From assembly GCF_032884065.1 (NCBI RefSeq), contig NW_027062617.1, positions 310,001 through 374,000 on the forward strand: a DNA stretch of 64,000 nt. Direction: 5' to 3'. The DNA comes from Artemia franciscana. Taxonomy: Eukaryota > Arthropoda > Branchiopoda > Anostraca > Artemiidae. How positions within the stretch are numbered: position 1 is the stretch's first letter; each line of letters starts with the position of its first letter. The translations under genes and the position numbers were made by a program. The notes below the pieces were generated by a model. That model did no database searches, had not been told where the DNA came from, and worked only from the letters and a program-made list of their open reading frames with translations. Positions 1-64,000 of this stretch are shown here, one piece after another.

Positions 1-683
1 AGCATTTGTCAAAATCCTCTTAATAATACGATAACCGGGTTGAAATTTTCCCCTTTTGTAATTGACAATGGTAGCTTTGGAATACAGTTGCTGGACTTTA
101 AAAAAATGAGACTCTAAATTTGAACGTCTTTGTTGAATTTTAAATATTTGAGAAGAAAAAATGCAATCTTAGTTCACAGTGCAAGTAGTCTACTTTGAAT
201 GACCTGGAGAAGGAAGACATGATCAGTTCCAACGCTTGTATTAGTATTCCTGACTCTTACGATCAGCTGAAATAGCTTACTTTTGCTGTTCTTTCCCTTT
301 TCGGTTATGCATGCATATACGAAAAATTCTTTTTCGGGCTGATTGAGGGGACCGATTTTTAGTTAAAGTGTAGTTTTCTTTTTATAGTTTATTTTTTGTT
401 CAACGCTTTGTCGAAATTAAAACACGTTTTCTTTTTGCTTAATTTTTCGTAAATGGAAAAGCAGTGTAGTCTAAGAAATTATTTGCAGGCCTACTTATAG
501 CCTTGTCACTGTTTTTAGGGATTACCCAAATAAAAGCTTTACAAGGTTTTCCCAGAAGCAACAGTGACCTTTTTAATATTTACATGCTCTTTTTATACGT
601 TTCTACGAGTGCTACTATTTGTACAATTCTTGTGTTTTTACTAATGCGGTTCTTTGAACTACCCATTTTTTTGTATTTTACAG
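1..683. other. No gene recognised (AT-rich, possibly intronic)
   Basis: I see no coding region, tRNA or repeat here. The stretch ends in a pyrimidine-rich tract and an AG that could be a splice acceptor for the short open segment that follows, so it may be the end of an intron of a gene starting left of the window. Confidence 0.4.
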
Positions 684-755
684 AATGACGGAGCAGATAT
701 GGCTAGTTTTAGTTCAGACACATCTGTTGGGAATGAAAGTGGCAATATTGCTTAA
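684..755 (+). CDS. Possible terminal coding exon of an unknown gene
   Basis: A T-rich tract ending in TTTTACAG (AG at 682-683) is followed by 23 open codons (NDGADMASFSSDTSVGNESG then NIA) and a TAA at 753-755. AATAAA follows at 763-768 within an AT-rich run. Acceptor, short open exon, stop and polyadenylation signal is the pattern of a last exon. The predicted tail is Ser/Asp/Asn-rich and soluble. No family is recognisable, and a stretch this short can be open by chance. Any upstream exons would lie outside the window. Confidence 0.33.
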   Translation, partial: NDGADMASFSSDTSVGNESGNIA

Positions 756-2020
756 AATATATAATAAATATAAATATATAATAAATATATTACTCTTTCC
801 AAGAGTAATTAATTCGTGAAAAGCCAATAAATTAAAAACAATTTCATTGTTCATTGGGCTCTTAACAAGCCTACCCCTTTTCATAGGTTTTTATATAGCT
901 CAACAAAATTCTTTGTGGTAGATGTGTACAGGTGAGCTCCCGGCCTCTTTAGAAAGAAAGAAACAAGCTAAAAAGCAGATCAGCTGGCTATAATAAAAAA
1001 GTATGAGTATTTTGGGAAGAAATTATGTTACCCCCCTTAAATTGAAGAAAAGATCGGGTACAAATAATATATTGGAGTTACGAAGAATTGTACATTTCTT
1101 GGTTACTTTCAAAAGAGCAACACAAGTTAGTCTATAAAAGAGCTATTTTTCCGAGCCCGCAACAATATTTAGATTTTTGCGGTATGATCTGCATAAGCTA
1201 AAGATTCTTGTATAAACGAGTATTTTTGCAGGAAAATGTTCGAAAAAATATCACATGTGAGATAACGCTTGCTAGAGGGTGTCGTTTGTTAGCCATTGAG
1301 TATCACGGGCTGGGAATTGTCATGGAACATCGCAATCTACCAATGAAATGGCAAGTTTCCACTGTTCAAATAAAACAATGGTCATTTTTTGGCTTATAAA
1401 TTTATTTTTAATTGGGAGAAGCTTGAGAAAAACCCTTAGGTGTGATAATGTGCGCCAGAGTGGTCCTGATATCCAGCCGTAGATTACTACGGAGGTAGCC
1501 ACATACAAAATCTAAGAATTGGCAGAACCTGTGGCAGAATTGGCGAAATTGGAATTATATAATCAGGAAAGAAGTGGGAAATCCGGAATTTAAGCAACCG
1601 GAGTCAGATTTAGAGTTGAAATATTTAGAGTTGGCATAGCGGGATGTGAAACCGATTGAACTGAGTCGGAAGTCAGCAGAAACGAAGGTTGAACCAATGT
1701 AACTGAGACCAGAAGTAGGGGAAGCGGAATTGGATATCACTTTATTAAAAAAAAAATATATGTATATCTAAAAATGTCTTAGGAATGATGAGGGGTGCCA
1801 GAGGGGCAGTAATGGTGTACGGTGGCACATTCGTTTCCAAAAGTGCAGTTAGTCCTACAAAATAAACGGTTAAGATAGATCTCTATTTGGTCAAAAAGAC
1901 TGTACCACAGCAAAGCGGCGTTTTTAGCATTTTGTGGTGTAAAACAATGATTCTTGCCGAAAGAATACAAAAAAGATATTGTTTGACAATTATGTCATCC
2001 TGTTTGTTCTCAACCGAGGG
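756..2020. other. No gene recognised
   Basis: AT-rich sequence with no supported gene. The short open frames around 1208-1970 have no family similarity and no splice or polyadenylation context that I can support. A purine-rich patch near 1515-1740 (repeated GGA, GAA and CGGA words) looks like low-complexity sequence. Confidence 0.4.
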
Positions 2021-2399
2021 TATAAATGGGTCCTGGCCGAGTGGGTTGGTGCGCTGGATTCGGGATCCCTTGTCTGAGAGGACGCGGGTTCGAATCCCAG
2101 TGTACCCAATTCTTCGGTTTGGGACAGGGGTCAGTGGCGTGACTCTGTAAGCTTAGCCAGAGTCGATCCAGCTCTAAATGGGTACCTGGAGAAATCTGGG
2201 GAAGGTAAACAGGAAGGGTGTGCGAAAGCACAGGATGGCTGGCCCCCAACCTTGCTGAAGGGTTGGCACTGGCTGAAGGGTTGGCACTGGCACTTCCTGG
2301 CTGAAGGGCCATGAAACGGAGATCAGCACCGCCGGTACGGACTATAAAGTCTAATGCAATATCCTTTACCTTTCTTGTTTTTACCTTTTATAAATGGGT
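2021..2399 (+). mobile_element. tRNA-derived SINE with an 11-bp target site duplication
   Basis: The head is tRNA-like, with an A box at 2034-2045 (TGGCCGAGTGGG) and a perfect B box at 2087-2097 (GGTTCGAATCC), the internal RNA polymerase III promoter. The acceptor stem is only partly paired (GGGT against ACCC, then mismatches) and the anticodon arm is poor, so this is not a working tRNA gene. A tRNA-unrelated body of about 270 bp follows, including an internal duplication of GCTGAAGGGTTGGCACTG near 2256-2292. TATAAATGGGT occurs exactly at 2021-2031 and again at 2389-2399, flanking the element as a target site duplication. This implies insertion by a partner LINE machinery. The open frames inside it are not genes. 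Confidence 0.85.
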
Positions 2400-2939
2400 A
2401 TTCTTCCATCAATGGAGGTTTAAAAAAAGATAGATATGAGCAATTTCAATACTTTTTGCTGACAAAATCCCTAAGAAAAATATTATTGGGGGAGGTTCAT
2501 TTTTTACAGTGTGCTTTTGGCCATACGATTTTTCTCTGGTTTCATCAAGTGACAATGATAACATATTGTATTTAAAATTGAATATCTTTAATGCTTACTG
2601 ACTTACGCATTAGATTTTGGTCAAAATTGGATAACATATTTGTTGCTTTTATTCTTTTTTTCAGTTCGCGTCTATCTATCGTATAATTACCTATATTATA
2701 TTTCAATTTTATTAGATAATATCTCATCTTATCTGTTTAACTTTTAGAATGTATAGCTACGTCAATTTTAGACCCACTCACGAAAATCTGGCTTCAACTT
2801 TATTTTTTCGCTCCAAATTCCAGCTTTATTTTAAAGCGCAGATGCAACAGATTGCAAATGGTCGGGTCAAAACAACCCTACATTATATTATGAATATGCC
2901 TATTTGATTTATGTTATATAGCCTGTAAAACACATGCTA

Positions 2940-3540
2940 TATATATTAATAATAATAATTTATTTAAACTCTATAACAAAAATCATAAAAATTCTGAAAA
3001 GTGGAGTAAATGGGAGAGAAAAAAAGGAAAAAAAAGACACTAAACAGACAGACTGGAAAATAAAAAAACTAGAAAAATACAAGAAATGAACAAAGAAAAA
3101 TTATAACAAACATAATCATAAAAAGAGTACGAAATACAAACATTTCCACATGCTACAAAATATATTTATTAGAAGAACAAGACAAGTGACAGACCTAGCT
3201 AATTAACGATACCATTGGAAAGTTAGGAATTTCACTATTCCTACGGAGGAAACGGTTGTGAACACCTTCCATTTTATAAAGCATATTGAAAATACTAAAT
3301 ACTAATGCCATTCTGCTGTTCCTATACCCCAGAGGTAATCGTACAAAAACCTTGGCGAAATTTTAAAATACAATGAATTAATGGATCTTTCTTCTCCATT
3401 GCGGAAAAATACAACGCAGGGGCCAAAAATAAAATATTTGGGCCAAAGAAAGCGTTATAAGGATAGCCTAGTGTACTTCGGTCGAACTACCTCTGAACTC
3501 GAGGAAGTGCTCCATATGTCTTTCTAATTTTTCTTTGAGA
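2940..3540 (-). mobile_element. Possible 3' relic of a retroelement with an (AAT)n tail
   Basis: The stretch begins with a short (AAT)n run near 2945-2961 and continues with non-repetitive sequence having no open frame. Read on the - strand it would end in (ATT)n, as some non-LTR retrotransposons do. A similar ATAATAATAATTTATT start occurs at 21178. No protein domain is visible, so the assignment is weak. Confidence 0.2.
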
Positions 3541-3582
3541 CTATGCATTATGAGACTATGAATTTTATATAACCTTATAGTA

Positions 3583-5235
3583 GATTAAATAAAAAAAAAA
3601 CAAGTTTTTTCAACTGAAAATAAGGGGCGACATTAAAACTTAAAACGAACAGAAATTACTTTGTATATGAAAGGGGCTCTTTACGCTAAAGTTTGACTCT
3701 TTCTCTCAACTCTTCTTTTTAAAACAGTAAAAAACTTTAGCGTAAAGAGCGGGGCGTTGATGAGGAAGCAGCCCCTTTCATATACGAAGTAATTTCTGTT
3801 CGTTTTAAGTTTTAATGTCGCTCCTTACTTTCAGTTGAAAAAACTTGTTTTTTTATTTAATTTCTGAACGTTTTGAATCAATGCATGTTTTGATTTTGGC
3901 TCTCCGCACAGGAATAATTAAAACGAAATTTGCATATTTTTTTTCTTTTTTGGCTAAATGGCTTTCTCATAATTTTGATCGAATGATTTTGAGAAAAAAG
4001 AGCGGGGGAGGAAGCCTAGTTGCCCTCCAAGTTTTTGGTTAATTAAAAAGGAAACCAGAACTTTTAATTTTTTACGAATCTTTTTATTAGTAAAAGATAT
4101 ACGTAACTTATAAATTAGCTTACGTTAAGAAATTTTTATTCTCATGTTTTTATTACATACATGAGAAGGTTCGCCCCCTCTCAGTACCTCTCTCTTTACA
4201 CTAAATCTTAAATTTTGTCCCAATTCATTAAGAATGACCCCTGAATGACAAAAGCCGTAGAATAAATAGTTGACATTACTAAAAATACTTTAGCGTAAAG
4301 AGCGAGGTATTAGGAGGAGGTGAGCCCCTCATATGGGTAATAATTTCTGTTCGTTTTAAGTTTTAATGCTCCTCCTTACTTCCAGATGAAAAAAACTTTC
4401 ATTTTTATTTTTTCATTGGTTTTTTTTTAATTAATGCTAGTAAATCCTGCTCTCCCTTCATGGAAATTTTCTTCCCCCATGACAAATTCCTCAATGGAAA
4501 GTTTCCCCAGCATATCCCCCTCTTCTCAACCCCTCCCCCAACCAAAAAATCCTTTTGAAAACGCCTGTACACTTCCCAATAACCATTACTATATGTAAGC
4601 ACTGGTCAAAGTTTGTAACTTGTAGCCCCTCCCACGGGGACTGTGGGGGAGTAAGTCGTCCCCAAAGACATAGTTATAAGGTTTTTCGACTACGCTGAAT
4701 AAAATGGCTATCTCAGAATTTTGATTCGTTGACTTTGGGAAAATAAATAGCGTGGGAGGGGGCCTAGGTGTCGTCCAATTTTTTGGTCACTTAAAAAGAG
4801 CACTAGAACTTTTTATTTCCATTAGAATGAGCCCTGTTGCAACATTCTAGGACCACTGGGTCGATACGATCACCCCTGGAAAAAAAAAAAAAAAAAAAAA
4901 AAACAAACAAATAAACACGCATCCGTGATCTGCCTTCTGGCAAAAAATACAAAATTCCACATTTTTGTAGATAGGAGAAACTGAAACTTCTACAGTAGGG
5001 TTCTCTGATTCGCTGAATCTGATGGCGTAATTTTCGTTAAGATTCTATGACTTTTAGGGGGTGTTTCTCCCTATTTTCTAAAATAACGCAAATTTTCTCA
5101 GGCTCGTAACTTTTGATGGGTAAGACTAAACTTGATGAAACTTATATATTTAAAATCAGCATTAAAATGCGATTCTTTTGATGTAGCTATTGGTATCAAA
5201 ATTACCATTTTTAGAGTTGTGGTTTAGAGTTGAGG
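3583..5235 (+). mobile_element. Fold-back repeat family, copy A (3' end truncated)
   Basis: The copy starts with ATTAAATAAAAAA and a fold-back module. The left arm at about 3601-3696 (ACATTAAAACTTAAAACGAA and on) is the inverse of the right arm at about 3731-3848. A second, related module lies near 4150-4405, where TTTAGCGTAAAGAGCGAG pairs with a CTCTCTTTACACTAAA-type segment. The body carries landmarks shared by every copy: GGTCGATACGATCACCCCTG, an A-run (about 4879-4903), GATCTGCCTTCTGGCAAAAA, and the 3' segment with CTTATATATTTAAAATCAGC. The end hairpin seen in copies B, D, E and F is missing. No coding capacity is visible, so this looks like a non-autonomous element. Confidence 0.75.
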
Positions 5236-5672
5236 TTATATGTTAAACACCGAAAACAAGAAGAACAATAGGGAATTTCTCAAGAGAGTAGGAAACAAAT
5301 TAGAACGAATATTTTGGCTCTATGTCCAAGGGCCGTCCTCAGCAATACAAAAATATATAAGAAGAAACAACTTACAACAATATAAAGTCAATAAAACTAA
5401 AATGATTTATGATCCTGGTTGAATTTCGCTGAGCTAAGGATGCTGGGACTGTTCTGAAAATTTTTTCATTTTAGTTTTGTTGATTTAACGGGAGGATTCG
5501 GTAGCCAGACTGGAAATGCTTATTTAAAGATTTTCCAAAAAAAAAGAAAAAATAATTGCATACAGAATGAATGTCTATTTCAGGTGTACTAAGGTTTTAT
5601 CAAATTCAAAACAAAGGACCCCATCTACCCGCAGAAGAACGAATTTTAGGAGCAATCGCATGAGTAATCAAT
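5236..5672. other. No gene recognised
   Basis: AT-rich sequence between copy A and the monomer array. A 60-codon open frame at 5240-5422 has no recognisable domain and no supporting signals. Confidence 0.4.
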
Positions 5673-8257
5673 ATGGTCAGAAATGAATGTAGGGAGCATT
5701 GGTCTCTTGCTGCCCCCTTTTGTTGTGGTATATTTGCAATTTTTTTACTTTTTATGGCACTTGGTATTAATCAAGTGACATATAGCAGTCGCCAATTCTG
5801 TCGGTCTGTCTGTCGGTCCCGGTTTTGCTACTTTAGGCACTTCCAGGTAAGCTAGGACGATGAAATTTGGCAAGCGTATCAGGGACCGGACCAGATTAAA
5901 TTAGAAATAGTCGTTTTCCCGATTTGACCATCTGGAGGGGAGTGGGGGCCCGGTTAATTCGCAAAAAATAGAACAAAATGAAGTATTTTTAACTTATCAG
6001 CGGGTTATTGGATCTTAATGAAATTTGATGTTTGGAATGATATTGTGTCTCAGAGCTCTTATTTTAAATCCCGACCGGATCTGATGACATTGGGGAGAGT
6101 TGGAGGGGGGAAACCTAAAGTCCCGGTTTTGCTACTTTAGGCACTTCCAGGTCAGCTAGGACGATGAAATTTGGCAGGCGTATCAGGGACCCGACCAGAT
6201 TAAATTAGAAATAGTCGTTTTCCCGATTTGACCATCTGGGGGGGGGGAGTGGGGGCCGGTTAATTCGGAAAAAATAGAAAAAATGAAGTATTTTTAACTT
6301 ATGAGCGGGTGATTGCATCTTAATGAAATTTGATGTTTGGAATGTTATTGTGTCTCAGAGCTCTTATTTTAAATCCCGACTGGGTCTGATGACATTGGGG
6401 GGAGTTGGAGGGGGAAACCTAAAATCTTGGAAAACACTTAGAGTGGAGGGATTCGGGATGAAACTTGATGGAAAAAATAAGCGCAAGTCCCAGATACATG
6501 ATTGACATAATCGGAACTGATTTGCTCTCTTTGGGGTAGTTGGGGGGGAGTAATTCTTAAAAATTAGAAAAATGAGGTATTTTCAACTTACGAACGGGTG
6601 ATCGGATCTCAATGAAATTTGATGTTTAGAAGGATATCGTCTCTTAGAGCTCTTATTTTAGATCCCGACCGGATCTGGTGATGGGGGCGGGGAGTTGGGA
6701 GGGGGAAACCTAAAACTTGGAAAACACTTAGAGTGGAGGGATCGGGATGAAACATGGTGGGAAAAATAAACACAAGTCCTAGATAGATGATTGACATAAA
6801 CGGAACGGATTCGCTCTCTTTTGGGTAGTTGGGGGGGGGGGGTATTTCTGAAAAATAAAAAAAAGAGGTATTTTTAACTTACGAACGGGTGATCGGATCT
6901 CAATGAAATTTGATATTTAGAAGGATATCATGGCTCAGAGCTCTTATTTTAAACCCGACCGGATCTGGTGACATTGGGGGGGGGGGAGTTGGGAGGGAGA
7001 AACATAAAAATTGGAAAACACTTAGAGCGGAGGGATCGGGATGAAACTTAGTGGAAAAAAACACGAGTCCTAGATACATGATTGACATAACCAGAACGGA
7101 TCCGCTCTCTTTGGGGTAGTTGGGGGGGGGGGATAATTCTGAAAAATTAGAAAAAATGAGGTATTTTTAACTTACGAACGGTTGATTGGATCTCCATGAA
7201 ATTTGATTTTTAGAAGGATATCGTGTCTCCAAGCTCTTATTTTAAATCCTGACCGGATCTGGTGACATTGGGGGAAGTTTGGGGTGGGGAAACCTAAAAG
7301 GATGGGAAACGCTTAGATTGGAGGGATTGGGATGAAACTTGGTTGGAAAAATAAGCAGAAGTCTTGCATACGTGATTTACATAATTGGAACGGATCCGCT
7401 CGATTGCGGGGGGGGGGGGGGGTAATTCTGAAAAATAAGAAAAGTGACGTATTTTTAACTTACGAAGGAGTGATCGGATCTTCACGAAACTTCATATTTA
7501 GAAGGAGCTCGTAACTCCGATATCTTATTTTAAATCTCAACCGGATCAAGCGTAATTGGGGGGGGGGGGCAGTTGGGGGGACCGGAAATCTTAGAAAATA
7601 CTTAAAGCGGTGATATCAGGATGAAACTGGATGGGAAGAATAGAAACCTGTCTAAGATACGTGACTGACATAACTGGACCGGATCTGCTCTCTTTGGTGG
7701 AATTGGGGGGGGGGGGTTAATATTGAAAATTGAGGTATTTTTAACTTACGAAAGGGTGACCAGATCTTAATGAAATTTGATATTTAGAAGGATCTTGTGC
7801 TTTAAAGCTCTAATTCCAAATTCCGACCAGATCCTGTGACATTCGGGGGAGTTGAAGGGGGGAACCGGAATTCTTGGAAAACATGAAAATTGGAGTATTT
7901 ATATCTTACGAATAGATGATCGGATCGTAATGAAATTTGATTTTTAGAAGGAATTCATGTCTCAGAGCTCTTATTTCAAATCCCGACCAGATCTTTTGAC
8001 ATTGTGGGGATTTGGAGGGGGAAATCTTGGAAAAACACTTGGAGTGTAGGAATCGGGATGAAGCTTGGTGGATAGAATAAACAAATGTCCTTGATACGTG
8101 ATTGAAAGAATCGTACTGGATTCGCTCTCTTTGGGGGAGTTGGGGGGAGGGGTTCAGTGATTTGGCGAGTTCCGTGCTTCTGGACGTGCTAGGGCAATGA
8201 AAATTGGTAGGCGTGTCAGGGAGCTGCACAATTTGACTTGATAAAGTCGTTTCTCTA
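5673..8257 (+). repeat. Tandem array of ~290-bp monomers with a distinct leader
   Basis: The leader (about 5700-5835) contains TATGGCACTTGGTATTAATC and a GTCGGTCTGTCTGTCGG microsatellite. About eight degenerate monomers follow, each with a GATCGGATCTCAATGAAATT-type block. These blocks lie near 6010, 6312, 6603, 6893, 7185, 7473, 7760 and 7919, a spacing of roughly 287-302 bp apart from a truncated last unit. Each unit also has AGCTCTTATTTTAAATCCCG, a CGGATCTGGTGACATTGGGG box and G-runs of up to 14. Small open frames recurring in each unit on the - strand are by-products of the repetition. Sequence matching the monomer resumes at 11727, so the LINE that follows sits inside this array. Confidence 0.85.
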
Positions 8258-8369
8258 TTGTTGCCTATATGTCTTACCTTTCAATCCACCCTCTCTTACT
8301 TCAGCCTGCTTGTATGGATATTGTGTTCATTTGTAAAGTTGTTGTATACATTTGTCTTGTGTAGTATAT

Positions 8370-9755
8370 ATGGGTGATTTCTCCTTTCTTTTGAATTCAT
8401 CTATTCTTAATTCAGTTATATTTGATCAACCAAGTAGTGCTGGTAGACAGGAGGCACACACTTTTGACCCTCTCCTTGAATCTATGGTTAGTTCTAGCTG
8501 CAATTATCACACCACCATTGATTATTGTGATAACATTTTGCCCTCACTCTCTTCAAATAGTTGCTTTAATGTATTTTGTTTGAATGTGCGTGGAATAAGA
8601 GATAAGTGGGACAGTCTTAAATCGTATTTGTGGTCTAATAATTCTTGCCCTTTTGATGTCATAGGCTTGACAGAAACATGGTTATCTGATAGTGATAATT
8701 TTACAGCTTATGATATGGATGGTTATATGGCTATTCATGTCCCTAGAATGGTAACAAAGTGTTCTGGGGGTATTTCTTTGTTTATAAAATCTAATATTGA
8801 ATTTTGTAGAAGATCTGACCTTGAATCCTTGTTTACATCAGTGGTGTCTAATAGTAGGACAGTTTATTCTCTTGTCATTGATCTGAAAAGCCAGTTTGCA
8901 TGTGATACTGTTTGTTTGTTTTATAAGCCCCCTCCTTTTCCAACACATCTGTTCTGTGATTTGCTTGATCAGCTTTCTGGTGTGGGGACTTTCTCTAAAA
9001 AACGAATTTGTGTTTTGGGAGACTTTAATTGCAATATGTTAAATGTCGGATCAAATGATGAATGTGACCATCTTTTTGATGTATTTTCTTCTTCAGGGCT
9101 ACTTCCTTCAATTTTTTTTCCTTCTCGTGTTGACCCTTCAAGAAATTCTGCCACTTTAATAGATAATATTTTCACTTCTCATTCTCCTAATCTGAAGTTC
9201 TCTTCTGGTCTTGTTTTCACTGATCTTTCTGATCACTTTCCTATTTATCTATCACTATCTGTGCCTAAAACTGAGATTACTGTGGATGAGAAAGGTAAAT
9301 CTTCTTTCAGAACTTTTACAGATAAGGAAATTTCTAATTTAATATATGGTCTTCAGAGTAATGATTGGTCTAGTGTTCTTGAAGCTAATGATGCTGATTG
9401 TGCAACTAGATTATTTTTGTGTCGTATGGGGACTCTGTTGGATAAGCATTTTCCTCTTAGAAATAAGCCAAGGAATTTTGCACCCAAATGCCCATGGATG
9501 TCTAGAGGTCTGATCAATGCAACCCATATGAAAGCCTCTTTGTTCAAGGCTGCATGTAAAAGTAAGACACAGGATGATCTTTTGAAGTATAAACATTACA
9601 AAAATGTGCTCACTTCTTCAGTTCGTGTAGCAAAAAAGCTGTATTTTTCGCGTCGAATTAATGAATGCAAGGGGAATTTGCGCAAGGTTTGGACTGTAAT
9701 TAATGAAGCTCTCTCTCGCAAGAAACACAAACATTCCTCTCCATGTTTTTTATAG
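8370..9755 (+). CDS. LINE endonuclease domain (5' part of a frameshifted ORF)
   Basis: Endonuclease/exonuclease/phosphatase-fold domain that would nick target DNA to prime reverse transcription. Visible motifs in order: LNVRGI (near 8580), LTETWL with the catalytic Glu (near 8667), a YKPP block (near 8922), GDFN (near 9018), TLIDNIFT (near 9150) and SDHFP with the catalytic His (near 9228). The rest is the linker that normally runs into the reverse transcriptase. The frame is open from 8352, but the first ATG is at 8370, so I start there. The frame stops at 9753-9755 just after a T6 run, and the RT domain continues in the next frame. The element's own ORF was probably continuous. Confidence 0.85.
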   Translation: MGDFSFLLNSSILNSVIFDQPSSAGRQEAHTFDPLLESMVSSSCNYHTTIDYCDNILPSLSSNSCFNVFCLNVRGIRDKWDSLKSYLWSNNSCPFDVIGLTETWLSDSDNFTAYDMDGYMAIHVPRMVTKCSGGISLFIKSNIEFCRRSDLESLFTSVVSNSRTVYSLVIDLKSQFACDTVCLFYKPPPFPTHLFCDLLDQLSGVGTFSKKRICVLGDFNCNMLNVGSNDECDHLFDVFSSSGLLPSIFFPSRVDPSRNSATLIDNIFTSHSPNLKFSSGLVFTDLSDHFPIYLSLSVPKTEITVDEKGKSSFRTFTDKEISNLIYGLQSNDWSSVLEANDADCATRLFLCRMGTLLDKHFPLRNKPRNFAPKCPWMSRGLINATHMKASLFKAACKSKTQDDLLKYKHYKNVLTSSVRVAKKLYFSRRINECKGNLRKVWTVINEALSRKKHKHSSPCFL

Positions 9756-11451
9756 AAATGCTGATGGTTCTGTTGTAGACAAAAAATCCTCAGCGAGTGC
9801 CTTCAATTCGTATTTCACCACACTTCCTTCAGTTCTAATTCCACCCCCGAGTAGAGTAAGTTGTTTTCCCTTGGCAGAGAAGTCTTTTTTCCTTTCCCCA
9901 TGTAGTACTACTGAGATTTCTAGTATTATTTCCCAACTTCCTAGCAGTCGTTCAGTTGATAGTTTTGGTTTGAGTAATAATGTCCTTAAAAAAATTAGTC
10001 AGTTTGTTTCTCATCCGATTTCACACATAACTAACCTCTCTCTTTCTTCTGGTATTTTCCCTCATTCATTTAAAGTTGCTACTGTTCTACCTTTGCATAA
10101 AAAAGGTGATTCGTCTCTAATTTCAAACTACAGACCTATTTCTCTTCTTCCCGTCATCTCAAAGGTTGTTGAAAAAGTAGTGTATCGTCGACTCTCTTCA
10201 TTTGTATTTAGTACTAATTCGACTGATGGAAATTCTCTCATCACTAACCATCAGTATGGTTTTCGTCCCTCATTCTCTACCTTACATGCACTTACTGATG
10301 CTACAGAGTTTGTGCGTGTTAATCTGGACAAGGGCTTGTGTGTTTTGGGTCTATTTCTTGACTTTTCAAAGGCCTTTGATATGGTTGACCACAATGTTCT
10401 TCTGTCTAAACTATCCTTATTTGGTGTGCATGGAGTCCCACTAGATTGGTTTAGGTCCTACCTCTCAGATAGATCTCAGTATGTTTTGGTTAACCGTACT
10501 TCTTCCACTACTTTGCCTGTATTGAAAGGTGTCCCACAAGGCTCTGTGCTTGGACCACTTTTGTTTCTAATCTACATTAATGATCTTGTTGATGGTATTC
10601 ATCCCCATATTCACCCTGTTCTTTTTGCTGATGACAGTAATTTTTTCATTGCTGCGGTGGACCTGCCATCTGCCACTTCTATAGCTCAAGGTCTTCTTGA
10701 TAAAGTAAAGGATTGGTGCTGGTCAAATGGTATGGCTCTTAACAGCCGAAAGAGTGCCATTGTCAACTTTAGGACCCCTTACCGCATGAGACACGTACGG
10801 GAGCCAATCACCCTGACTTTTGGGAATGATATTATACCACAAGCTACTATGGTGAAACTTCTTGGTGTGTATCTTGACTGTTTTCTTTCTTTTAAACCGC
10901 ATATAACTCACACCCGTTCCTTAATACTCCGCCAGTCTTCAATGTTGCACCGGATTAATTCATTTCTTCCTCCTGATATTATGGTTTCTCTTTATCATGC
11001 TTTTATTCATCCTTACCTTTCTTATTGCTGCTCTGTCTGGGGCAATACTAATAAATCTCTTCTCTGCTCACTTCAAAGAGCCCAAAATAGGGCAGTGAAG
11101 GTTACTTTTCTTCTCCCTCGGCTTTACCCTTCCTCTGATCTTTATAATGATACTGGAATAGCTCCGCTGGATCATATTATAGGTAAAAATACTCTTTATT
11201 TAGCGCATTCTGCTTTTCTAGGTACTCTTCAACCGACCCTGCAGCAGTTTTTCTCAAGGACAGGCTCAGGTAGGTACTTTTCTTCTTTGCGTAATTCTTC
11301 TCGACGATTTATTTTACCAAAACGATCCTCTACAGCAGCTCAGAGGTCTCCTGTATATCAGTCAATTCTATTATGGAACTCCATCCCTTTGGATGTCCCT
11401 CTTTTTCTTTCTGCAAATGCATTATTTCGTCGGGTCTTTCCAGTTAAATAA
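9703..11451 (+). CDS. LINE reverse transcriptase domain (3' part of a frameshifted ORF)
   Basis: RNA-dependent DNA polymerase of the non-LTR class. Visible motifs: SNYRPISLLP (near 10123), NHQYGFRPSFST (near 10245), LDFSKAFD (near 10355) with a catalytic Asp, GVPQGSVLGPLLFLIYIND (near 10529), FADD with the catalytic Asp pair (near 10624), LGVYLD (near 10861), and the thumb/C-terminal block HPYLSYCCSVWG (near 11010). The open frame starts at an ATG at 9703, but this lies inside the endonuclease linker and is probably not a true start. The protein would be fused to the endonuclease upstream. No stop codon interrupts the RT itself, so the copy looks young. A zinc-knuckle C-terminus or RNase H domain is not visible. 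Confidence 0.85.
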   Translation: MKLSLARNTNIPLHVFYRNADGSVVDKKSSASAFNSYFTTLPSVLIPPPSRVSCFPLAEKSFFLSPCSTTEISSIISQLPSSRSVDSFGLSNNVLKKISQFVSHPISHITNLSLSSGIFPHSFKVATVLPLHKKGDSSLISNYRPISLLPVISKVVEKVVYRRLSSFVFSTNSTDGNSLITNHQYGFRPSFSTLHALTDATEFVRVNLDKGLCVLGLFLDFSKAFDMVDHNVLLSKLSLFGVHGVPLDWFRSYLSDRSQYVLVNRTSSTTLPVLKGVPQGSVLGPLLFLIYINDLVDGIHPHIHPVLFADDSNFFIAAVDLPSATSIAQGLLDKVKDWCWSNGMALNSRKSAIVNFRTPYRMRHVREPITLTFGNDIIPQATMVKLLGVYLDCFLSFKPHITHTRSLILRQSSMLHRINSFLPPDIMVSLYHAFIHPYLSYCCSVWGNTNKSLLCSLQRAQNRAVKVTFLLPRLYPSSDLYNDTGIAPLDHIIGKNTLYLAHSAFLGTLQPTLQQFFSRTGSGRYFSSLRNSSRRFILPKRSSTAAQRSPVYQSILLWNSIPLDVPLFLSANALFRRVFPVK

Positions 11452-11537
11452 TTTTTGTCTCTCTTTTAATTCTATCCCAATTTGTATGTCACTTCTCTTC
11501 TTTTAAAATCTTGTCTTGTTCCAGTGTTTGTTTGTTT

Positions 11538-11538
<1 letters not shown>

Positions 11539-11589
<51 letters not shown>
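11539..11589 (+). repeat. Poly(T) tract, 51 bases, in the LINE 3' region
   Basis: Uninterrupted T run downstream of the RT stop codon, followed by a second shorter T run. It may be a relic of an A-tail from an antisense insertion or an expanded homopolymer. Its length is uncertain in any assembly. Confidence 0.8.
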
Positions 11590-11590
<1 letters not shown>

Positions 11591-11726
11591 TATATATTTT
11601 ATAAGTGTTTTTTTTTTTTTTGTGCTCTGTGGCCCATTACAAGCATAGCTTCTTGGGCCTATTAATTGATTTACTTTTGTAATAGTTTTCTTTAGTATTA
11701 ATAAATTGATTGATTGATTGATTGAT

Positions 11727-12094
11727 AGAAGGACTTTATGACTCAAAGCTCTTATTTTAAATCTTGACCGGCATTAAGCCTCTTATTTTCCTTTTTAAAT
11801 CAATCTATTGATTCATAGAATTTTGTTAGAGCTCATACCATATGATCTCTTGGCTCTTAGCTCTTCTCGCCTCGTCACAAGTGCCATATGAGCTCTTAGC
11901 TCTTGTTTATATTGTCAATGCAAGTAGCCCATTTTTTCGTTTCTTTCGAGCTTGTGTAATTCACCCCCCCCCCCCACCTCACACACAGATAAATTTTTGT
12001 GTATGTGTCAAGTACTACAATGTCACTTTTCACACCCTACTTAAAGCTTTGTTCCTCATCTTGGGGCTCTAAGTTATTTCTTATAAATTATTAT
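11727..12094 (+). repeat. Continuation and distal end of the monomer-array element
   Basis: Immediately after the LINE tail, AGAAGGACTTTATGACTCAA and AGCTCTTATTTTAAATCTTG match the 290-bp monomers. The sequence then runs into a different end segment containing two TCTTAGCTCTT-type blocks (near 11850-11910). This is consistent with one larger element split by the LINE. No gene is seen up to the palindrome at 12095. Confidence 0.6.
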
Positions 12095-12309
12095 TAGTCC
12101 AGGACTTTTAGCTCAAAAAAGGGTCGAACCCGGACAAAATTGCAATATAAACGAAAATGGTACCAAAATGATCAGAAAAAAATTCTGTACAACATACTAA
12201 AAGTCCCCATAAATCCGAGTGGGGCGAGTACCCGAAAAACAGGGGAAAAGGGGGAAATGCGGGAGAAAATGGGAAAAATGCCGAACATGCCCAGAAAATA
12301 GTTTAAAGT

Positions 12310-12650
12310 GAGTTTTCTGGGGTTTTCACATACGCTGATTACGACATTGACATCTAAAATTCAGTATAGAAAAAGAGTACTACGGAAAACGGGGGAACAG
12401 GGGAAAGAGGGGAGAAAAGAGAAGAATACAGGGTAGGGGTAGAAAGCGGTTTGAAAGATATTTTCTGGGGTATTCCTATCTGGTGATTACGAAATTGAGA
12501 AATAAAATGATATAAAAAAAATCGATTAACATAAAACGGGGAAATGGGGAGGGGAGGGGAAAAGGGAAATATACAGGGTAGGGGTAGAAAGCATGTGGAA
12601 ATGTGTTTTCTGGGGTTTTTCTATCTGCTGATCACGAAACTGACCCCCTA
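12310..12650. repeat. Three ~145-bp subrepeats within the left palindrome arm
   Basis: A block of the form TTTTCTGGGGTTTTCACATA ... CTGATTACGAAATTGA recurs near 12317, 12460 and 12606, each preceded by runs of GGGGAAAAGGGG type. The same triplet occurs inverted in the right arm (about 14690-15060). They lie between the coding fragment and the outer end, where subterminal transposase-binding repeats would be expected. That role is inference. Confidence 0.6.
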
Positions 12651-12956
12651 AAATGAAGGAAAGAAAACGAGAACCATGAAAACCGAACAAAACTGGACGA
12701 AACAACGGAAAAGGGGAAGGGAGGCCTGACTCCTGAGCCAGCTGCTAATGGCTAATAAGTAGGCCTATGGAAAAAATAACTCGCTTAAGTATCAAACTTG
12801 TATTTTCTTGAATCACAGACATTTCTTACAACCATTTGAATTACTAAACATAAAGAAAACAACCGCTTGGCAGTTATATATAAAATGGCCATTATATGTA
12901 AAATTTGCACTTTCGAAGGCAGTATAGTTGACTTGAAAAACACAGCATTGATATCA

Positions 12957-13685
12957 CTAGTCGAGCTCCTCGTCTTCGACAATCTCGTTGTCCCTGTTCA
13001 AACAGTTGATACCCTGACATTCTCCGCACGCGAACGTACACGCTAATCCATTTTTCTTGCAGCTGCATCGCGAGTTCTCGCAGCCTGTCTTACAGTTGCA
13101 TCTCACGACACTCAAAAGAGTCTGAGGTGCGGGCAACAAATGGGTCATCACAGGTGAGTATTTATGGTCTCTGAGGACCCAACCCCAGTCAGCCGGGTCG
13201 AGGTCAGCTGGTTCCCCTTTCCAACGGGATACCTGGAGGCGCACTCGCTGGGAGTAGAATGAAGCTGCAGCTTCGGTTGGCGGAAGCCTTTCAGGGTTAA
13301 CAAACGCCGTAGTATTAGACGAAGAAACTTTTTCCAAGAAAATTCGATGTCGCAGCTTAGTGAGATCTTCGTTTGGTCGTGCTTTATACAAGCTGAGGAG
13401 AAGATATTCACCCGCTTTCACAATTTCATCTTTGGACGATGATTCATCCAGAAACACTTTGCATTTTTTTCTGAACACTTCGCTCTTCTTCAAAAGAGGT
13501 AGCACAGCTTGCTTTTCAAGTCCAAAAACTCGTGAGGTCGTGTCACATCCCAAGAGTGCGTGCCCTACCAGAAGCAGCCTGGATACTTCTCCCATTTTTT
13601 TTTGCACTTCGTTGAGGCACCAGAACCGTGTTATCGCTTCTTTTGCGTTCGTTGACGAACGCAAAACTCTGAAACAATAGGCCAA
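12957..13685 (-). CDS. Transposon-like protein fragment with GCDTTS motif and CXC-type Cys cluster
   Basis: Open for 242 codons. The first 30 codons reach into the palindrome centre and use no ATG. The first in-frame ATG is at 13595 (MGEVSRLLLV), giving 212 residues. Two regions stand out: an N-terminal LLLVGHALLGCDTTSRVFG block, and a C-terminal cysteine cluster beginning CNCKTGCENSRCSCKKNG and continuing C-x3-C-x2-C-x5-C. The cluster resembles the CXC (tesmin/TSO1/LIN54) DNA-binding fold by spacing. The middle contains a PPTEAAASFYSQRVRLQVS segment and a WGW motif. From memory, similar GCDT plus CXC proteins are widespread and mostly uncharacterised in arthropod and cnidarian genomes and look mobile-element-linked; I cannot name a family. 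The N-terminus is probably truncated at the centre. It ends at TAG at the outer side of the fragment. Confidence 0.6.
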   Translation of the reverse strand: MAYCFRVLRSSTNAKEAITRFWCLNEVQKKMGEVSRLLLVGHALLGCDTTSRVFGLEKQAVLPLLKKSEVFRKKCKVFLDESSSKDEIVKAGEYLLLSLYKARPNEDLTKLRHRIFLEKVSSSNTTAFVNPERLPPTEAAASFYSQRVRLQVSRWKGEPADLDPADWGWVLRDHKYSPVMTHLLPAPQTLLSVVRCNCKTGCENSRCSCKKNGLACTFACGECQGINCLNRDNEIVEDEELD

Positions 13686-13691
13686 GACCTA

Positions 13692-14406
13692 TTGTTTCAG
13701 AGTTTTCTGCTTTCAACGAACTGTTTCAGCGAAGCAAACAGAGTTTCAACGAAGTGCAAAAAAAAAATGGGAGAAGTATCCAGGCTGCTTCTGGTAGGGC
13801 ACGCACTCTTGGGATGTGACACGACCTCACGAGTTTTCGGACTTGGAAAGCAAGCTGTGCTACCTCTTTTGAAGAAGAGCGAAGTGTTCAGAAAAAAAAT
13901 GCAAAGTGTTTCTGGATGAATCATCGTCCAAAGATGAAATTGTGAAAGCGGGTGAATATCTTCTCCTCAGCTTGTATAAAGCACGACCAAACGAAGATCT
14001 CACTAAGCTGCGATATCGAATTTTCTTGGAAAAAGTTTCTTCGTCTAATACTACGGCGTTTGTTAAGCCTGAAAGGCTTCCGCCAACCGAAGCTGCAGCT
14101 TCATTCTACTCCCAGCGAGTGCGCCTCCAGGTATCCCGTTGGAAAGGGGAACCAGCTGACCTCGACCCGGCTGACTGGGGTTGGGTCCTCAGAGACCATA
14201 AATACTCACCTGTGATGACCCATTTGTTGCCCGCACCTCAGACTCTTTTGAGTGTCGTGAGATGCAACTGTAAGACAGGCTGCGAGAACTCGCGATGCAG
14301 CTGCAAGAAAAATGGATTAGCGTGTACGTTCGCGTGCGGAGAATGTCAGGGTATCAACTGTTTGAACAGGGACAACGAGATTGTCAAAGACGAGGAGCTC
14401 GACTAG
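13692..14406 (+). pseudogene. Frameshifted mirror copy of the GCDTTS/CXC protein
   Basis: This right-arm copy encodes the same protein as the left arm, read outward from the centre. It is split into two frames: 13692-13919 (up to SEVFRKK) and 13906-14406 (from VFLDESSSKDE to the Cys cluster and stop). The break coincides with an A8 run near 13893-13900, where the left arm has the complement of A7, so one inserted base explains it. A second difference is an A10 run (left arm nine) before MGEVS. Residue differences are few (for example HRIF versus YRIF, VNPE versus VKPE, IVED versus IVKD). The Cys cluster is intact. Confidence 0.75.
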
Positions 14407-15494
14407 TGATATCAATGCTGTGTTTTTCAAGTCAACTATACTGCCTTCGAAAGTGCAAATTTTATATATAATAGCCATTTTATATATAACTGCCAAGCGG
14501 TTGTTTTCTTTATGTTTAGTAATTCAAATGGTTGTAAGAAATGTCTGTGATTCAAGAAAGTACAAGTTTGATACTTAAGCGAGTTATTTTGTCCATAGGC
14601 CTACTATTAGCCATTAGCAGCTGGCTCAGGAGTCAGGCCTCCCTTCCCCTTTTCCGTTGTTTCCTCCAGTTTTGTTCGGTTTTCATGGTTCTCGTTTTCT
14701 TTCCTTCATTTTAGGGGTCAGTTTCGTGATCAGCAGATAGAAAAACCCCAGAAAACACATTTCCACATGCTTTCTACCCCTACCCTGTATATTTCCCTTT
14801 TCCCCTCCCCCCCCATTTCCCCATTTTATGTTAATCGATTTGTTTATATCATTTTATTTCTCAATTTCGTAATCACCAGATAGGAATACCCCAGAAAATA
14901 TTTTTCAAACCGCTTTCTACCCCTACCCTGTATTCTTCTCTTTTCTCCCCTCTTTCCCCTGTTCCCCCGTTTTCCGTAGTACTCTTTTTCTATACTGAAT
15001 TTTAGATGTCAATTTCGTAATCAGCGTATGTGAAAACCCCAGAAAACTCACTTTAAACTATTTTCTGGGCATGTTCGGCATTTTTCCCATTTTCCCCCTT
15101 TTCCCCTGTTTTTCGGGTACTCGCCCCACTCGGATTTATGGGGACTTTTAGTATGTTGTACAGAATTTTTTTCTGATCATTTTGGTACCATTTTTGTTTA
15201 TATTGCAATTTTGTCCGGGTCAAACCCTAAAAGTCCTGGACTATATCCCCAAAAGGGAAACTGCTTGCATGGCCTCATAGTATCGTAAGGGTGGACGTTT
15301 CACAAGTTTTCCTAACCAGAACCGTAACTGAAAACGGCGTTGGAGGGTAACCCTGAGGAGTGGCATCCCTCAAGGAAACTATAGCCTTGTTAACGAAACA
15401 ATACCGCACAGGATTCTGATAATGGATAAATCTTCTGGGTTTTGTTTGTTTTGGTTGGTGTTTTTTGGAGTTACAAATTTCTTCCTAGCTAAGT

Positions 15495-15918
15495 TACTTA
15501 TTATGGTATAGCCCCTACCACTCAAGTTGGTCATTCATTGACACATTACAGAACCGGTTTTTCGGTAGTTTCTTTCAGCTTAGAATGAGACAGGACAAAG
15601 AGAAGTGACAGAATAGACGAAAAAAATATAACTCGGGCTATATATTTGCACATTAGGGGGTGGGCCGGTGAAGGGGGTAAAGTTTTTGGACAGTATGAAA
15701 TTAGAAAACAATTCTTAGTTCATAATATGCAGAATAGTTGTACTTAACACATTAGGCATGCAGACCCACTATACTTTACCTCCACCCCTAATATGCAAAT
15801 ATATAGCCCATTTTTGTTTCTAAAGTATTATATTTCTGTCATACTTAGGTATATTTCAATAGGATTAAGTGTCAGAGAAACATACTAGAAGAATATTAGG
15901 TAGGGGCTATATCATACA
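15495..15918. mobile_element. Short inverted-repeat (MITE-like) element, ~420 bp
   Basis: The outer ends are inverted: TATGGTATAGCCCCTACC at about 15501-15518 against GGTAGGGGCTATATCATA at about 15899-15916. A nested inner pair, GGGCTATATATTTGCACATT (about 15632) and TATGCAAATATATAGCCC (about 15793), is also inverted, and sequence between the pairs shows weaker inverse similarity. There is no open frame. The form fits a non-autonomous fold-back or MITE element. No target duplication was confirmed. Confidence 0.6.
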
Positions 15919-15944
15919 AGTACTCGTCTCTTTAATATACTGAA

Positions 15945-16187
15945 ATGGTGATGTGATTTTCAATAAGATCACTTGCCTTCTTGGGTTTTTCCCGCTATTT
16001 TACGATAATCGAGCAAATTTTCTCAGACTTGTGGCGTTTGAAGTGTAACATTAAACTTAATGAACATAATATATTTGAATCAGCATAAAAACCAATTCTA
16101 TTAGTATAATAATAGCTATGAAAATTTATCTTTTAGGGTTTTTTGTTACTATTAGTCCTTCTTGATCCTTACTTGCAGTTCGTTAAG
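15945..16187 (+). mobile_element. Decayed 3' end of the fold-back family
   Basis: Order and wording match the last third of the fold-back family: TTCTTGGGTTTTTCCCGCTA, GCAAATTTTCTCAGACTTGT, TTAAACTTAATGAACATAAT, ATATTTGAATCAGCAT, then CTTACTTGCAGTTCGTTAAG. It is strongly diverged and lacks the fold-back module. Confidence 0.5.
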
Positions 16188-17150
16188 ACGACCTATACCA
16201 ATCTTGATTCTACACAATATATTCTCCATATATTATGGAACATATATATAACTTCCACAATCCATTCTTTTCTTCATTCTTTTCTTTTGCCTTAATTTGC
16301 CTTCGGCTGCTCAATTCTAGGTGAATTTTCTAGGGGAGAATTTGCCGTGGGAGGGGGGAATACTCCCTACTCTGGCTCATGTTTCCCCAGAATAAGAAAT
16401 AACACGATTGTTCTATGAAACTACGTCATAGATGTAAACTAATTAATTCCAAACATCATTTTTACCGTAAAATTACAGAATAAAGTATTTTCTCTTGCCC
16501 TTGTGGCCTTATTTTAATTTTCTGCAGGATTTTGTATCTAAATAGCTTCCCCTACGCGACATAAATTCCTGAGTGACGCTCTACGAAGCATTTCTCTTAG
16601 GTCTAAAATTTCACACGATAAGATTTTTCAATAAATCTCCGCGAATTCCATTTTCTAATTTGACTGATCGCTGTCTTCCAAACTTTAGGTTTTGACTTTT
16701 TGTTTTACTTGGCTTAGAAAAACCACGGCTGTCTCAGTGTGGGAGCAAGGGAACTTTTTATCGGTGTCGTAAACTGACAGGGCTTACTTTCCATTGCCAA
16801 TATATTTTAGAAATCGGCTATACGAAAAGAAAATTATGACTAATGCCAAAATCTGTGGAAGACTAGCCAAAAGAGCTTGGAAAATAGTATAAACTTTTAT
16901 CTGGGGTTTATGGACGTGAGCCGGATTTGCTCAAGTAAGAGTGTCAGTGCTTGTTGAGGAGTTGCAAGAAAAGTCAACACTTAAAAAAAATGGTATGGAA
17001 AGCATTTCTTTCTCTTTTTAGAGTCTTGTGCATTGTCACAAAAGCAACCATGATACTTAGAAAGTTCATAAAAGTGTTTTTATACTTTTGAAAGAGCTTA
17101 TTACTCTAATTAAACGGACTTCGTGTTGTAGGAGTCATTATTAAACAACT
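16188..17150. other. No gene recognised
   Basis: AT-rich sequence without a supported open frame, RNA gene or obvious repeat. Confidence 0.4.
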
Positions 17151-17151
17151 G

Positions 17152-17290
17152 GAAAAAAAAATCAAGCTTCAGTGTAAAGAGCGCGGTATTGAGGAGGGGC
17201 AACCCTCTCATTAACATAATAATTTCTGTTCGTTTTAAGTTTAATGTTGCTCCTTACTTTCAGTTCATAAACTTGATTTTTTTTTAACTT
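17152..17290 (+). mobile_element. Partial fold-back module
   Basis: The segment TCAGTGTAAAGAGCGCGGTA through AATTTCTGTTCGTTTTAAGT to CTCCTTACTTTCAGTTCA matches one arm of the fold-back family's module. Only about 130 bp remain. Confidence 0.65.
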
Positions 17291-18371
17291 GATAAATAAA
17301 GGAAGTCAGTGTTAGTGTAACGATTTACTATGCAAATGATAAACACGGATTCCTAGGATCAGTTCCGACAACCCAAAAGGTGTTATACATCGTAATGCAG
17401 AGTATGCGAGAGAGTTAAACCTGAAAAAATATGAATAAAATATTTGTCAAATATTTTTCAAGTGTTTTTTTTTAGAATTTTTTATATTAATATTTCATAA
17501 TTATTCAAGTAATTGTTTTTTAGAATATTGCTTAAGACCAATTGTATTTTCAAAGAAATTACTTTTACAAGAAAAGAAAGGCACTAAAGGCTGAATTGGT
17601 TCATTTTTTAACTCTTACGTGAAAAAAAAAGAAATAAAACTGAGAAACTTCTTAATATTTCGAGAATAAAATAAGTTAGGAGAAAACTGATTGATGAAAT
17701 TCTTGATTACGTGATTTTTGCTATCTTGGAAAGTGGGTGATTTAGATGACTGAAACTTTCAGGAGTGTTCCTACGGTAGGTAGAGGTTTGGGGCCAGTCC
17801 CCCCAGGAACCTTTGATATTTCCGAATTTTTGCGCACCTCAAATTGAGATTATCAAAAAAGTTTTTTATGTTAATGAAATCCCTCGAAAAAAGTTTCATA
17901 TACAGGTGTAGATCTACAACCCAAATTATTTTCTGGGTTTCCAAGCTCCTCTGTCAACTCATTCTCTATTTAAGAGGCTTAGAACATTGCAAAACATATT
18001 TTTTTTTAGTGAATTCTGGCAAAAACAACTGTCACTGTAATTTTGGTTTCAGTCTGCAATTCTTATACTGCAGGTTTTGAAAGCATACATCTAATTATGT
18101 GAATAGGATATATGCCATAAAAGGATTTAAAAAAAAACACACATTTTTAAACAATTTTTAAAATTTTGTAAATCAGAAACTAATAAAGGCTCTCAAACAC
18201 TTTCATTGGACCTCATTTGAAATCTAGGCTATATTAATTCCTGGAAGTTGTAAAGGTAAGCATATAAGTGTACTCTTGTATGCTACGCAGAAAATCTGCT
18301 TCTGCAATAAGAGAGCACCTATCACCTCGCAGTACCCATATCACAGGCTTAGTCAAAATATATTTCTATAT

Positions 18372-18373
<2 letters not shown>
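17291..18373. other. No gene recognised
   Basis: AT-rich. The 78-codon frame at 17844-18080 has no recognisable domain or splice context. Confidence 0.4.

Positions 18374-18435
<62 letters not shown>
18374..18435. repeat. (TA)n microsatellite, ~62 bp
   Basis: Pure TA dinucleotide run. The overlapping open frames rich in Ile/Tyr are translations of it and are not genes. Confidence 0.9.
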
Positions 18436-18437
<2 letters not shown>

Positions 18438-18739
18438 TTCAAAATATATATATTCTCAAAAAATTGAAGTTCAGATCATTTTAGTGTAAATGAAGCCTCA
18501 AAATCATTTGTTAATAGAAACCGTTTATTTTTGCATGGGTTACGCCACCGCGTGACATTATGACATTCATTTGAAAATAGGAGGCTCAATATATAGTTTT
18601 TTACCAGTTTTAAATGGATTGGCATTAGAAGACTCACTCGACAGCTTTTGGTCACCTTTGTAAATCTTTTTATGCCAAAAATGGCAGAAAATACTCTTTT
18701 TCTGTGACACAATCTCTTTTGCCTCTTCAAAAAGGGCAC

Positions 18740-19175
18740 AAGAAATTTAAACTTGGGTCAAATGAGCCCTCTGCTGATATTTTAGGACCATTGATTGGAT
18801 ACGATGAGCCCTGAAAAAAGGAAGAAATCACAGATTTGTGGCCATCCTTCTCGAAAAATACCAAATTTTTAATGTTTGTGACTAGGGGCTGAAACCTCTC
18901 CAACAGGACTCTCCGATATACTGAATTTAATTGCGTTTTTTTTTTCCAAGATTGCTCATTTTTTCCTTTTCTCTATTTTTGAAAATCAGACAAGTTTCGT
19001 CAGGTTCAAAATTTTTGGTGCGTTATTTCAAATTTTATCAATTTTACATACTTAGAGTAACCATAAAACTAATCGTTTGATGTATATAGTGTTATCAAAA
19101 CTCCTTTTATAATATCTCGGTTACTATTAGAACAAACCGCTCTGTTCTTACAATTCGTTACCACGATTTCTCTTA
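18740..19175 (+). mobile_element. Fold-back family, copy C (decayed 3' half)
   Basis: The landmarks of the family's 3' half occur in order but diverged: GAGCCCTCTGCTGATATTTT, GGATACGATGAGCCCTGAAA, TCTCGAAAAATACCAAATTT, GACTCTCCGATATACTGAAT, GTTTGATGTATATAGTGTTA, and near the end CAATTCGTTACCACGA. Copy B begins only about 20-30 bp downstream in the same orientation, so two copies of different age lie head to tail. Confidence 0.6.
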
Positions 19176-19195
19176 GAAAGGTTGCAATTAACTAA

Positions 19196-20912
19196 TGATT
19201 AAATAAATAAAAAACAAGTTTTTTTAACGGAAAGTAAGGAGGGACATTAAAACTTAAAACGAACAGAAATTACTTCGTATGTGAAAGGGGATGCTTCCTC
19301 ATCAACGCCTCGCTCTTTACGCTAAAGTTTGAATCTTTCTCTTAACTCAACTTTTTAAAACAGTAAAAAACTTTAGCGTAAAGAGCGGGGCGTTGATGAG
19401 GAAGCAGCCCCTTTCACATACGAAGTAATTTCTGTTCGTTTTAAGTTTTAATGTCCCTCCTTACTTTCCGTTAAAAAAAACTCGTTTTTTTTATTTGATT
19501 TCTGAACGTTTTTGGATCAATGCATGTTTGATTTTGGCTCTCCGCAGATGAATAATTAAAACGAAATTTGCATATTTATGTTTTTTTGGCTAAATACCTT
19601 TCTCATAGTTTCGGTTGACTGATTTTGAGAAAAAAGGAGCGGGGAAGGAGGCCTAGTTGCACTCCGATTTTTTGGTTACTTAGAAAGGCAACAAGAACTT
19701 TAATTTTTTACAAATGTTTTTATTAGTAAAAGACATACATAGCTTATAAATTACCTTACGTAACCAACTTGTGTATTCTCATGTTTTTATTAGTATATGA
19801 GGGGGTTCACCCCCTCGTCAGTACCTCGCTCTTTACACTAAAGCTTAAATTTTGTCCCAATTTCTTAAGAATGACCCCTGAATCACAAAAGCCGTAGAAT
19901 AAATAGTTGAAATTACTAAAAATACTTTAGCGTAAAGATCGAGGTATTGGGAGGAGGTGAGCCCATCATGTGGGTAATAATTTCTGTTTGTTTCTAAGTT
20001 TTAACTCTGCTCCTTACTTTCAGTTGAAAAAACTTTTTCATATTTATTTTTTCATTGTTTTTTTTTTTAAATAATGCTAGAAAATCCTGCGCTCCCTTCA
20101 AGGAAATTTTCTTCCCCGTGATAAATTCCTCCAAGAAAAGTTCTCCCCGCATTTCTACTCTTCTCAGCCCCCCCCCAACCAAAAAATTCCCCTGAAAACG
20201 TTTGTACACTTCCAAATAACCATTACTATATGTAAGCACTGGTCAAAGTTTGTAAATTGTAGCCCCTCCCACGGGGACTGAGGGGGAAGAAGTCGTCCTC
20301 AAGGACATAGTTATAAGGTTTTTTAACTACGCTGAATAAAATGGCTATCTCAGAATTTGGATCCGGTGACTTGGGAAAATCATTAGCGTGGGAGGGGGCC
20401 TAGGTGCCCTCCAATTTTTTTGGTCACTTAAAAAGGGAACTAGAACTTTTCATTTCCGTTAGAATGAGCCCTTTCGCAAGATTCTAGGACCACTGGGTCG
20501 ATACGATCACCCCTGAAAAAAAAAACAAAAAACAAACAAATAAACACGCATCCGTGATCTGCCTTCTGGCAAAAAATACAAAATTCCACATTTTTGTGGA
20601 TATGAGCTTGAAGCTTCTACAATAGGGTTCTCTGATACGCTGAATCTGATGGTGTGATTTTCGTTAAGATTCCATGACTTTTAAGGGTTGTTTCCCCCTA
20701 TTTTCTAAAATAAGGCAAATTTTCTCAGGCTCGCAACTTTTGCTGGGTAAGACTAAACTTGATGAAACTTATATATTTAAAATCAGCATTAAAATTCGAT
20801 TCTTTTGATGTTGCTATTGGTATCAAAATTTCTCTTTTTAGAGTTTTGGTTACTATTGAGCCAGGTCGCTCCTTACTACAGTTCGTTACCACGAACTGTT
20901 TGAAAAATGGTG
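19196..20912 (+). mobile_element. Fold-back family, copy B (essentially full length)
   Basis: The copy starts with ATTAAATAAATAAAAAACAA and the fold-back module. Left arm about 19215-19330 and right arm about 19370-19490 are inverse copies, both containing TTTACGCTAAAGTTT or its complement. The second module lies near 19795-20040. The 3' end is GTCGCTCCTTACTACAGTTC and the hairpin CAGTTCGT-TACC-ACGAACTG, followed by TTTGA. With copies E and F it defines both ends of the element, about 1.7 kb. No reading frame longer than 90 codons is plausible, so it is non-autonomous. Subfamily 1 (GAGGAAGCAGCCCCTTTCA in the module). Confidence 0.8.
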
Positions 20913-22030
20913 GGTTGCCAAAACTTGTGCTTAATTTCAATATGATGGTGGTCATACAAATCGCAGGTAGGTCCTCGAATGGGGCGGAAAAAACGGAGCA
21001 TGTACATAAAAATAACTACAAATAGGGTGGGTATAAACGAATAAAAGTGATAATAAGATTTAAAGGATGTTACATCCCAGCCTAATGAGAGGGAATGTAA
21101 TAGAACTAAATTGAAAACTCCACATAAATCAGAGCGGAGAAGATGCAGGTGTATAGTGCTGGGATCAGGTGGTTTGATAATAATAATAATTTATTGTTAC
21201 CTTCTGTGCATAACAATAGCGCACAAAGAGGAGTACCAAAACAAAGAGGAAACATAAAAATGAAAAGAACACTGACAAAATCACGCACAATTATTACCAA
21301 GATTAGCTATTAACACTCATTCAACGTAGGACAAATACTCCGACACTCTACAACTCCCAAAAGTAGGCACTTGATAGACGACAAATCAGGGGAAAATCAA
21401 CAATTGTAGTGGTCAGCAAGCCTACGCTTTCTTACTTTTTTCATACTTTTTTCGAGTTCATACTTTTTCCTGTCAAATCTCCAAAACACCGTACAAGTGG
21501 GAAATGTAGATATTACCAAATAAGGACACCGAGAAAACACTTGAAGACCCGAAAGAATTACGGTCGGCTTTTCGTTTTGTCAGAAAGAGAGAGAAGTTTC
21601 CAACATGGTATTAAAAACCACATGATGCGAAAAACAATATATTAAGCAGAAGAATTGTGCACTACTGGAAAAAAGCACAAAAATTGCCAGAAATATAGAT
21701 TAAAACATGGGAAATCGTATGGTGACGCCAAGTACGTCGAGTGGGTGCTTTAAAGCATCCTTACGAACTCCCAGAGCGCTAAAAATGTGCATGTTTACGA
21801 GTATCTCTACAGAATCAATCAAACCTTTGAATATTTATTTTAAGATATGGCAATTTCAATGGTGGCTATATCAAGGAGGCACACTCGTGCCTCTACAAAG
21901 AGGCGACACACGACAATGTTAAGCGATCTTCGGTTCCAGTGGTCGCAGAGGGATGAGGAGGGATGCATTTCGTAGCCCGAGCTCCAACTAAGAAATCTGC
22001 AAAATTTCATCCCCCTCCAACTTTTCCTTC
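20913..22030. other. No gene recognised; possible retroelement tail at 21178
   Basis: ATAATAATAATTTATT at 21178 resembles the start of the relic at 2945 and may be the reversed tail of a LINE. Short frames at 21409-21645 and 21707-21922 show no domain. Confidence 0.3.
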
Positions 22031-22500
22031 ATAGGGAAAATCTGGCCGAAAGTTTCGACTCGTCAACCCCAGCCCCCCTTTAACGTTGTCCGATCGGGCT
22101 GAAATTCACAAGTTAAGGTCCCCTAGGGCTCCGGAGCTTATCCGCAAAATTTCAGCTCGATCCGATAACTCTTTCCCTGTTTTCCAGAAACCACGCATAG
22201 CCACTTAAAATTCATTTACTTTTTTTTTCTAGACGCCTACAGGTCACATCCGACATCGGATCTGGGTGTAGGAAGACTCATTCGATGCGGAATTCTCCGA
22301 GTAATTTTCCTGGAAAGTTTCATAGGAAAATCTTAACCCCCCGAAAGTTTCGACCCTCCAACCCCCCCCCCCCCCTTTTAACGTTGTCCGATCGGGCTGA
22401 AATTCACAAGTTAAGGTCCCCTACGGCCCAGGAGCTTATCCGTGAAATTTCAGCTTGATCCGATAACTCCTTCCCTGTTTTCCAGAAACCACGCATTAGC
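22031..22500 (+). repeat. Direct duplication of a ~160-bp block, ~295 bp apart
   Basis: The segment CGAAAGTTTCGACTC ... TTTAACGTTGTCCGATCGGG ... CTGAAATTCACAAGTTAAGG ... GATCCGATAACTCTTTCCCT ... CCAGAAACCACGCAT is present at about 22044-22200 and again at about 22338-22497 with few changes. The spacer is unrelated. It is probably two monomers of a tandem repeat family with a degenerate spacer, or part of a mobile element. No coding frame. Confidence 0.7.
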
Positions 22501-22584
22501 TATTAATTAACGGATTTCTCTCCATAAGAGCCCATGTTAATTTGAAATTTTTAAAATTTATTGAGAAGTTATATTTACACACGT

Positions 22585-22659
22585 GCAAGTTATTAGCTCA
22601 CTTGGTAGAGCGTGAGACTTTTAACCCTCGGGTCAAGGGTTCAAGTCCTTTACGGGCGG
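22585..22659 (+). tRNA. tRNA-Lys(TTT)-like relic, probably a pseudogene
   Basis: A clear D arm (TAGCTCACTTGGTAGAGC), an anticodon loop CTTTTAA with anticodon TTT, a T arm AAGGG-TTCAAGT-CCTTT that pairs, and a downstream T-run of eight bases as a polymerase III stop. However, the anticodon stem (TGAGA against CCCTC) is mostly mispaired and the 5' acceptor strand (GCAAGTT) does not match the 3' strand (ACGGGCG). It therefore looks like a decayed gene copy or the head of a tRNA-derived repeat, not an active tRNA. Confidence 0.6.
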
Positions 22660-22825
22660 TTTTTTTTCACAACATCAAAAAAATTTTGATAACACCTGGA
22701 CAGCTTATCATTTGAGAGATAACAGAATATTAGCTTCTTATGAGCAAAAGAAACATTTCGGTCATTCTATCTATTTTTTTTCTATTTTATACAATGATTT
22801 AAAAGCGGGAGGGGGTTTCCTCTCC

Positions 22826-22854
22826 TAATTCCTGTACGAGGAGTACAGGAATTA
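22826..22854. repeat. Perfect 12-bp hairpin
   Basis: TAATTCCTGTAC, loop GAGGA, GTACAGGAATTA. The same TAATTCCTGTACG word recurs in both arms of the inverted-repeat element that follows, so the hairpin may be a remnant of a related element end. Confidence 0.7.
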
Positions 22855-22888
22855 TTAAATTACATCCACTATGGATTGTAGAAAAACG

Positions 22889-23372
22889 TACAGAAATAAT
22901 ATGAAAAAAAACTTCGTTTTCTTAAAGAGTTAAAGAGGCTGCGTCCCAAAGTCGAACCTTAAAACGTACAGGAATTAGAAGAGGCAGTTGGGGGGCTGCC
23001 GCCCCCCAAACCCCCAGCTTTTAAAGACTCTTTTGTACAGGTTTTTTGTTTTTTTGCTAACCCCCCGCTCTTGGCTTGGGAAAGGCCCTCTTTTAATTAA
23101 CAAAACATTGAAATGAATGAATAATGGAATAACTTCGAAAAATGTTAAACACAAGAGGACAGGAGAACCATTGCGCCGAAACTAGTAATTAGTAACAATG
23201 AAGTCCCCCCACAAAAAAAAACCTGTACAAAAGAGTCTTTAAAAGCTGGGGGTTTGGGGGGCGGCAGCCCCCCAACTGCCTCTTCTAATTCCTGTACGTT
23301 TTAAGGTTCGACTTTGGGACGCAGCCTCTTTAACTCTTTAAGAAAACGACGTTTTTTTTCATATTATAACAA
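22889..23372. mobile_element. Inverted-repeat element with ~155-bp arms
   Basis: The left arm (about 22889-23052) and right arm (about 23213-23372) are near-perfect reverse complements. They run from AATATGAAAAAAAACTTCGT through AAAGTCGAACCTTAAAACGT and GGCTGCCGCCCCCCAAAC to TTTTGTACAGG. The arms contain a GC-rich self-complementary core (GGGGGGCTGCCGCCCCCC). The ~160-bp spacer has no open frame. The structure is that of a fold-back/MITE element. Confidence 0.8.
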
Positions 23373-23842
23373 GTAAAGGGTCGCTCTTAAGCGTGCAATG
23401 GAGCGCCAAAAAAGCACGTAAAGCGCAAATTAGGAGCGCTTATCCCATGTATTACCGAAACAGGCAAAAACATGGTTTAGAGTACTAGAAGTCAAGTAGC
23501 AGCTTGAGGCTACGCGTCAAAGCGCAGATTTGCGCGCTTAAAAGCGCACAAACTCATAACCTTGTTATAGAAAGTTCAGGTTTGGTAGAAACACGGTTTG
23601 AAACACCGTGAGTCGAATGGCCCTGAAAAGAAAGTGTATCTGCAAGCCAGAATCCGGTCTCGGCATGTCTTAATGTCCACTTCAAGCGCGAAAATTGAAC
23701 AATTTACAAAACATTTGTTTCTTAAAATAAGCCATAATTCGAAATGACATCGAGCATGCAATACGAAGCTCGATTTAGAGCGTCCAGCAGAGCCCACGAT
23801 GTTTAATGGCACGAAGAGAATGAAGGATAGTTTTGGTCTGCG
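23373..23842. other. No gene recognised; GCGC-rich degenerate repeat
   Basis: Words such as AAAGCGCA, GAGCGCTTA and GCGCGCTTAAAAGCGCACA recur over about 23390-23560. Two segments with GAAACACGGTTT or AAAACATGGTTT suggest a degraded ~120-bp tandem duplication. Confidence 0.35.
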
Positions 23843-25452
23843 GCCATTTCAAACAGTCCGTGGTAATGAACTGTTGTAAGGAGCGACTCGGCTCAATAGT
23901 GACCTAAATTCTAAAAAATGGAATTTTGATACCAATAGCTAGATCAAAAGAATTGCATTTTAATGTCGATTTTAAATATATATGTTTCATCAAGTTTAGT
24001 CTTACCCATCAAAAGTTACGAGCCTGAGAAAATTTGTCTTATTTTAGAAAATAGGGGGAAACACCCCCTAAAAGTCATAGAATCTTAACGAAAATCGCAC
24101 CATCAGATTCAGCGTGTCAGAAAACCCTTTATAGAATTTTCAAGCTCCTATCTACAAAAATGTGGAATTTTGTATTTTTTGCCAGAAGGCAGATCACGGA
24201 TACGTGTTATTTTTTTTTTCGTTTTTTTTTTGTTTTTTTTTGTAATTTTTTCCAGGGGCGATCGTATCGACTCAGTGGTCCTAGAATGTTGCAAGAAGGC
24301 TCATTCTAACGGAAATGAAAAGTTCTAGTGCCCTTTTCAAGTAACCAATAAAATTGGAGGGCACCTAGGCCCCTCCCACGCTAATTATTTTCCCAAAGTC
24401 ACCGGACCAAAATTCTGACCAGGTCAAACTTTGACCTGTGCTTACATATAGTAATGGTTATTGGGAAGTGTACAGACGTTTTCAGGGGGATTTTTCGGTT
24501 GGAGGTAGGGGTCGAGAAGAGGGGGATATGTTTGGGGAACTTTCCATCGAGGAATTTATCACGGGGTAAGAAAATTTCCATGAAGAGAGCGCAGGATTTT
24601 CTAGCATTATTTAAATAAAAAAAAACAATGAAAAAATAAATATGAAAAAGTTTTTTTCAACTGGAAGTAAGGAGCAGCATTAAAACTCAAAACGAACAGA
24701 AATTATTATGCATATAAGGGGCTCACCTCCTCCTAATGCCTGGCTCTTTACGCAAAAGTATTTTTAGTAATTTCAACTATTTATTCTATGGCCTTTTGTG
24801 ATTCAGGGGTCATTCTTAAGAAATTGGGACAAAATTTAGTCTTAAGTGTAAAGAGTGAGGTACTGACGAGGGGGTGAACCCCTCATATTCGTAACAAAAA
24901 TATGAGAATACAAAAGTTCGTTACGTAAGCTAATTTGTAAGTTACGTATATCTTTAAGTAATAAAAACATTCGTAAAAAATTAAAAGTTCTAGTTGCCTT
25001 TTTAAGCAACCAAAAAATCGGAGGGCAACTAGGCCTCCTCCCCTGCTCCTTTTTTTCTCAAAATCATTCGATCTAAACTATGAGAAAGCCATTTAGCCAA
25101 AAAAAAAAAATATGCAAATTTCGTTTTAACTATTAATCTGCGGAGAGCCAAAATCAAAACATGCATTGATTCAAAAGCGGAAAGTAACTGAAAGTAAGAA
25201 GCGACATCAAAACTCAAAACAAAGCGAAATTACTTCGTATATGAAACGGGCTGCTTCCTCATCAACGCCCCGCTCTTTACGCTAAAGTTTTTTACTGTTT
25301 TAAAAAGTAGAGCTGAGAGAAAGAGTCAAACTTTAGTGTAAAGAGCGGGACGTTGATGAGGAAGCAGCCCCTTTCATATACGAAGTAATTTCTGTTCGTC
25401 GCTTATAATGTCGCTCCTTACTTTCAGTTAGAAAAACCTTTTTTTTATTTAA
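23843..25452 (-). mobile_element. Fold-back family, copy D
   Basis: Reverse orientation. It begins with the terminal hairpin in diverged form (TTTCAAACAGTCCGTGGTAA), then GGAGCGACTCGGCTCAATAG, the family body, and ends with both fold-back modules (about 24640-24870 and 25185-25440) and an A/T-rich tail ATTTAATAAC. Subfamily 1. No coding frame. Confidence 0.78.
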
Positions 25453-25640
25453 TAACATACGAAAATAGGGGTTAAAAAGTACAGGCTCCACTTACGGTAT
25501 AGCGCTTCGCGCCGCCATGAAAAGAGTGAAAAAAAGTGTGAGCACATGAATTATTCATTAATCTACAATGCAACAGGTTAAAGCTGAAATTCCACTATGA
25601 GTGGTAATTAATCTGCATTTTTTCAAGGATTATTTAGGTC

Positions 25641-25969
25641 AAAATGAAGTCTACACGTAGTAGGCTCAGATTAGTTTCAGAAAATCTTGACAGGCTAAGT
25701 GGGTTAGACAGTTTGAAGCTGTTAGGTCTATTAGGGATAGAATTTTACTTTCTTTACCCTTCCCTGCTTTTCAAAGTACCCGAAGAGATAATTATGCAGA
25801 AGTTATGGGTCAACAAGTTTCTCAAATTCTAGATGTCGTTGATGAATTTTCTTTTCGACAGCAACACCACTTTTCCGCAATCAAAAGTTCCCCATACGCT
25901 GGTACTAGTAGTATTGTTCTCTTGTTTACATTGTGCTTTATTGTGCTAATGTTTCCTTTCTTTCATTTT
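25641..25969 (+). pseudogene. Possible broken coding fragment upstream of troponin C exon
   Basis: A frame open at 25644-25832 (MKSTRSRLRLVSENLDRLSG and on) overlaps a second frame open from about 25676 to 25980 that reads AKWVRQFEAVRSIRDRILLS and later NYAEVMGQQVSQILDVVDEF. The second frame has a protein-like composition. A frameshift between the two would make one longer frame. No family is recognised and no ATG opens the second frame. It could be a decayed gene or element fragment lying in a troponin C intron, or chance. Confidence 0.25.
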
Positions 25970-25973
25970 TCAG

Positions 25974-25995
25974 GAGGACGATGAGAAGACCGCGA
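25974..25995 (+). CDS. TpnC: Troponin C, microexon (22 bp) encoding the N-terminal EDDEKTA
   Basis: Troponin C is the calcium sensor of the troponin complex on striated-muscle thin filaments. It binds troponin I and T and relays the calcium signal to tropomyosin. This exon lies between a strong acceptor (TTTCTTTCATTTTTCAG, AG at 25972-25973) and a consensus donor GTAAGT at 25996. It reads E-D-D-E-K-T-A plus the A of a split codon, completed by TG at the start of the next exon to give Met. The joined sequence EDDEKTAMLRKTF matches the usual start of arthropod troponin C, and the reading phase fits exactly. It starts in phase 0, so the initiator ATG and 5' UTR must lie in an upstream exon that I could not locate. 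The following intron is 7391 bp and holds polyT, fold-back copy E and other repeats. Confidence 0.8.
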
Positions 25996-26732
25996 GTAAG
26001 TATTCTCTTGTTGTCATTATGTTTATGGTGTTGCTACTAATATAGCTATTATGATCATTTTTTTATACGTAGTATAATTAGTTATATTAATATGGTTCTT
26101 GGTATAATTGTGGCTTGAAGCAACATTACTGCTTTTTTCGTTTTTTCATCTATTTTCTTATCTATTTTTTTAGTGATCTGTAGTTTGGGAATGTAAAAAA
26201 AAATTAAGGATAGCACCTCTTAATAATGCTAAAATCTTGAAACGGAGAAAAATTCCCCCCAACTCAGCACCATTTCAGGTAATTTTCCTGAAAAAATTAA
26301 GACATTTTTGTTTCTAGCATGCTAAATAGCATGAATTAAAAAAGGAAACTGCCTTAACTCCAAAAATAAACTTTCTAGGAACGTCGGACATAAATCGAAT
26401 AGGCCACGCAGTATCTTTAAGAACCTGGAGTCGACATTTTGAATCTGTTTTTGATATCAAGGCAATAATTTTCGGAAATTTAATATCAAATTACCAAGTC
26501 CTCTCCTTACCTTTTCAATTTTTTTAATTTTCAGTGAAATTTCTGAAAGGCTCTGAAATAAACTAGCCGATTCGGACGTGACCACGCTCATAAGTAGGGA
26601 GGTTTTTTTCTATTGAAATTTGTCTTTAACCCGTCGGTCTTTAGGTCTCAGCCTAACTTGATAAAAATTTACAGCTAGGGCTCTTGTTATGCCTTTTAAG
26701 CGTTTTAAAAGAGTCCAACCTCTGCGGGTGGA

Positions 26733-27246
26733 GGGGTCCCTAAACTTTTAAAATCATGCCACCCACCAAAAGGACTTATGTTTTAAACCCAAATTAGTGG
26801 GAACCAAGATCTTATTTCCTATTGTGTCTTTTTCGGATCTCCAGCCGATCCAATCTTTCTAGGAAGGAGGTAGGGGGGTCCAACTTCTTTTTTCAGAACA
26901 TCTATCAGGCTGCTGACTTGCAGCCAACCTTTGTTTAAAGTGAAACCAAGTGTCAAAGATGTACTTTTTGGGGATCCAAACCCAAGATAACCTCTGTTTT
27001 AGGGAGGAGGGGGGCTGGTTCCTCTATTCTTTGCAATCATAGAATCCATCAAAAGGGACTGTTGGACCTCAACCAAAGCTGACGAATAGAAGGTGGAGCT
27101 GTCATATTTGTGGCTTTTGAGGGTCCATACCCAGTAATTCCTATCTAGGGGTGGGAGATCCCTGAATTCTTATAACCGTTAAATATTCTAAGGTGGGCTG
27201 TTGGGTCCCCATCAATCTTATTTGAAGTAAAAGCTAACGACCCAAC
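26733..27246 (+). repeat. Degenerate ~140-bp tandem repeat in a troponin C intron
   Basis: About four units start near 26733, 26866, 27001 and 27147. Each has a GGAGGGGTCC-type box, a CATC-AAAAGGACT-type box, and a GGATCCAAACCCA or GGGTCCATACCCA box. A further, more decayed stretch of similar wording lies around 27995-28240. No coding potential. Confidence 0.5.
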
Positions 27247-27735
27247 CGTAACTCTTTGGGAAGAAAGAAATATAACATTTTTTCATGGAAAGTGAAAAAC
27301 TAGTGCTCTACTTGTACCCTATTAAGGGCTTGACCTGATTCAAATTATAGAAGGGGGTCTAGAAAATTCTTGTCATCTCGAGCGTCATCATACCGACAAT
27401 ATTTTCCACCAGAAGACACTCTACCCCAACAACTTGTTCATCACGTATTGTTTCTAAGATTTTATCTATCTTAGCCCTCATTCGTCGCGTTTCCTCAGGG
27501 TATTCATAAACATTTGTCCCCTACATAGCAGAAAATCTAACATACCATTGCCATTGTTTTACTGTTTTATTTTGTTTCCCAGGATACTTGTTTCATTCAT
27601 TTATTTTGTTCTATTTTTTGCTTTATATGATGACTCCTTTTTATCATTTTGGATTAGTTACTCAAATCTATAGATTTTTTCCTATTTTTATTTCGTATGA
27701 ATTTTTGTTTTATATCTTAAGGTTGTCCTATCTAT

Positions 27736-27736
<1 letters not shown>

Positions 27737-27790
<54 letters not shown>
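27737..27790 (+). repeat. Poly(T) tract, 54 bases
   Basis: Uninterrupted T run inside the first visible troponin C intron. It may be the reversed A-tail of a retrotransposed copy. The 121-codon frame spanning it is not a gene. Confidence 0.8.
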
Positions 27791-27792
<2 letters not shown>

Positions 27793-30332
27793 CACAGAGA
27801 AACAAGATAAATATACTCGTATATAGACAACTGTGTCTTTGTGATTTGACCCAAAAATGTGAAAAGCGACCCAGAGGGGCTTGTAAGAGCTGTATTTTAC
27901 TCAATACAACCTTATCTCTTTTCTGCCAAAACGAGCTGTTTAATCCTAACTAAAAGTAATGGGAGGCAACAGACCAACAGTGTGCATAATATACATGGCT
28001 TTTTAGGGTCATTGTCATGTTCTACCTCTGTCGAGAGAGGAGGCAGAGTTTCCTGACTTTTTGCCACTACAGCTCTTTCAGAAAGCGTTGTTTGGTCTGA
28101 AGCAACTGTAGTAAAAATTGTTGCCCAGTCTGGCTTCCTTGAAAATCAGCTGAAAAGGGTTCCTTAATTTTTGTCCTCAGTACACTTATCAGAAGGTATC
28201 ATAGGTACCCAATCAAAGCTAATGACTCAGTTAAGTCTGTTGGTGGCTAGGCTTAATCTGAATTTGGCAAGAGAAGGGGAGGAGAAGGAATTTCTTACCA
28301 TGTTATTTGTCATCAGGGTCGTAGCTCTGATCATATTTGGGACAGGACTGGATCGCAGTCCCCGTGACTCAAGACGCAGAGGCGGTGGCATAATGCTGTA
28401 CCCTTTTATGACGTATAGTGTAACACTGTCAATCCCTTTTTAAAGTTTTATCGCCAAAGGGCGGAGGTCTCTCTTTCAGCAAAGGATTCACTGTCAACCT
28501 ACCATCATTCTACATCTTTCAATCGTGCAAAGCACACATTTTTCTACTTTACATTTTCTATAAAATGAAATGCATTTCTCAACTAATTCTCCGCATAGAT
28601 TAGACATTTTCTTTTCTTTTTTTATCTGTGCTTTTAATAGATCGTGATGCAACTGTTTAGATTTTGTCAGATTCTTGGCAAGTTTGAACTATTTCATTAT
28701 TTATAAAGTCACAAGCTAAAATACTTCATCCTAGCTATTTATCACTTCAAAACTTTCCCTTTGAATTGTGTGGTAAAGATATGGAAAGCCAGAATTAGAA
28801 GACTGAGTTCGCCTTCACAGATGGCCGCATATGTGAAAACGAAAACCTAACGTTTCGAACAACACTATGGTCTTTTATGTCTCTTGGGCTTTTGTATCGT
28901 GGACACAGTCATGTCTACAACTCATGGTGTTTGCAGGGAACCTAAGATCCTACCTACAATGCAAAAACTCCCACTAAAAAAACTTACTTCGCCATACAGA
29001 AAATTTTATTCTACAAACCCTAGAATAAAAGAATTAAAGTGGTTTGGAATTTTATGGTAAAATTGAAAACAAATGCAGTTGCGAGAAAACTGTTTTAGTC
29101 AAAAGTGTAAGGAAATCGTTCTTTTAATTGGCTGATTCATTTGGTATTTAGTCCCTATGGAAACGATTCTCATGATTACAAAGTAACGCACCAAACTTAT
29201 GGCCTTTGGATAAGGAGGAGGACGGGCTTCTGTGAGGCTGCTGTGGAAGGGGGGGGGGTACTAAAGGTCTACACTTTTGATCGGCGGTGGCTTCTGATGG
29301 GACGACTTTCTTTTGAAAAATAGTCCCATTTGAAGTCTTAAGCATTGAACTGACATTGCTCTCTGGTGCTGAAAATCTACCTACGCCTCTAATAGTGTTG
29401 CGCATTGTCCATAGAATTCAAATAACGTAAATTTTAGTAACTTAGAATAGAAGAAACAATGCTTGGAACCAATCCACTTGGAGAGGGGGCATTTGCCCCT
29501 CTATATTTTTAACTCCCCTCTTTTCTAGATTTGAAAAATTTTTTTTTTTGATATTTCCATGGAAATATTTTTCTGTATTTTGAAAAAAATGAACTTGAAA
29601 AACTCATTTACTCCCTCCCTCCTGCCGAATATATTTCTATGAATTGACGCCCCTATGTGGGATATCAATTTTAGCAAATCCCGCTATGGAAAAAAGTATG
29701 GATCCCGCTATGGAAAAAAGTTTCTGTTGCTACCTCTACTCAATGGTTAAAGTTGGATAAAGCAATTTACAGAGACCAAAGAATGTTTTGTTTTATGAAA
29801 ATATTCCATAATTTGTAGAGCCTCTATCTAGGGGAGGAGGTTAAAGGGGACTTTAGTAAAAATTTAAGCGATAATATTAAAAAAATTTGAAAGCTATTAA
29901 AGTTTCACTGAAGGTATTTTGGATCTTATCACAGTAAAATCTTATCCGGAACTGATTTGCGTGTTTTTGCTAAGACTTTTGGCAGCTGAAAGAGAAGGAA
30001 GCTATTATGATATATGGCGAAACTTTATATCCATGAATGTGTCATCAATGGGAGTGGTAGGGGATAGGGGGCAGGGGCTTGTTTTCACAAAATTCCCCTG
30101 CACCAATTTTAAAGAAAACTTTTGGGAGGTATTTTTGTTGAAAAATGCGTCTTTTGGTATTTTCATCGAAGGAACAGAAAAAACGACAAATTTGACACCT
30201 CCTTAGATATCAAGAAATTCCCTTCACCCTCTAAGTTTTCTGAATAGATTCCCATGCTCCGTGGACTTTATCATTTCAAAAGGGACAAAATTCATTGACA
30301 GAACATGATTCTATCAAAGGAATGAAATAGAT
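27791..30332. other. Intron sequence, no gene recognised
   Basis: Part of the 7.4-kb troponin C intron. Short open frames (for example 28171-28443, 29141-29323 and 29919-30206) have no domain or splice support. CTAACGTTTCGAAC near 28848 recalls sequences near Penelope-like element ends, but nothing else supports that. Confidence 0.4.
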
Positions 30333-30560
30333 ATGATTTCAAACTATACATAGTTTCTGGTAATTTGATATAAAATCAAATTTCATTAAATTAATTTAAT
30401 TTTTCTTAAATTAAATTAAATTAATTCATTTATTAACTAATTCATTCATTAATTTATTCAAATCAAAATATGATTTCAAACTATACATAGTTTCTGGTGA
30501 TTTGGTATAAGATTAAATTTCATTAAATTAAATTAATATTTCTTAAATTAAATTAAATCA
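30333..30560 (+). repeat. Direct duplication, ~137-bp period, in intron
   Basis: ATGATTTCAAACTATACATA followed by GTTTCTGGTRATTTGRTATA and ATTAAATT-rich sequence occurs at about 30332 and again at about 30469. The tails are runs of TTAAATTAAATTAA. This is a two-unit tandem repeat. Confidence 0.7.
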
Positions 30561-31043
30561 TTTAAATTAAAATTTTAATTTATGTACGCGCTTTAATTAT
30601 GTATGTATGTACGCGCTTGTACGTAGAGATGGGGGAAGGATATGAAATATCCCCAAGTTTCCAAGGGCCCTTCACCACTGAGAAAATGAACACTTTTACT
30701 TGAAAGTGTAAGCAAAGTAACAAAGCACCAACTTTTAATAAAGGTAGACAGAGAAATAGAATTCGATACATCTTTTTTATTCAAAACAAAATGAAACATT
30801 GAAAACAAAAATTAATCTTTTCAGAAAGGAGAAATAAGAAGATGACGAAAAAAAAATCAGAGTCACCAAATAATTTACAAAAATCAGAATAGCCTGCTAC
30901 TGCCACGTCAACGGCTACTGACCCCACAACAGATATTCTATTTGGGATTTCAATTTATAATATTAACTTGTAACAATAACGCTGAGCAAAAACTTCCACT
31001 AACTTTCCTAAAAGAATTCTCCTAATAGTTTCCCTTTATATAT

Positions 31044-32716
31044 CAAACAGTTCGTGGTAACGAACTGTAGTAAGGAGCGACCCGGCTCAATAGTAAACGA
31101 AACTCTAAAAAACGGAATTTTGATGCTAAGAGATACATCAAAAGAATCGGATTTTCATGCTGATTTTAAATATATAAGTTTCATCAAATTTAGTCTTTGT
31201 CATCAAAAGTTACGAGTTTCTGAGAAAATTTGCTTTATTTTGGAAAATAGTGGGGAAACATCCCCTAAAAATCATAGAATCATAACGAAAATCTCACCAT
31301 CGCGATCAGCATATCAGAGAACCCTAAAGCAAAAATTTTGAGCTCCTATCTACAAAAATGTGGAATTTTGTATTTTTTGCCAGAAGGCAGATCAAGGATG
31401 CGTGTTTATTTGTTTTTTTTTCCAGGGGTGATCGTATCGACCCAGTTGTCCTAGAATGTTGCAAGAGGGCTCATTCTAACGGAAATGAAAAGTTCTAGTG
31501 CCCTTTTTAAGTAACCAAAAAAATTGGAGGGCATCTAGGCCCCCTCCCACACTAATTATTTTACCAATGTCAACGGATCAAAATTCTGAGATAGCCATTT
31601 TATTCAGCGTAGTCGAAAAACCTTATAACTATGTCTTTGGGGACGACTTACTCCCCCACAGTCCCTGTGGGAGGGGCAACAAGTTACAAACTTTGACCAG
31701 TGCTTACATATAGTAATGGTTATTGGGAAGTGTACTGGCGTTTTCAGGAGGATTTGTTTTGGTTGGGGGGAGGGGTTGAGAAGAGGGGGATATGCTGGGG
31801 GAACTTTCCATCGATAATTGTCATGGGGGAAGAAAATTTCCATGAAGGGAGCGCAGGATTTACTAGCATTATTTAAAAAAACAATGAAAAAATAAATATG
31901 AAAAAGTTTTTTCAGCTGGAAGTAAGGAACAGCATTAAAACTTAAAACAAACAGAAATTACCCATATGAGGGGCTCACCTCCTCCTAATATCTCGCTCTT
32001 TACGCTAAAATATTTTTAGTAACTTCAACTATTTATTCTACGGCTTTTGTGATTCAGGGGTCATTCTTAATGAATTGGGACAAAATTTAAGCTTTAATGT
32101 AAAGAGCGAGGTACTGACGAGGGGGCGAACTCCCTCATATATGCAATAAAAATATGAGAATACAAAAGTTCTTTACGTAAGCTAATTTATAAGTTACTTA
32201 AATCTTTTACTAATAAAAAGATTCGTAAAAAATTAAAAGTTCTAGTTGCCTTTTTAATTAACCAAAAAATCGGAGTGCAACTAGGCTTCTTCCCCCGCTC
32301 TTTTTTTCTCAAAATTATGAGAAAATCATTTAGCCAAAAAAAAAAATGCAAATTTTGTTTTAATTATTCCTCCGCGGAGAGCCAAAATCAAAACATGCAT
32401 TGATTCAAAAACGTTCGATTCAAAAAAACAAGTTTTTTTAACTGAAAGTAAGGAGCGACATTAAAACTTAAAACGAAAAGAAATTACTTCGTATATGAAA
32501 GAGGCTGCTTCCTCATCAATGTCCCGCTCTTTACGCTAAAGTTTTTTACTGTTTTAAAAAGAAGAATTGAGAGAAAGAGTCAAACTTTAGCGTAAAGAGC
32601 GGGGCGTTCATGAGGAAGCAGCCTCTTTCATATACGAAGTAATTTCTGTTCGTTTTAAGTTTTAATGTCGCTCCTTACTTTCAGTTAAAAAAACTTGTTT
32701 TTTTTTATTTAATCTG
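31044..32716 (-). mobile_element. Fold-back family, copy E (full length, with 34-bp flanking duplication)
   Basis: Reverse orientation, 1673 bp. It begins CAAACAGTTCGTGGTAACGA, the terminal hairpin, and ends with the fold-back module and TTTTTTATTTAATCTG. The 34 bp before it (31010-31043) and after it (32717-32750) are the same sequence with one T/C difference, starting AAAAGAATTCTCCTAATAGT and ending CTTTATATAT. This gives exact element boundaries and shows insertion within the troponin C intron. Subfamily 1. No coding capacity. Confidence 0.88.
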
Positions 32717-32750
32717 AAAAGAATTCTCCTAATAGTTCCCCTTTATATAT

Positions 32751-33386
32751 AGACCTAAAACACCTCCAGTCAGTCTTTAAGGCAGATAACGCAAAGGCCG
32801 AGTAGAGGAGCTTAAAGCAGCGGAAAAGGACCCAATCCAAACAAGCTTCGCTGCTGATTAGCATACAGTGCGTTTCAGCGTACCAAAATTACTTATCTGA
32901 CAAGTTCAATTACTTATACTTAACGTTTAATGTAACGTAAGACGTCAGAGGTTATTAAACTTGCTAACCCAAGGAATTATCATGTTTCAGAAGGTTCTGC
33001 CTTTATTTAATGGCTGCGTTTTTAAAGGACTAAATACTTCGTAGGCCATAAGGAAGACTCCCCGTGACTTGAACAAAAAACAGTATTCGTACATCTAGTC
33101 TGACATATTTTAAATAATTTTATGTACTATGTGCATAAAATTTTACGTTCCCCGATTGGCTTGAAACTGAAGTAGATATTCAATTTTTTAATTTAATTGC
33201 AATCAATACGTGGCATCACCCTACTACAGAGGGCTTACTCCCAATTGAGCACCCTAAAAATGGGAGTGAAAGAATTTCCATTATATGCCTAACTTACCTC
33301 AAGGTTTTGTAAAAATGTGAGAGAGGAAGGGCTAATATAAATTGTTCCTATGTGAGTATAGATAATAATACAGTTTTAATATCTAG
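32751..33386. other. Intron sequence, no gene recognised
   Basis: The last part of the 7.4-kb intron. It ends TTTTAATATCTAG, the acceptor for the next troponin C exon (AG at 33385-33386). Confidence 0.4.
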
Positions 33387-33530
33387 TGCTCCGCAAGACA
33401 TTCCAGATGTTTGACCAAGGAAAACAGGGTTTTATCGATGCCAACAAGATTTCTACCATCTTAAATACTCTCGGACAGAACTTCGATGAAATTGAACTTC
33501 AAGCAATTATTGAACAGACGGATGAAAAAG
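33387..33530 (+). CDS. TpnC: Troponin C exon: EF-hand I and start of EF-hand II
   Basis: This exon is 144 bp, between the acceptor ATCTAG and the donor GTATGT at 33531. Counting from the first visible residue (E1), it gives residues 8-55 and the first base of Gly56: MLRKTFQMFD and on. EF-hand I loop is DQGKQGFIDANK (residues 17-28), which lacks acidic residues at positions 3, 5 and 12 and is probably unable to bind calcium, as is usual for site I in arthropod troponin C. The segment STILNTLGQNFDEIELQ (residues 30-46) and the start of loop II (TDEK) follow. Next intron: 3018 bp. Confidence 0.93.
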
Positions 33531-34153
33531 GTATGTATTTGTTACTAAATTAACCAGTTTCAGAAAGAGAATCTTTGCCTTAAAGTTTCTGTATATCAAG
33601 TAAGACACCACTTCAAAACTTGAAAATGTTTCACTCTTTTTCGTTTAAAATTTCGTTGGAAAGACCACGGGAATTACATTTTCAAAAACAAAACCAGACA
33701 AAAAAGAAACTGAAAATGAAAACTTTTCAGTTTCTGAAAAGAAACTGAGAATTTTGTTTTGTCAAAATTCCAATGGACAAAAGAAACGTATCAAGTAGGT
33801 ACAGTTTTAAGAAATAGAGATCAAAAGAGGGTGAACATAGAAGCTTGGCAATACCTTTCCAGAGAGTGTTTCTGGCCCTGGATTCATTAATGAAAGTCTT
33901 ATTTTTCCTAACCACTTTCCAGGATAGCAAAAAGTAGGTCCTCTAGAATTTTACCATTTTGACGAAAAAGTTCGTTTTGACACTGACAAAAATGGAATAT
34001 CTCAATAAAATCTTCATAATCCTTAAACAGCAACAACAACAAAAAATCTTAGAAAATAAAGGATTTTAAACATGAATAGACGTAAAAGGGGTCCAGATGG
34101 TGAAAATCCTTTGATTTTGATGTCCCTGGAACTTCAACTATCTTTTTATAAAC

Positions 34154-34480
34154 TCCGCAACACCGAATAATTCTTTACCCTAGACCTTCCATAGCCAGGA
34201 TCGGCACATAGGGCGTCCACGAAGCCTCGCCATGCATCAAGTACCTGAGCTAAAACCCTGACTTTCTCCCTTTGTGGTTGAAGAGACATCCCCTCAATTC
34301 AATTCTCTTTCATACTGCCTTCGTAAAGTGTCTTGGTCAAGTTTTTTCGCGTCTCCTTATAGGGCACCACTTATAAACTCTAAATTAGAGTCAACTATCT
34401 AGGATACGAAGTGTGTGGCCAAGGAACGTCCATCCCCAACATTTTTGAACATCAGTAACTAATGATTGACCATTTTGATG
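34154..34480 (-). mobile_element. Decayed LINE 3' fragment in intron
   Basis: Read on the - strand, the frame VLAQVLDAWRGFVDALCADP, then GYGRSRV, is the typical C-terminus of a non-LTR reverse transcriptase protein. Upstream pieces in other frames, such as WTFLGHTLRI and KGRKSGF, match the usual lead-in (WLGHVLR-type block, then R/K-rich). Stops and frameshifts show it is dead. The rest of the element was not found. Confidence 0.55.
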
Positions 34481-35210
34481 GTGAACTTCTGTCTTGAGAC
34501 CTTTTCCTGCCACGATGTGTTTAGTATTCTTCTAGGGACCATGTTTTCAAAGGCTGGGACTCGTTTCCCGATTTAACGTATAGTTTTCAGCATTCACCTG
34601 CATAGAAGAGATTGGACTGCTATCCTTTAGGTGGGCTTCAAGCCTACTGAGTATTTCCTGCTAGGCTAGATTGGACTTGATGTTAAACCCTTAGGGGAAA
34701 TAACCCTGAAACCGAAATTTTTACGATAGCTCCGGTCGGATATATTATCTTACCGGATAATGACCGAATAACTCACTGATTTTAAAACTAATCTCTTGAT
34801 TGACGTTGCATTAGATTTATATTTTACAGGTGAAGCTAGGCAAGTGATGTTTTGACGTCACTTGGTCAGCTTCGCTTGAATAAAGGAAATGGACAGCAAC
34901 GTTTAAATAAATCTATGAATAAGAATATCTAATTGGATGTCTAACTGAAAACATTTAAATAATGTGTCATAGTTTTAGCCCTTGTTTGAGACCAATTATT
35001 CGAACTAAGACATGGAAGTCTTATATGTCTGATAGGAGTTGTAATTTTAAAGCATTTTATCTCAATGTCTCGACACAGCATCAGTGACTATGAAAATTTC
35101 AAAATGTCATTAAAGATCTGCAAGTTCTTGTTTAATCCCTAAGCGTGATTCGTTGCAATTAAACTAAAATTAAGACTATCATTATCAGTATTCTGATTCA
35201 TTTATTGCCC

Positions 35211-35213
<3 letters not shown>

Positions 35214-35246
<33 letters not shown>
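35214..35246 (+). repeat. Poly(A) tract, 33 bases
   Basis: Pure A run in the troponin C intron, followed by a second A-rich run. Consistent with the tail of a small retrotransposed sequence. No element body could be defined. Confidence 0.7.
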
Positions 35247-35247
<1 letters not shown>

Positions 35248-35829
35248 AGTAGACGGAGTTATCACTAAAGAAAAAAAAAAAGAAAAAAGGACACAAATAC
35301 ACCTTGAAACTTCAAATACATGATCAATAACCTCTTTAATACTCATTAATACGAACAAAATAGTGTGAACAAATTGAAAACTAAGGATAACGAAAATTCC
35401 TTTTTAAACGGATATAAATGGATAATTTGGGAGGGCAAATGGATTATAAGAGGAGGCAAACGTAAAAGATATTTAGCAAATCAAAAGAAGATTGATTGTG
35501 GGTGCTTTTTATCTGTAACTGTAAAAAACTTCCAGAAAGAAGCAATATAAAGCAGATATGAAAGGGCTTTGGCGTTGTAGATGGATGCTGGAAGGTAATG
35601 ATTAAAGCGTAGTTTGTTTTTACGATTCCACCGTAATGTAACAGAACACCTGTTACGGAAGGTAGACAGAACACCTATTTACCTTCAACAAAAACGCAGT
35701 GAAGGTATCTTGCACTGTGTTTTGTTTCGATCATTTTTCAGGAAAACTCTCGCCCCCATTTAAGGATTTATTTACATTTTCTTCACAAGTCCATAGTTTA
35801 AATACATGATCTTCACCTGAAATTTACAT

Positions 35830-35985
35830 TACCCCCCTTCGACGTCGTCAGCTAGGCCAGAATTTCCTCCCAGAATTGCCTGTGCTAAGGAGCAGAATGC
35901 CCTTCTGAAAGAGCTGAAACCAAGTTGGTCTCTCAGCTCCTTTAAAAAGAGAGCTAAAAAGTATGTAAAGCATTAAATATGTTTG
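35830..35985 (+). mobile_element. Possible LINE C-terminal relic
   Basis: A + strand frame reads PEFPPRIACAKEQNALLKEL and ends WSLSSFKKRAKKYVKH-stop. The SLSSFKKRAKKY ending resembles the terminal SL-x-FK-x2-LK-x-Y block of CR1-like reverse transcriptase ORFs. The upstream sequence is in a different frame (RRRQLGQNFLP). Short and low confidence; it could also be chance. Confidence 0.3.
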
Positions 35986-36548
35986 ACTATTTATCTATTT
36001 TATCATTATACATATAATATTTGTGATATTAATATTATTTATTGCATTTTTGTTTCATACTTCAAGAGGAGCGAGTTAAGGAAGGGATGGTGGTTTGGGA
36101 TGGAAATTTGAGAAAAGAGGACACCACACTGTGTATGTACTATCTAAGGGTCCAAACTTACATCAATGTACAAGGAACTATGTTAAGGGTGTTTTTTTTT
36201 TTAATCCAAACCCATATTTAACTTTTTTAACCCGAAAAAAAAGAAAAAAAAATGAGAATAAACGGACAGAATAATTAACAAAGTAACAATAACCCGAATA
36301 CAAACTTATTTAATCGGTTTAACTTTTATACCAATTAGCACATTAGGAGCTAGAACAAATTTTAATCGTGTTTTTCTTTGAAATTTATTTTTGATGTATT
36401 TTTTGTTTAGTGTTTTTCTTCTTTTTTTTTGCTGATCTTAAGGTTTTCGTGTGGACTTTGATGTCTTGTTTCATTAAATTTCTATTATGTCTTATAAGGG
36501 AACGACCGAAGAGCGATTTTTTTAGTTAATTTATTTGTTTTTGTCCAG

Positions 36549-36668
36549 GTACTGGAAAAGTGAATTATGACCAATTTGCTGATATAGTTACCCATTTTCT
36601 TGAAGATGAAGATGCAGAAGCCATGCTTAAGGAACTTAAAGAAGCTTTCCGTTTGTACGATAAAGAAG
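36549..36668 (+). CDS. TpnC: Troponin C exon: EF-hand II and start of EF-hand III
   Basis: This exon is 120 bp, between the acceptor TTTGTCCAG and the donor GTCAGT at 36669. It completes Gly56 and gives residues 57-95 plus the first base of Gly96. EF-hand II loop is DEKGTGKVNYDQ (residues 53-64) with Lys at position 3 and Gln at position 12, so calcium binding is probably lost, resembling insect isoforms with a DPE-x-TGKVNF loop. The central helix FLEDEDAEAMLKELKEAFRL links to site III. Next intron: 3030 bp, with the CT repeats. Confidence 0.95.
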
Positions 36669-37128
36669 GTCAGTTTTCCTTTAGAATTGTCTTTGTCAGA
36701 AAATACCAGTGCTACTAATGGGAGTTTGACAATGCCGTAAGATTTGACTTTGAAAAACCAGAAAAAGAAAACAGCAGCAAGACAACATACTCGTGCGAAA
36801 TCGCAATAATAAAACAACACTTTAGGTAATTTTAAGGTTATGCCTTAAATAAACCTTAAGTGTGTCCTTAACCTCAACTCAGTTAAGTGTGTCTGTTTGT
36901 TATAACCATGCACATACTTTTTCCAAAGTTTGTAGCTCAGAAATGTGATGTGATGATAGTGACGACAGTGGTCAAATACGGTTCAGAAGCATGGGCGTTC
37001 CAAAAACAGGCAAAAGATTTGGTAGATATTCTTCCAGAGAAATTGGGAAAATCCAAGGGAGTGGCAGCCATGCCTTAGACCGTAGTTCGTAATGGGACTT
37101 AGGGACACTGGGGGAAGGATGGGTAATT

Positions 37129-37284
<156 letters not shown>

Positions 37285-37538
37285 GATGGCTGATTCAAAT
37301 TTGATATGACGCTAAATTTGAAGCTGTACAATCAAAACTTAAAGAAACTTTCAATATGAATGGTCAAGTGTGGTAATTATGTATGGTAATAATGGTAATC
37401 GTAAACTCTTCAAAGGTAAACTCAACTTTTCTTTTAGTTTTTACTGACTCTGAAGTACAAATTCAATACATCTGGGCTTTTCATGATAGTTATTCGAAAG
37501 TAAACCTTATGTATCTCTCTCTCTCTCTCTCCCTCTCT

Positions 37539-37574
<36 letters not shown>

Positions 37575-37740
37575 CCTCTTTCTCTCTCTGTCTCTATTGC
37601 TGATTCAAATTTGATATGACGCTAAATTTGAAGCTGTACAATCAAAACTTAAAAAAATTTCAATATGAATGGTAAAGTATGGTAATTATGTATGGTAAAA
37701 ATGGTAATCGTAAACTCTTCAAAGGGTCTTCCCTTTGAAG
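37285..37740 (+). repeat. 310-bp direct duplication containing a second (CT)n
   Basis: GCTGATTCAAATTTGATATG through GTAATCGTAAACTCTTCAAA (about 125 bp) occurs at 37289 and again at 37599, each copy preceded by a CT tract (second tract about 37515-37590). Differences are few. The period of 310 bp includes the CT tract, so the two tracts and flanks arose by one tandem duplication. Confidence 0.85.
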
Positions 37741-39698
37741 AACGTTTTATAAATGATTACTTTTTGACAAATGACCATAATGTGGGATTGTAGCGGTAGG
37801 GAATGGGGGAGGGTGTGTGATTTAGCTTATATTCTTGTCAGGTTTGTGTTCATTTGGCTGATACTCATGTGAACAGAAATCGTTCAATATATAGTAAGAA
37901 TTGCTCAAGGTACATTACAGCTGACTCCAACGGGTCCTTGAAATTATAAAAAAAAAATAATAAAAATAAAGTTCTCAATGGTCAACTGAAGTTAATATTT
38001 TGCTTACGGGTTCTAAAATGTAAAATGAACTTGATTATTGAGCTATTCGAATTCGCGTCAAAAATGAATCTAAAACTCAAATTTGGCCCTAATTAAATTC
38101 AAGGCCCTAATAGGGGGCCGTGGCCATAGGGAAGGGATGTATCATTTTTTTCTGGTTTATGGTCCGTTATTTTTCTCTCTACGAGAATTGAAAAAAAAAT
38201 TGCTTTAAAGAGAAATACGTGAGTTGTTCAATTGTAGAATCGACTATGTCTCTATAACCAACAGTGAAGGAGAGCAAAAAAAAGAAAAAAAGAAAGTAAA
38301 GAGAAAATCATGGTCTGCTGAACATCTGATAAAACAAGAATCTATTAAATAGAAATGATGATTTCTCCCCATGGAAAATTTTCCTGGTCTTGCTCTTGGT
38401 TAAGTGATCATAGCTTATGTACAGTTAAGAGAAAGATCAATCTTTACTGGCAAAGAAAATCATAGCTCAGTGGTTAACTTAGTATTTTACTAAAATATGT
38501 GCTATTCAACACTGTTATGCAATGATGCGAAAATGGGTGTGGCACGGAAGAGTTCTGGTAGCGCTTTGTTAAAGCCCCCACAGTCACTAGTCTTAGATTC
38601 TGTCTTGTAAAGCAGCTTGTCTGTGATTCATTTTATAAAAATCGGACGGTGAGAAGGGCTAGACAGTAGTATTCTGATTAACCTCAGCATAAGGTCTTCA
38701 AGCCGGAGTTCCAGACATTAGAGTTCGGGGATGCAAAGGCATCGGGGTAGAAACTGTCTCTATTACTTAGGATGATTGTGGTTGTCCGTTTTGGATTGAC
38801 TCCAGGATCTGCGTTAAATTTAAGGTTCTTTATGCTAATGAGATTCTGTCAGGACAAGCGTATTTGAGGATGGAGTGTACATTAGGCCTACAAATGTGCG
38901 CCCTAAAAGGACTTTGGTCGTTGTACCTAAAGCGATGCCTTTTTAGTGATGTAGGTAGTAAGGGTAAAGCTGGTTGAGAAAATGCTGCTTTTCGGGGAAT
39001 TGTTTTGTAGGGACATTCCCTTGAAGAAGATAGATGAGTAAGAGTGAAAAATCGGTGACAAACTTGTAATTGCTGAATTATACTATGCCAACAAGTATTG
39101 ATGATAGCGATCAAAGTATTCCTGTCATTTTTATTCCTTGCAGTGCAGCACATGCTCATTCATACTCATTCGTTAAAGATTTAGGTAGACCACTAGATTT
39201 GATACGAGATCAAGAGTTTCATGAAACTAAACAGCTGCAAAATCAACTAAACAGCCTTGCTTTTTAAGCCACCCATTGGACACGATCGAGTATTTTGACA
39301 AGGAAGATAGACCCTCCAAATCTAGGGGGTCAATGGAATATTAATGTTTGTCAAGAACCTCTCTTAGTTATTCTAGTAGCTGCCACAGGATGAAATATTC
39401 TGTCACCTTTGCTATTCATAGCGTTTGGGTGTCAACTCTTTCCCTTCCACTACTTTATAGTAAATTCTCGCGTTCGATCTTCCCGGCGGTGGATTCTGGA
39501 CTCTTAAGTCAACTCGTGCACAATACAAATCAATTTTAACCAAACTGTGCTGTGTTCCCTTCACCCTAGTTTTCTTTCATTTTTATCTTTGCGTCATGTT
39601 TTCTTTTCCTTAATCAACCCTTTTAGTCATGCTTAGTTCTTCCTTTTTATCTTCTATGAACTCTGTTTAATACACATTATATATTTACGTACTTTCAG
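37741..39698. other. Intron sequence, no gene recognised
   Basis: Rest of the third visible troponin C intron. A 109-codon frame on the - strand at 38830-39159 has some protein-like wording but no family match or start/splice support. Confidence 0.4.
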
Positions 39699-39830
39699 GT
39701 AATGGATATATTACAACTGGAACACTGCGAGAAATCCTTGGCGCTTTGGACGATAAACTAGGACCAGATGATTTGGATGGTATCATCGCTGAAATCGATA
39801 CTGATGGCTCTGGAACTGTTGACTTTGATG
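39699..39830 (+). CDS. TpnC: Troponin C exon: EF-hands III and IV
   Basis: This exon is 132 bp, between the acceptor ACTTTCAG and the donor GTAATC at 39831. It completes Gly96 and gives residues 97-139 plus the first base of Glu140. EF-hand III loop is [12 protein letters not shown] (residues 93-104) with Thr at position 12 in place of Glu, so site III is weak or lost. EF-hand IV loop is [12 protein letters not shown] (residues 129-140), a canonical calcium site with all ligands. The linker [18 protein letters not shown] is typical of arthropod troponin C. Next intron: 3794 bp. Confidence 0.96.
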
Positions 39831-40237
39831 GTAATCTAGTCTTATAAGTTTAAGTTAAATAATTGGTAATTCATGTTGTGTGCGGTAATTTAAGCTTGAA
39901 GGGCGGTGAAAATGAAATGTGATTGCATTATCTGGTTAAGTAAGAAAGTTAAGTTAAGGAAGCTTACGCAGCAATATATATATATATTTAAAAATTAGAA
40001 GAAAATCGGAATTGATGAAAAGGAATTTAATTTGAAGTTAGGCTGTTTTTGCTAGTAGCAGGTGCCAAACTGAAAAAAAAAAAATACGGGTAAAAAGTCA
40101 GTAAAGGACAACCGAAGTATAGATGGCACCAAAAACCTTAAGAAGGTGTATCAAACAGCCATGCGTATCTTTAAAAAAAAAAAAAAAACCGGAAACTTCC
40201 ATTTAAATTAGTGTGTATTTTCATAGTAGCAAGTGCC

Positions 40238-40241
<4 letters not shown>

Positions 40242-40318
<77 letters not shown>
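40242..40318 (+). repeat. Poly(A) tract, 77 bases
   Basis: Pure A run in the last troponin C intron, followed by TCTGAAACAGTC. Shorter A-runs precede it at about 40072 and 40171. Length is assembly-sensitive. Confidence 0.85.
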
Positions 40319-40322
<4 letters not shown>

Positions 40323-40368
40323 AAACAGTCTAGAGAAACTTTCTTTAAAAAATCATAGGTTTGCAATT

Positions 40369-40960
40369 GTGGATAGACTTAAAATTTGTACGGTTTTTGT
40401 GAACTCGATCACAAAGTTAGATTGTTATTCGAGAGCGTTTTGTGTATTTTATCAAAAATTTCCAGTTAATTATCTCATTTCACTAGAAATCAAGCTTTTA
40501 AGAAGTAAGGGTAAACTCAGAAGTCAGCCTCATTCAGAACAAAAAAAAGAAGTTATTACCTTCCCCGAAGAAATTGAATATGCCTCTGTCAAATATGGCA
40601 GAAGCATAGGAGATTTAGGACAATGTGCCGTTATCCAGCTCTCTGATTGAGATTACAATGTTTGGCTTTAACCCAGACCCAGTTTCTGTGATTGCTGCTT
40701 ATTAGCGTACATAAATTTTCAGGTTGTAATTTAATGTAGAGTAGGCCTCAACGTAGGGGTCTCTTTTTCTGTATTGTGATAAAATTTTCATTGTTTTCGA
40801 AGCATATAGCTATATCGCGAAATCACAGTTTGGAAATGTAGGCTTCGGAACGAAAAGATGTGTGTGAACTCAAAACTGTTCATGTTCGTGATATTTAAGA
40901 GAGAACTAGAATAAGTCACTTCTTCAATGTTCTTCTTTTTTAGGGCAATTCCTATTGCCC
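40369..40960 (+). repeat. Diverged duplicated block, first copy (last intron)
   Basis: TTGTTATTCGAGAGCG, AGTCAGCCTCATTCAGA, TTGAGATTACAATGTTTGGC, GGTTGTAATTTAATGTAGAG and AAACTGTTCATGTTCGTGAT occur here and again, in the same order, from about 41990 to 43560. The 93-codon frame at 40369-40650 lies in it but the second copy does not keep the frame, so I do not call it a gene. Confidence 0.55.
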
Positions 40961-41232
40961 TATCTTAACTGCGATGTCTCTTTTGAGAAGATAGCGCCCT
41001 GAATGTTTTGAACTAAATTGGTACAAATTAACTGCACATTACTACCCGACCTTATCCAGAGCTCGTAACTTGCAGACTTTGTAGAATCTGAAACAGTGAG
41101 GGGAAATTAAGATAATTCAAACTGAACTAAGATTCTGCTGAGTCTTGAACGAGGAAAATCTTGGAATATATAATAAAAAGAATCATAATAGATAGAAATA
41201 GATAGATAGAAAATCTATCAGAATAGATAGAA

Positions 41233-41371
<139 letters not shown>

Positions 41372-41689
41372 TTGTTTGCTTAAGGAATAAAAAAAAGTAT
41401 TTTTCTCGAATAATCCCATAGTACCGGGTAAAATACTATTTTTGGGCTTATATACTTTTTTCCCCAACCAAACTTTTGGGCTTTTGTGACAGTATCTTAT
41501 CCCGAAATTTTTCCTGCAAGTTTTCTTATCTAATTTAAACGTTCTTTTTATAGTGCTCTTAAATAATGGCTTCCTGTATTTTTTTTACCCGATGTAATTG
41601 TACGGTTTTCTTCAGATTTGAAACTAGTATTCTTAAATGATTTGAATTTTTATCTGACTATTTAATGTAGTTGATTCTATTTATCAGTT

Positions 41690-42660
41690 TTATGTTGAAG
41701 CTTATCTTCAAAAATACTTTATTTTCTTCAAAAATTCACTTGCTCAGAAAAGATATTCTTAGGGGCTTTGGTCAAAATTTAAGAATATCTATGTTGTTGT
41801 TTTTTTACTCGACTCACAGTTTAGATTGCTGTTCAACAGCATTTCAAGATTTTACGAACAAATTTCACTCAAATGTCTAATTTCTCTATAATTCTTACTT
41901 TGACGCTTATCTTCAAAACTGCTCTTTTTTTCAGAATTTGCTTACTCACTAGGGATATTCTTAGGGACTTTTGTCAAGAACTGGATAATGTGTTCGGTTT
42001 TTCTGAACTCAACCCAAAGGTTAAATTGTTATTCGAGAGCGATTTTACAAAAAATTTTCAGCTAGTTCTCTTTTTTTTTACTATAATTCTAGCTTTATAT
42101 TGTCATAAGTCAGCCTCATTCAGAGTAAAAAAAAAATCAAAATAAGTTATTTCCTATCCAGAACAAATTGGGTTTTTCTGAACTCAACCCAAAAGTTACA
42201 TTGTTATTCGAGAGCGATTTTACAAAAAAATTTCAGTTAATTCTCTTTTTTTACTATAATTCTAGCTTTATATTGTCATAAGTCAGCCTCATTCAGAGTA
42301 AAAAAAAAAAAAAATCAAAATAAGTTATTTCCTATCCAGAACAAATTGAATATTCTTGTGTTAAATCTGGCAGAAGTATAGAAGCCTGTTGACCATGTGC
42401 CTAAATTCAGTTCCCAGATTGAGATTCCAAATTTTGGCTTTCGCCCAGGCCCGATTTCTCGGCTTGCCTAAATATAAACATCTTTAAATTCTTAGGTTGA
42501 AATTTAACGTATAGTAGGATTCACCAGGAGCTTAAAAATTCATGATTTTTTTTCTTTCTTCCTTATTGCGATAAAAGACTCGTCGTGTCCAAAGCTTATA
42601 GCTACATCCTGAAACCATGGTTTGGAGTGGAGGCTTTTGGATCGAACTTTAGATCAAACT
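41690..42660 (+). repeat. Tandem and dispersed duplicates in last intron
   Basis: A block of about 177 bp beginning TTTTTCTGAACTCAACCCAA and including ATTGTTATTCGAGAGCGATT occurs at about 41995 and 42172. A weaker relative lies at about 41810. The remainder (42330-42560) matches the block at 40550-40770. Confidence 0.65.
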
Positions 42661-42664
42661 TTAG

Positions 42665-43500
42665 AATCAACACAGGTGAAGCTATTCGTCCTATGGAAAA
42701 TTCACAGAATAAACCCTGTCACACGTAATTAATCAATTCATACCTTATAATTAACAGATTTAAAGCTATTCGTCTTTGGGATATTTCACTGAATAAACAA
42801 CGTCAAATTTAATTTTATCAGTTCAAACTTTATAATCAACAGAATTAAAGCTATTCGGCCTTGGGAAAATTTACTGAATGAACCGCATAAAATTTAATTC
42901 ATCGGTTCAAACATTTACAATAGCCAGACTTAAAGCTATTCGTCCTTGGGATAATTCACTTAATAAATTGCTTCAAATTTAATTCATCATTTCAAACCTT
43001 ACAATCAATTGGTTTGAAGCTATCCGTCCTTGGAAAAATTCACTGAATAAACCACGTCAAGTTTAATTCATACGTTCAAACTTTATAAGTCAACCGAGTT
43101 AAAGCTATTCTTCCTTGTGCAAATTTACTGAATAAACCATGTTAACTTAAAGTCATCAGTTCAAACTTCATATTAAACATAGTTAAAGCTATTAATCCCT
43201 GGGAAAATCCACTGAATAAACAGTGTCAAATTTAATTTATCTGCTTAAACTTTGTAATCAACAGAGTTAAAACTATTCGCCCTTGAAAAAATTCACTGAA
43301 TAAGCCACATCAAATTTGATTCATCAATCAAAACCTTATAATCAACTGAATTAAAGCTATTCGTCCCTGGACAATTTTACTGAATAAACCACGTCAAATT
43401 TAATGCATCACTTCCAATTTTATAATGAATAGAGTTAAAGCTATTCGTTCTTATCAATATTCACTGAATAAACTGTGTCAAATTTAATTCATCAGTTTTT
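42665..43500 (+). repeat. Minisatellite of ~85-bp units, about ten copies
   Basis: The unit contains AAAGCTATTCGTCCTTGGGA, AATTCACTGAATAAACCACG, TCAAATTTAATTCATCAG and TTCAAACTTTATAATCAAC. The AAAGCTATTC word recurs near 42672, 42763, 42847, 42931, 43015, 43101, 43186, 43270, 43355 and 43438, a period of 84-91 bp. Units differ by many substitutions, so the array is old. It ends about 120 bp before the last exon. Confidence 0.85.
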
Positions 43501-43624
43501 AATCAAACGTGTTTTTAATCAAAACTGTTCATGTTTGTGATATTCGAGAGAACTAGAATGATTCCCAACTTGTGTATTACCTTTATGCTTATCCTACTTT
43601 TTAAAAGACTTTGTTTTCTTCCAG

Positions 43625-43653
43625 AATTTATGGAGATGATGACTGGAGAATAA
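43625..43653 (+). CDS. TpnC: Troponin C, last exon and stop codon
   Basis: The acceptor TTTTCTTCCAG precedes 29 bp that complete Glu140 (position 12 of EF-hand IV) and encode FMEMMTGE and a TAA stop at 43651-43653. The EFMEMMTGE end is conserved in arthropod troponin C. Across the visible exons the spliced coding length is 447 bases (148 residues plus stop), and all four junctions keep frame with GT-AG introns, so the gene appears intact apart from the unlocated first exon. Confidence 0.95.
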
Positions 43654-43737
43654 GCAAACACTGCTGAGACTGGGGATACTGGCTCCAAAGTAATTGCTAC
43701 TTATCAGAGGGTCTAGCTCCTATGTTTAGAAATTTTT

Positions 43738-43743
43738 AATAAA
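43738..43743 (+). promoter_or_regulatory. Polyadenylation signal of troponin C
   Basis: AATAAA lies 85 bp after the stop codon and would give a short 3' UTR. A second AATAAA near 43818 could be an alternative. Confidence 0.65.
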
Positions 43744-43829
43744 ATCAGTCTAATGATTGATTGATATTTATAACGCCTGAACTTTCTTTATTATTTCTAA
43801 ATTAAAATTGTCTCTGTAATAAACATTTT

Positions 43830-44459
43830 AGTATGACATTCAGTTTTTGTTTCAGTAAGAAGGTAGCTAAAAAATTGTATAACCCGAACTAAAGGATCTT
43901 TATGATGAATTTGTGTTTACATTTGCATGTTTACTTTATAAAGGAGTGGGTATGCTGAAGAAAATACTGTTACGATAGCGGGATCATTAGACCTGCGGCC
44001 TTGCAGACTTCCAAGCATAAGATTCATAATTGACCAATCAGATTTGAGACTTAATGCGTAATTTATTGGAACCTGAAAAGATTGAAGCTTGGGAAATCAG
44101 TTTCCCAAGTAAATAAGTTTCTTACAATTTCAACCTTTTGATTCTGTAGTGCAAATGTAACATTTAAATCAAGGACAAAAACATGTCATTTATTAATCCT
44201 TGCTTTAATTTGTCAGTTGGCTTAAAAATCATGTTCTTGCACAGGATTATATTTTTGAATCTTAGTTAACTCTGAATCCACCATTTTAATTGGGGGTCGT
44301 TCAAAATTAGAGCCCTTTAGACTATTTTTTTAATATGTCATTACTGTGGTTCTCAACGTGGCAACATCGGATTTAGTGTCCAGTCTGTCTTAAGATTTCC
44401 ATCGAGTGCCTTATTGACACCAAATGAATTAATGACACCAAACGAAATGAGATATCTCC
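43830..44459. other. No gene recognised
   Basis: AT-rich sequence downstream of troponin C with no supported feature. Confidence 0.4.
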
Positions 44460-44840
44460 CGATTACTATTCTTTGCTAGCTATACGGAGAATAGACGAGG
44501 CGTAGAATATGTACAGAGGCTGTGCAAAAAATACGGTTCAGTTCCGCTTTCTAGGTTATAATGAAAGAAAGGCTGAGACGGGTAGGACACTTTCTGTGGA
44601 TGAAGGATGACAGATTGTTGAAGATTGTCCATTTAGGCGAAACTTCTAGGGCTTAATAGAAAGTAAGTCGTCCTCGTGTGGGGCAGGAGGAGGCCATAAA
44701 AAAAGATTTAAAGGAAATAGGAGCTTCCTGAAACAATTTAAAGAGGAAGGCTTTGAATAGATTGGGATGGAAGAGGAGCATATGTAGCTGTGTTGACCTC
44801 AGGTAGCTTGGTGCTGCGGTGAGTTGTTAGTGTTATTAGT
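44460..44840 (+). mobile_element. Decayed LINE 3' fragment
   Basis: From about 44560 the + strand reads MKERLRRVGHFLWMKDDRLL, then KIVHLGETSRA, two stops, RPRVGQEEAIKKDLKEIGAS, a stop, and NNLKRKALNRLGWKRSICSC with a GAAVSC-like end. This is the characteristic C-terminal tail (RLRWLGHVLRM ... DLKEIG ... A-x-NRLGWR) of a group of arthropod non-LTR retrotransposons. Several stop codons make it a relic. The upstream RT domain is absent. Confidence 0.7.
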
Positions 44841-46769
44841 AGTTACAGTATACGGAGAATTACTGTTTCTAGAAATAGTAATATCAAAGACATTTCTGGA
44901 TGAAGCCCTTGTCGCAGTCTTTAATACAGCATCAATAGCTTGTAATTCGGTTGACTCTTTTAGCATTCATAAACTTTAGATTTAGAGATTAGATAGATAC
45001 TTTTGCTCCATAATTATCTTTTATAGAGACCTAGTAGTACATATTTTTAATTCATTCCTGTACTTATTCAAATCTGTGTTTTAGATTTTTTTTATAATTC
45101 AGTCGATTCTACTTTTAGATCTTAGAATTACCTTTTTGAATTTTTTTTTCATTAGTTAGCTTTATCATATTCCAAAGAGAGATGTTAAGATCTTGGAAAA
45201 CCTCTAAGACTTCAATTAAAAGGAGCTTATTGAACGAATTCTATGTATCTTTTTTTTCGTATTTTAACTTGCATTTCTTGTAAGATCACAGTCTTTTGAA
45301 TCTCATTATGAATGTTTGAATGATATGGGATATGTAAAACGATATAGGAGGTTCTTCTTTTGAAAAGGAGGGACGGACATATTGTACAGAACCGTAAAAG
45401 TGATCAAAGAATATTGTCGGTCAACTAAATTCTCTTAAACAGTTAGCTTGGTTATTTTCCAAATAGGAGTGTCATGATGTAGATAAACCTATAACACTTG
45501 AATTAAAACGAGCCTATTAACCGACTTCAAATATATTTATTAAAGGGGTTTGTTTGAAGTATTTGTGAAACGGACACCTTTTCGGTATGAGGATTGTCAT
45601 CCAGTTTAACTCTTATTAAATATCTCAGTGATAGGTGTTCTCTTCTTTCATTGAGAAATGATAGATGAAAAAAATGACCAGGCTTCAATCAGTACCTGAA
45701 TAGAGAGGCAGACTAGAAAATAGAAGAGTAGAATGGGGGTTGATAGAAGAATAGAAAATAGAGCTTGTAATTAATTATTACCGTTTAGGTCTGAATTGAC
45801 TTCTACATCTGAAGGAAGTTTTTCAATGATTTTTTATATGGTCAAATGCCGTATTTCATCATTTTTCCGAAATTATTCTTAAAAGACCAGGTCAGATTCC
45901 TTTGAGAAAATATCCAAGTAGACCCACACATTCTCTACATGAAGTCTAATCTTTTTATTCAGCTTCGGACAATTTTTCTGATTTTCTTCGTAAGAATATT
46001 TTATCATCAATATAATCTAGTCTTAATCTTGTCATCTAGTCTTTTTATCGAAATTCGGACTATTTTTATGACTTTTCTTCGTAGGGATATTTTATCATCG
46101 AGCAAAGTCTAGTCTTAATCAAGTTATAATCTTAATCTAGTCATAATCTAGCCATCTAATCTATTAAACGTTAGACTATTTTTTCGATATTTCTTAGTAG
46201 GGACATCTTATCATCGAACATAATACTGTGAAACTTTTTCAGGTGATTTTGTTTCCAGTATTTTTTTGGTGTTGAATTAAGAAGATACCTTTCTTTTCTT
46301 TTTAGCAAAGTGCCATAAACAGAGTTTCATTTATGGATGAAGGATTTTTTAAATAATTTCTGAGATCTCAGTGATTATTATGTCAAAAAAAAAGTAAAGA
46401 AGAGAAAAACCGAGGATAATGCGAGCCAGTGAAAAACGTATACTTAATGCAAATATTTCAGTCAAGACCTCCGCTTGACCGTCCTCATTGCACGATGATA
46501 AATTAAAAATGACTAGTGAAAATCCAAGGATAATATAAAAAATCAAACCTTAAAACAAACACAAAAACTAAAATATGAGGGCCCTCTCATTGTAAAGGTA
46601 AAAGGTTAACTGAATAAAAATACAATACTGAAATGCAATTCAATTTTTTAATTTATACAGAGCATTTTTAAAAGTTAATCGCTTCCCAGGTAAAATACCA
46701 TCACAGATTAGGTTAGGTTGCAAAATATGATTTTGTTGATTTATGTAAAACCGATCAGAATTAATTAGT
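44841..46769. other. No gene recognised
   Basis: AT-rich. Around 45950-46210 the phrase TTCGGACTATTTTT ... TTCTTCGTAGGGATATTTTA with ATCATCGA recurs two or three times (period about 90-130 bp), a weak tandem repeat. The - strand frame at 46349-46546 is not supported. Confidence 0.35.
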
Positions 46770-46932
46770 TCAGTACAAACGGGGCTTAAATAGGTGTGTC
46801 CAGTGTCTCTATTGAGACCTACCTTTTGGTGAATGTGCTTTTTTTTATTATCTCAAATGCCTCCCTGAAAACTTGCATGAGACCTTTAACGGGGGCAATA
46901 ATGGAGGTGTCTACAAATAAAATAAAATGGTG

Positions 46933-47333
46933 TTAATTGTCATACACATTTTTTGCCAAGGCGGAATCAAAAGTTTCAGGACTTAGGCGTAACTCCATAG
47001 CCTTGTTGACAGAGGACTTGTGCTCCGACAATCTCTGCTCCAATTGCTTGTAGGTTCTTCCAACATAGAAGCAACCGCAAGAGCAGGGAACCCTATAAAC
47101 ACCACTGCCTAAATTGGGGCTCGTTCTATCATCGCCGCTGTCAAAACAGCTCTGAATTTTGTTAGAATTTTGAAGGTGACATTTAAGTTTCGTTTTTTCT
47201 AGGAATCTTTGCAGTTTGTCACTTAATTTGGGAAAGTGGGGTAAAATACCAAAGACATTCTTATCACCCACCAAAGGGATGATATCTTTTGGAGGTTGTG
47301 TAGATAATACATTCTTTTCTGTCTTTTTTTTCT
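46933..47333 (-). pseudogene. Penelope-like element C-terminus with GIY-YIG endonuclease motif
   Basis: The frame is open from about 47333 to the stop at 46933-46935 with no ATG at its start, as expected for a truncated ORF. After a linker with VGDKNVFGILPHFPKLSDKL it contains GSGVYRVPCSCGCFYVGR, then YKQLEQRLSEHKSSVNKA. GVY and YVG are the paired GIY-YIG strands, the following Arg and the EH pair are the catalytic-type residues, and the Cys residues match the zinc-binding insert of Penelope-like GIY-YIG domains. This domain would nick target DNA. The reverse transcriptase domain upstream is absent. Confidence 0.75.
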
Positions 47334-47383
47334 TTTATCTATGATGAATTCTAGTAACTTGTTCGGATATATTTTAGTTACCG

Positions 47384-47411
47384 TTGAGAGCTACCGAAAG
47401 GTAGCTCTCAA
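47384..47411. repeat. Perfect 12-bp hairpin with GAAA tetraloop
   Basis: TTGAGAGCTACC-GAAA-GGTAGCTCTCAA, within the flank of the Penelope-like fragment. It could form a stable RNA or DNA hairpin. Confidence 0.8.
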
Positions 47412-47425
47412 TAAAGACAATGGAG

Positions 47426-47493
47426 AAACCTATTTAAGTCCCATTTAAGAAACCTATTTAAGCCTATAGAGACGTTGGAGAAACCTATTTAAG
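47426..47493 (+). repeat. Three copies of AAACCTATTTAAG
   Basis: Exact 13-mers at 47426, 47450 and 47481 in the Penelope-like flank, with shared context GGAGAAACCTATTTAAG at two of them. Only one such word (inverted) remains at the other flank. Confidence 0.8.
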
Positions 47494-47506
47494 CCCCATT
47501 TATACT

Positions 47507-49246
47507 AATCAAACAGTTCGTGGTAACGAACTGTATTAAGGAGCGACCCGGCTCAATAGTAAACGAAACTCTAAAAAACGGAATTATAATGCTAAAATAT
47601 ACAGCAACAGAATCAGATTTTCATGCTGATTTTAAATATATAAGTTTCATCAAATTTAGTCTTTGTCATCAAAAGTTACTAGCCTGAAAAAATTTGCCTT
47701 ATTTTAGAAAATAGGGGAAAACACCCCCTAAAAGTCACAGAATCTTAACGAAAATCACACCATCGCATTCGGCGTATTAGAGAACCCTATAGCAAAGTTT
47801 TCAAGCTCCTATCTACAAAAATGTGGAATGTCGTATTTTTTCCCAGAAGACAAATCACGGGTGCGTGTTTATTTGTTTGTTTTTTTTTTGTTTTTTTTTT
47901 CCCAGGGGTCATTGTATCGATCAAGTGGTCCTAGAATGTCGCAAGAGGGCTCATTCTAACGGAAATGAAAAGTTCTAGTGCCCTTTTTAAGTGACTAAAA
48001 AAATTGGAGGGCACCTAGGCCCCCTCCAACGCTCATTTTTTCTATAAAGTCAACAGATCAAAATTTTGAGATAGCCATTTTGCTCCGCATAGTCAAAAAC
48101 CATAATAACTATGTCTTTGGGAATGACTTACTCCTCCACAGTCCCTGGGGGAGGGGCTGCAAGTTACAAACTTCGACCAGTGTTTACATATAATAATGGT
48201 TATTGGGAAGTGTACAGTCGTTTTCAGGGGATTTTTTTTATTTTGGGGGTGGGGTTGAGGGGAGGGGGCTATGTAGGAGGATCTTTCCTTGGAGAAATAT
48301 TTCAAGGGGGAACAGAAATTCAATGAGAAGGGCGCAGGATTTTCTAAAATTACTATAAAAAAACAATGAAAAAATAAACATGGAAAAGTTTTTTCAATTG
48401 AAAGTAAAGAATAGCATTAAAACTTAAAACGAACAGAGATTATTACGCATATGAGGGGTTCTAAAAGTACTTTAGCATAAACAGTGTGGTATTTAGGAGG
48501 AGATAAATACCTCGCTCTTTATGCTATAGTATTTTTAGTAATTTCAACTATTTATTCTACGGCCTTTCCTATTCAGGGGTCATTCTTAAAGAATTGGGAC
48601 AAAACTTAAGACTTAGTGTAAAGAACGAGGTATTAACGAGGGTACAAACCCCCTCATATACATAATAAAAATTAAAGAATATAAAAGTTTGTTACGTAAG
48701 TTAATTCTTAAGTTACGTATATTATTTACTAATAAAAAAATTCGTTAAAAATTAAAATTTATAGTTGCCTTTTTATGCAACCGAAAAATTGCATGGCAAC
48801 TAGGCCTCCTTCCCCATCCCTTATTTCTCAAAATCGTCTGATCAAAACTAAGAGAAAGCCATTTAGCCAAAAAAGGAATTAATATGCAAATTTCATTTTA
48901 ATAATTTATGTGTGGAAAGCCAAAATCAAACATGCATTAATTCAAAAACGTTCAGAAATTACATGAAAAAAACTAGTTTTTTTAACTGAAAGTAAAGAGC
49001 GACATTAAAACTTAAAACGAACAGAAATTACTTCGTATATGAAATGGGTTGTCCCCTCCGCAATCGCTCGCTCTTTACGCTCTTTGCCACAATTATGCTT
49101 TTTAAAACAATTAAAAGCTTTAGCGTAAAGAGCGAGGGATTGCGGAGGGGACAACCCATTTCATATACGGAGTAATTTCTGTTCGTTTTAAGTTTTAATG
49201 TCGCTCCTTACTTTCAGTTAAAAAAAAACTAGTTTTTTTATGTAAT
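47507..49246 (-). mobile_element. Fold-back family, copy F (subfamily 2)
   Basis: Reverse orientation. It begins ATCAAACAGTTCGTGGTAAC with the terminal hairpin and GGAGCGACCCGGCTCAATAG, and ends with the fold-back module (left arm about 48975-49085, right arm about 49115-49230) and ATGTAAT. The module carries CGCTCTTTACGC with AATGGGTTGTCCCCTCCGCA in place of the GAGGAAGCAGCCCC of copies A, B, D and E, and a local hairpin near 48465-48540 (TATTTAGGAGGAGATAAATA). These features are shared with copy G. No direct flank duplication was seen. It lies directly beside the Penelope-like fragment. Confidence 0.8.
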
Positions 49247-50884
49247 CTATTGCAAAGGCGAACAAGACGCATAATCGTTTCGATATCTTATGTTCTATAG
49301 CACATCCGGTCAATATTATCTTCTAATTTCTAGTGAAGAGCAAATTCATATTTTTAGTATTATGGCATCAAAACTGGCCAAAATTGTGTCTTTTCAATGT
49401 CTTTCTAAATATCAAGGTCTTTTAATTTTTCAACAATGTGAACTGAATTTTTAATGAATGAAGTTTGCGTCAACATAAGATGTCTCAACATCAAAATATA
49501 TCCCATCATCTTAATGGTTTAATAAAATAGTTCATGAAAAGCATCAACATTGGATATGTAATGTTTATCTATTGTTAAATGTGGATTGGAAAATTTGTTA
49601 AGAAGAGACGAAATTTCAAAGTTGACGCAAATAATTCAAATTTCTCTTACGGGTTTGTCGTTACCCTGTCTTTTACAGCAATTTGAAGTAAGTGCTCTAT
49701 CATACTGTAATATACATTAATTATACGAATAAAAGAACTATTGGAAGAAGGTAACAGGACCAGGCTAATTAAGTGACAGATTAATTTCAGCGGGTCTTTT
49801 TTTCATCCAGAATTGTTCTTTCTGAAATTCTTCAGACTGTGTAAGCAAGTCTCAATAATATTTGATTTTTAATTCATTTAAGTTTCTATGTAGCGTCTTT
49901 CTCTTCACTTCGATGACAATATTATGTTCATTCTTCCACAATGGGAAAGGGTCTGGGGAACTGCTCAAAGCATTTGTTCCTTGGATAAAAAAGTAGCTGT
50001 AACGACTGTAGTTTGTAAGTTTTAATTAGCTCAACAAGCGTCACCCAACGACAAAGAATGACAAATTTTCCCTCATACTATAGTTAATTCACAGTAGTTT
50101 CCAATAGACCTTTCTAATCTAAAACCTATTATGTTAGCAAGATAAATTAAATTGCACGCATTTATCTCTACAAAAAGGCCATAGCAACCGATGAAAATTC
50201 CACATTCCTTCTTATTTCTTTTTCCCTCAGAAACATCGGAGAGATCTATTTTTCTCTGCAAAATGGCTCACAGGAGATCGATGTAGCAAAAAGGCCTATC
50301 CAGCCACACCCCGTCAGTCCAAAATATCTGTTAAATCGTAAAAATTTAGGATTGAGGAAAACTATTTGCAGTCTTAAGCTTTTGTATGCTATTTTGGCAA
50401 CAAAATGGTATTTACACATCAAGAGTCATTTTAATCATATATGGTTGGCTTACATCTTAAAGCTAAAAAAAAAATTGTCAGAACAATTTATCTGTTTAAA
50501 TTTTAGACTAGGTTACGTTCTGCACATGTTTTAAACCGTGAGTTAATTTTTTCAACACAGCAGCTGGCCTATAGAGCAGGGATGGACGACAGACGATGAA
50601 TTAAATCTTAATGAATCACAAAAATCCCCGTTTTTGATGGAATACCCAGCAATTTCAACAAAGGGATCTACCTTCCGCAGCGAATATACAATTCTGTAGT
50701 TATTAAATACAAGTAATAAAAGTCCTCTGAATGAAATAAAGTAAAATTTTTGAAGTGTTCAGTTCAGATGTTGTTTTTTTTTATATGAAAGAATACAAAG
50801 AAACTTTTTAGTATAACCTTTATTATTCGATGTAATACCTTAAATTAGATATTTGTTTCTCCAAAACCATAATGCCTTTTTATG
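49247..50884. other. No recognised gene; contains an exon-like open stretch
   Basis: AT-rich sequence. A frame open at 50151-50534 contains a good acceptor (TTTCTTTTTCCCTCAG, AG at 50229-50230), after which it reads NIGEIYFSLQNGSQEIDVAK and RPIQPHPVSPKYLLNRKN, ending at a stop at 50532-50534. Another frame from the same acceptor is open for 36 codons to TAA at 50339-50341. No family is recognised and no ATG starts the longer frame, so it is not called as a gene. Confidence 0.25.
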
Positions 50885-53800
50885 ACGAACAAAAAAACGT
50901 TCAAATGGGGATAAAGTTCATTTATTAGACAGTAAAAACAGACACAAAAGTCTGGACATTTTGACCACTTGGACAGCGACTATATTCAGTAGAAATAAGC
51001 AGAAATATTTCTGCTAAAGACGATCGCAAAATATTCAAACTGTTGTGTCTGCTATCACTCTCTAATGAATTGACTTACCTCCATTTAAATGCTTATGTGT
51101 GATGAAAAAATAAACGTTCAAATGGCGATAAAGTCCATTTATTAGACAGTGAAAAGAGACACAAAAGTCTGGACATTTTGACCACTTGGACAGCGAATAT
51201 ATTCAGTAGAAATTAGCAGAAATATTTCTGCTAAAGACGATCGCTGTGTATGTGGCTAAAATATTCAAACTGTTGTGTCTGTTATCACTCTCTAATGAAT
51301 TGACTTACCTCCATTTAAATGCTTATGTGTGACGAACAAATAAACCTTCAAATGGCAATAAAGTCCATTTATTAGACAGTGAAAACAGACACAAAAGTCT
51401 GGACATTTTGACCGCTTGGACAGCGACTATATTCAGTAGAAATTAGCAGAAATATTTCTGCTAAAGACGATCGCTGTGTATGTGGCCAAAATATTCAAAC
51501 TGTTGTGTCTGTCATCACTCTCTAATGAATTGATTTACCTCCATTTAAATGCTTATGTGTGACAAAGAAATAAACGTTCAAATGGCGATAAAGTCCATTT
51601 ATTAGACAGTGAAAACAGACACAAAAGTCTGGACAGCGAGTATATTCAGTAGAAATTAGCAGAAATATTTCTGCTAAAGACGATCGCTGTGTATGTGGCC
51701 AAAATATTCAAACTGTTGTCTCTGTCATCACTCTCTAATGAATTGATTTACCTCCATTTAAATGCTTATGTGTAACAAAGAAATAAACGTTCAAATGGCG
51801 ATAAAGTCCATTTATTAGACAGTGAAAACAGACACAAAAGTCTGGACAGCGAGTATATTCAGTAGAAATTAGCAGAAATATTTCTGCTAAAGACGATCGC
51901 TGTGTATGTGGCCAAAATGTTCAAACTGTTGTGTCTGTCATCACTCTCTAATGAATTGACTTACCTCCATTTAAATACTTATGTGTGACGAACAAATAAA
52001 CGTTCAAATAGCGATAAAGTCCATTTATTAGACAGTGAAAACAGACACAAAAGTCTGGACAGCGAGTATATTCAGTAGAAATTAGCAGAAATATTTCTGC
52101 TAAAGACGATCGCTGTGTATGTGGCCAAAATATTCAAACTGTTGTGTCTGTTCTCACTCTCTAATGAATTGATTTACCTCCATTTAAATGCTTATGTGTG
52201 ACGAACAAATAAACGTTCAAATGGCGATAAAGTCCATTTATTATACAGTGAAAACAGACACAAAAGTCTGGACATTTTGACCACTTGGACAGCGACTATA
52301 TTCAGTAGAAATTAGCAGAAATATTTCTGCTAAAGACGATCGCTGTGTATGTGGCCAAAATATTCAAACTGTTGTGTCTGTTCTCACTCTCTAATGAATT
52401 GATTTACCTCAATTTAAATGCTTATGTGTGACGAACAAATAAACGTTCAAATGGCGATAAAGTCCATTTATTATACAGTGAAAACAGACACAAAAGTCTG
52501 GACATTTTGACCACTTGGACAGCGACTATATTCAGTAGAAATTAGCAGAAATATTTCTGCTAAAGACGATCGCTGTGTATGTGGCCAAAATATTCAAACT
52601 GTTGTGTCTGTTCTCACTCTCTAATGAATTGACTTACCTCCATTTAAATGCTTATGTGTGACGAACAAATAAACGTTCAAATGGCGATAAAGTCCATTTA
52701 TTATACAGTGAAAACAGACACAAAAGTCTGGACAGCGAGTATATTCAGTAGAAATTAGCAGAAATATTTCTGCTAAAGACGATCGCTGTGTATGTGGCCA
52801 AAATATTCAAACTGTTGTGTCTGTTCTCACTCTCTAATGAATTGACTTACCTCCATTTAAATGCTTATGTGTGACGAACAAATAAACGTTCAAATGGCGA
52901 TAAAGTCCATTTATTATACAGTGAAAACAGACACAAAAGTCTGGACAGCGAGTATATTCAGTAGAAATTAGCAGAAATATTTCTGCTAAAGACGATCGCT
53001 GTGTATGTGGCCAAAATGTTCAAACTGTTGTGTCTGTCATCACTCTCTAATGAATTGACTTACCTCCATTTAAATACTTATGTGTGACGAACAAATAAAC
53101 GTTCAAATGGCGATAAAGTCCATTTATTAGACAGTGAAAACAGACACAAAAGTCTGGACAGCGAGTATATTCAGTAGAAATTAGCAGAAATATTTCTGCT
53201 AAAGACGATCGCTGTGTATGTGGCCAAAATATTCAAACTGTTGTGTCTGTTCTCACTCTCTAATGAATTGATTTACCTCCATTTAAATGCTTATGTGTGA
53301 CGAACAAATAAACGTTCAAATGGCGATAAAGTCCATTTATTATACAGTGAAAACAGACACAAAAGTCTGGACATTTTGACCACTTGGACAGCGACTATAT
53401 TCAGTGGAAATTAGCAGAAATATTTCTGCTAAAGACGATCGCTGTGTATCTGGCCAAAATATTCAAACTGTTGTGTCTGTTCTCACTCTCTAATGAATTG
53501 ACTTACCTCCATTTAAATGCTTATGTGTGACAAACAAATAAACGTTCAAATGGCGATAAAGTCCATTTATTATACAGTGAAAACAGACACAAAAGTCTGG
53601 ACAGCGAGTATATTCAGTAGAAATTAGCAGAAATATTTCTGCTAAAGACGATCGCTGTGTATGTGGCCAAAATGTTCAAACTGTTGTGTCTGTCATCACT
53701 CTCTAATGAATTGACTTACCTCCATTTAAATACTTATGTGTGACGAACAAATAAACGTTCAAAAGGCGATAAAGTCCATTTATTATACAGTGAAAACAGA

Positions 53801-56800
53801 CACAAAAGTCTGGACAGCGAGTATATTCAGTAGAAATTAGCAGAAATATTTCTGCTAAAGACGATCGCTGTGTATGTGGCCAAAATATTCAAACTGTTGT
53901 GTCTGTCATCACTCTCTAATGAATTGATTTACCTCCATTTAAATGCTTATGTGTGACAAAGAAATAAACGTTCAAATGGCGATAAAGTCCATTTATTAGA
54001 CAGTGAAAACAGACACAAAAGTCTGGACAGCGAGTATATTCAGTAGAAATTAGCAGAAATATTTCTGCTAAAGACGATCGCTGTGTATGTGGCCAAAATG
54101 TTCAAACTGTTGTGTCTGTCATCACTCTCTAATGAATTGACTTACCTCCATTTAAATACTTATGTGTGACGAACAAATAAACGTTCAAATGGCGATAAAG
54201 TCCATTTATTAGACAGTGAAAACAGACACAAAAGTCTGGACAGCGAGTATATTCAGTAGAAATTAGCAGAAATATTTCTGCTAAAGACGATCGCTGTGTA
54301 TGTGGCCAAAATATTCAAACTGTTGTGTCTGTTCTCACTCTCTAATGAATTGATTTACCTCCATTTAAATGCTTATGTGTGACGAACAAATAAACGTTCA
54401 AATGGCAATAAAGTCCATTTATTATACAGTGAAAACAGACACAAAAGTCTGGACATTTTGACCACTTGGACAGCGACTATATTCAGTAGAAATTAGCAGA
54501 AATATTTCTGCTAAAGACGATCGCTGTGTATGTGGCCAAAATATTCAAACTGTTGTGTCTGTTCTCACTCTCTAATGAATTGATTTACCTCCATTTAAAT
54601 GCTTATGTGTGACGAACAAATAAACGTTCAAATGGCGATAAAGTCCATTTATTATACAGTGAAAACAGACACAAAAGTCTGGACATTTTGACCACTTGGA
54701 CAGCGACTATATTCAGTAGAAATTAGCAGAAATATTTCTGCTAAAGACGATCGCTGTGTATGTGGCCAAAATATTCAAACTGTTGTGTCTGTTCTCACTC
54801 TCTAATGAATTGATTTACCTCCATTTAAATGCTTATGTGTGACGAACAAATAAACGTTCAAATGGCGATAAAGTCCATTTATTAGACAGTGAAAACAGAC
54901 ACAAAAGTCTGGACAGCGAGTATATTCAGTAGAAATTAGCAGAAATATTTCTGCTAAAGACGATCGCTGTGTATGTGGCCAAAATATTCAAACTGTTGTG
55001 TCTGTTCTCACTCTCTAATGAATTGGTTTACCTCCATTTAAATGCTTATGTGTGACGAACAAATAAACGTTCAAATGGCGATAAAGTCCATTTATTATAC
55101 AGTGAAAACAGACACAAAAGTCTGGACATTTTGACCACTTGGACAGCGACTATATTCAGTAGAAATTAGCAGAAATATTTCTGCTAAAGACGATCGCTGT
55201 GTATCTGGCCAAAATATTCAAACTGTTGTGTCTGTTCTCACTCTCTAATGAATTGACTTACCTCCATTTAAATACTTATGTGTGACGAACAAATAAACGT
55301 TCAAATGGCGATAAAGTCCATTTATTATACAGTGAAAACAGACACAAAAGTCTGGACAGCGAGTATATTCAGTAGAAATTAGCAGAAATATTTCTGCTAA
55401 AGACGATCGCTGTGTATGTGGCCAAAATGTTCAAACTGTTGTGTCTGTCATCACTCTCTAATGAATTGACTTACCTCCATTTAAATACTTATGTATGACG
55501 AACAAATAAACGTTCAAAAGGCGATAAAGTCCATTTATTATACAGTGAAAACAGACACAAAAGTCTGGACAGCGTGTATATTCGGTAGAAATTAGCAGAA
55601 ATATTTCTGCTAAAGACGATCGCTGTGTATGTGGCCAAAATATTCAAACTGTTGTGTCTGTCATCACTCTCTAATGAATTGATTTACCTCCATTTAAATG
55701 CTTATGTGTGACAAAGAAATAAACGTTCAAATGGCAATAAAGTCCATTTATTAGACAGTGAAAACAGACACAAAAGTCTGGACAGCGAGTATATTCAGTA
55801 GAAATTAGCAGAAATATTTCTGCTAAAGACGATCGCTGTGTATGTGGCCAAAATGTTCAAACTGTTGTGTCTGTCATCACTCTCTAATGAATTGACTTAC
55901 TTCCATTTAAATACTTATGTGTGACGAACAAATAAACGTTCAAATGGCGATAAAGTCCATTTATTAGACAGTGAAAACAGACACAAAAGTCTCGACAGCG
56001 AGTATATTCAGTAGAAATTAGCAGAAATATTTCTGCTAAAGACGATCGCTGTGTATGTGGCCAAAATATTCAAACTGTTGTGTCTGTTCTCACTCTCTAA
56101 TGAATTGATTTACCTCCATTTAAATGCTTATGTGTGACGAACAAATAAACGTTCAAATGGCGATAAAGTCCATTTATTATACAGTGAAAACAGACACAAA
56201 AGTCTGGATATTTTGACCACTTGGACAGCGACTATATTCAGTAGAAATTAGCAGAAATATTTCTGCTAAAGACGATCGCTGTGTATGTGGCCAAAATATT
56301 CAAACTGTTGTGTCTGTTCTCACTCTCTAATGAATTGATTTACCTCCATTTAAATGCTTATGTGTGACGAACAAATAAACGTTCAAATGGCGATAAAGTC
56401 CATTTATTATACAGTGAAAACAGACACAAAAGTCTGGACATTTTGACCACTTGAACAGCGACTATATTCAGTAGAAATTAGCAGAAATATTTCTGCTAAA
56501 GACGATCGCTGTGTATGTGGCCAAAATATTCAAACTGTTGTGTCTGTTCTCACTCTCTAATGAATTGATTTACCTCCATTTAAATGCTTATGTGTGACGA
56601 ACAAATAAACGTTCAAATGGCGATAAAGTCCATTTATTATACAGTGAAAACAGACACAAAAGTCTGGACATTTTGACCACTTGGACAGCGACTATATTCA
56701 GTAGAAATTAGCAGAAATATTTCTGCTAAAGACGATCGCTGTGTATGTGGCCAAAATATTCAAACTGTTGTGTCTGTTCTCACTCTCTAATGAATTGACT

Positions 56801-58835
56801 TACTTCCATTTAAATGCTTATGTGTGATGAACAAATAAACGTTCAAATGGCGATAAAGTCCATTTATTATACAGTGAAAACAGACACAAAAGTCTGGACA
56901 GCGAGTATATTCAGTAGAAATTAGCAGAAATATTTCTGCTAAAGACGATCGCTGTGTATGTGGCCAAAATATTCAAACTGTTGTGTCTGTTCTCACTCTC
57001 TAATGACTTGACTTACCTCCATTTAAATGCTTATGTGTGATGAACAAATAAACGTTCAAATGGCGATAAAGTCCATTTATTATACAGTGAAAAAAGACAC
57101 AAAAGTCTGGACAGCGAGTATATTCAGTAGAAATTAGCAGAAATATTTCTGCTAAAGACGATCGCTGTGTATCTGGCCAAAATGTTCAAACTGTTGTGTC
57201 TGTCATCACTCTCCAATGAATTGACTTACCTCCATTTAAATACTTATGTGTGACGAACAAATAAACGTTCAAATGGCGATAAAGTCCATTTATTAGACAG
57301 TGAAAACAGACACAAAAGTCTGGACAGCGAGTATATTCAGTAGAAATTAGCAGAAATATTTCTGCTAAAGACGATCGCTGTGTATGTGGCCAAAATATTC
57401 AAACTGTTGTGTCTGTTCTCACTCTCTAATGAATTGATTTACCTACATTTAAATGCTTATGTGTGACGAACAAATAAACGTTCAAATGGCGATAAAGTCC
57501 ATTTATTATACAGTGAAAACAGACACAAAAGTCTGGACATTTTGACCACTTGGACAGCGACTATATTCAGTACAAATTAGCAGAAATATTTCTGCTAAAG
57601 ACGATCGCTGTGTATCTGGCCAAAATATTCAAACTGTTGTGTCTGTTCTCACTCTCTAATGAATTGACTTACCTCCATTTAAATGCTTATGTGTGACGAA
57701 CAAATAAACGTTCAAATGGCGATAAAGTCCATTTATTATACAGTGAAAACAGACACAAAAGTCTGGACAGCGAGTATATTCAGTAGAAATTAGCAGAAAT
57801 ATTTCTGCTAAAGACGATCGCTGTGTATGTGGCCAAAATGTTCAAACTGTTGTGTCTGTCATCACTCTCTAATAAATTGACTTACCTCCATTTAAATACT
57901 TATGTGTGACGAACAAATAAACGTTCAAATGGCGATAAAGTCCATTTATTATACAGTGAAAACAGACACAAAAGTCTGGACATTTTGACCACTTGGACAG
58001 CGACTATATTCAGTAGAAATTAGCAGAAATGTTTCTGCTAAAGACGATCGCTGTGTATCTGGCCAAAATATTCAAACTGTTGTGTCTGTCATCACTCTCT
58101 AATGAATTGACTTACCTCCATTTAAATACTTATGTGTGACGAACAAATAAACGTTCAAAAGGCGATAAAGTCCATTTATTAGACAGTGAAAACAGACACA
58201 AAAGTCTGGACATTTTGACCACTTGGACAGCGACTATATTCAGTAGAAATTAGTAGAAATATTTCTGCTAAAAACGATCGCTGTGTATGTGGCCAAAATA
58301 TTCAAACTGTTGTGTCTGTTATCACTCTCTAATGAATTGACTTACCTCCATTTAAATGCTTATGTGTGACGAACAAATAAACTTTCAAATGGCGATAAAG
58401 TCCATTTATTAGACAGTGAAAACAGACACAAAAGTCTGGACATTTTGACCACTTGGACAGCGACTATATTCAGTAGAAATTAGCAGAAATATTTCTGCTA
58501 CGATCGCTGTGTATGTGGCCAAAATATTGAAACTGTTATGTCTGTTCTCACTCTCTAATGATCTGATTTACCACAATTTAAATGCTAATATGTGACGAAC
58601 AAATAAACGTTCAAATGGCGATAAAGTCCATTTAATAGACAGTGAAAACAGACACAAAAGTCTGGACATTTTGACCACTTGGCCAGCGACTATATTCAGC
58701 AGAAATTAGCAGAAGTATTTCTGCTAAAGACGATCACTGTATTTGAGGTCAAAATATTCAAACTGTTGTGTCTGTTTTCACTCTCTAATGAATTGACTTA
58801 CCTCCATTTGAATGCTCATTCGTGGACCTTTACTT
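50885..58835. repeat. Satellite array: 36 monomers of 213 or 230 bp
   Basis: Nearly 8 kb of head-to-tail monomers marked by ATAAAGTCCATTTATTA, ACAGACACAAAAGTCTGGAC, the perfect 18-bp palindrome AGCAGAAATATTTCTGCT, GACGATCGCTGTGTATGTGG, TTCAAACTGTTGTGTCTGT and CTCTCTAATGAATTGA. Using the AAGTCC word as anchor, spacing is either 213 or 230 bp. The 17-bp difference is TTTTGACCACTTGGACA, lying between two TGGACA words. Monomers are very similar in the middle and diverge at both ends (first unit near 50921, last near 58624). Segments repeat at fixed offsets of 1755 and 4166 bp, showing higher-order duplication. No coding role is seen. Confidence 0.95.
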
Positions 58836-59425
58836 TTTTTTTACCAGGCAAAAGATTTAAACATTTGGAAACCGTAAAATGTCTGGAGAGCATAATCATA
58901 TTTGAATATGTATTATTATAGTAGCCTATTTGAAATTTTTCAGAAGTCTTCTGATATTGGATAAGCTTTGGTTACTTTCTTGAGAAAGTTGAATAAGGAT
59001 CAATTCTCTTCCGACTGCAATGAAGTCATGTGATAAAAATAATTTGTTTGCTTTGTGGACAGCTTTATTGACGCAGTCCGTAAATTACTATTTAATCAAA
59101 CACCTTGTTTTTTTTTTCCCGAAAAGCGAGTAAAAAATCCCAGTTTTTGCTGGATTTCTTTATTTCAGTCCATCAGCTTATCCAAGAGCTAGTTGTATTT
59201 TGAATGAAAATCCAACAGTTTGTCTAGTGCGGGCAAATGTACACAATACATATATCATACTTTTTGTCTGTATCATCCAGGATAGAACAAGCACTACAAT
59301 TGTTGACAGAAAACATATATCATTGGTTTGATGAAAATTTAATAGCTTTGAATGTAAAAAATCGTTTTTTATTGTGTTCTCCCGCATAGGCAAAACTGCC
59401 ATACAGTGACAGAGCTTCAAACATG
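58836..59425. other. No gene recognised
   Basis: AT-rich sequence between the satellite and the LINE fragment. The overlapping - strand frames at 59178-59502 have no family similarity. Confidence 0.4.
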
Positions 59426-59429
59426 TAGG

Positions 59430-59806
59430 GATCCATATCCCTTCCACATGACCGACTTGTTCGATTCCTTGGGATATTTCTGGATGAAAACCTATCTTTC
59501 AAGCGGCATACTGAGTCGATGAGACTAAAGGTTTCTCGAGGCCTTGGAATTATTCGGAAGCTGAAGCGGGTTTTTCCTGTCTCTATTCTTTATCTATTAT
59601 ACTTCTCTCTTATTCACCCTTATTTATGTTACTGCTCGTCAGTGTGGATGTCTACATTTCCATCTTTACTTACACCTTTATATAATCTCCAACTGAAATC
59701 AGAAAAAGTCCTGAAGTCTACCACTCATATCTCTGTTGAACATTTGAAGATTAAAGATATTCATACATTACACCTCTCTTTCATTGCATTTCAATATTTC
59801 CGTTGA
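59430..59806 (+). mobile_element. LINE reverse transcriptase C-terminal fragment
   Basis: An open frame reads DRLVRFLGIFLDENLSFKRH, SRGLGIIRKLKRVFPVSIL, then LIHPYLCYCSSVWMSTFPSL to a stop at 59804-59806. LGIFLD-x-NLSF and HPYL-x-YCSSVW are the conserved blocks after the RT fingers and palm in CR1/Crack-type LINEs, matching LGVYLD and HPYLSYCCSVWG in the LINE at 8.3-11.7 kb, but the sequence is clearly a different element. The catalytic domain is missing and the end differs from a full ORF, so it is a 5'-truncated relic. Confidence 0.75.
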
Positions 59807-59867
59807 TACCTTCCAACAAGCTTTTCTGGCCTACTTGAGCTTGTTAGAATTGTCAGTCCTTATGAAA

Positions 59868-61372
59868 TTAAATAAAAAAAAACTAATTTTTTTAGCTGAA
59901 AGTAAGGAGCGACATTAAAACTTAAAACGAACAGAAATTACTCCGTATATGAAATGGGTTGTCCCCTCCACAATCCCTCGCTCTCTACGCTAAAGCTTTT
60001 AATTGTTTTAAAAAGTAGAATTGTGGCAAAAAGTCAAACTTTAGTGTAAAGAGCGAGGGATTGCGGAGTGGACAACCCATTTCATATACGGAGTAATTTC
60101 TGTTCGTTTTAAGTTTTAATGTCGCTCCTTACTTTCAGCTAAAAAAATTAGTTTTTTTTTAATTTAATTTCTGAACGTTTTTGAATTAATGCATGTTTGG
60201 TTTTGGCTCTCCGCACATAAATTATTAAAATGAAATTTGTATATTAATTCTTTTTTTGGCTAAATGACTTTCTCTTAGTTTTGATCAGACGATTTTGAGA
60301 AATAAGGGGTGGAGAAGGAGGCCTAGTTGCCCTCCAATTTTTCGGTTACTTAAAAAGGCAACTAGAACTTTTAATTTTTAACGAACGTTTTTATTAGTAA
60401 AAAATACACGTAACTTAAGAATTAACTTACGTAACAAACTTTCATAACCGTATATTTTTATTATGTATACGAGGGGGTTTGTCCCTCGTTAATACTTCAC
60501 TCTTTACACTAAATCGTAAGTTTTGTCCCAATTCTTTAAGAATGACCCCTGAATCAGAAAGGCCGTAGAATAAATAGTTGAAATTACTAAAAATACTTTA
60601 GCATAAAGAGCAAGGTATTTATCTCCTTCTAAATACCTCGCTCTTTATGCTAAAGAATTTTTAGAACCCCTCATATGCGTAATAATCTCTGTTCGTTTTA
60701 AGTTTCAATGCTACTTCTTCCTTTCATTTGAAGAAACGTTTTCATGTTTATTTTTCATTGTTTTCTTATAGTAATGCTAGAGAGTCCTGCGCCCTTTTCA
60801 TTGAATTTTTCTTCCCCCTTGACAGATTCCTCCAAGGAAAGATCCTCCAACATAGCCCCCTCTCCTCAGTCCCACCCCCAAACAAAATAAAATCCTGCTG
60901 AAAACGTCTGTACACTTCCCAATAACCATTACTATATGTAAACACTGGTCAAAGTTTGTAACTTGCAGCCCCTCCCCCAAGGATTGTGGGGGAGTAAGTC
61001 ATCCCCAAAAGACATAGTTATTATGGTTTTCGACTATGTCGAACAAAATGGCTATCTCAAAATTTTGATCCGTTGACCTTGGGAAAAAAATGAGCGTGGG
61101 AGGGGGCCTAGATGCCCTCCAATTTTTTGGTCACTTAAAAAGGGCACTAGAAGTTTTCATTTCCGTTAGAATGAGACATCTTGCGATATTCTAGGGCCAC
61201 TTGGTCGATACGATGACCCCTGGGGAAAAAAAAAACAAAAACAAACAAATAAACACGCACCCGTGATTTGTCTTCTGGCAAAAAATACAAAATTCCACAT
61301 TTTTGTAGATAGGAGCTTGAAACTTCTACAGTAGGGTTCTCTGATACGCTGAATCTGATGGTGTCATTTTCT
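59868..61372 (+). mobile_element. Fold-back family, copy G (subfamily 2, 3' truncated)
   Basis: It starts AAATTAAATAAAAAAAAACT. The module arms are about 59885-60000 and 60030-60160, with ATGGGTTGTCCCCTCCAC as in copy F. Near 60596-60663 a second hairpin, CTTTAGCATAAAGAGCAAGG against CCTCGCTCTTTATGCTAAAG, is nearly perfect. The body follows to TCTGATGGTGTCATTTTCTT at about 61370, where family similarity stops. The terminal hairpin is absent. Confidence 0.78.
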
Positions 61373-62940
61373 TAAAAAAATTAAATGAAATTAAGATTTA
61401 TATTGTTATTTATATTGTTTAATTATTTAGATTTAATTCAGTTAATTAATTACTTAGATTGAATTAAAATATTTAGACTTGGGTGTTGTGAGTCTTGGAT
61501 CCTCGATGTATATTTTTTTTCTTTTTTTCTTTTATTGATTTTTTAAGTATCATTTTTTAAGTTGGAGGTGCGGAGATCAGATGTACTCGGGTGAGGATTG
61601 GTGAGTAGAATCTAAATATATTTTAAGCGTGAATGTATTTAACGAATGTTATTTATATTTTTTTTCAAATAATGGGCCATTGATCCCTTTGGGATAGCTT
61701 TGTTTGTAAATGGATTCATACTGATAATAAAAGGAACTTGAACACGGAAAATTCGGGCCCGGTACTTTTTCTAGGCTGGCACAATCTTGAATTTTAGTAG
61801 AATTTTAAATATTAGGAACATTGGTTGATTTGACAAAGCTCAAGAAAAGAAAATATGAAAATCTTCTCAAAGTTGAGGAGTTTTGATGCATATCCAAAAA
61901 CGTTAGAAGATTTCCAAGTTCAAACATATGGTGGAGCTGCAAGTAAGCGATTGTGTCATGGTCTAGGGCAGGGGTGAACAATTGCTTGCTAGACAAACTT
62001 TCTTTAATAATAATAAAAGAAATGTTACAGTTAGATTAATTAAAATTGAAGGGTTTCACGTTCTCTTAGAAAGTAATTGTGTTAGGTGAAATAGTCATTA
62101 AGAAATAAATCTAGAATCTAATGGCCCAAATGCCCAGGGAAGGTGTTTTAAGCTACTAAGCCTATCTATAAATTTAGTGATAACATGGATAATGGTTTGG
62201 CTCCTCCAAAAGAAACTATAAAATTTTGAAAATAACTTAAAAAAATTATAAAACACTTAATTGGAATGTAGGATATCATTGTTTAAAGCATTCAGTTTCA
62301 TCTGTTTCCCCCTTAATGTTCAAATATATAGGCCTTACCCAAACTGTAAATTCTTCATGAATAATGAGGGCTAACCACTAACATAGAACCAAATATTCAA
62401 TTAATTACATAGAGGCTAGTTAGATTCACCACTTAATTCCCTTTTTATGTTCTTTCAAAATACAATAGTTGTTTCAGTTGCAAATCCAATTTAAGACCTC
62501 AATTGGGCCCTAAGATGACTCCTAATTCCATAGAAATCACTTAGACACAGTGCTTTTCACATTTAATAGTCTCTTTTTCATTGACATTAGTTTTGGAAAG
62601 CTTAATTTCCATCATTTCAGTTGGATATTAAGCTATTGCAACTCTTTTTTATTTTAATTTAAAGAAATACATTTACAAATCTTTAAAACTTTACAAGTCA
62701 GGACTAAGCAAAATTATAAGGCTCAGAACACCTCTCTTGCATTTTAGCAGTTGTTAAATATTGTTCACATATAGCTAAACATATAGTTAAAATATTATTC
62801 TTTTAGGTCATTTTTGTCCATGGGTCTATTTAGGTCAAATGGGTGAATTCTATGCTATTAGCCTATAAACAAAGTGGGTAGGACTGGTAAGACTTCATGG
62901 TAAGTCTATCCTTTTCTTTGTTTTTGCATAGATTTATTTG
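61373..62940. other. No gene recognised
   Basis: AT-rich sequence with a TTAATTAATTACTTAGATT-type simple stretch near 61385-61480 and no supported gene. The 63-codon - strand frame at 61805-61996 has no recognised domain. Confidence 0.4.
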
Positions 62941-62944
62941 ACCT

Positions 62945-63185
62945 TTAAGCAGGGAATGAGTTGGATGAATGTCCAATTGAATGGAGTTGAGTTTCATGTG
63001 GGTTCATATTAATGGAGCTTGAGTTGAACAAAAGTTCTCTTAAACAGTGGTTGAGTTGTATAAAAGTTTTGTTGCATGAGGTTTAGTTGCATGATCTTTA
63101 GTCAAATAAGATTAAGTTGCACAGGGCCTCACTTGCACAAGGGCAAATTGTACAGAGGTTCAGTTAAACAAGGTTCAGATGCAAT
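62945..63185 (+). repeat. Degenerate minisatellite, ~16-17-bp unit
   Basis: A loose unit like AGTTGCACAAGGTTT recurs about 13 times (for example GAGTTGTATAAAAGTTTT, TTGCATGAGGTTTAGTTGCA, TTAAGTTGCACAGGGCC, CACTTGCACAAGGGC, AATTGTACAGAGGTTCAGTT). Units vary widely, so the array is old. Confidence 0.5.
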
Positions 63186-63765
63186 GAAACTTGTTTATAG
63201 ATCATAACCATCTATTTGTAATAAAGCAGAATTTTGTTTTTTAAGCCAAATTACTGCTAGTGCTTAGATATGCAGTTCAGTTTTAAGGCACCACTCACCA
63301 AGGAATTCATATGGCATGTTTACAACATACAAGGAAGTATTTACAGTCATAAAAAACTAAATATATCTTGAAAAACCTTAAAGAATAAATAAAACAAATA
63401 AACATAGTATCAGTTTATACACCTAGTACCAGAAGGGATAAAAGTGGAAAGATGGCTTTAATTGTAACTGCCATGTGTAGTCTCCAAAATCAATAAAAAC
63501 TCAGTCAGCTTAATGTGGCATTTGTTTTTTCAGTATTTTTTCCTCTTTACTTCATATATAAACAAAAACAAAGTTTAGTAATTTTAATACATAATAAATT
63601 ATCTTATTGCCTCTAAACACTATAAATAACTAACCTTGAACTACTATTGACATTTTTAATGCTTTAAACCATCCACAAACAGCTCTCTTATTTTCTTTTT
63701 AGTATTATAATTTTCATAACTAGGTGCACATCTCTTTTAACATCATCACTAATAAAATCAATTCT
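63186..63765. other. No gene recognised; possible 3' UTR of the - strand gene
   Basis: AT-rich. If the frame at 63766-63999 is a terminal exon, part of this stretch would be its 3' UTR. ATTAAA on the - strand (TTTAAT near 63583) is a possible weak polyadenylation signal. Confidence 0.3.
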
Positions 63766-63999
63766 TCAAGCTGCAAATGTTTTCCTCTTAGTTTTGATAA
63801 AATTACATCCTTCTTGTATCACTAGAAATGATCCAATGTGCTTCATTTCCATCTTCCATCCCTTGCTCAGCACTCTTTTAACAGCATGTTGAGCCTCCAA
63901 TGATGGATCAGTCATCAAATTAAAAAATAAATCTTTTTTTATATACACTACATGAAAGACATATTTTTTAAAATGATGTAACTTGGGGAAATAGGTCAC
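63766..63999 (-). CDS. Possible C-terminal coding exon of an unknown gene, cut by the window edge
   Basis: The frame is open from the right edge to a stop at 63766-63768. The part MTDPSLEAQHAVKRVLSKGW followed by KMEMKHIGSFLVIQEG has the look of a folded protein: mixed amphipathic helix, then a strand with KHIGSFLVI, and a basic tail KTKRKTFAA. The first ~25 codons are less convincing and could include an intron acceptor (CTTTCATGTAG on the - strand). I do not recognise the family. It could be a host gene or a repeat-derived frame, and the upstream exons would lie beyond the window. Confidence 0.35.
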   Translation of the reverse strand: MTYFPKLHHFKKYVFHVVYIKKDLFFNLMTDPSLEAQHAVKRVLSKGWKMEMKHIGSFLVIQEGCNFIKTKRKTFAA

Positions 64000-64000
64000 T

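What the first reader, a model, noticed from the sequence alone, without database searches (positions are those of the whole stretch)
12095..15243. Large near-perfect palindrome with coding arms
Two ~1.57-kb arms are reverse complements around a 6-bp centre and carry the same protein fragment pointing in opposite directions. The arms are far more alike than expected for old repeats, which suggests recent formation or ongoing gene conversion. Transcription through it would give a long hairpin RNA able to feed RNA interference against related elements.
Basis: seen in the sequence. Interest (0 to 1): 0.75.

Follow-up and report, generated by a model that had tools for sequence, protein, structure and literature searches.

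The report
Palindromic copy of a DNA transposon
The palindrome is a young jumping-gene copy whose rear half was once duplicated backwards and then spread to about two dozen places in this genome; the accident is of a known kind, here in a transposon that looks like a different type from the known cases.

Summary
The palindrome is real and at the stated coordinates. It is a complete mobile element (12095-15243) flanked by a 3-bp target duplication (TAT). It belongs to a young DNA-transposon family in this 1.27-Gb genome: 157 5' tips at up to 1 mismatch; ordinary 3' halves differ by 0.9% on average; 21 of 21 two-ended copies examined have exact 3-bp target duplications.

Ordinary members have ~550-bp terminal inverted repeats (TIRs) and a long ORF with an XPG/FEN-like nuclease region, most resembling AcademX. 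In the palindromic subfamily the 3' half (TIR, 3' UTR, last ~0.7 kb of ORF) appears a second time, inverted, behind a short remnant of the 5' end. One junction is shared by 24 loci: one founding inverted duplication, then spread by transposition.

A second local rearrangement made the window copy's 6-bp centre, unique in the assembly. Arm-to-arm gene conversion is not supported for the window copy (arms differ by 1.17%, more than the 0.89% mean between such arms of different copies), though the interior has flipped in some copies. An assembly fold-back is excluded for the palindrome, not for its innermost centre. An RNAi role is untested. Close precedents: Galileo TIRs that recruited ORF sequence, and maize Mu killer.

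The parts
12092..12094 (.). left copy of the 3-bp target site duplication (TAT)
   Evidence: 3-bp flanks identical in 21 of 21 two-ended copies, against 24 of 420 pairings across copies
12095..13681 (.). left arm: 5'-type tip, then 3'-half sequence with coding on the minus strand, continuing into the original spacer
12095..12127 (+). 5'-type tip (TAGTCCAGGACTTTTAGCTC...)
   Evidence: the first 13 diagnostic sites (positions 16-33) are of 5' type in 7 of 7 palindromic copies painted; from the next one (about position 359) on they are of 3' type, isolated sites aside
12226..12643 (.). three ~145-bp subterminal direct repeats, left arm
12957..13685 (-). ORF fragment, 242 aa: end of the XPG/FEN-like region (HALLGCDTTSRVFGL) and a cysteine-rich tail
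   Evidence: the cysteine-tail label is by eye
13659..13681 (.). second rearrangement, private to this copy: 23 nt in place of 70 nt of the shared spacer; 12- and 17-nt pieces match the opposite strand of a palindromic relative (L009)
13682..13687 (.). 6-bp centre (CCAAGA), flanked by a perfect 19-bp stem
   Evidence: a pattern over 13665-13704 occurs once in the genome at up to 2 mismatches
13688..15243 (.). right arm: the inverted duplicate side of the junction, here with the 3'-type tip
13723..13757 (+). founding junction (end of the filler and start of the duplicated arm), shared by 24 loci
   Evidence: 25 matches at up to 2 mismatches, reversed control 0
13906..14406 (+). ORF fragment in the right arm, 166 aa, frame broken further in
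14681..15096 (.). three ~145-bp subterminal direct repeats, right arm
15222..15243 (-). 3'-type tip (TAGTCCAGGACTTTTAGGGT read on the minus strand)
15244..15246 (.). right copy of the target site duplication (TAT)

Best explanation
The palindrome is a whole non-autonomous DNA transposon, an inverted-duplication derivative of a young, probably Academ-like (AcademX-type) family. SHOWN: it ends in the family's two different tips with a 3-bp target duplication; its arms are the parent's 3' half (TIR, 3' UTR, last ~0.7 kb of the ORF); only 33 to 358 bp come from the parent's 5' end; one founding junction with a short filler is shared by 24 loci; the window copy carries a second, private rearrangement at the centre. 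INFERRED: during repair of a gap left by transposition, a new strand that had copied the 3' half switched template and copied the same half back, and recombination or switching within the ~550-bp TIRs supplied the 5' tip. Because both tips survived, transposase from other copies could move the palindrome, and it spread. Exchange between the inverted arms, once or more, inverted the interior relative to the tips in some copies, the window's among them. The high arm identity reflects youth.
For: 3-bp flanks identical in 21 of 21 two-ended copies (window + 20 fetched), 24 of 420 when paired across copies. Of 20 fetched copies 13 are ordinary members with ~550-bp TIRs and mostly differing internal deletions, and 7 are palindrome-derived (L009, L010, L011, L013, L016, L018, L019), two of them with one arm largely deleted (L010, L011). 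Five palindromes have a 179-nt spacer that differs by 1-4 substitutions between copies. Junction pattern: 25 matches at 24 loci, reversed control 0; 17 of the 20 such loci on contigs C1-C19 have a listed exact 5' tip within 3 kb. Tip painting, 7 of 7. A long relative, L031, and 15 loci with the middle coding region, one of them partial. XPG/FEN relation: BLASTP E = 3e-5 with an own-genome ORF that scores 53.4 bits for Pfam XPG_I; 0 of 2000 shuffles reach the alignment score.
Against: No sequencing read was seen. No transposase core was recognised: Pfam gives only DUF6589 below its cut-off (E 0.0059 and 0.015). None of the 15 places of the XPG_I genome search coincides with a copy listed in my other calls, and PDB, PHROGs and NCBIfam searches found nothing relevant. 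Three of the 20 junction loci show no exact 5' tip nearby in the listing. Shuffled junction contexts match the parent by 10 nt or more in 150 of 1000 trials, so a templated filler is weak evidence. Once tips and inner ends are left out, the arm tree has no starred fork: the sequences of the arms alone neither confirm nor refute a single palindromic lineage; the shared junction does that work.
Confidence: 0.85

Rival explanations
1. Assembly or library fold-back: one arm is a chimeric inverted copy of the other.
For: Fold-back artefacts exist in long-read data (title and start of abstract of PMC12870357, listing). The window's 6-bp centre occurs once in the assembly.
Against: The founding junction occurs at 24 loci and every two-ended copy fetched has its own 3-bp target duplication; the palindrome ends exactly at the family's tips, which differ from each other; the window's arms differ by 22 mismatches and 14 gaps.
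Confidence: 0.03
2. The arms are kept alike by ongoing gene conversion or recombination between them.
For: The interior is inverted relative to the tips in the window, L011, L018 and L019 but not in L009, L010, L013 and L016, so arms have exchanged at least once. One arm of L009 is nearest to its own partner (0.41%), and the arms of L016 group weakly (83/76).
Against: Within-copy divergence over positions 40-1500 is 1.17 (window), 0.41, 0.82, 0.56, 1.30 and 0.89%, much like the 0.89% mean between opposite-type arms of different copies (43 pairs); for 11 of 12 arms the nearest arm lies in another copy.
Confidence: 0.12
3. A mobile silencer: read-through transcription gives a ~1.5-kb hairpin RNA against the parent's ORF end and TIRs, so that the subfamily acts, by chance or selection, as a spreading Mu killer-like repressor.
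For: Mu killer has the same layout: partial inverted duplication of the transposase gene and two TIR copies, and it silences its parent (PMC3440606, abstract and passages). The stem covers ~0.7 kb of ORF plus UTR and TIR at about 99% to its targets. The palindrome is at 24 loci.
Against: No expression or small-RNA data. In the Mu killer paper itself, silencing plants made short antisense transcripts, and the plants that failed to silence made the read-through sense transcripts, so even there the simple hairpin model is in doubt. Ordinary internal-deletion copies spread too. Two of the palindrome-derived copies fetched have lost most of one arm (L010, L011).
Confidence: 0.1
4. A Foldback/Galileo-type family whose TIRs were always this long, not a late derivative.
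For: Long TIRs with internal direct repeats.
Against: 13 of 20 fetched members have ~550-bp TIRs and a one-copy interior; the long arms appear with one shared junction. The fetched set is drawn from the best matches of one probe.
Confidence: 0.04

Closest known systems
Galileo (P superfamily, Drosophila), copies with extended TIRs
   Same: Final piece of the transposase ORF recruited into both TIRs (more than 500 bp in one copy); three copies with extended TIRs flanked by identical target duplications; direct tandem repeats in TIRs; [quoted passage not shown]
   Different: 3-bp instead of 7-bp target duplications; apparently another protein family; here one palindromic junction is shared by 24 loci and the recruited stretch leaves almost no single-copy interior.
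Mu killer (maize, MuDR derivative)
   Same: Partial inverted duplication of the transposase gene with two TIR copies (PMC3440606, abstract and passages).
   Different: There a dominant locus beside a flanking gene, with a shown silencing effect; here many loci, moving as a transposon, effect untested.
AcademX lineage of Academ DNA transposons
   Same: 3-bp target duplications (AcademX: 3 or 4 bp, and a nuclease in contrast to the helicase of AcademH; PMC10045372, passage); XPG/FEN-like region in the ORF (that the AcademX nuclease is XPG is recalled).
   Different: Catalytic core not identified here; no reference Academ sequence compared. No palindromic Academ derivative among the 15 of 92 papers listed.
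Tetris and other Foldback-like elements
   Same: Elements dominated by long TIRs with tandem repeats (title and start of abstract of PMC4079207, listing; details recalled).
   Different: Here the palindromic state is a secondary derivative, not the family's basic layout.

Membership tests
AcademX (Academ superfamily) | 3- or 4-bp target site duplications | tested here: met
   3 bp in 21 of 21 two-ended copies; definition from PMC10045372, passage
AcademX (Academ superfamily) | XPG-type nuclease domain in the ORF (recalled) | tested here: inconclusive
   BLASTP E = 3e-5 to an own-genome XPG_I-positive ORF, 0 of 2000 shuffles as good; but no Pfam XPG match in the ORF scans and no known copy among the 15 places of the XPG_I genome search. 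VFDG, DADYLIV, GNDTDLLIL and GCDTTS look like FEN/XPG sites by eye (recalled)
AcademX (Academ superfamily) | Academ-type DDE transposase core | tested here: inconclusive
   only DUF6589 below cut-off; I do not know whether DUF6589 is related to Academ
AcademX (Academ superfamily) | terminal sequence matching reference Academ ends | not testable with these tools
   no Repbase copy; Kojima 2020 (PMC7165386) not held
Foldback-like elements (structural class) | very long TIRs making up most of the element | tested here: met
   the aligned arms span all but 6 bp, with a poorly paired inner stretch
Foldback-like elements (structural class) | internal direct repeats in the TIRs | tested here: met
   three ~145-bp repeats per arm
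Galileo / P superfamily | 7-bp target duplication (Galileo in D. willistoni) | tested here: not met
   3 bp; 0 of 21 copies have 4 or 5 identical bp; the 7 bp from PMC4168063
Mu killer-like silencer | inverted duplication of the transposase gene plus two TIRs | tested here: met
   that the ORF is the transposase is inferred
Mu killer-like silencer | transcription and heritable silencing of the parent family | not testable with these tools
   no RNA data

The most novel reading that the evidence does not exclude
The palindromic subfamily is a self-spreading silencer: an inverted-duplication derivative that keeps both transposon tips, rides on its parent's transposase, and wherever it lands beside a promoter makes a ~1.5-kb hairpin RNA matching the parent's ORF end and TIRs, so that the parasite's own repair errors produce a mobile, multi-copy version of Mu killer that caps the family.
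Probability: 0.1. Interest if true: 0.75.

Novelty: new variant of a known kind. Interest (0 to 1): 0.4.

Why it matters
It shows a series of states in one genome: ordinary parent, founding inverted duplication, amplified palindromes, interior flips, and a private shortening of the loop in the window copy. Long palindromes are usually held to be unstable (recalled); here one was spread to 24 loci. It extends the ORF-recruiting TIR growth described for Galileo to what looks like a second transposon type, and offers natural loci for testing whether palindromic derivatives silence their parents.

Tried and rejected
Relatives of the ORF fragment in viral and prokaryotic contigs: none confirmed. 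PDB by sequence: nothing relevant. AlphaFold2 of the window fragment alone: mean pLDDT 41, unusable, no fold search made. Rfam on the window: one marginal tRNA. Another copy of the tip or arms in the window: none. A weak tblastn hit at 27104-27160 (E 0.58) was looked at and dropped. Diverged relatives of the ORF: the 80 scored of 2193 candidates are nearly all the same family, so no deep alignment could be built. The count of 3' tips was never obtained (server busy).

A conclusion withdrawn on checking: seemed to show that the duplicated arms of different copies form their own branch (88/87) and that the window, L018 and L019 form one flipped lineage (98/95). Those runs included the differing tips and the non-homologous inner ends. 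Restricted to arm positions 40-1500 the tree has no starred fork and both branches vanish. I therefore no longer claim one flip or an arm lineage; the confidence of the best explanation was lowered from a planned 0.87 to 0.85 and that of the conversion rival raised from 0.08 to 0.12.

Dropped rows: L011_3 (truncated arm) was left out of both trees and its 26.96% is not counted; the pal-pal and pal-can means include it and are not used. L010 was left out of the tip painting, since its second end was found later. One search uses 7 duplicated-side arms and 7 original-side arms; L010's truncated arm and L011_3 are not among them.
Full report
OBSERVATION. The two arms 12095-13681 and 13688-15243 are reverse complements with 1523 matches, 22 mismatches and 14 gaps. 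The centre is 6 bp with a perfect 19-bp stem; beyond that stem some 40-47 positions per arm align only with many gaps. Both arms carry the same ORF fragment and three ~145-bp direct repeats near their outer ends. No further copy of the tip or the arms lies in the window.

FAMILY. The window lies in a 1.27-Gb assembly of 6468 contigs. A 643-bp probe from the left arm gave 43 matches (40 candidates scored of 199), nearly all at 99%. I fetched 20 loci of about 10 kb, L009-L028, from among its best matches, so they favour copies with an intact 3' half. The two-ended copies begin and end with TAGTCC(A/C)GGACTTTTA; one end goes on with GCTC (5' end), the other with GGGT or a one-base variant (3' end). 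With the window and all 20 loci (L010's second end found; L015's end lies 10 bases further in than first taken), 21 of 21 have identical 3-bp flanks, against 24 of 420 pairings of flanks from different copies; none has 4 or 5 identical bp. The 5' tip occurs 157 times in the genome at up to 1 mismatch, reversed control 0.

ORDINARY MEMBERS. 13 of the 20 fetched loci have ~550-bp TIRs (the 5' ones 94-97% identical to the window arm in BLAST) and a one-copy interior with mostly differing internal deletions; L026 and L028 appear to share one. Their 3' halves differ by 0.9% on average. A longer relative, L031, has a 1216-codon open frame preceded by a 168-codon one; its last 118 codons lie in another frame and its extreme 3' end is missing. 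Fifteen loci carry the middle coding region, one in part. Pfam sees only DUF6589 below its cut-off (E 0.0059 and 0.015). By eye the ORF has FEN/XPG-like motifs (VFDG, DADYLIV, GNDTDLLIL, GCDTTS; labels recalled) and a cysteine-rich end. As a test, an own-genome ORF chosen because it scores 53.4 bits for Pfam XPG_I (one of 15 places; fetched) aligns with the transposon ORF at E = 3e-5, and 0 of 2000 shuffles reach the alignment score. Against this, none of those 15 places coincides with a copy of the family listed in my other calls. With 3-bp target duplications the nearest named lineage is AcademX, for which 3 or 4 bp and a nuclease are stated in PMC10045372 (passage). I call the family probably Academ-like, not a proven member.

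THE PALINDROMIC SUBFAMILY. Seven of the 20 fetched loci and the window are palindrome-derived; L010 and L011 have lost most of one arm. Five copies have a 179-nt spacer with 1-4 substitutions between any two of them, all ending in the same filler. Read from the original arm, the sequence follows the parent's 3' half and about 0.15 kb more, breaks off at ...CTGCTTTC, passes a short filler, and runs back along the same 3' half. The bases after the break, TCAACGAAGTG, are those at which the duplicated arm starts 33 bases later, as if copying began, failed and began again; but shuffled contexts match the parent by 10 nt or more in 150 of 1000 trials, so I give this little weight. The junction pattern has 25 matches at up to 2 mismatches, reversed control 0, at 24 loci, two matches being 574 bp apart on C18; L011, whose junction is cut by a deletion, is not among them. 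Of the 20 loci on C1-C19, 17 have an exact 5' tip listed at 708-2658 bp and 3 have none nearby (the listing stopped at C19 and showed exact matches only). One junction at so many loci, with separate target duplications in those fetched, means one founding event and then transposition.

THE 5' TIP. Of the diagnostic sites between ordinary 5' and 3' ends, the first 13 (positions 16-33) are of 5' type in the 5' arm of 7 of 7 palindromes painted; from the next one (about position 359) on they are of 3' type, isolated sites aside. So between 33 and 358 bp of the 5' end survive, and the change lies inside the TIR. Recombination or template switching within the TIRs explains this.

ARM HISTORY. My first comparison included the differing tips and non-homologous inner ends and seemed to give each arm its own branch. 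Restricted to positions 40-1500 that branch support is gone: the tree is star-like, with no starred fork. Within-copy divergence is 1.17% (window), 0.41, 0.82, 0.56, 1.30 and 0.89% (L009, L013, L016, L018, L019); between copies, duplicated-side arms differ by 0.72% on average (21 pairs), original-side arms by 1.05% (21 pairs), opposite types by 0.89% (43 pairs), ordinary 3' halves by 0.91% (78 pairs). For 11 of 12 arms the nearest arm is in another copy; the exception is L009_5. So arms within a copy are about as far apart as arms of different copies: a young burst, with no sign of conversion in the window copy. Some exchange did happen: the window, L011, L018 and L019 have the interior inverted relative to the tips, and L009, L010, L013 and L016 do not. 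Whether this was one flip or several cannot be told.

SECOND EVENT. In the window copy 23 nt (13659-13681) stand in place of 70 nt of the shared spacer (132 against 179 nt in all). They match the opposite strand of a palindromic relative in two overlapping pieces, 12 and 17 nt, as expected of two short template switches in a hairpin. A pattern over this centre occurs once in the genome. This made the '6-bp centre', and it is the part that could still be an assembly error.

MECHANISM. Shown: a whole mobile element, one founding inverted duplication, spread, a private second rearrangement. Inferred: origin in interrupted gap repair with template switching, as proposed for Galileo (PMC4168063, passages), whose copies recruited more than 500 bp of ORF into their TIRs; and mobilisation by transposase from other copies. 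Not tested: any RNA role. Mu killer of maize has the same layout and silences its parent, though there short antisense transcripts went with silencing and read-through sense transcripts with its failure (PMC3440606, abstract and passages).

NOVELTY. The kind is known. The listings (12, 7, 7 and 15 papers shown) had no title on a palindromic Academ derivative; they cover only the open library, one search showed 15 of 92 papers, and the AcademH paper is not held. I rate it a new variant of a known kind.

Noticed in passing
8352-11451 (+), tail to about 11735: Non-LTR retrotransposon with endonuclease and reverse transcriptase ORFs (Pfam Exo_endo_phos 2.8e-10, RVT_1 4.7e-33) in two overlapping frames, followed by a TTGA-repeat tail; CR1/L2-like by eye.
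   Followed up: partly
51187-58816: Satellite array with two unit lengths, 213 and 230 bp, in irregular order; units of one kind are mostly 95-100% alike, the two kinds about 75-78% without gaps.
   Followed up: no
5816-8021: Tandem array of ~290-304-bp units; a similar stretch is seen near 11740 by eye, so the retrotransposon may have landed in the array.
   Followed up: no
42654-43497: Ten copies of an 84-bp unit.
   Followed up: no
20516-20903 with 47509-47896, 19206-19490 with 32422-32706, 48641-48972 with 60154-60485 and others: Many long inverted repeat pairs at 80-97% across the window, apparently copies of another dispersed repeat family.
   Followed up: no
22593-22652 (+): Marginal tRNA match (29.8 bits, gathering score 29), possibly a tRNA-derived repeat.
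   Followed up: no
G000:C18:35600286-35600894: Two founding junctions 574 bp apart in opposite orientation: perhaps a palindrome within a palindrome.
   Followed up: no
L018:1913-4459: Palindromic copy in which part of one arm (arm positions 527-1564) follows as a direct repeat.
   Followed up: no
G000:C12:268677-270272, C182:45410-47005 and C18:31333534-31334502: Copies of the parent ORF region lying in open frames of 1043 codons.
   Followed up: no
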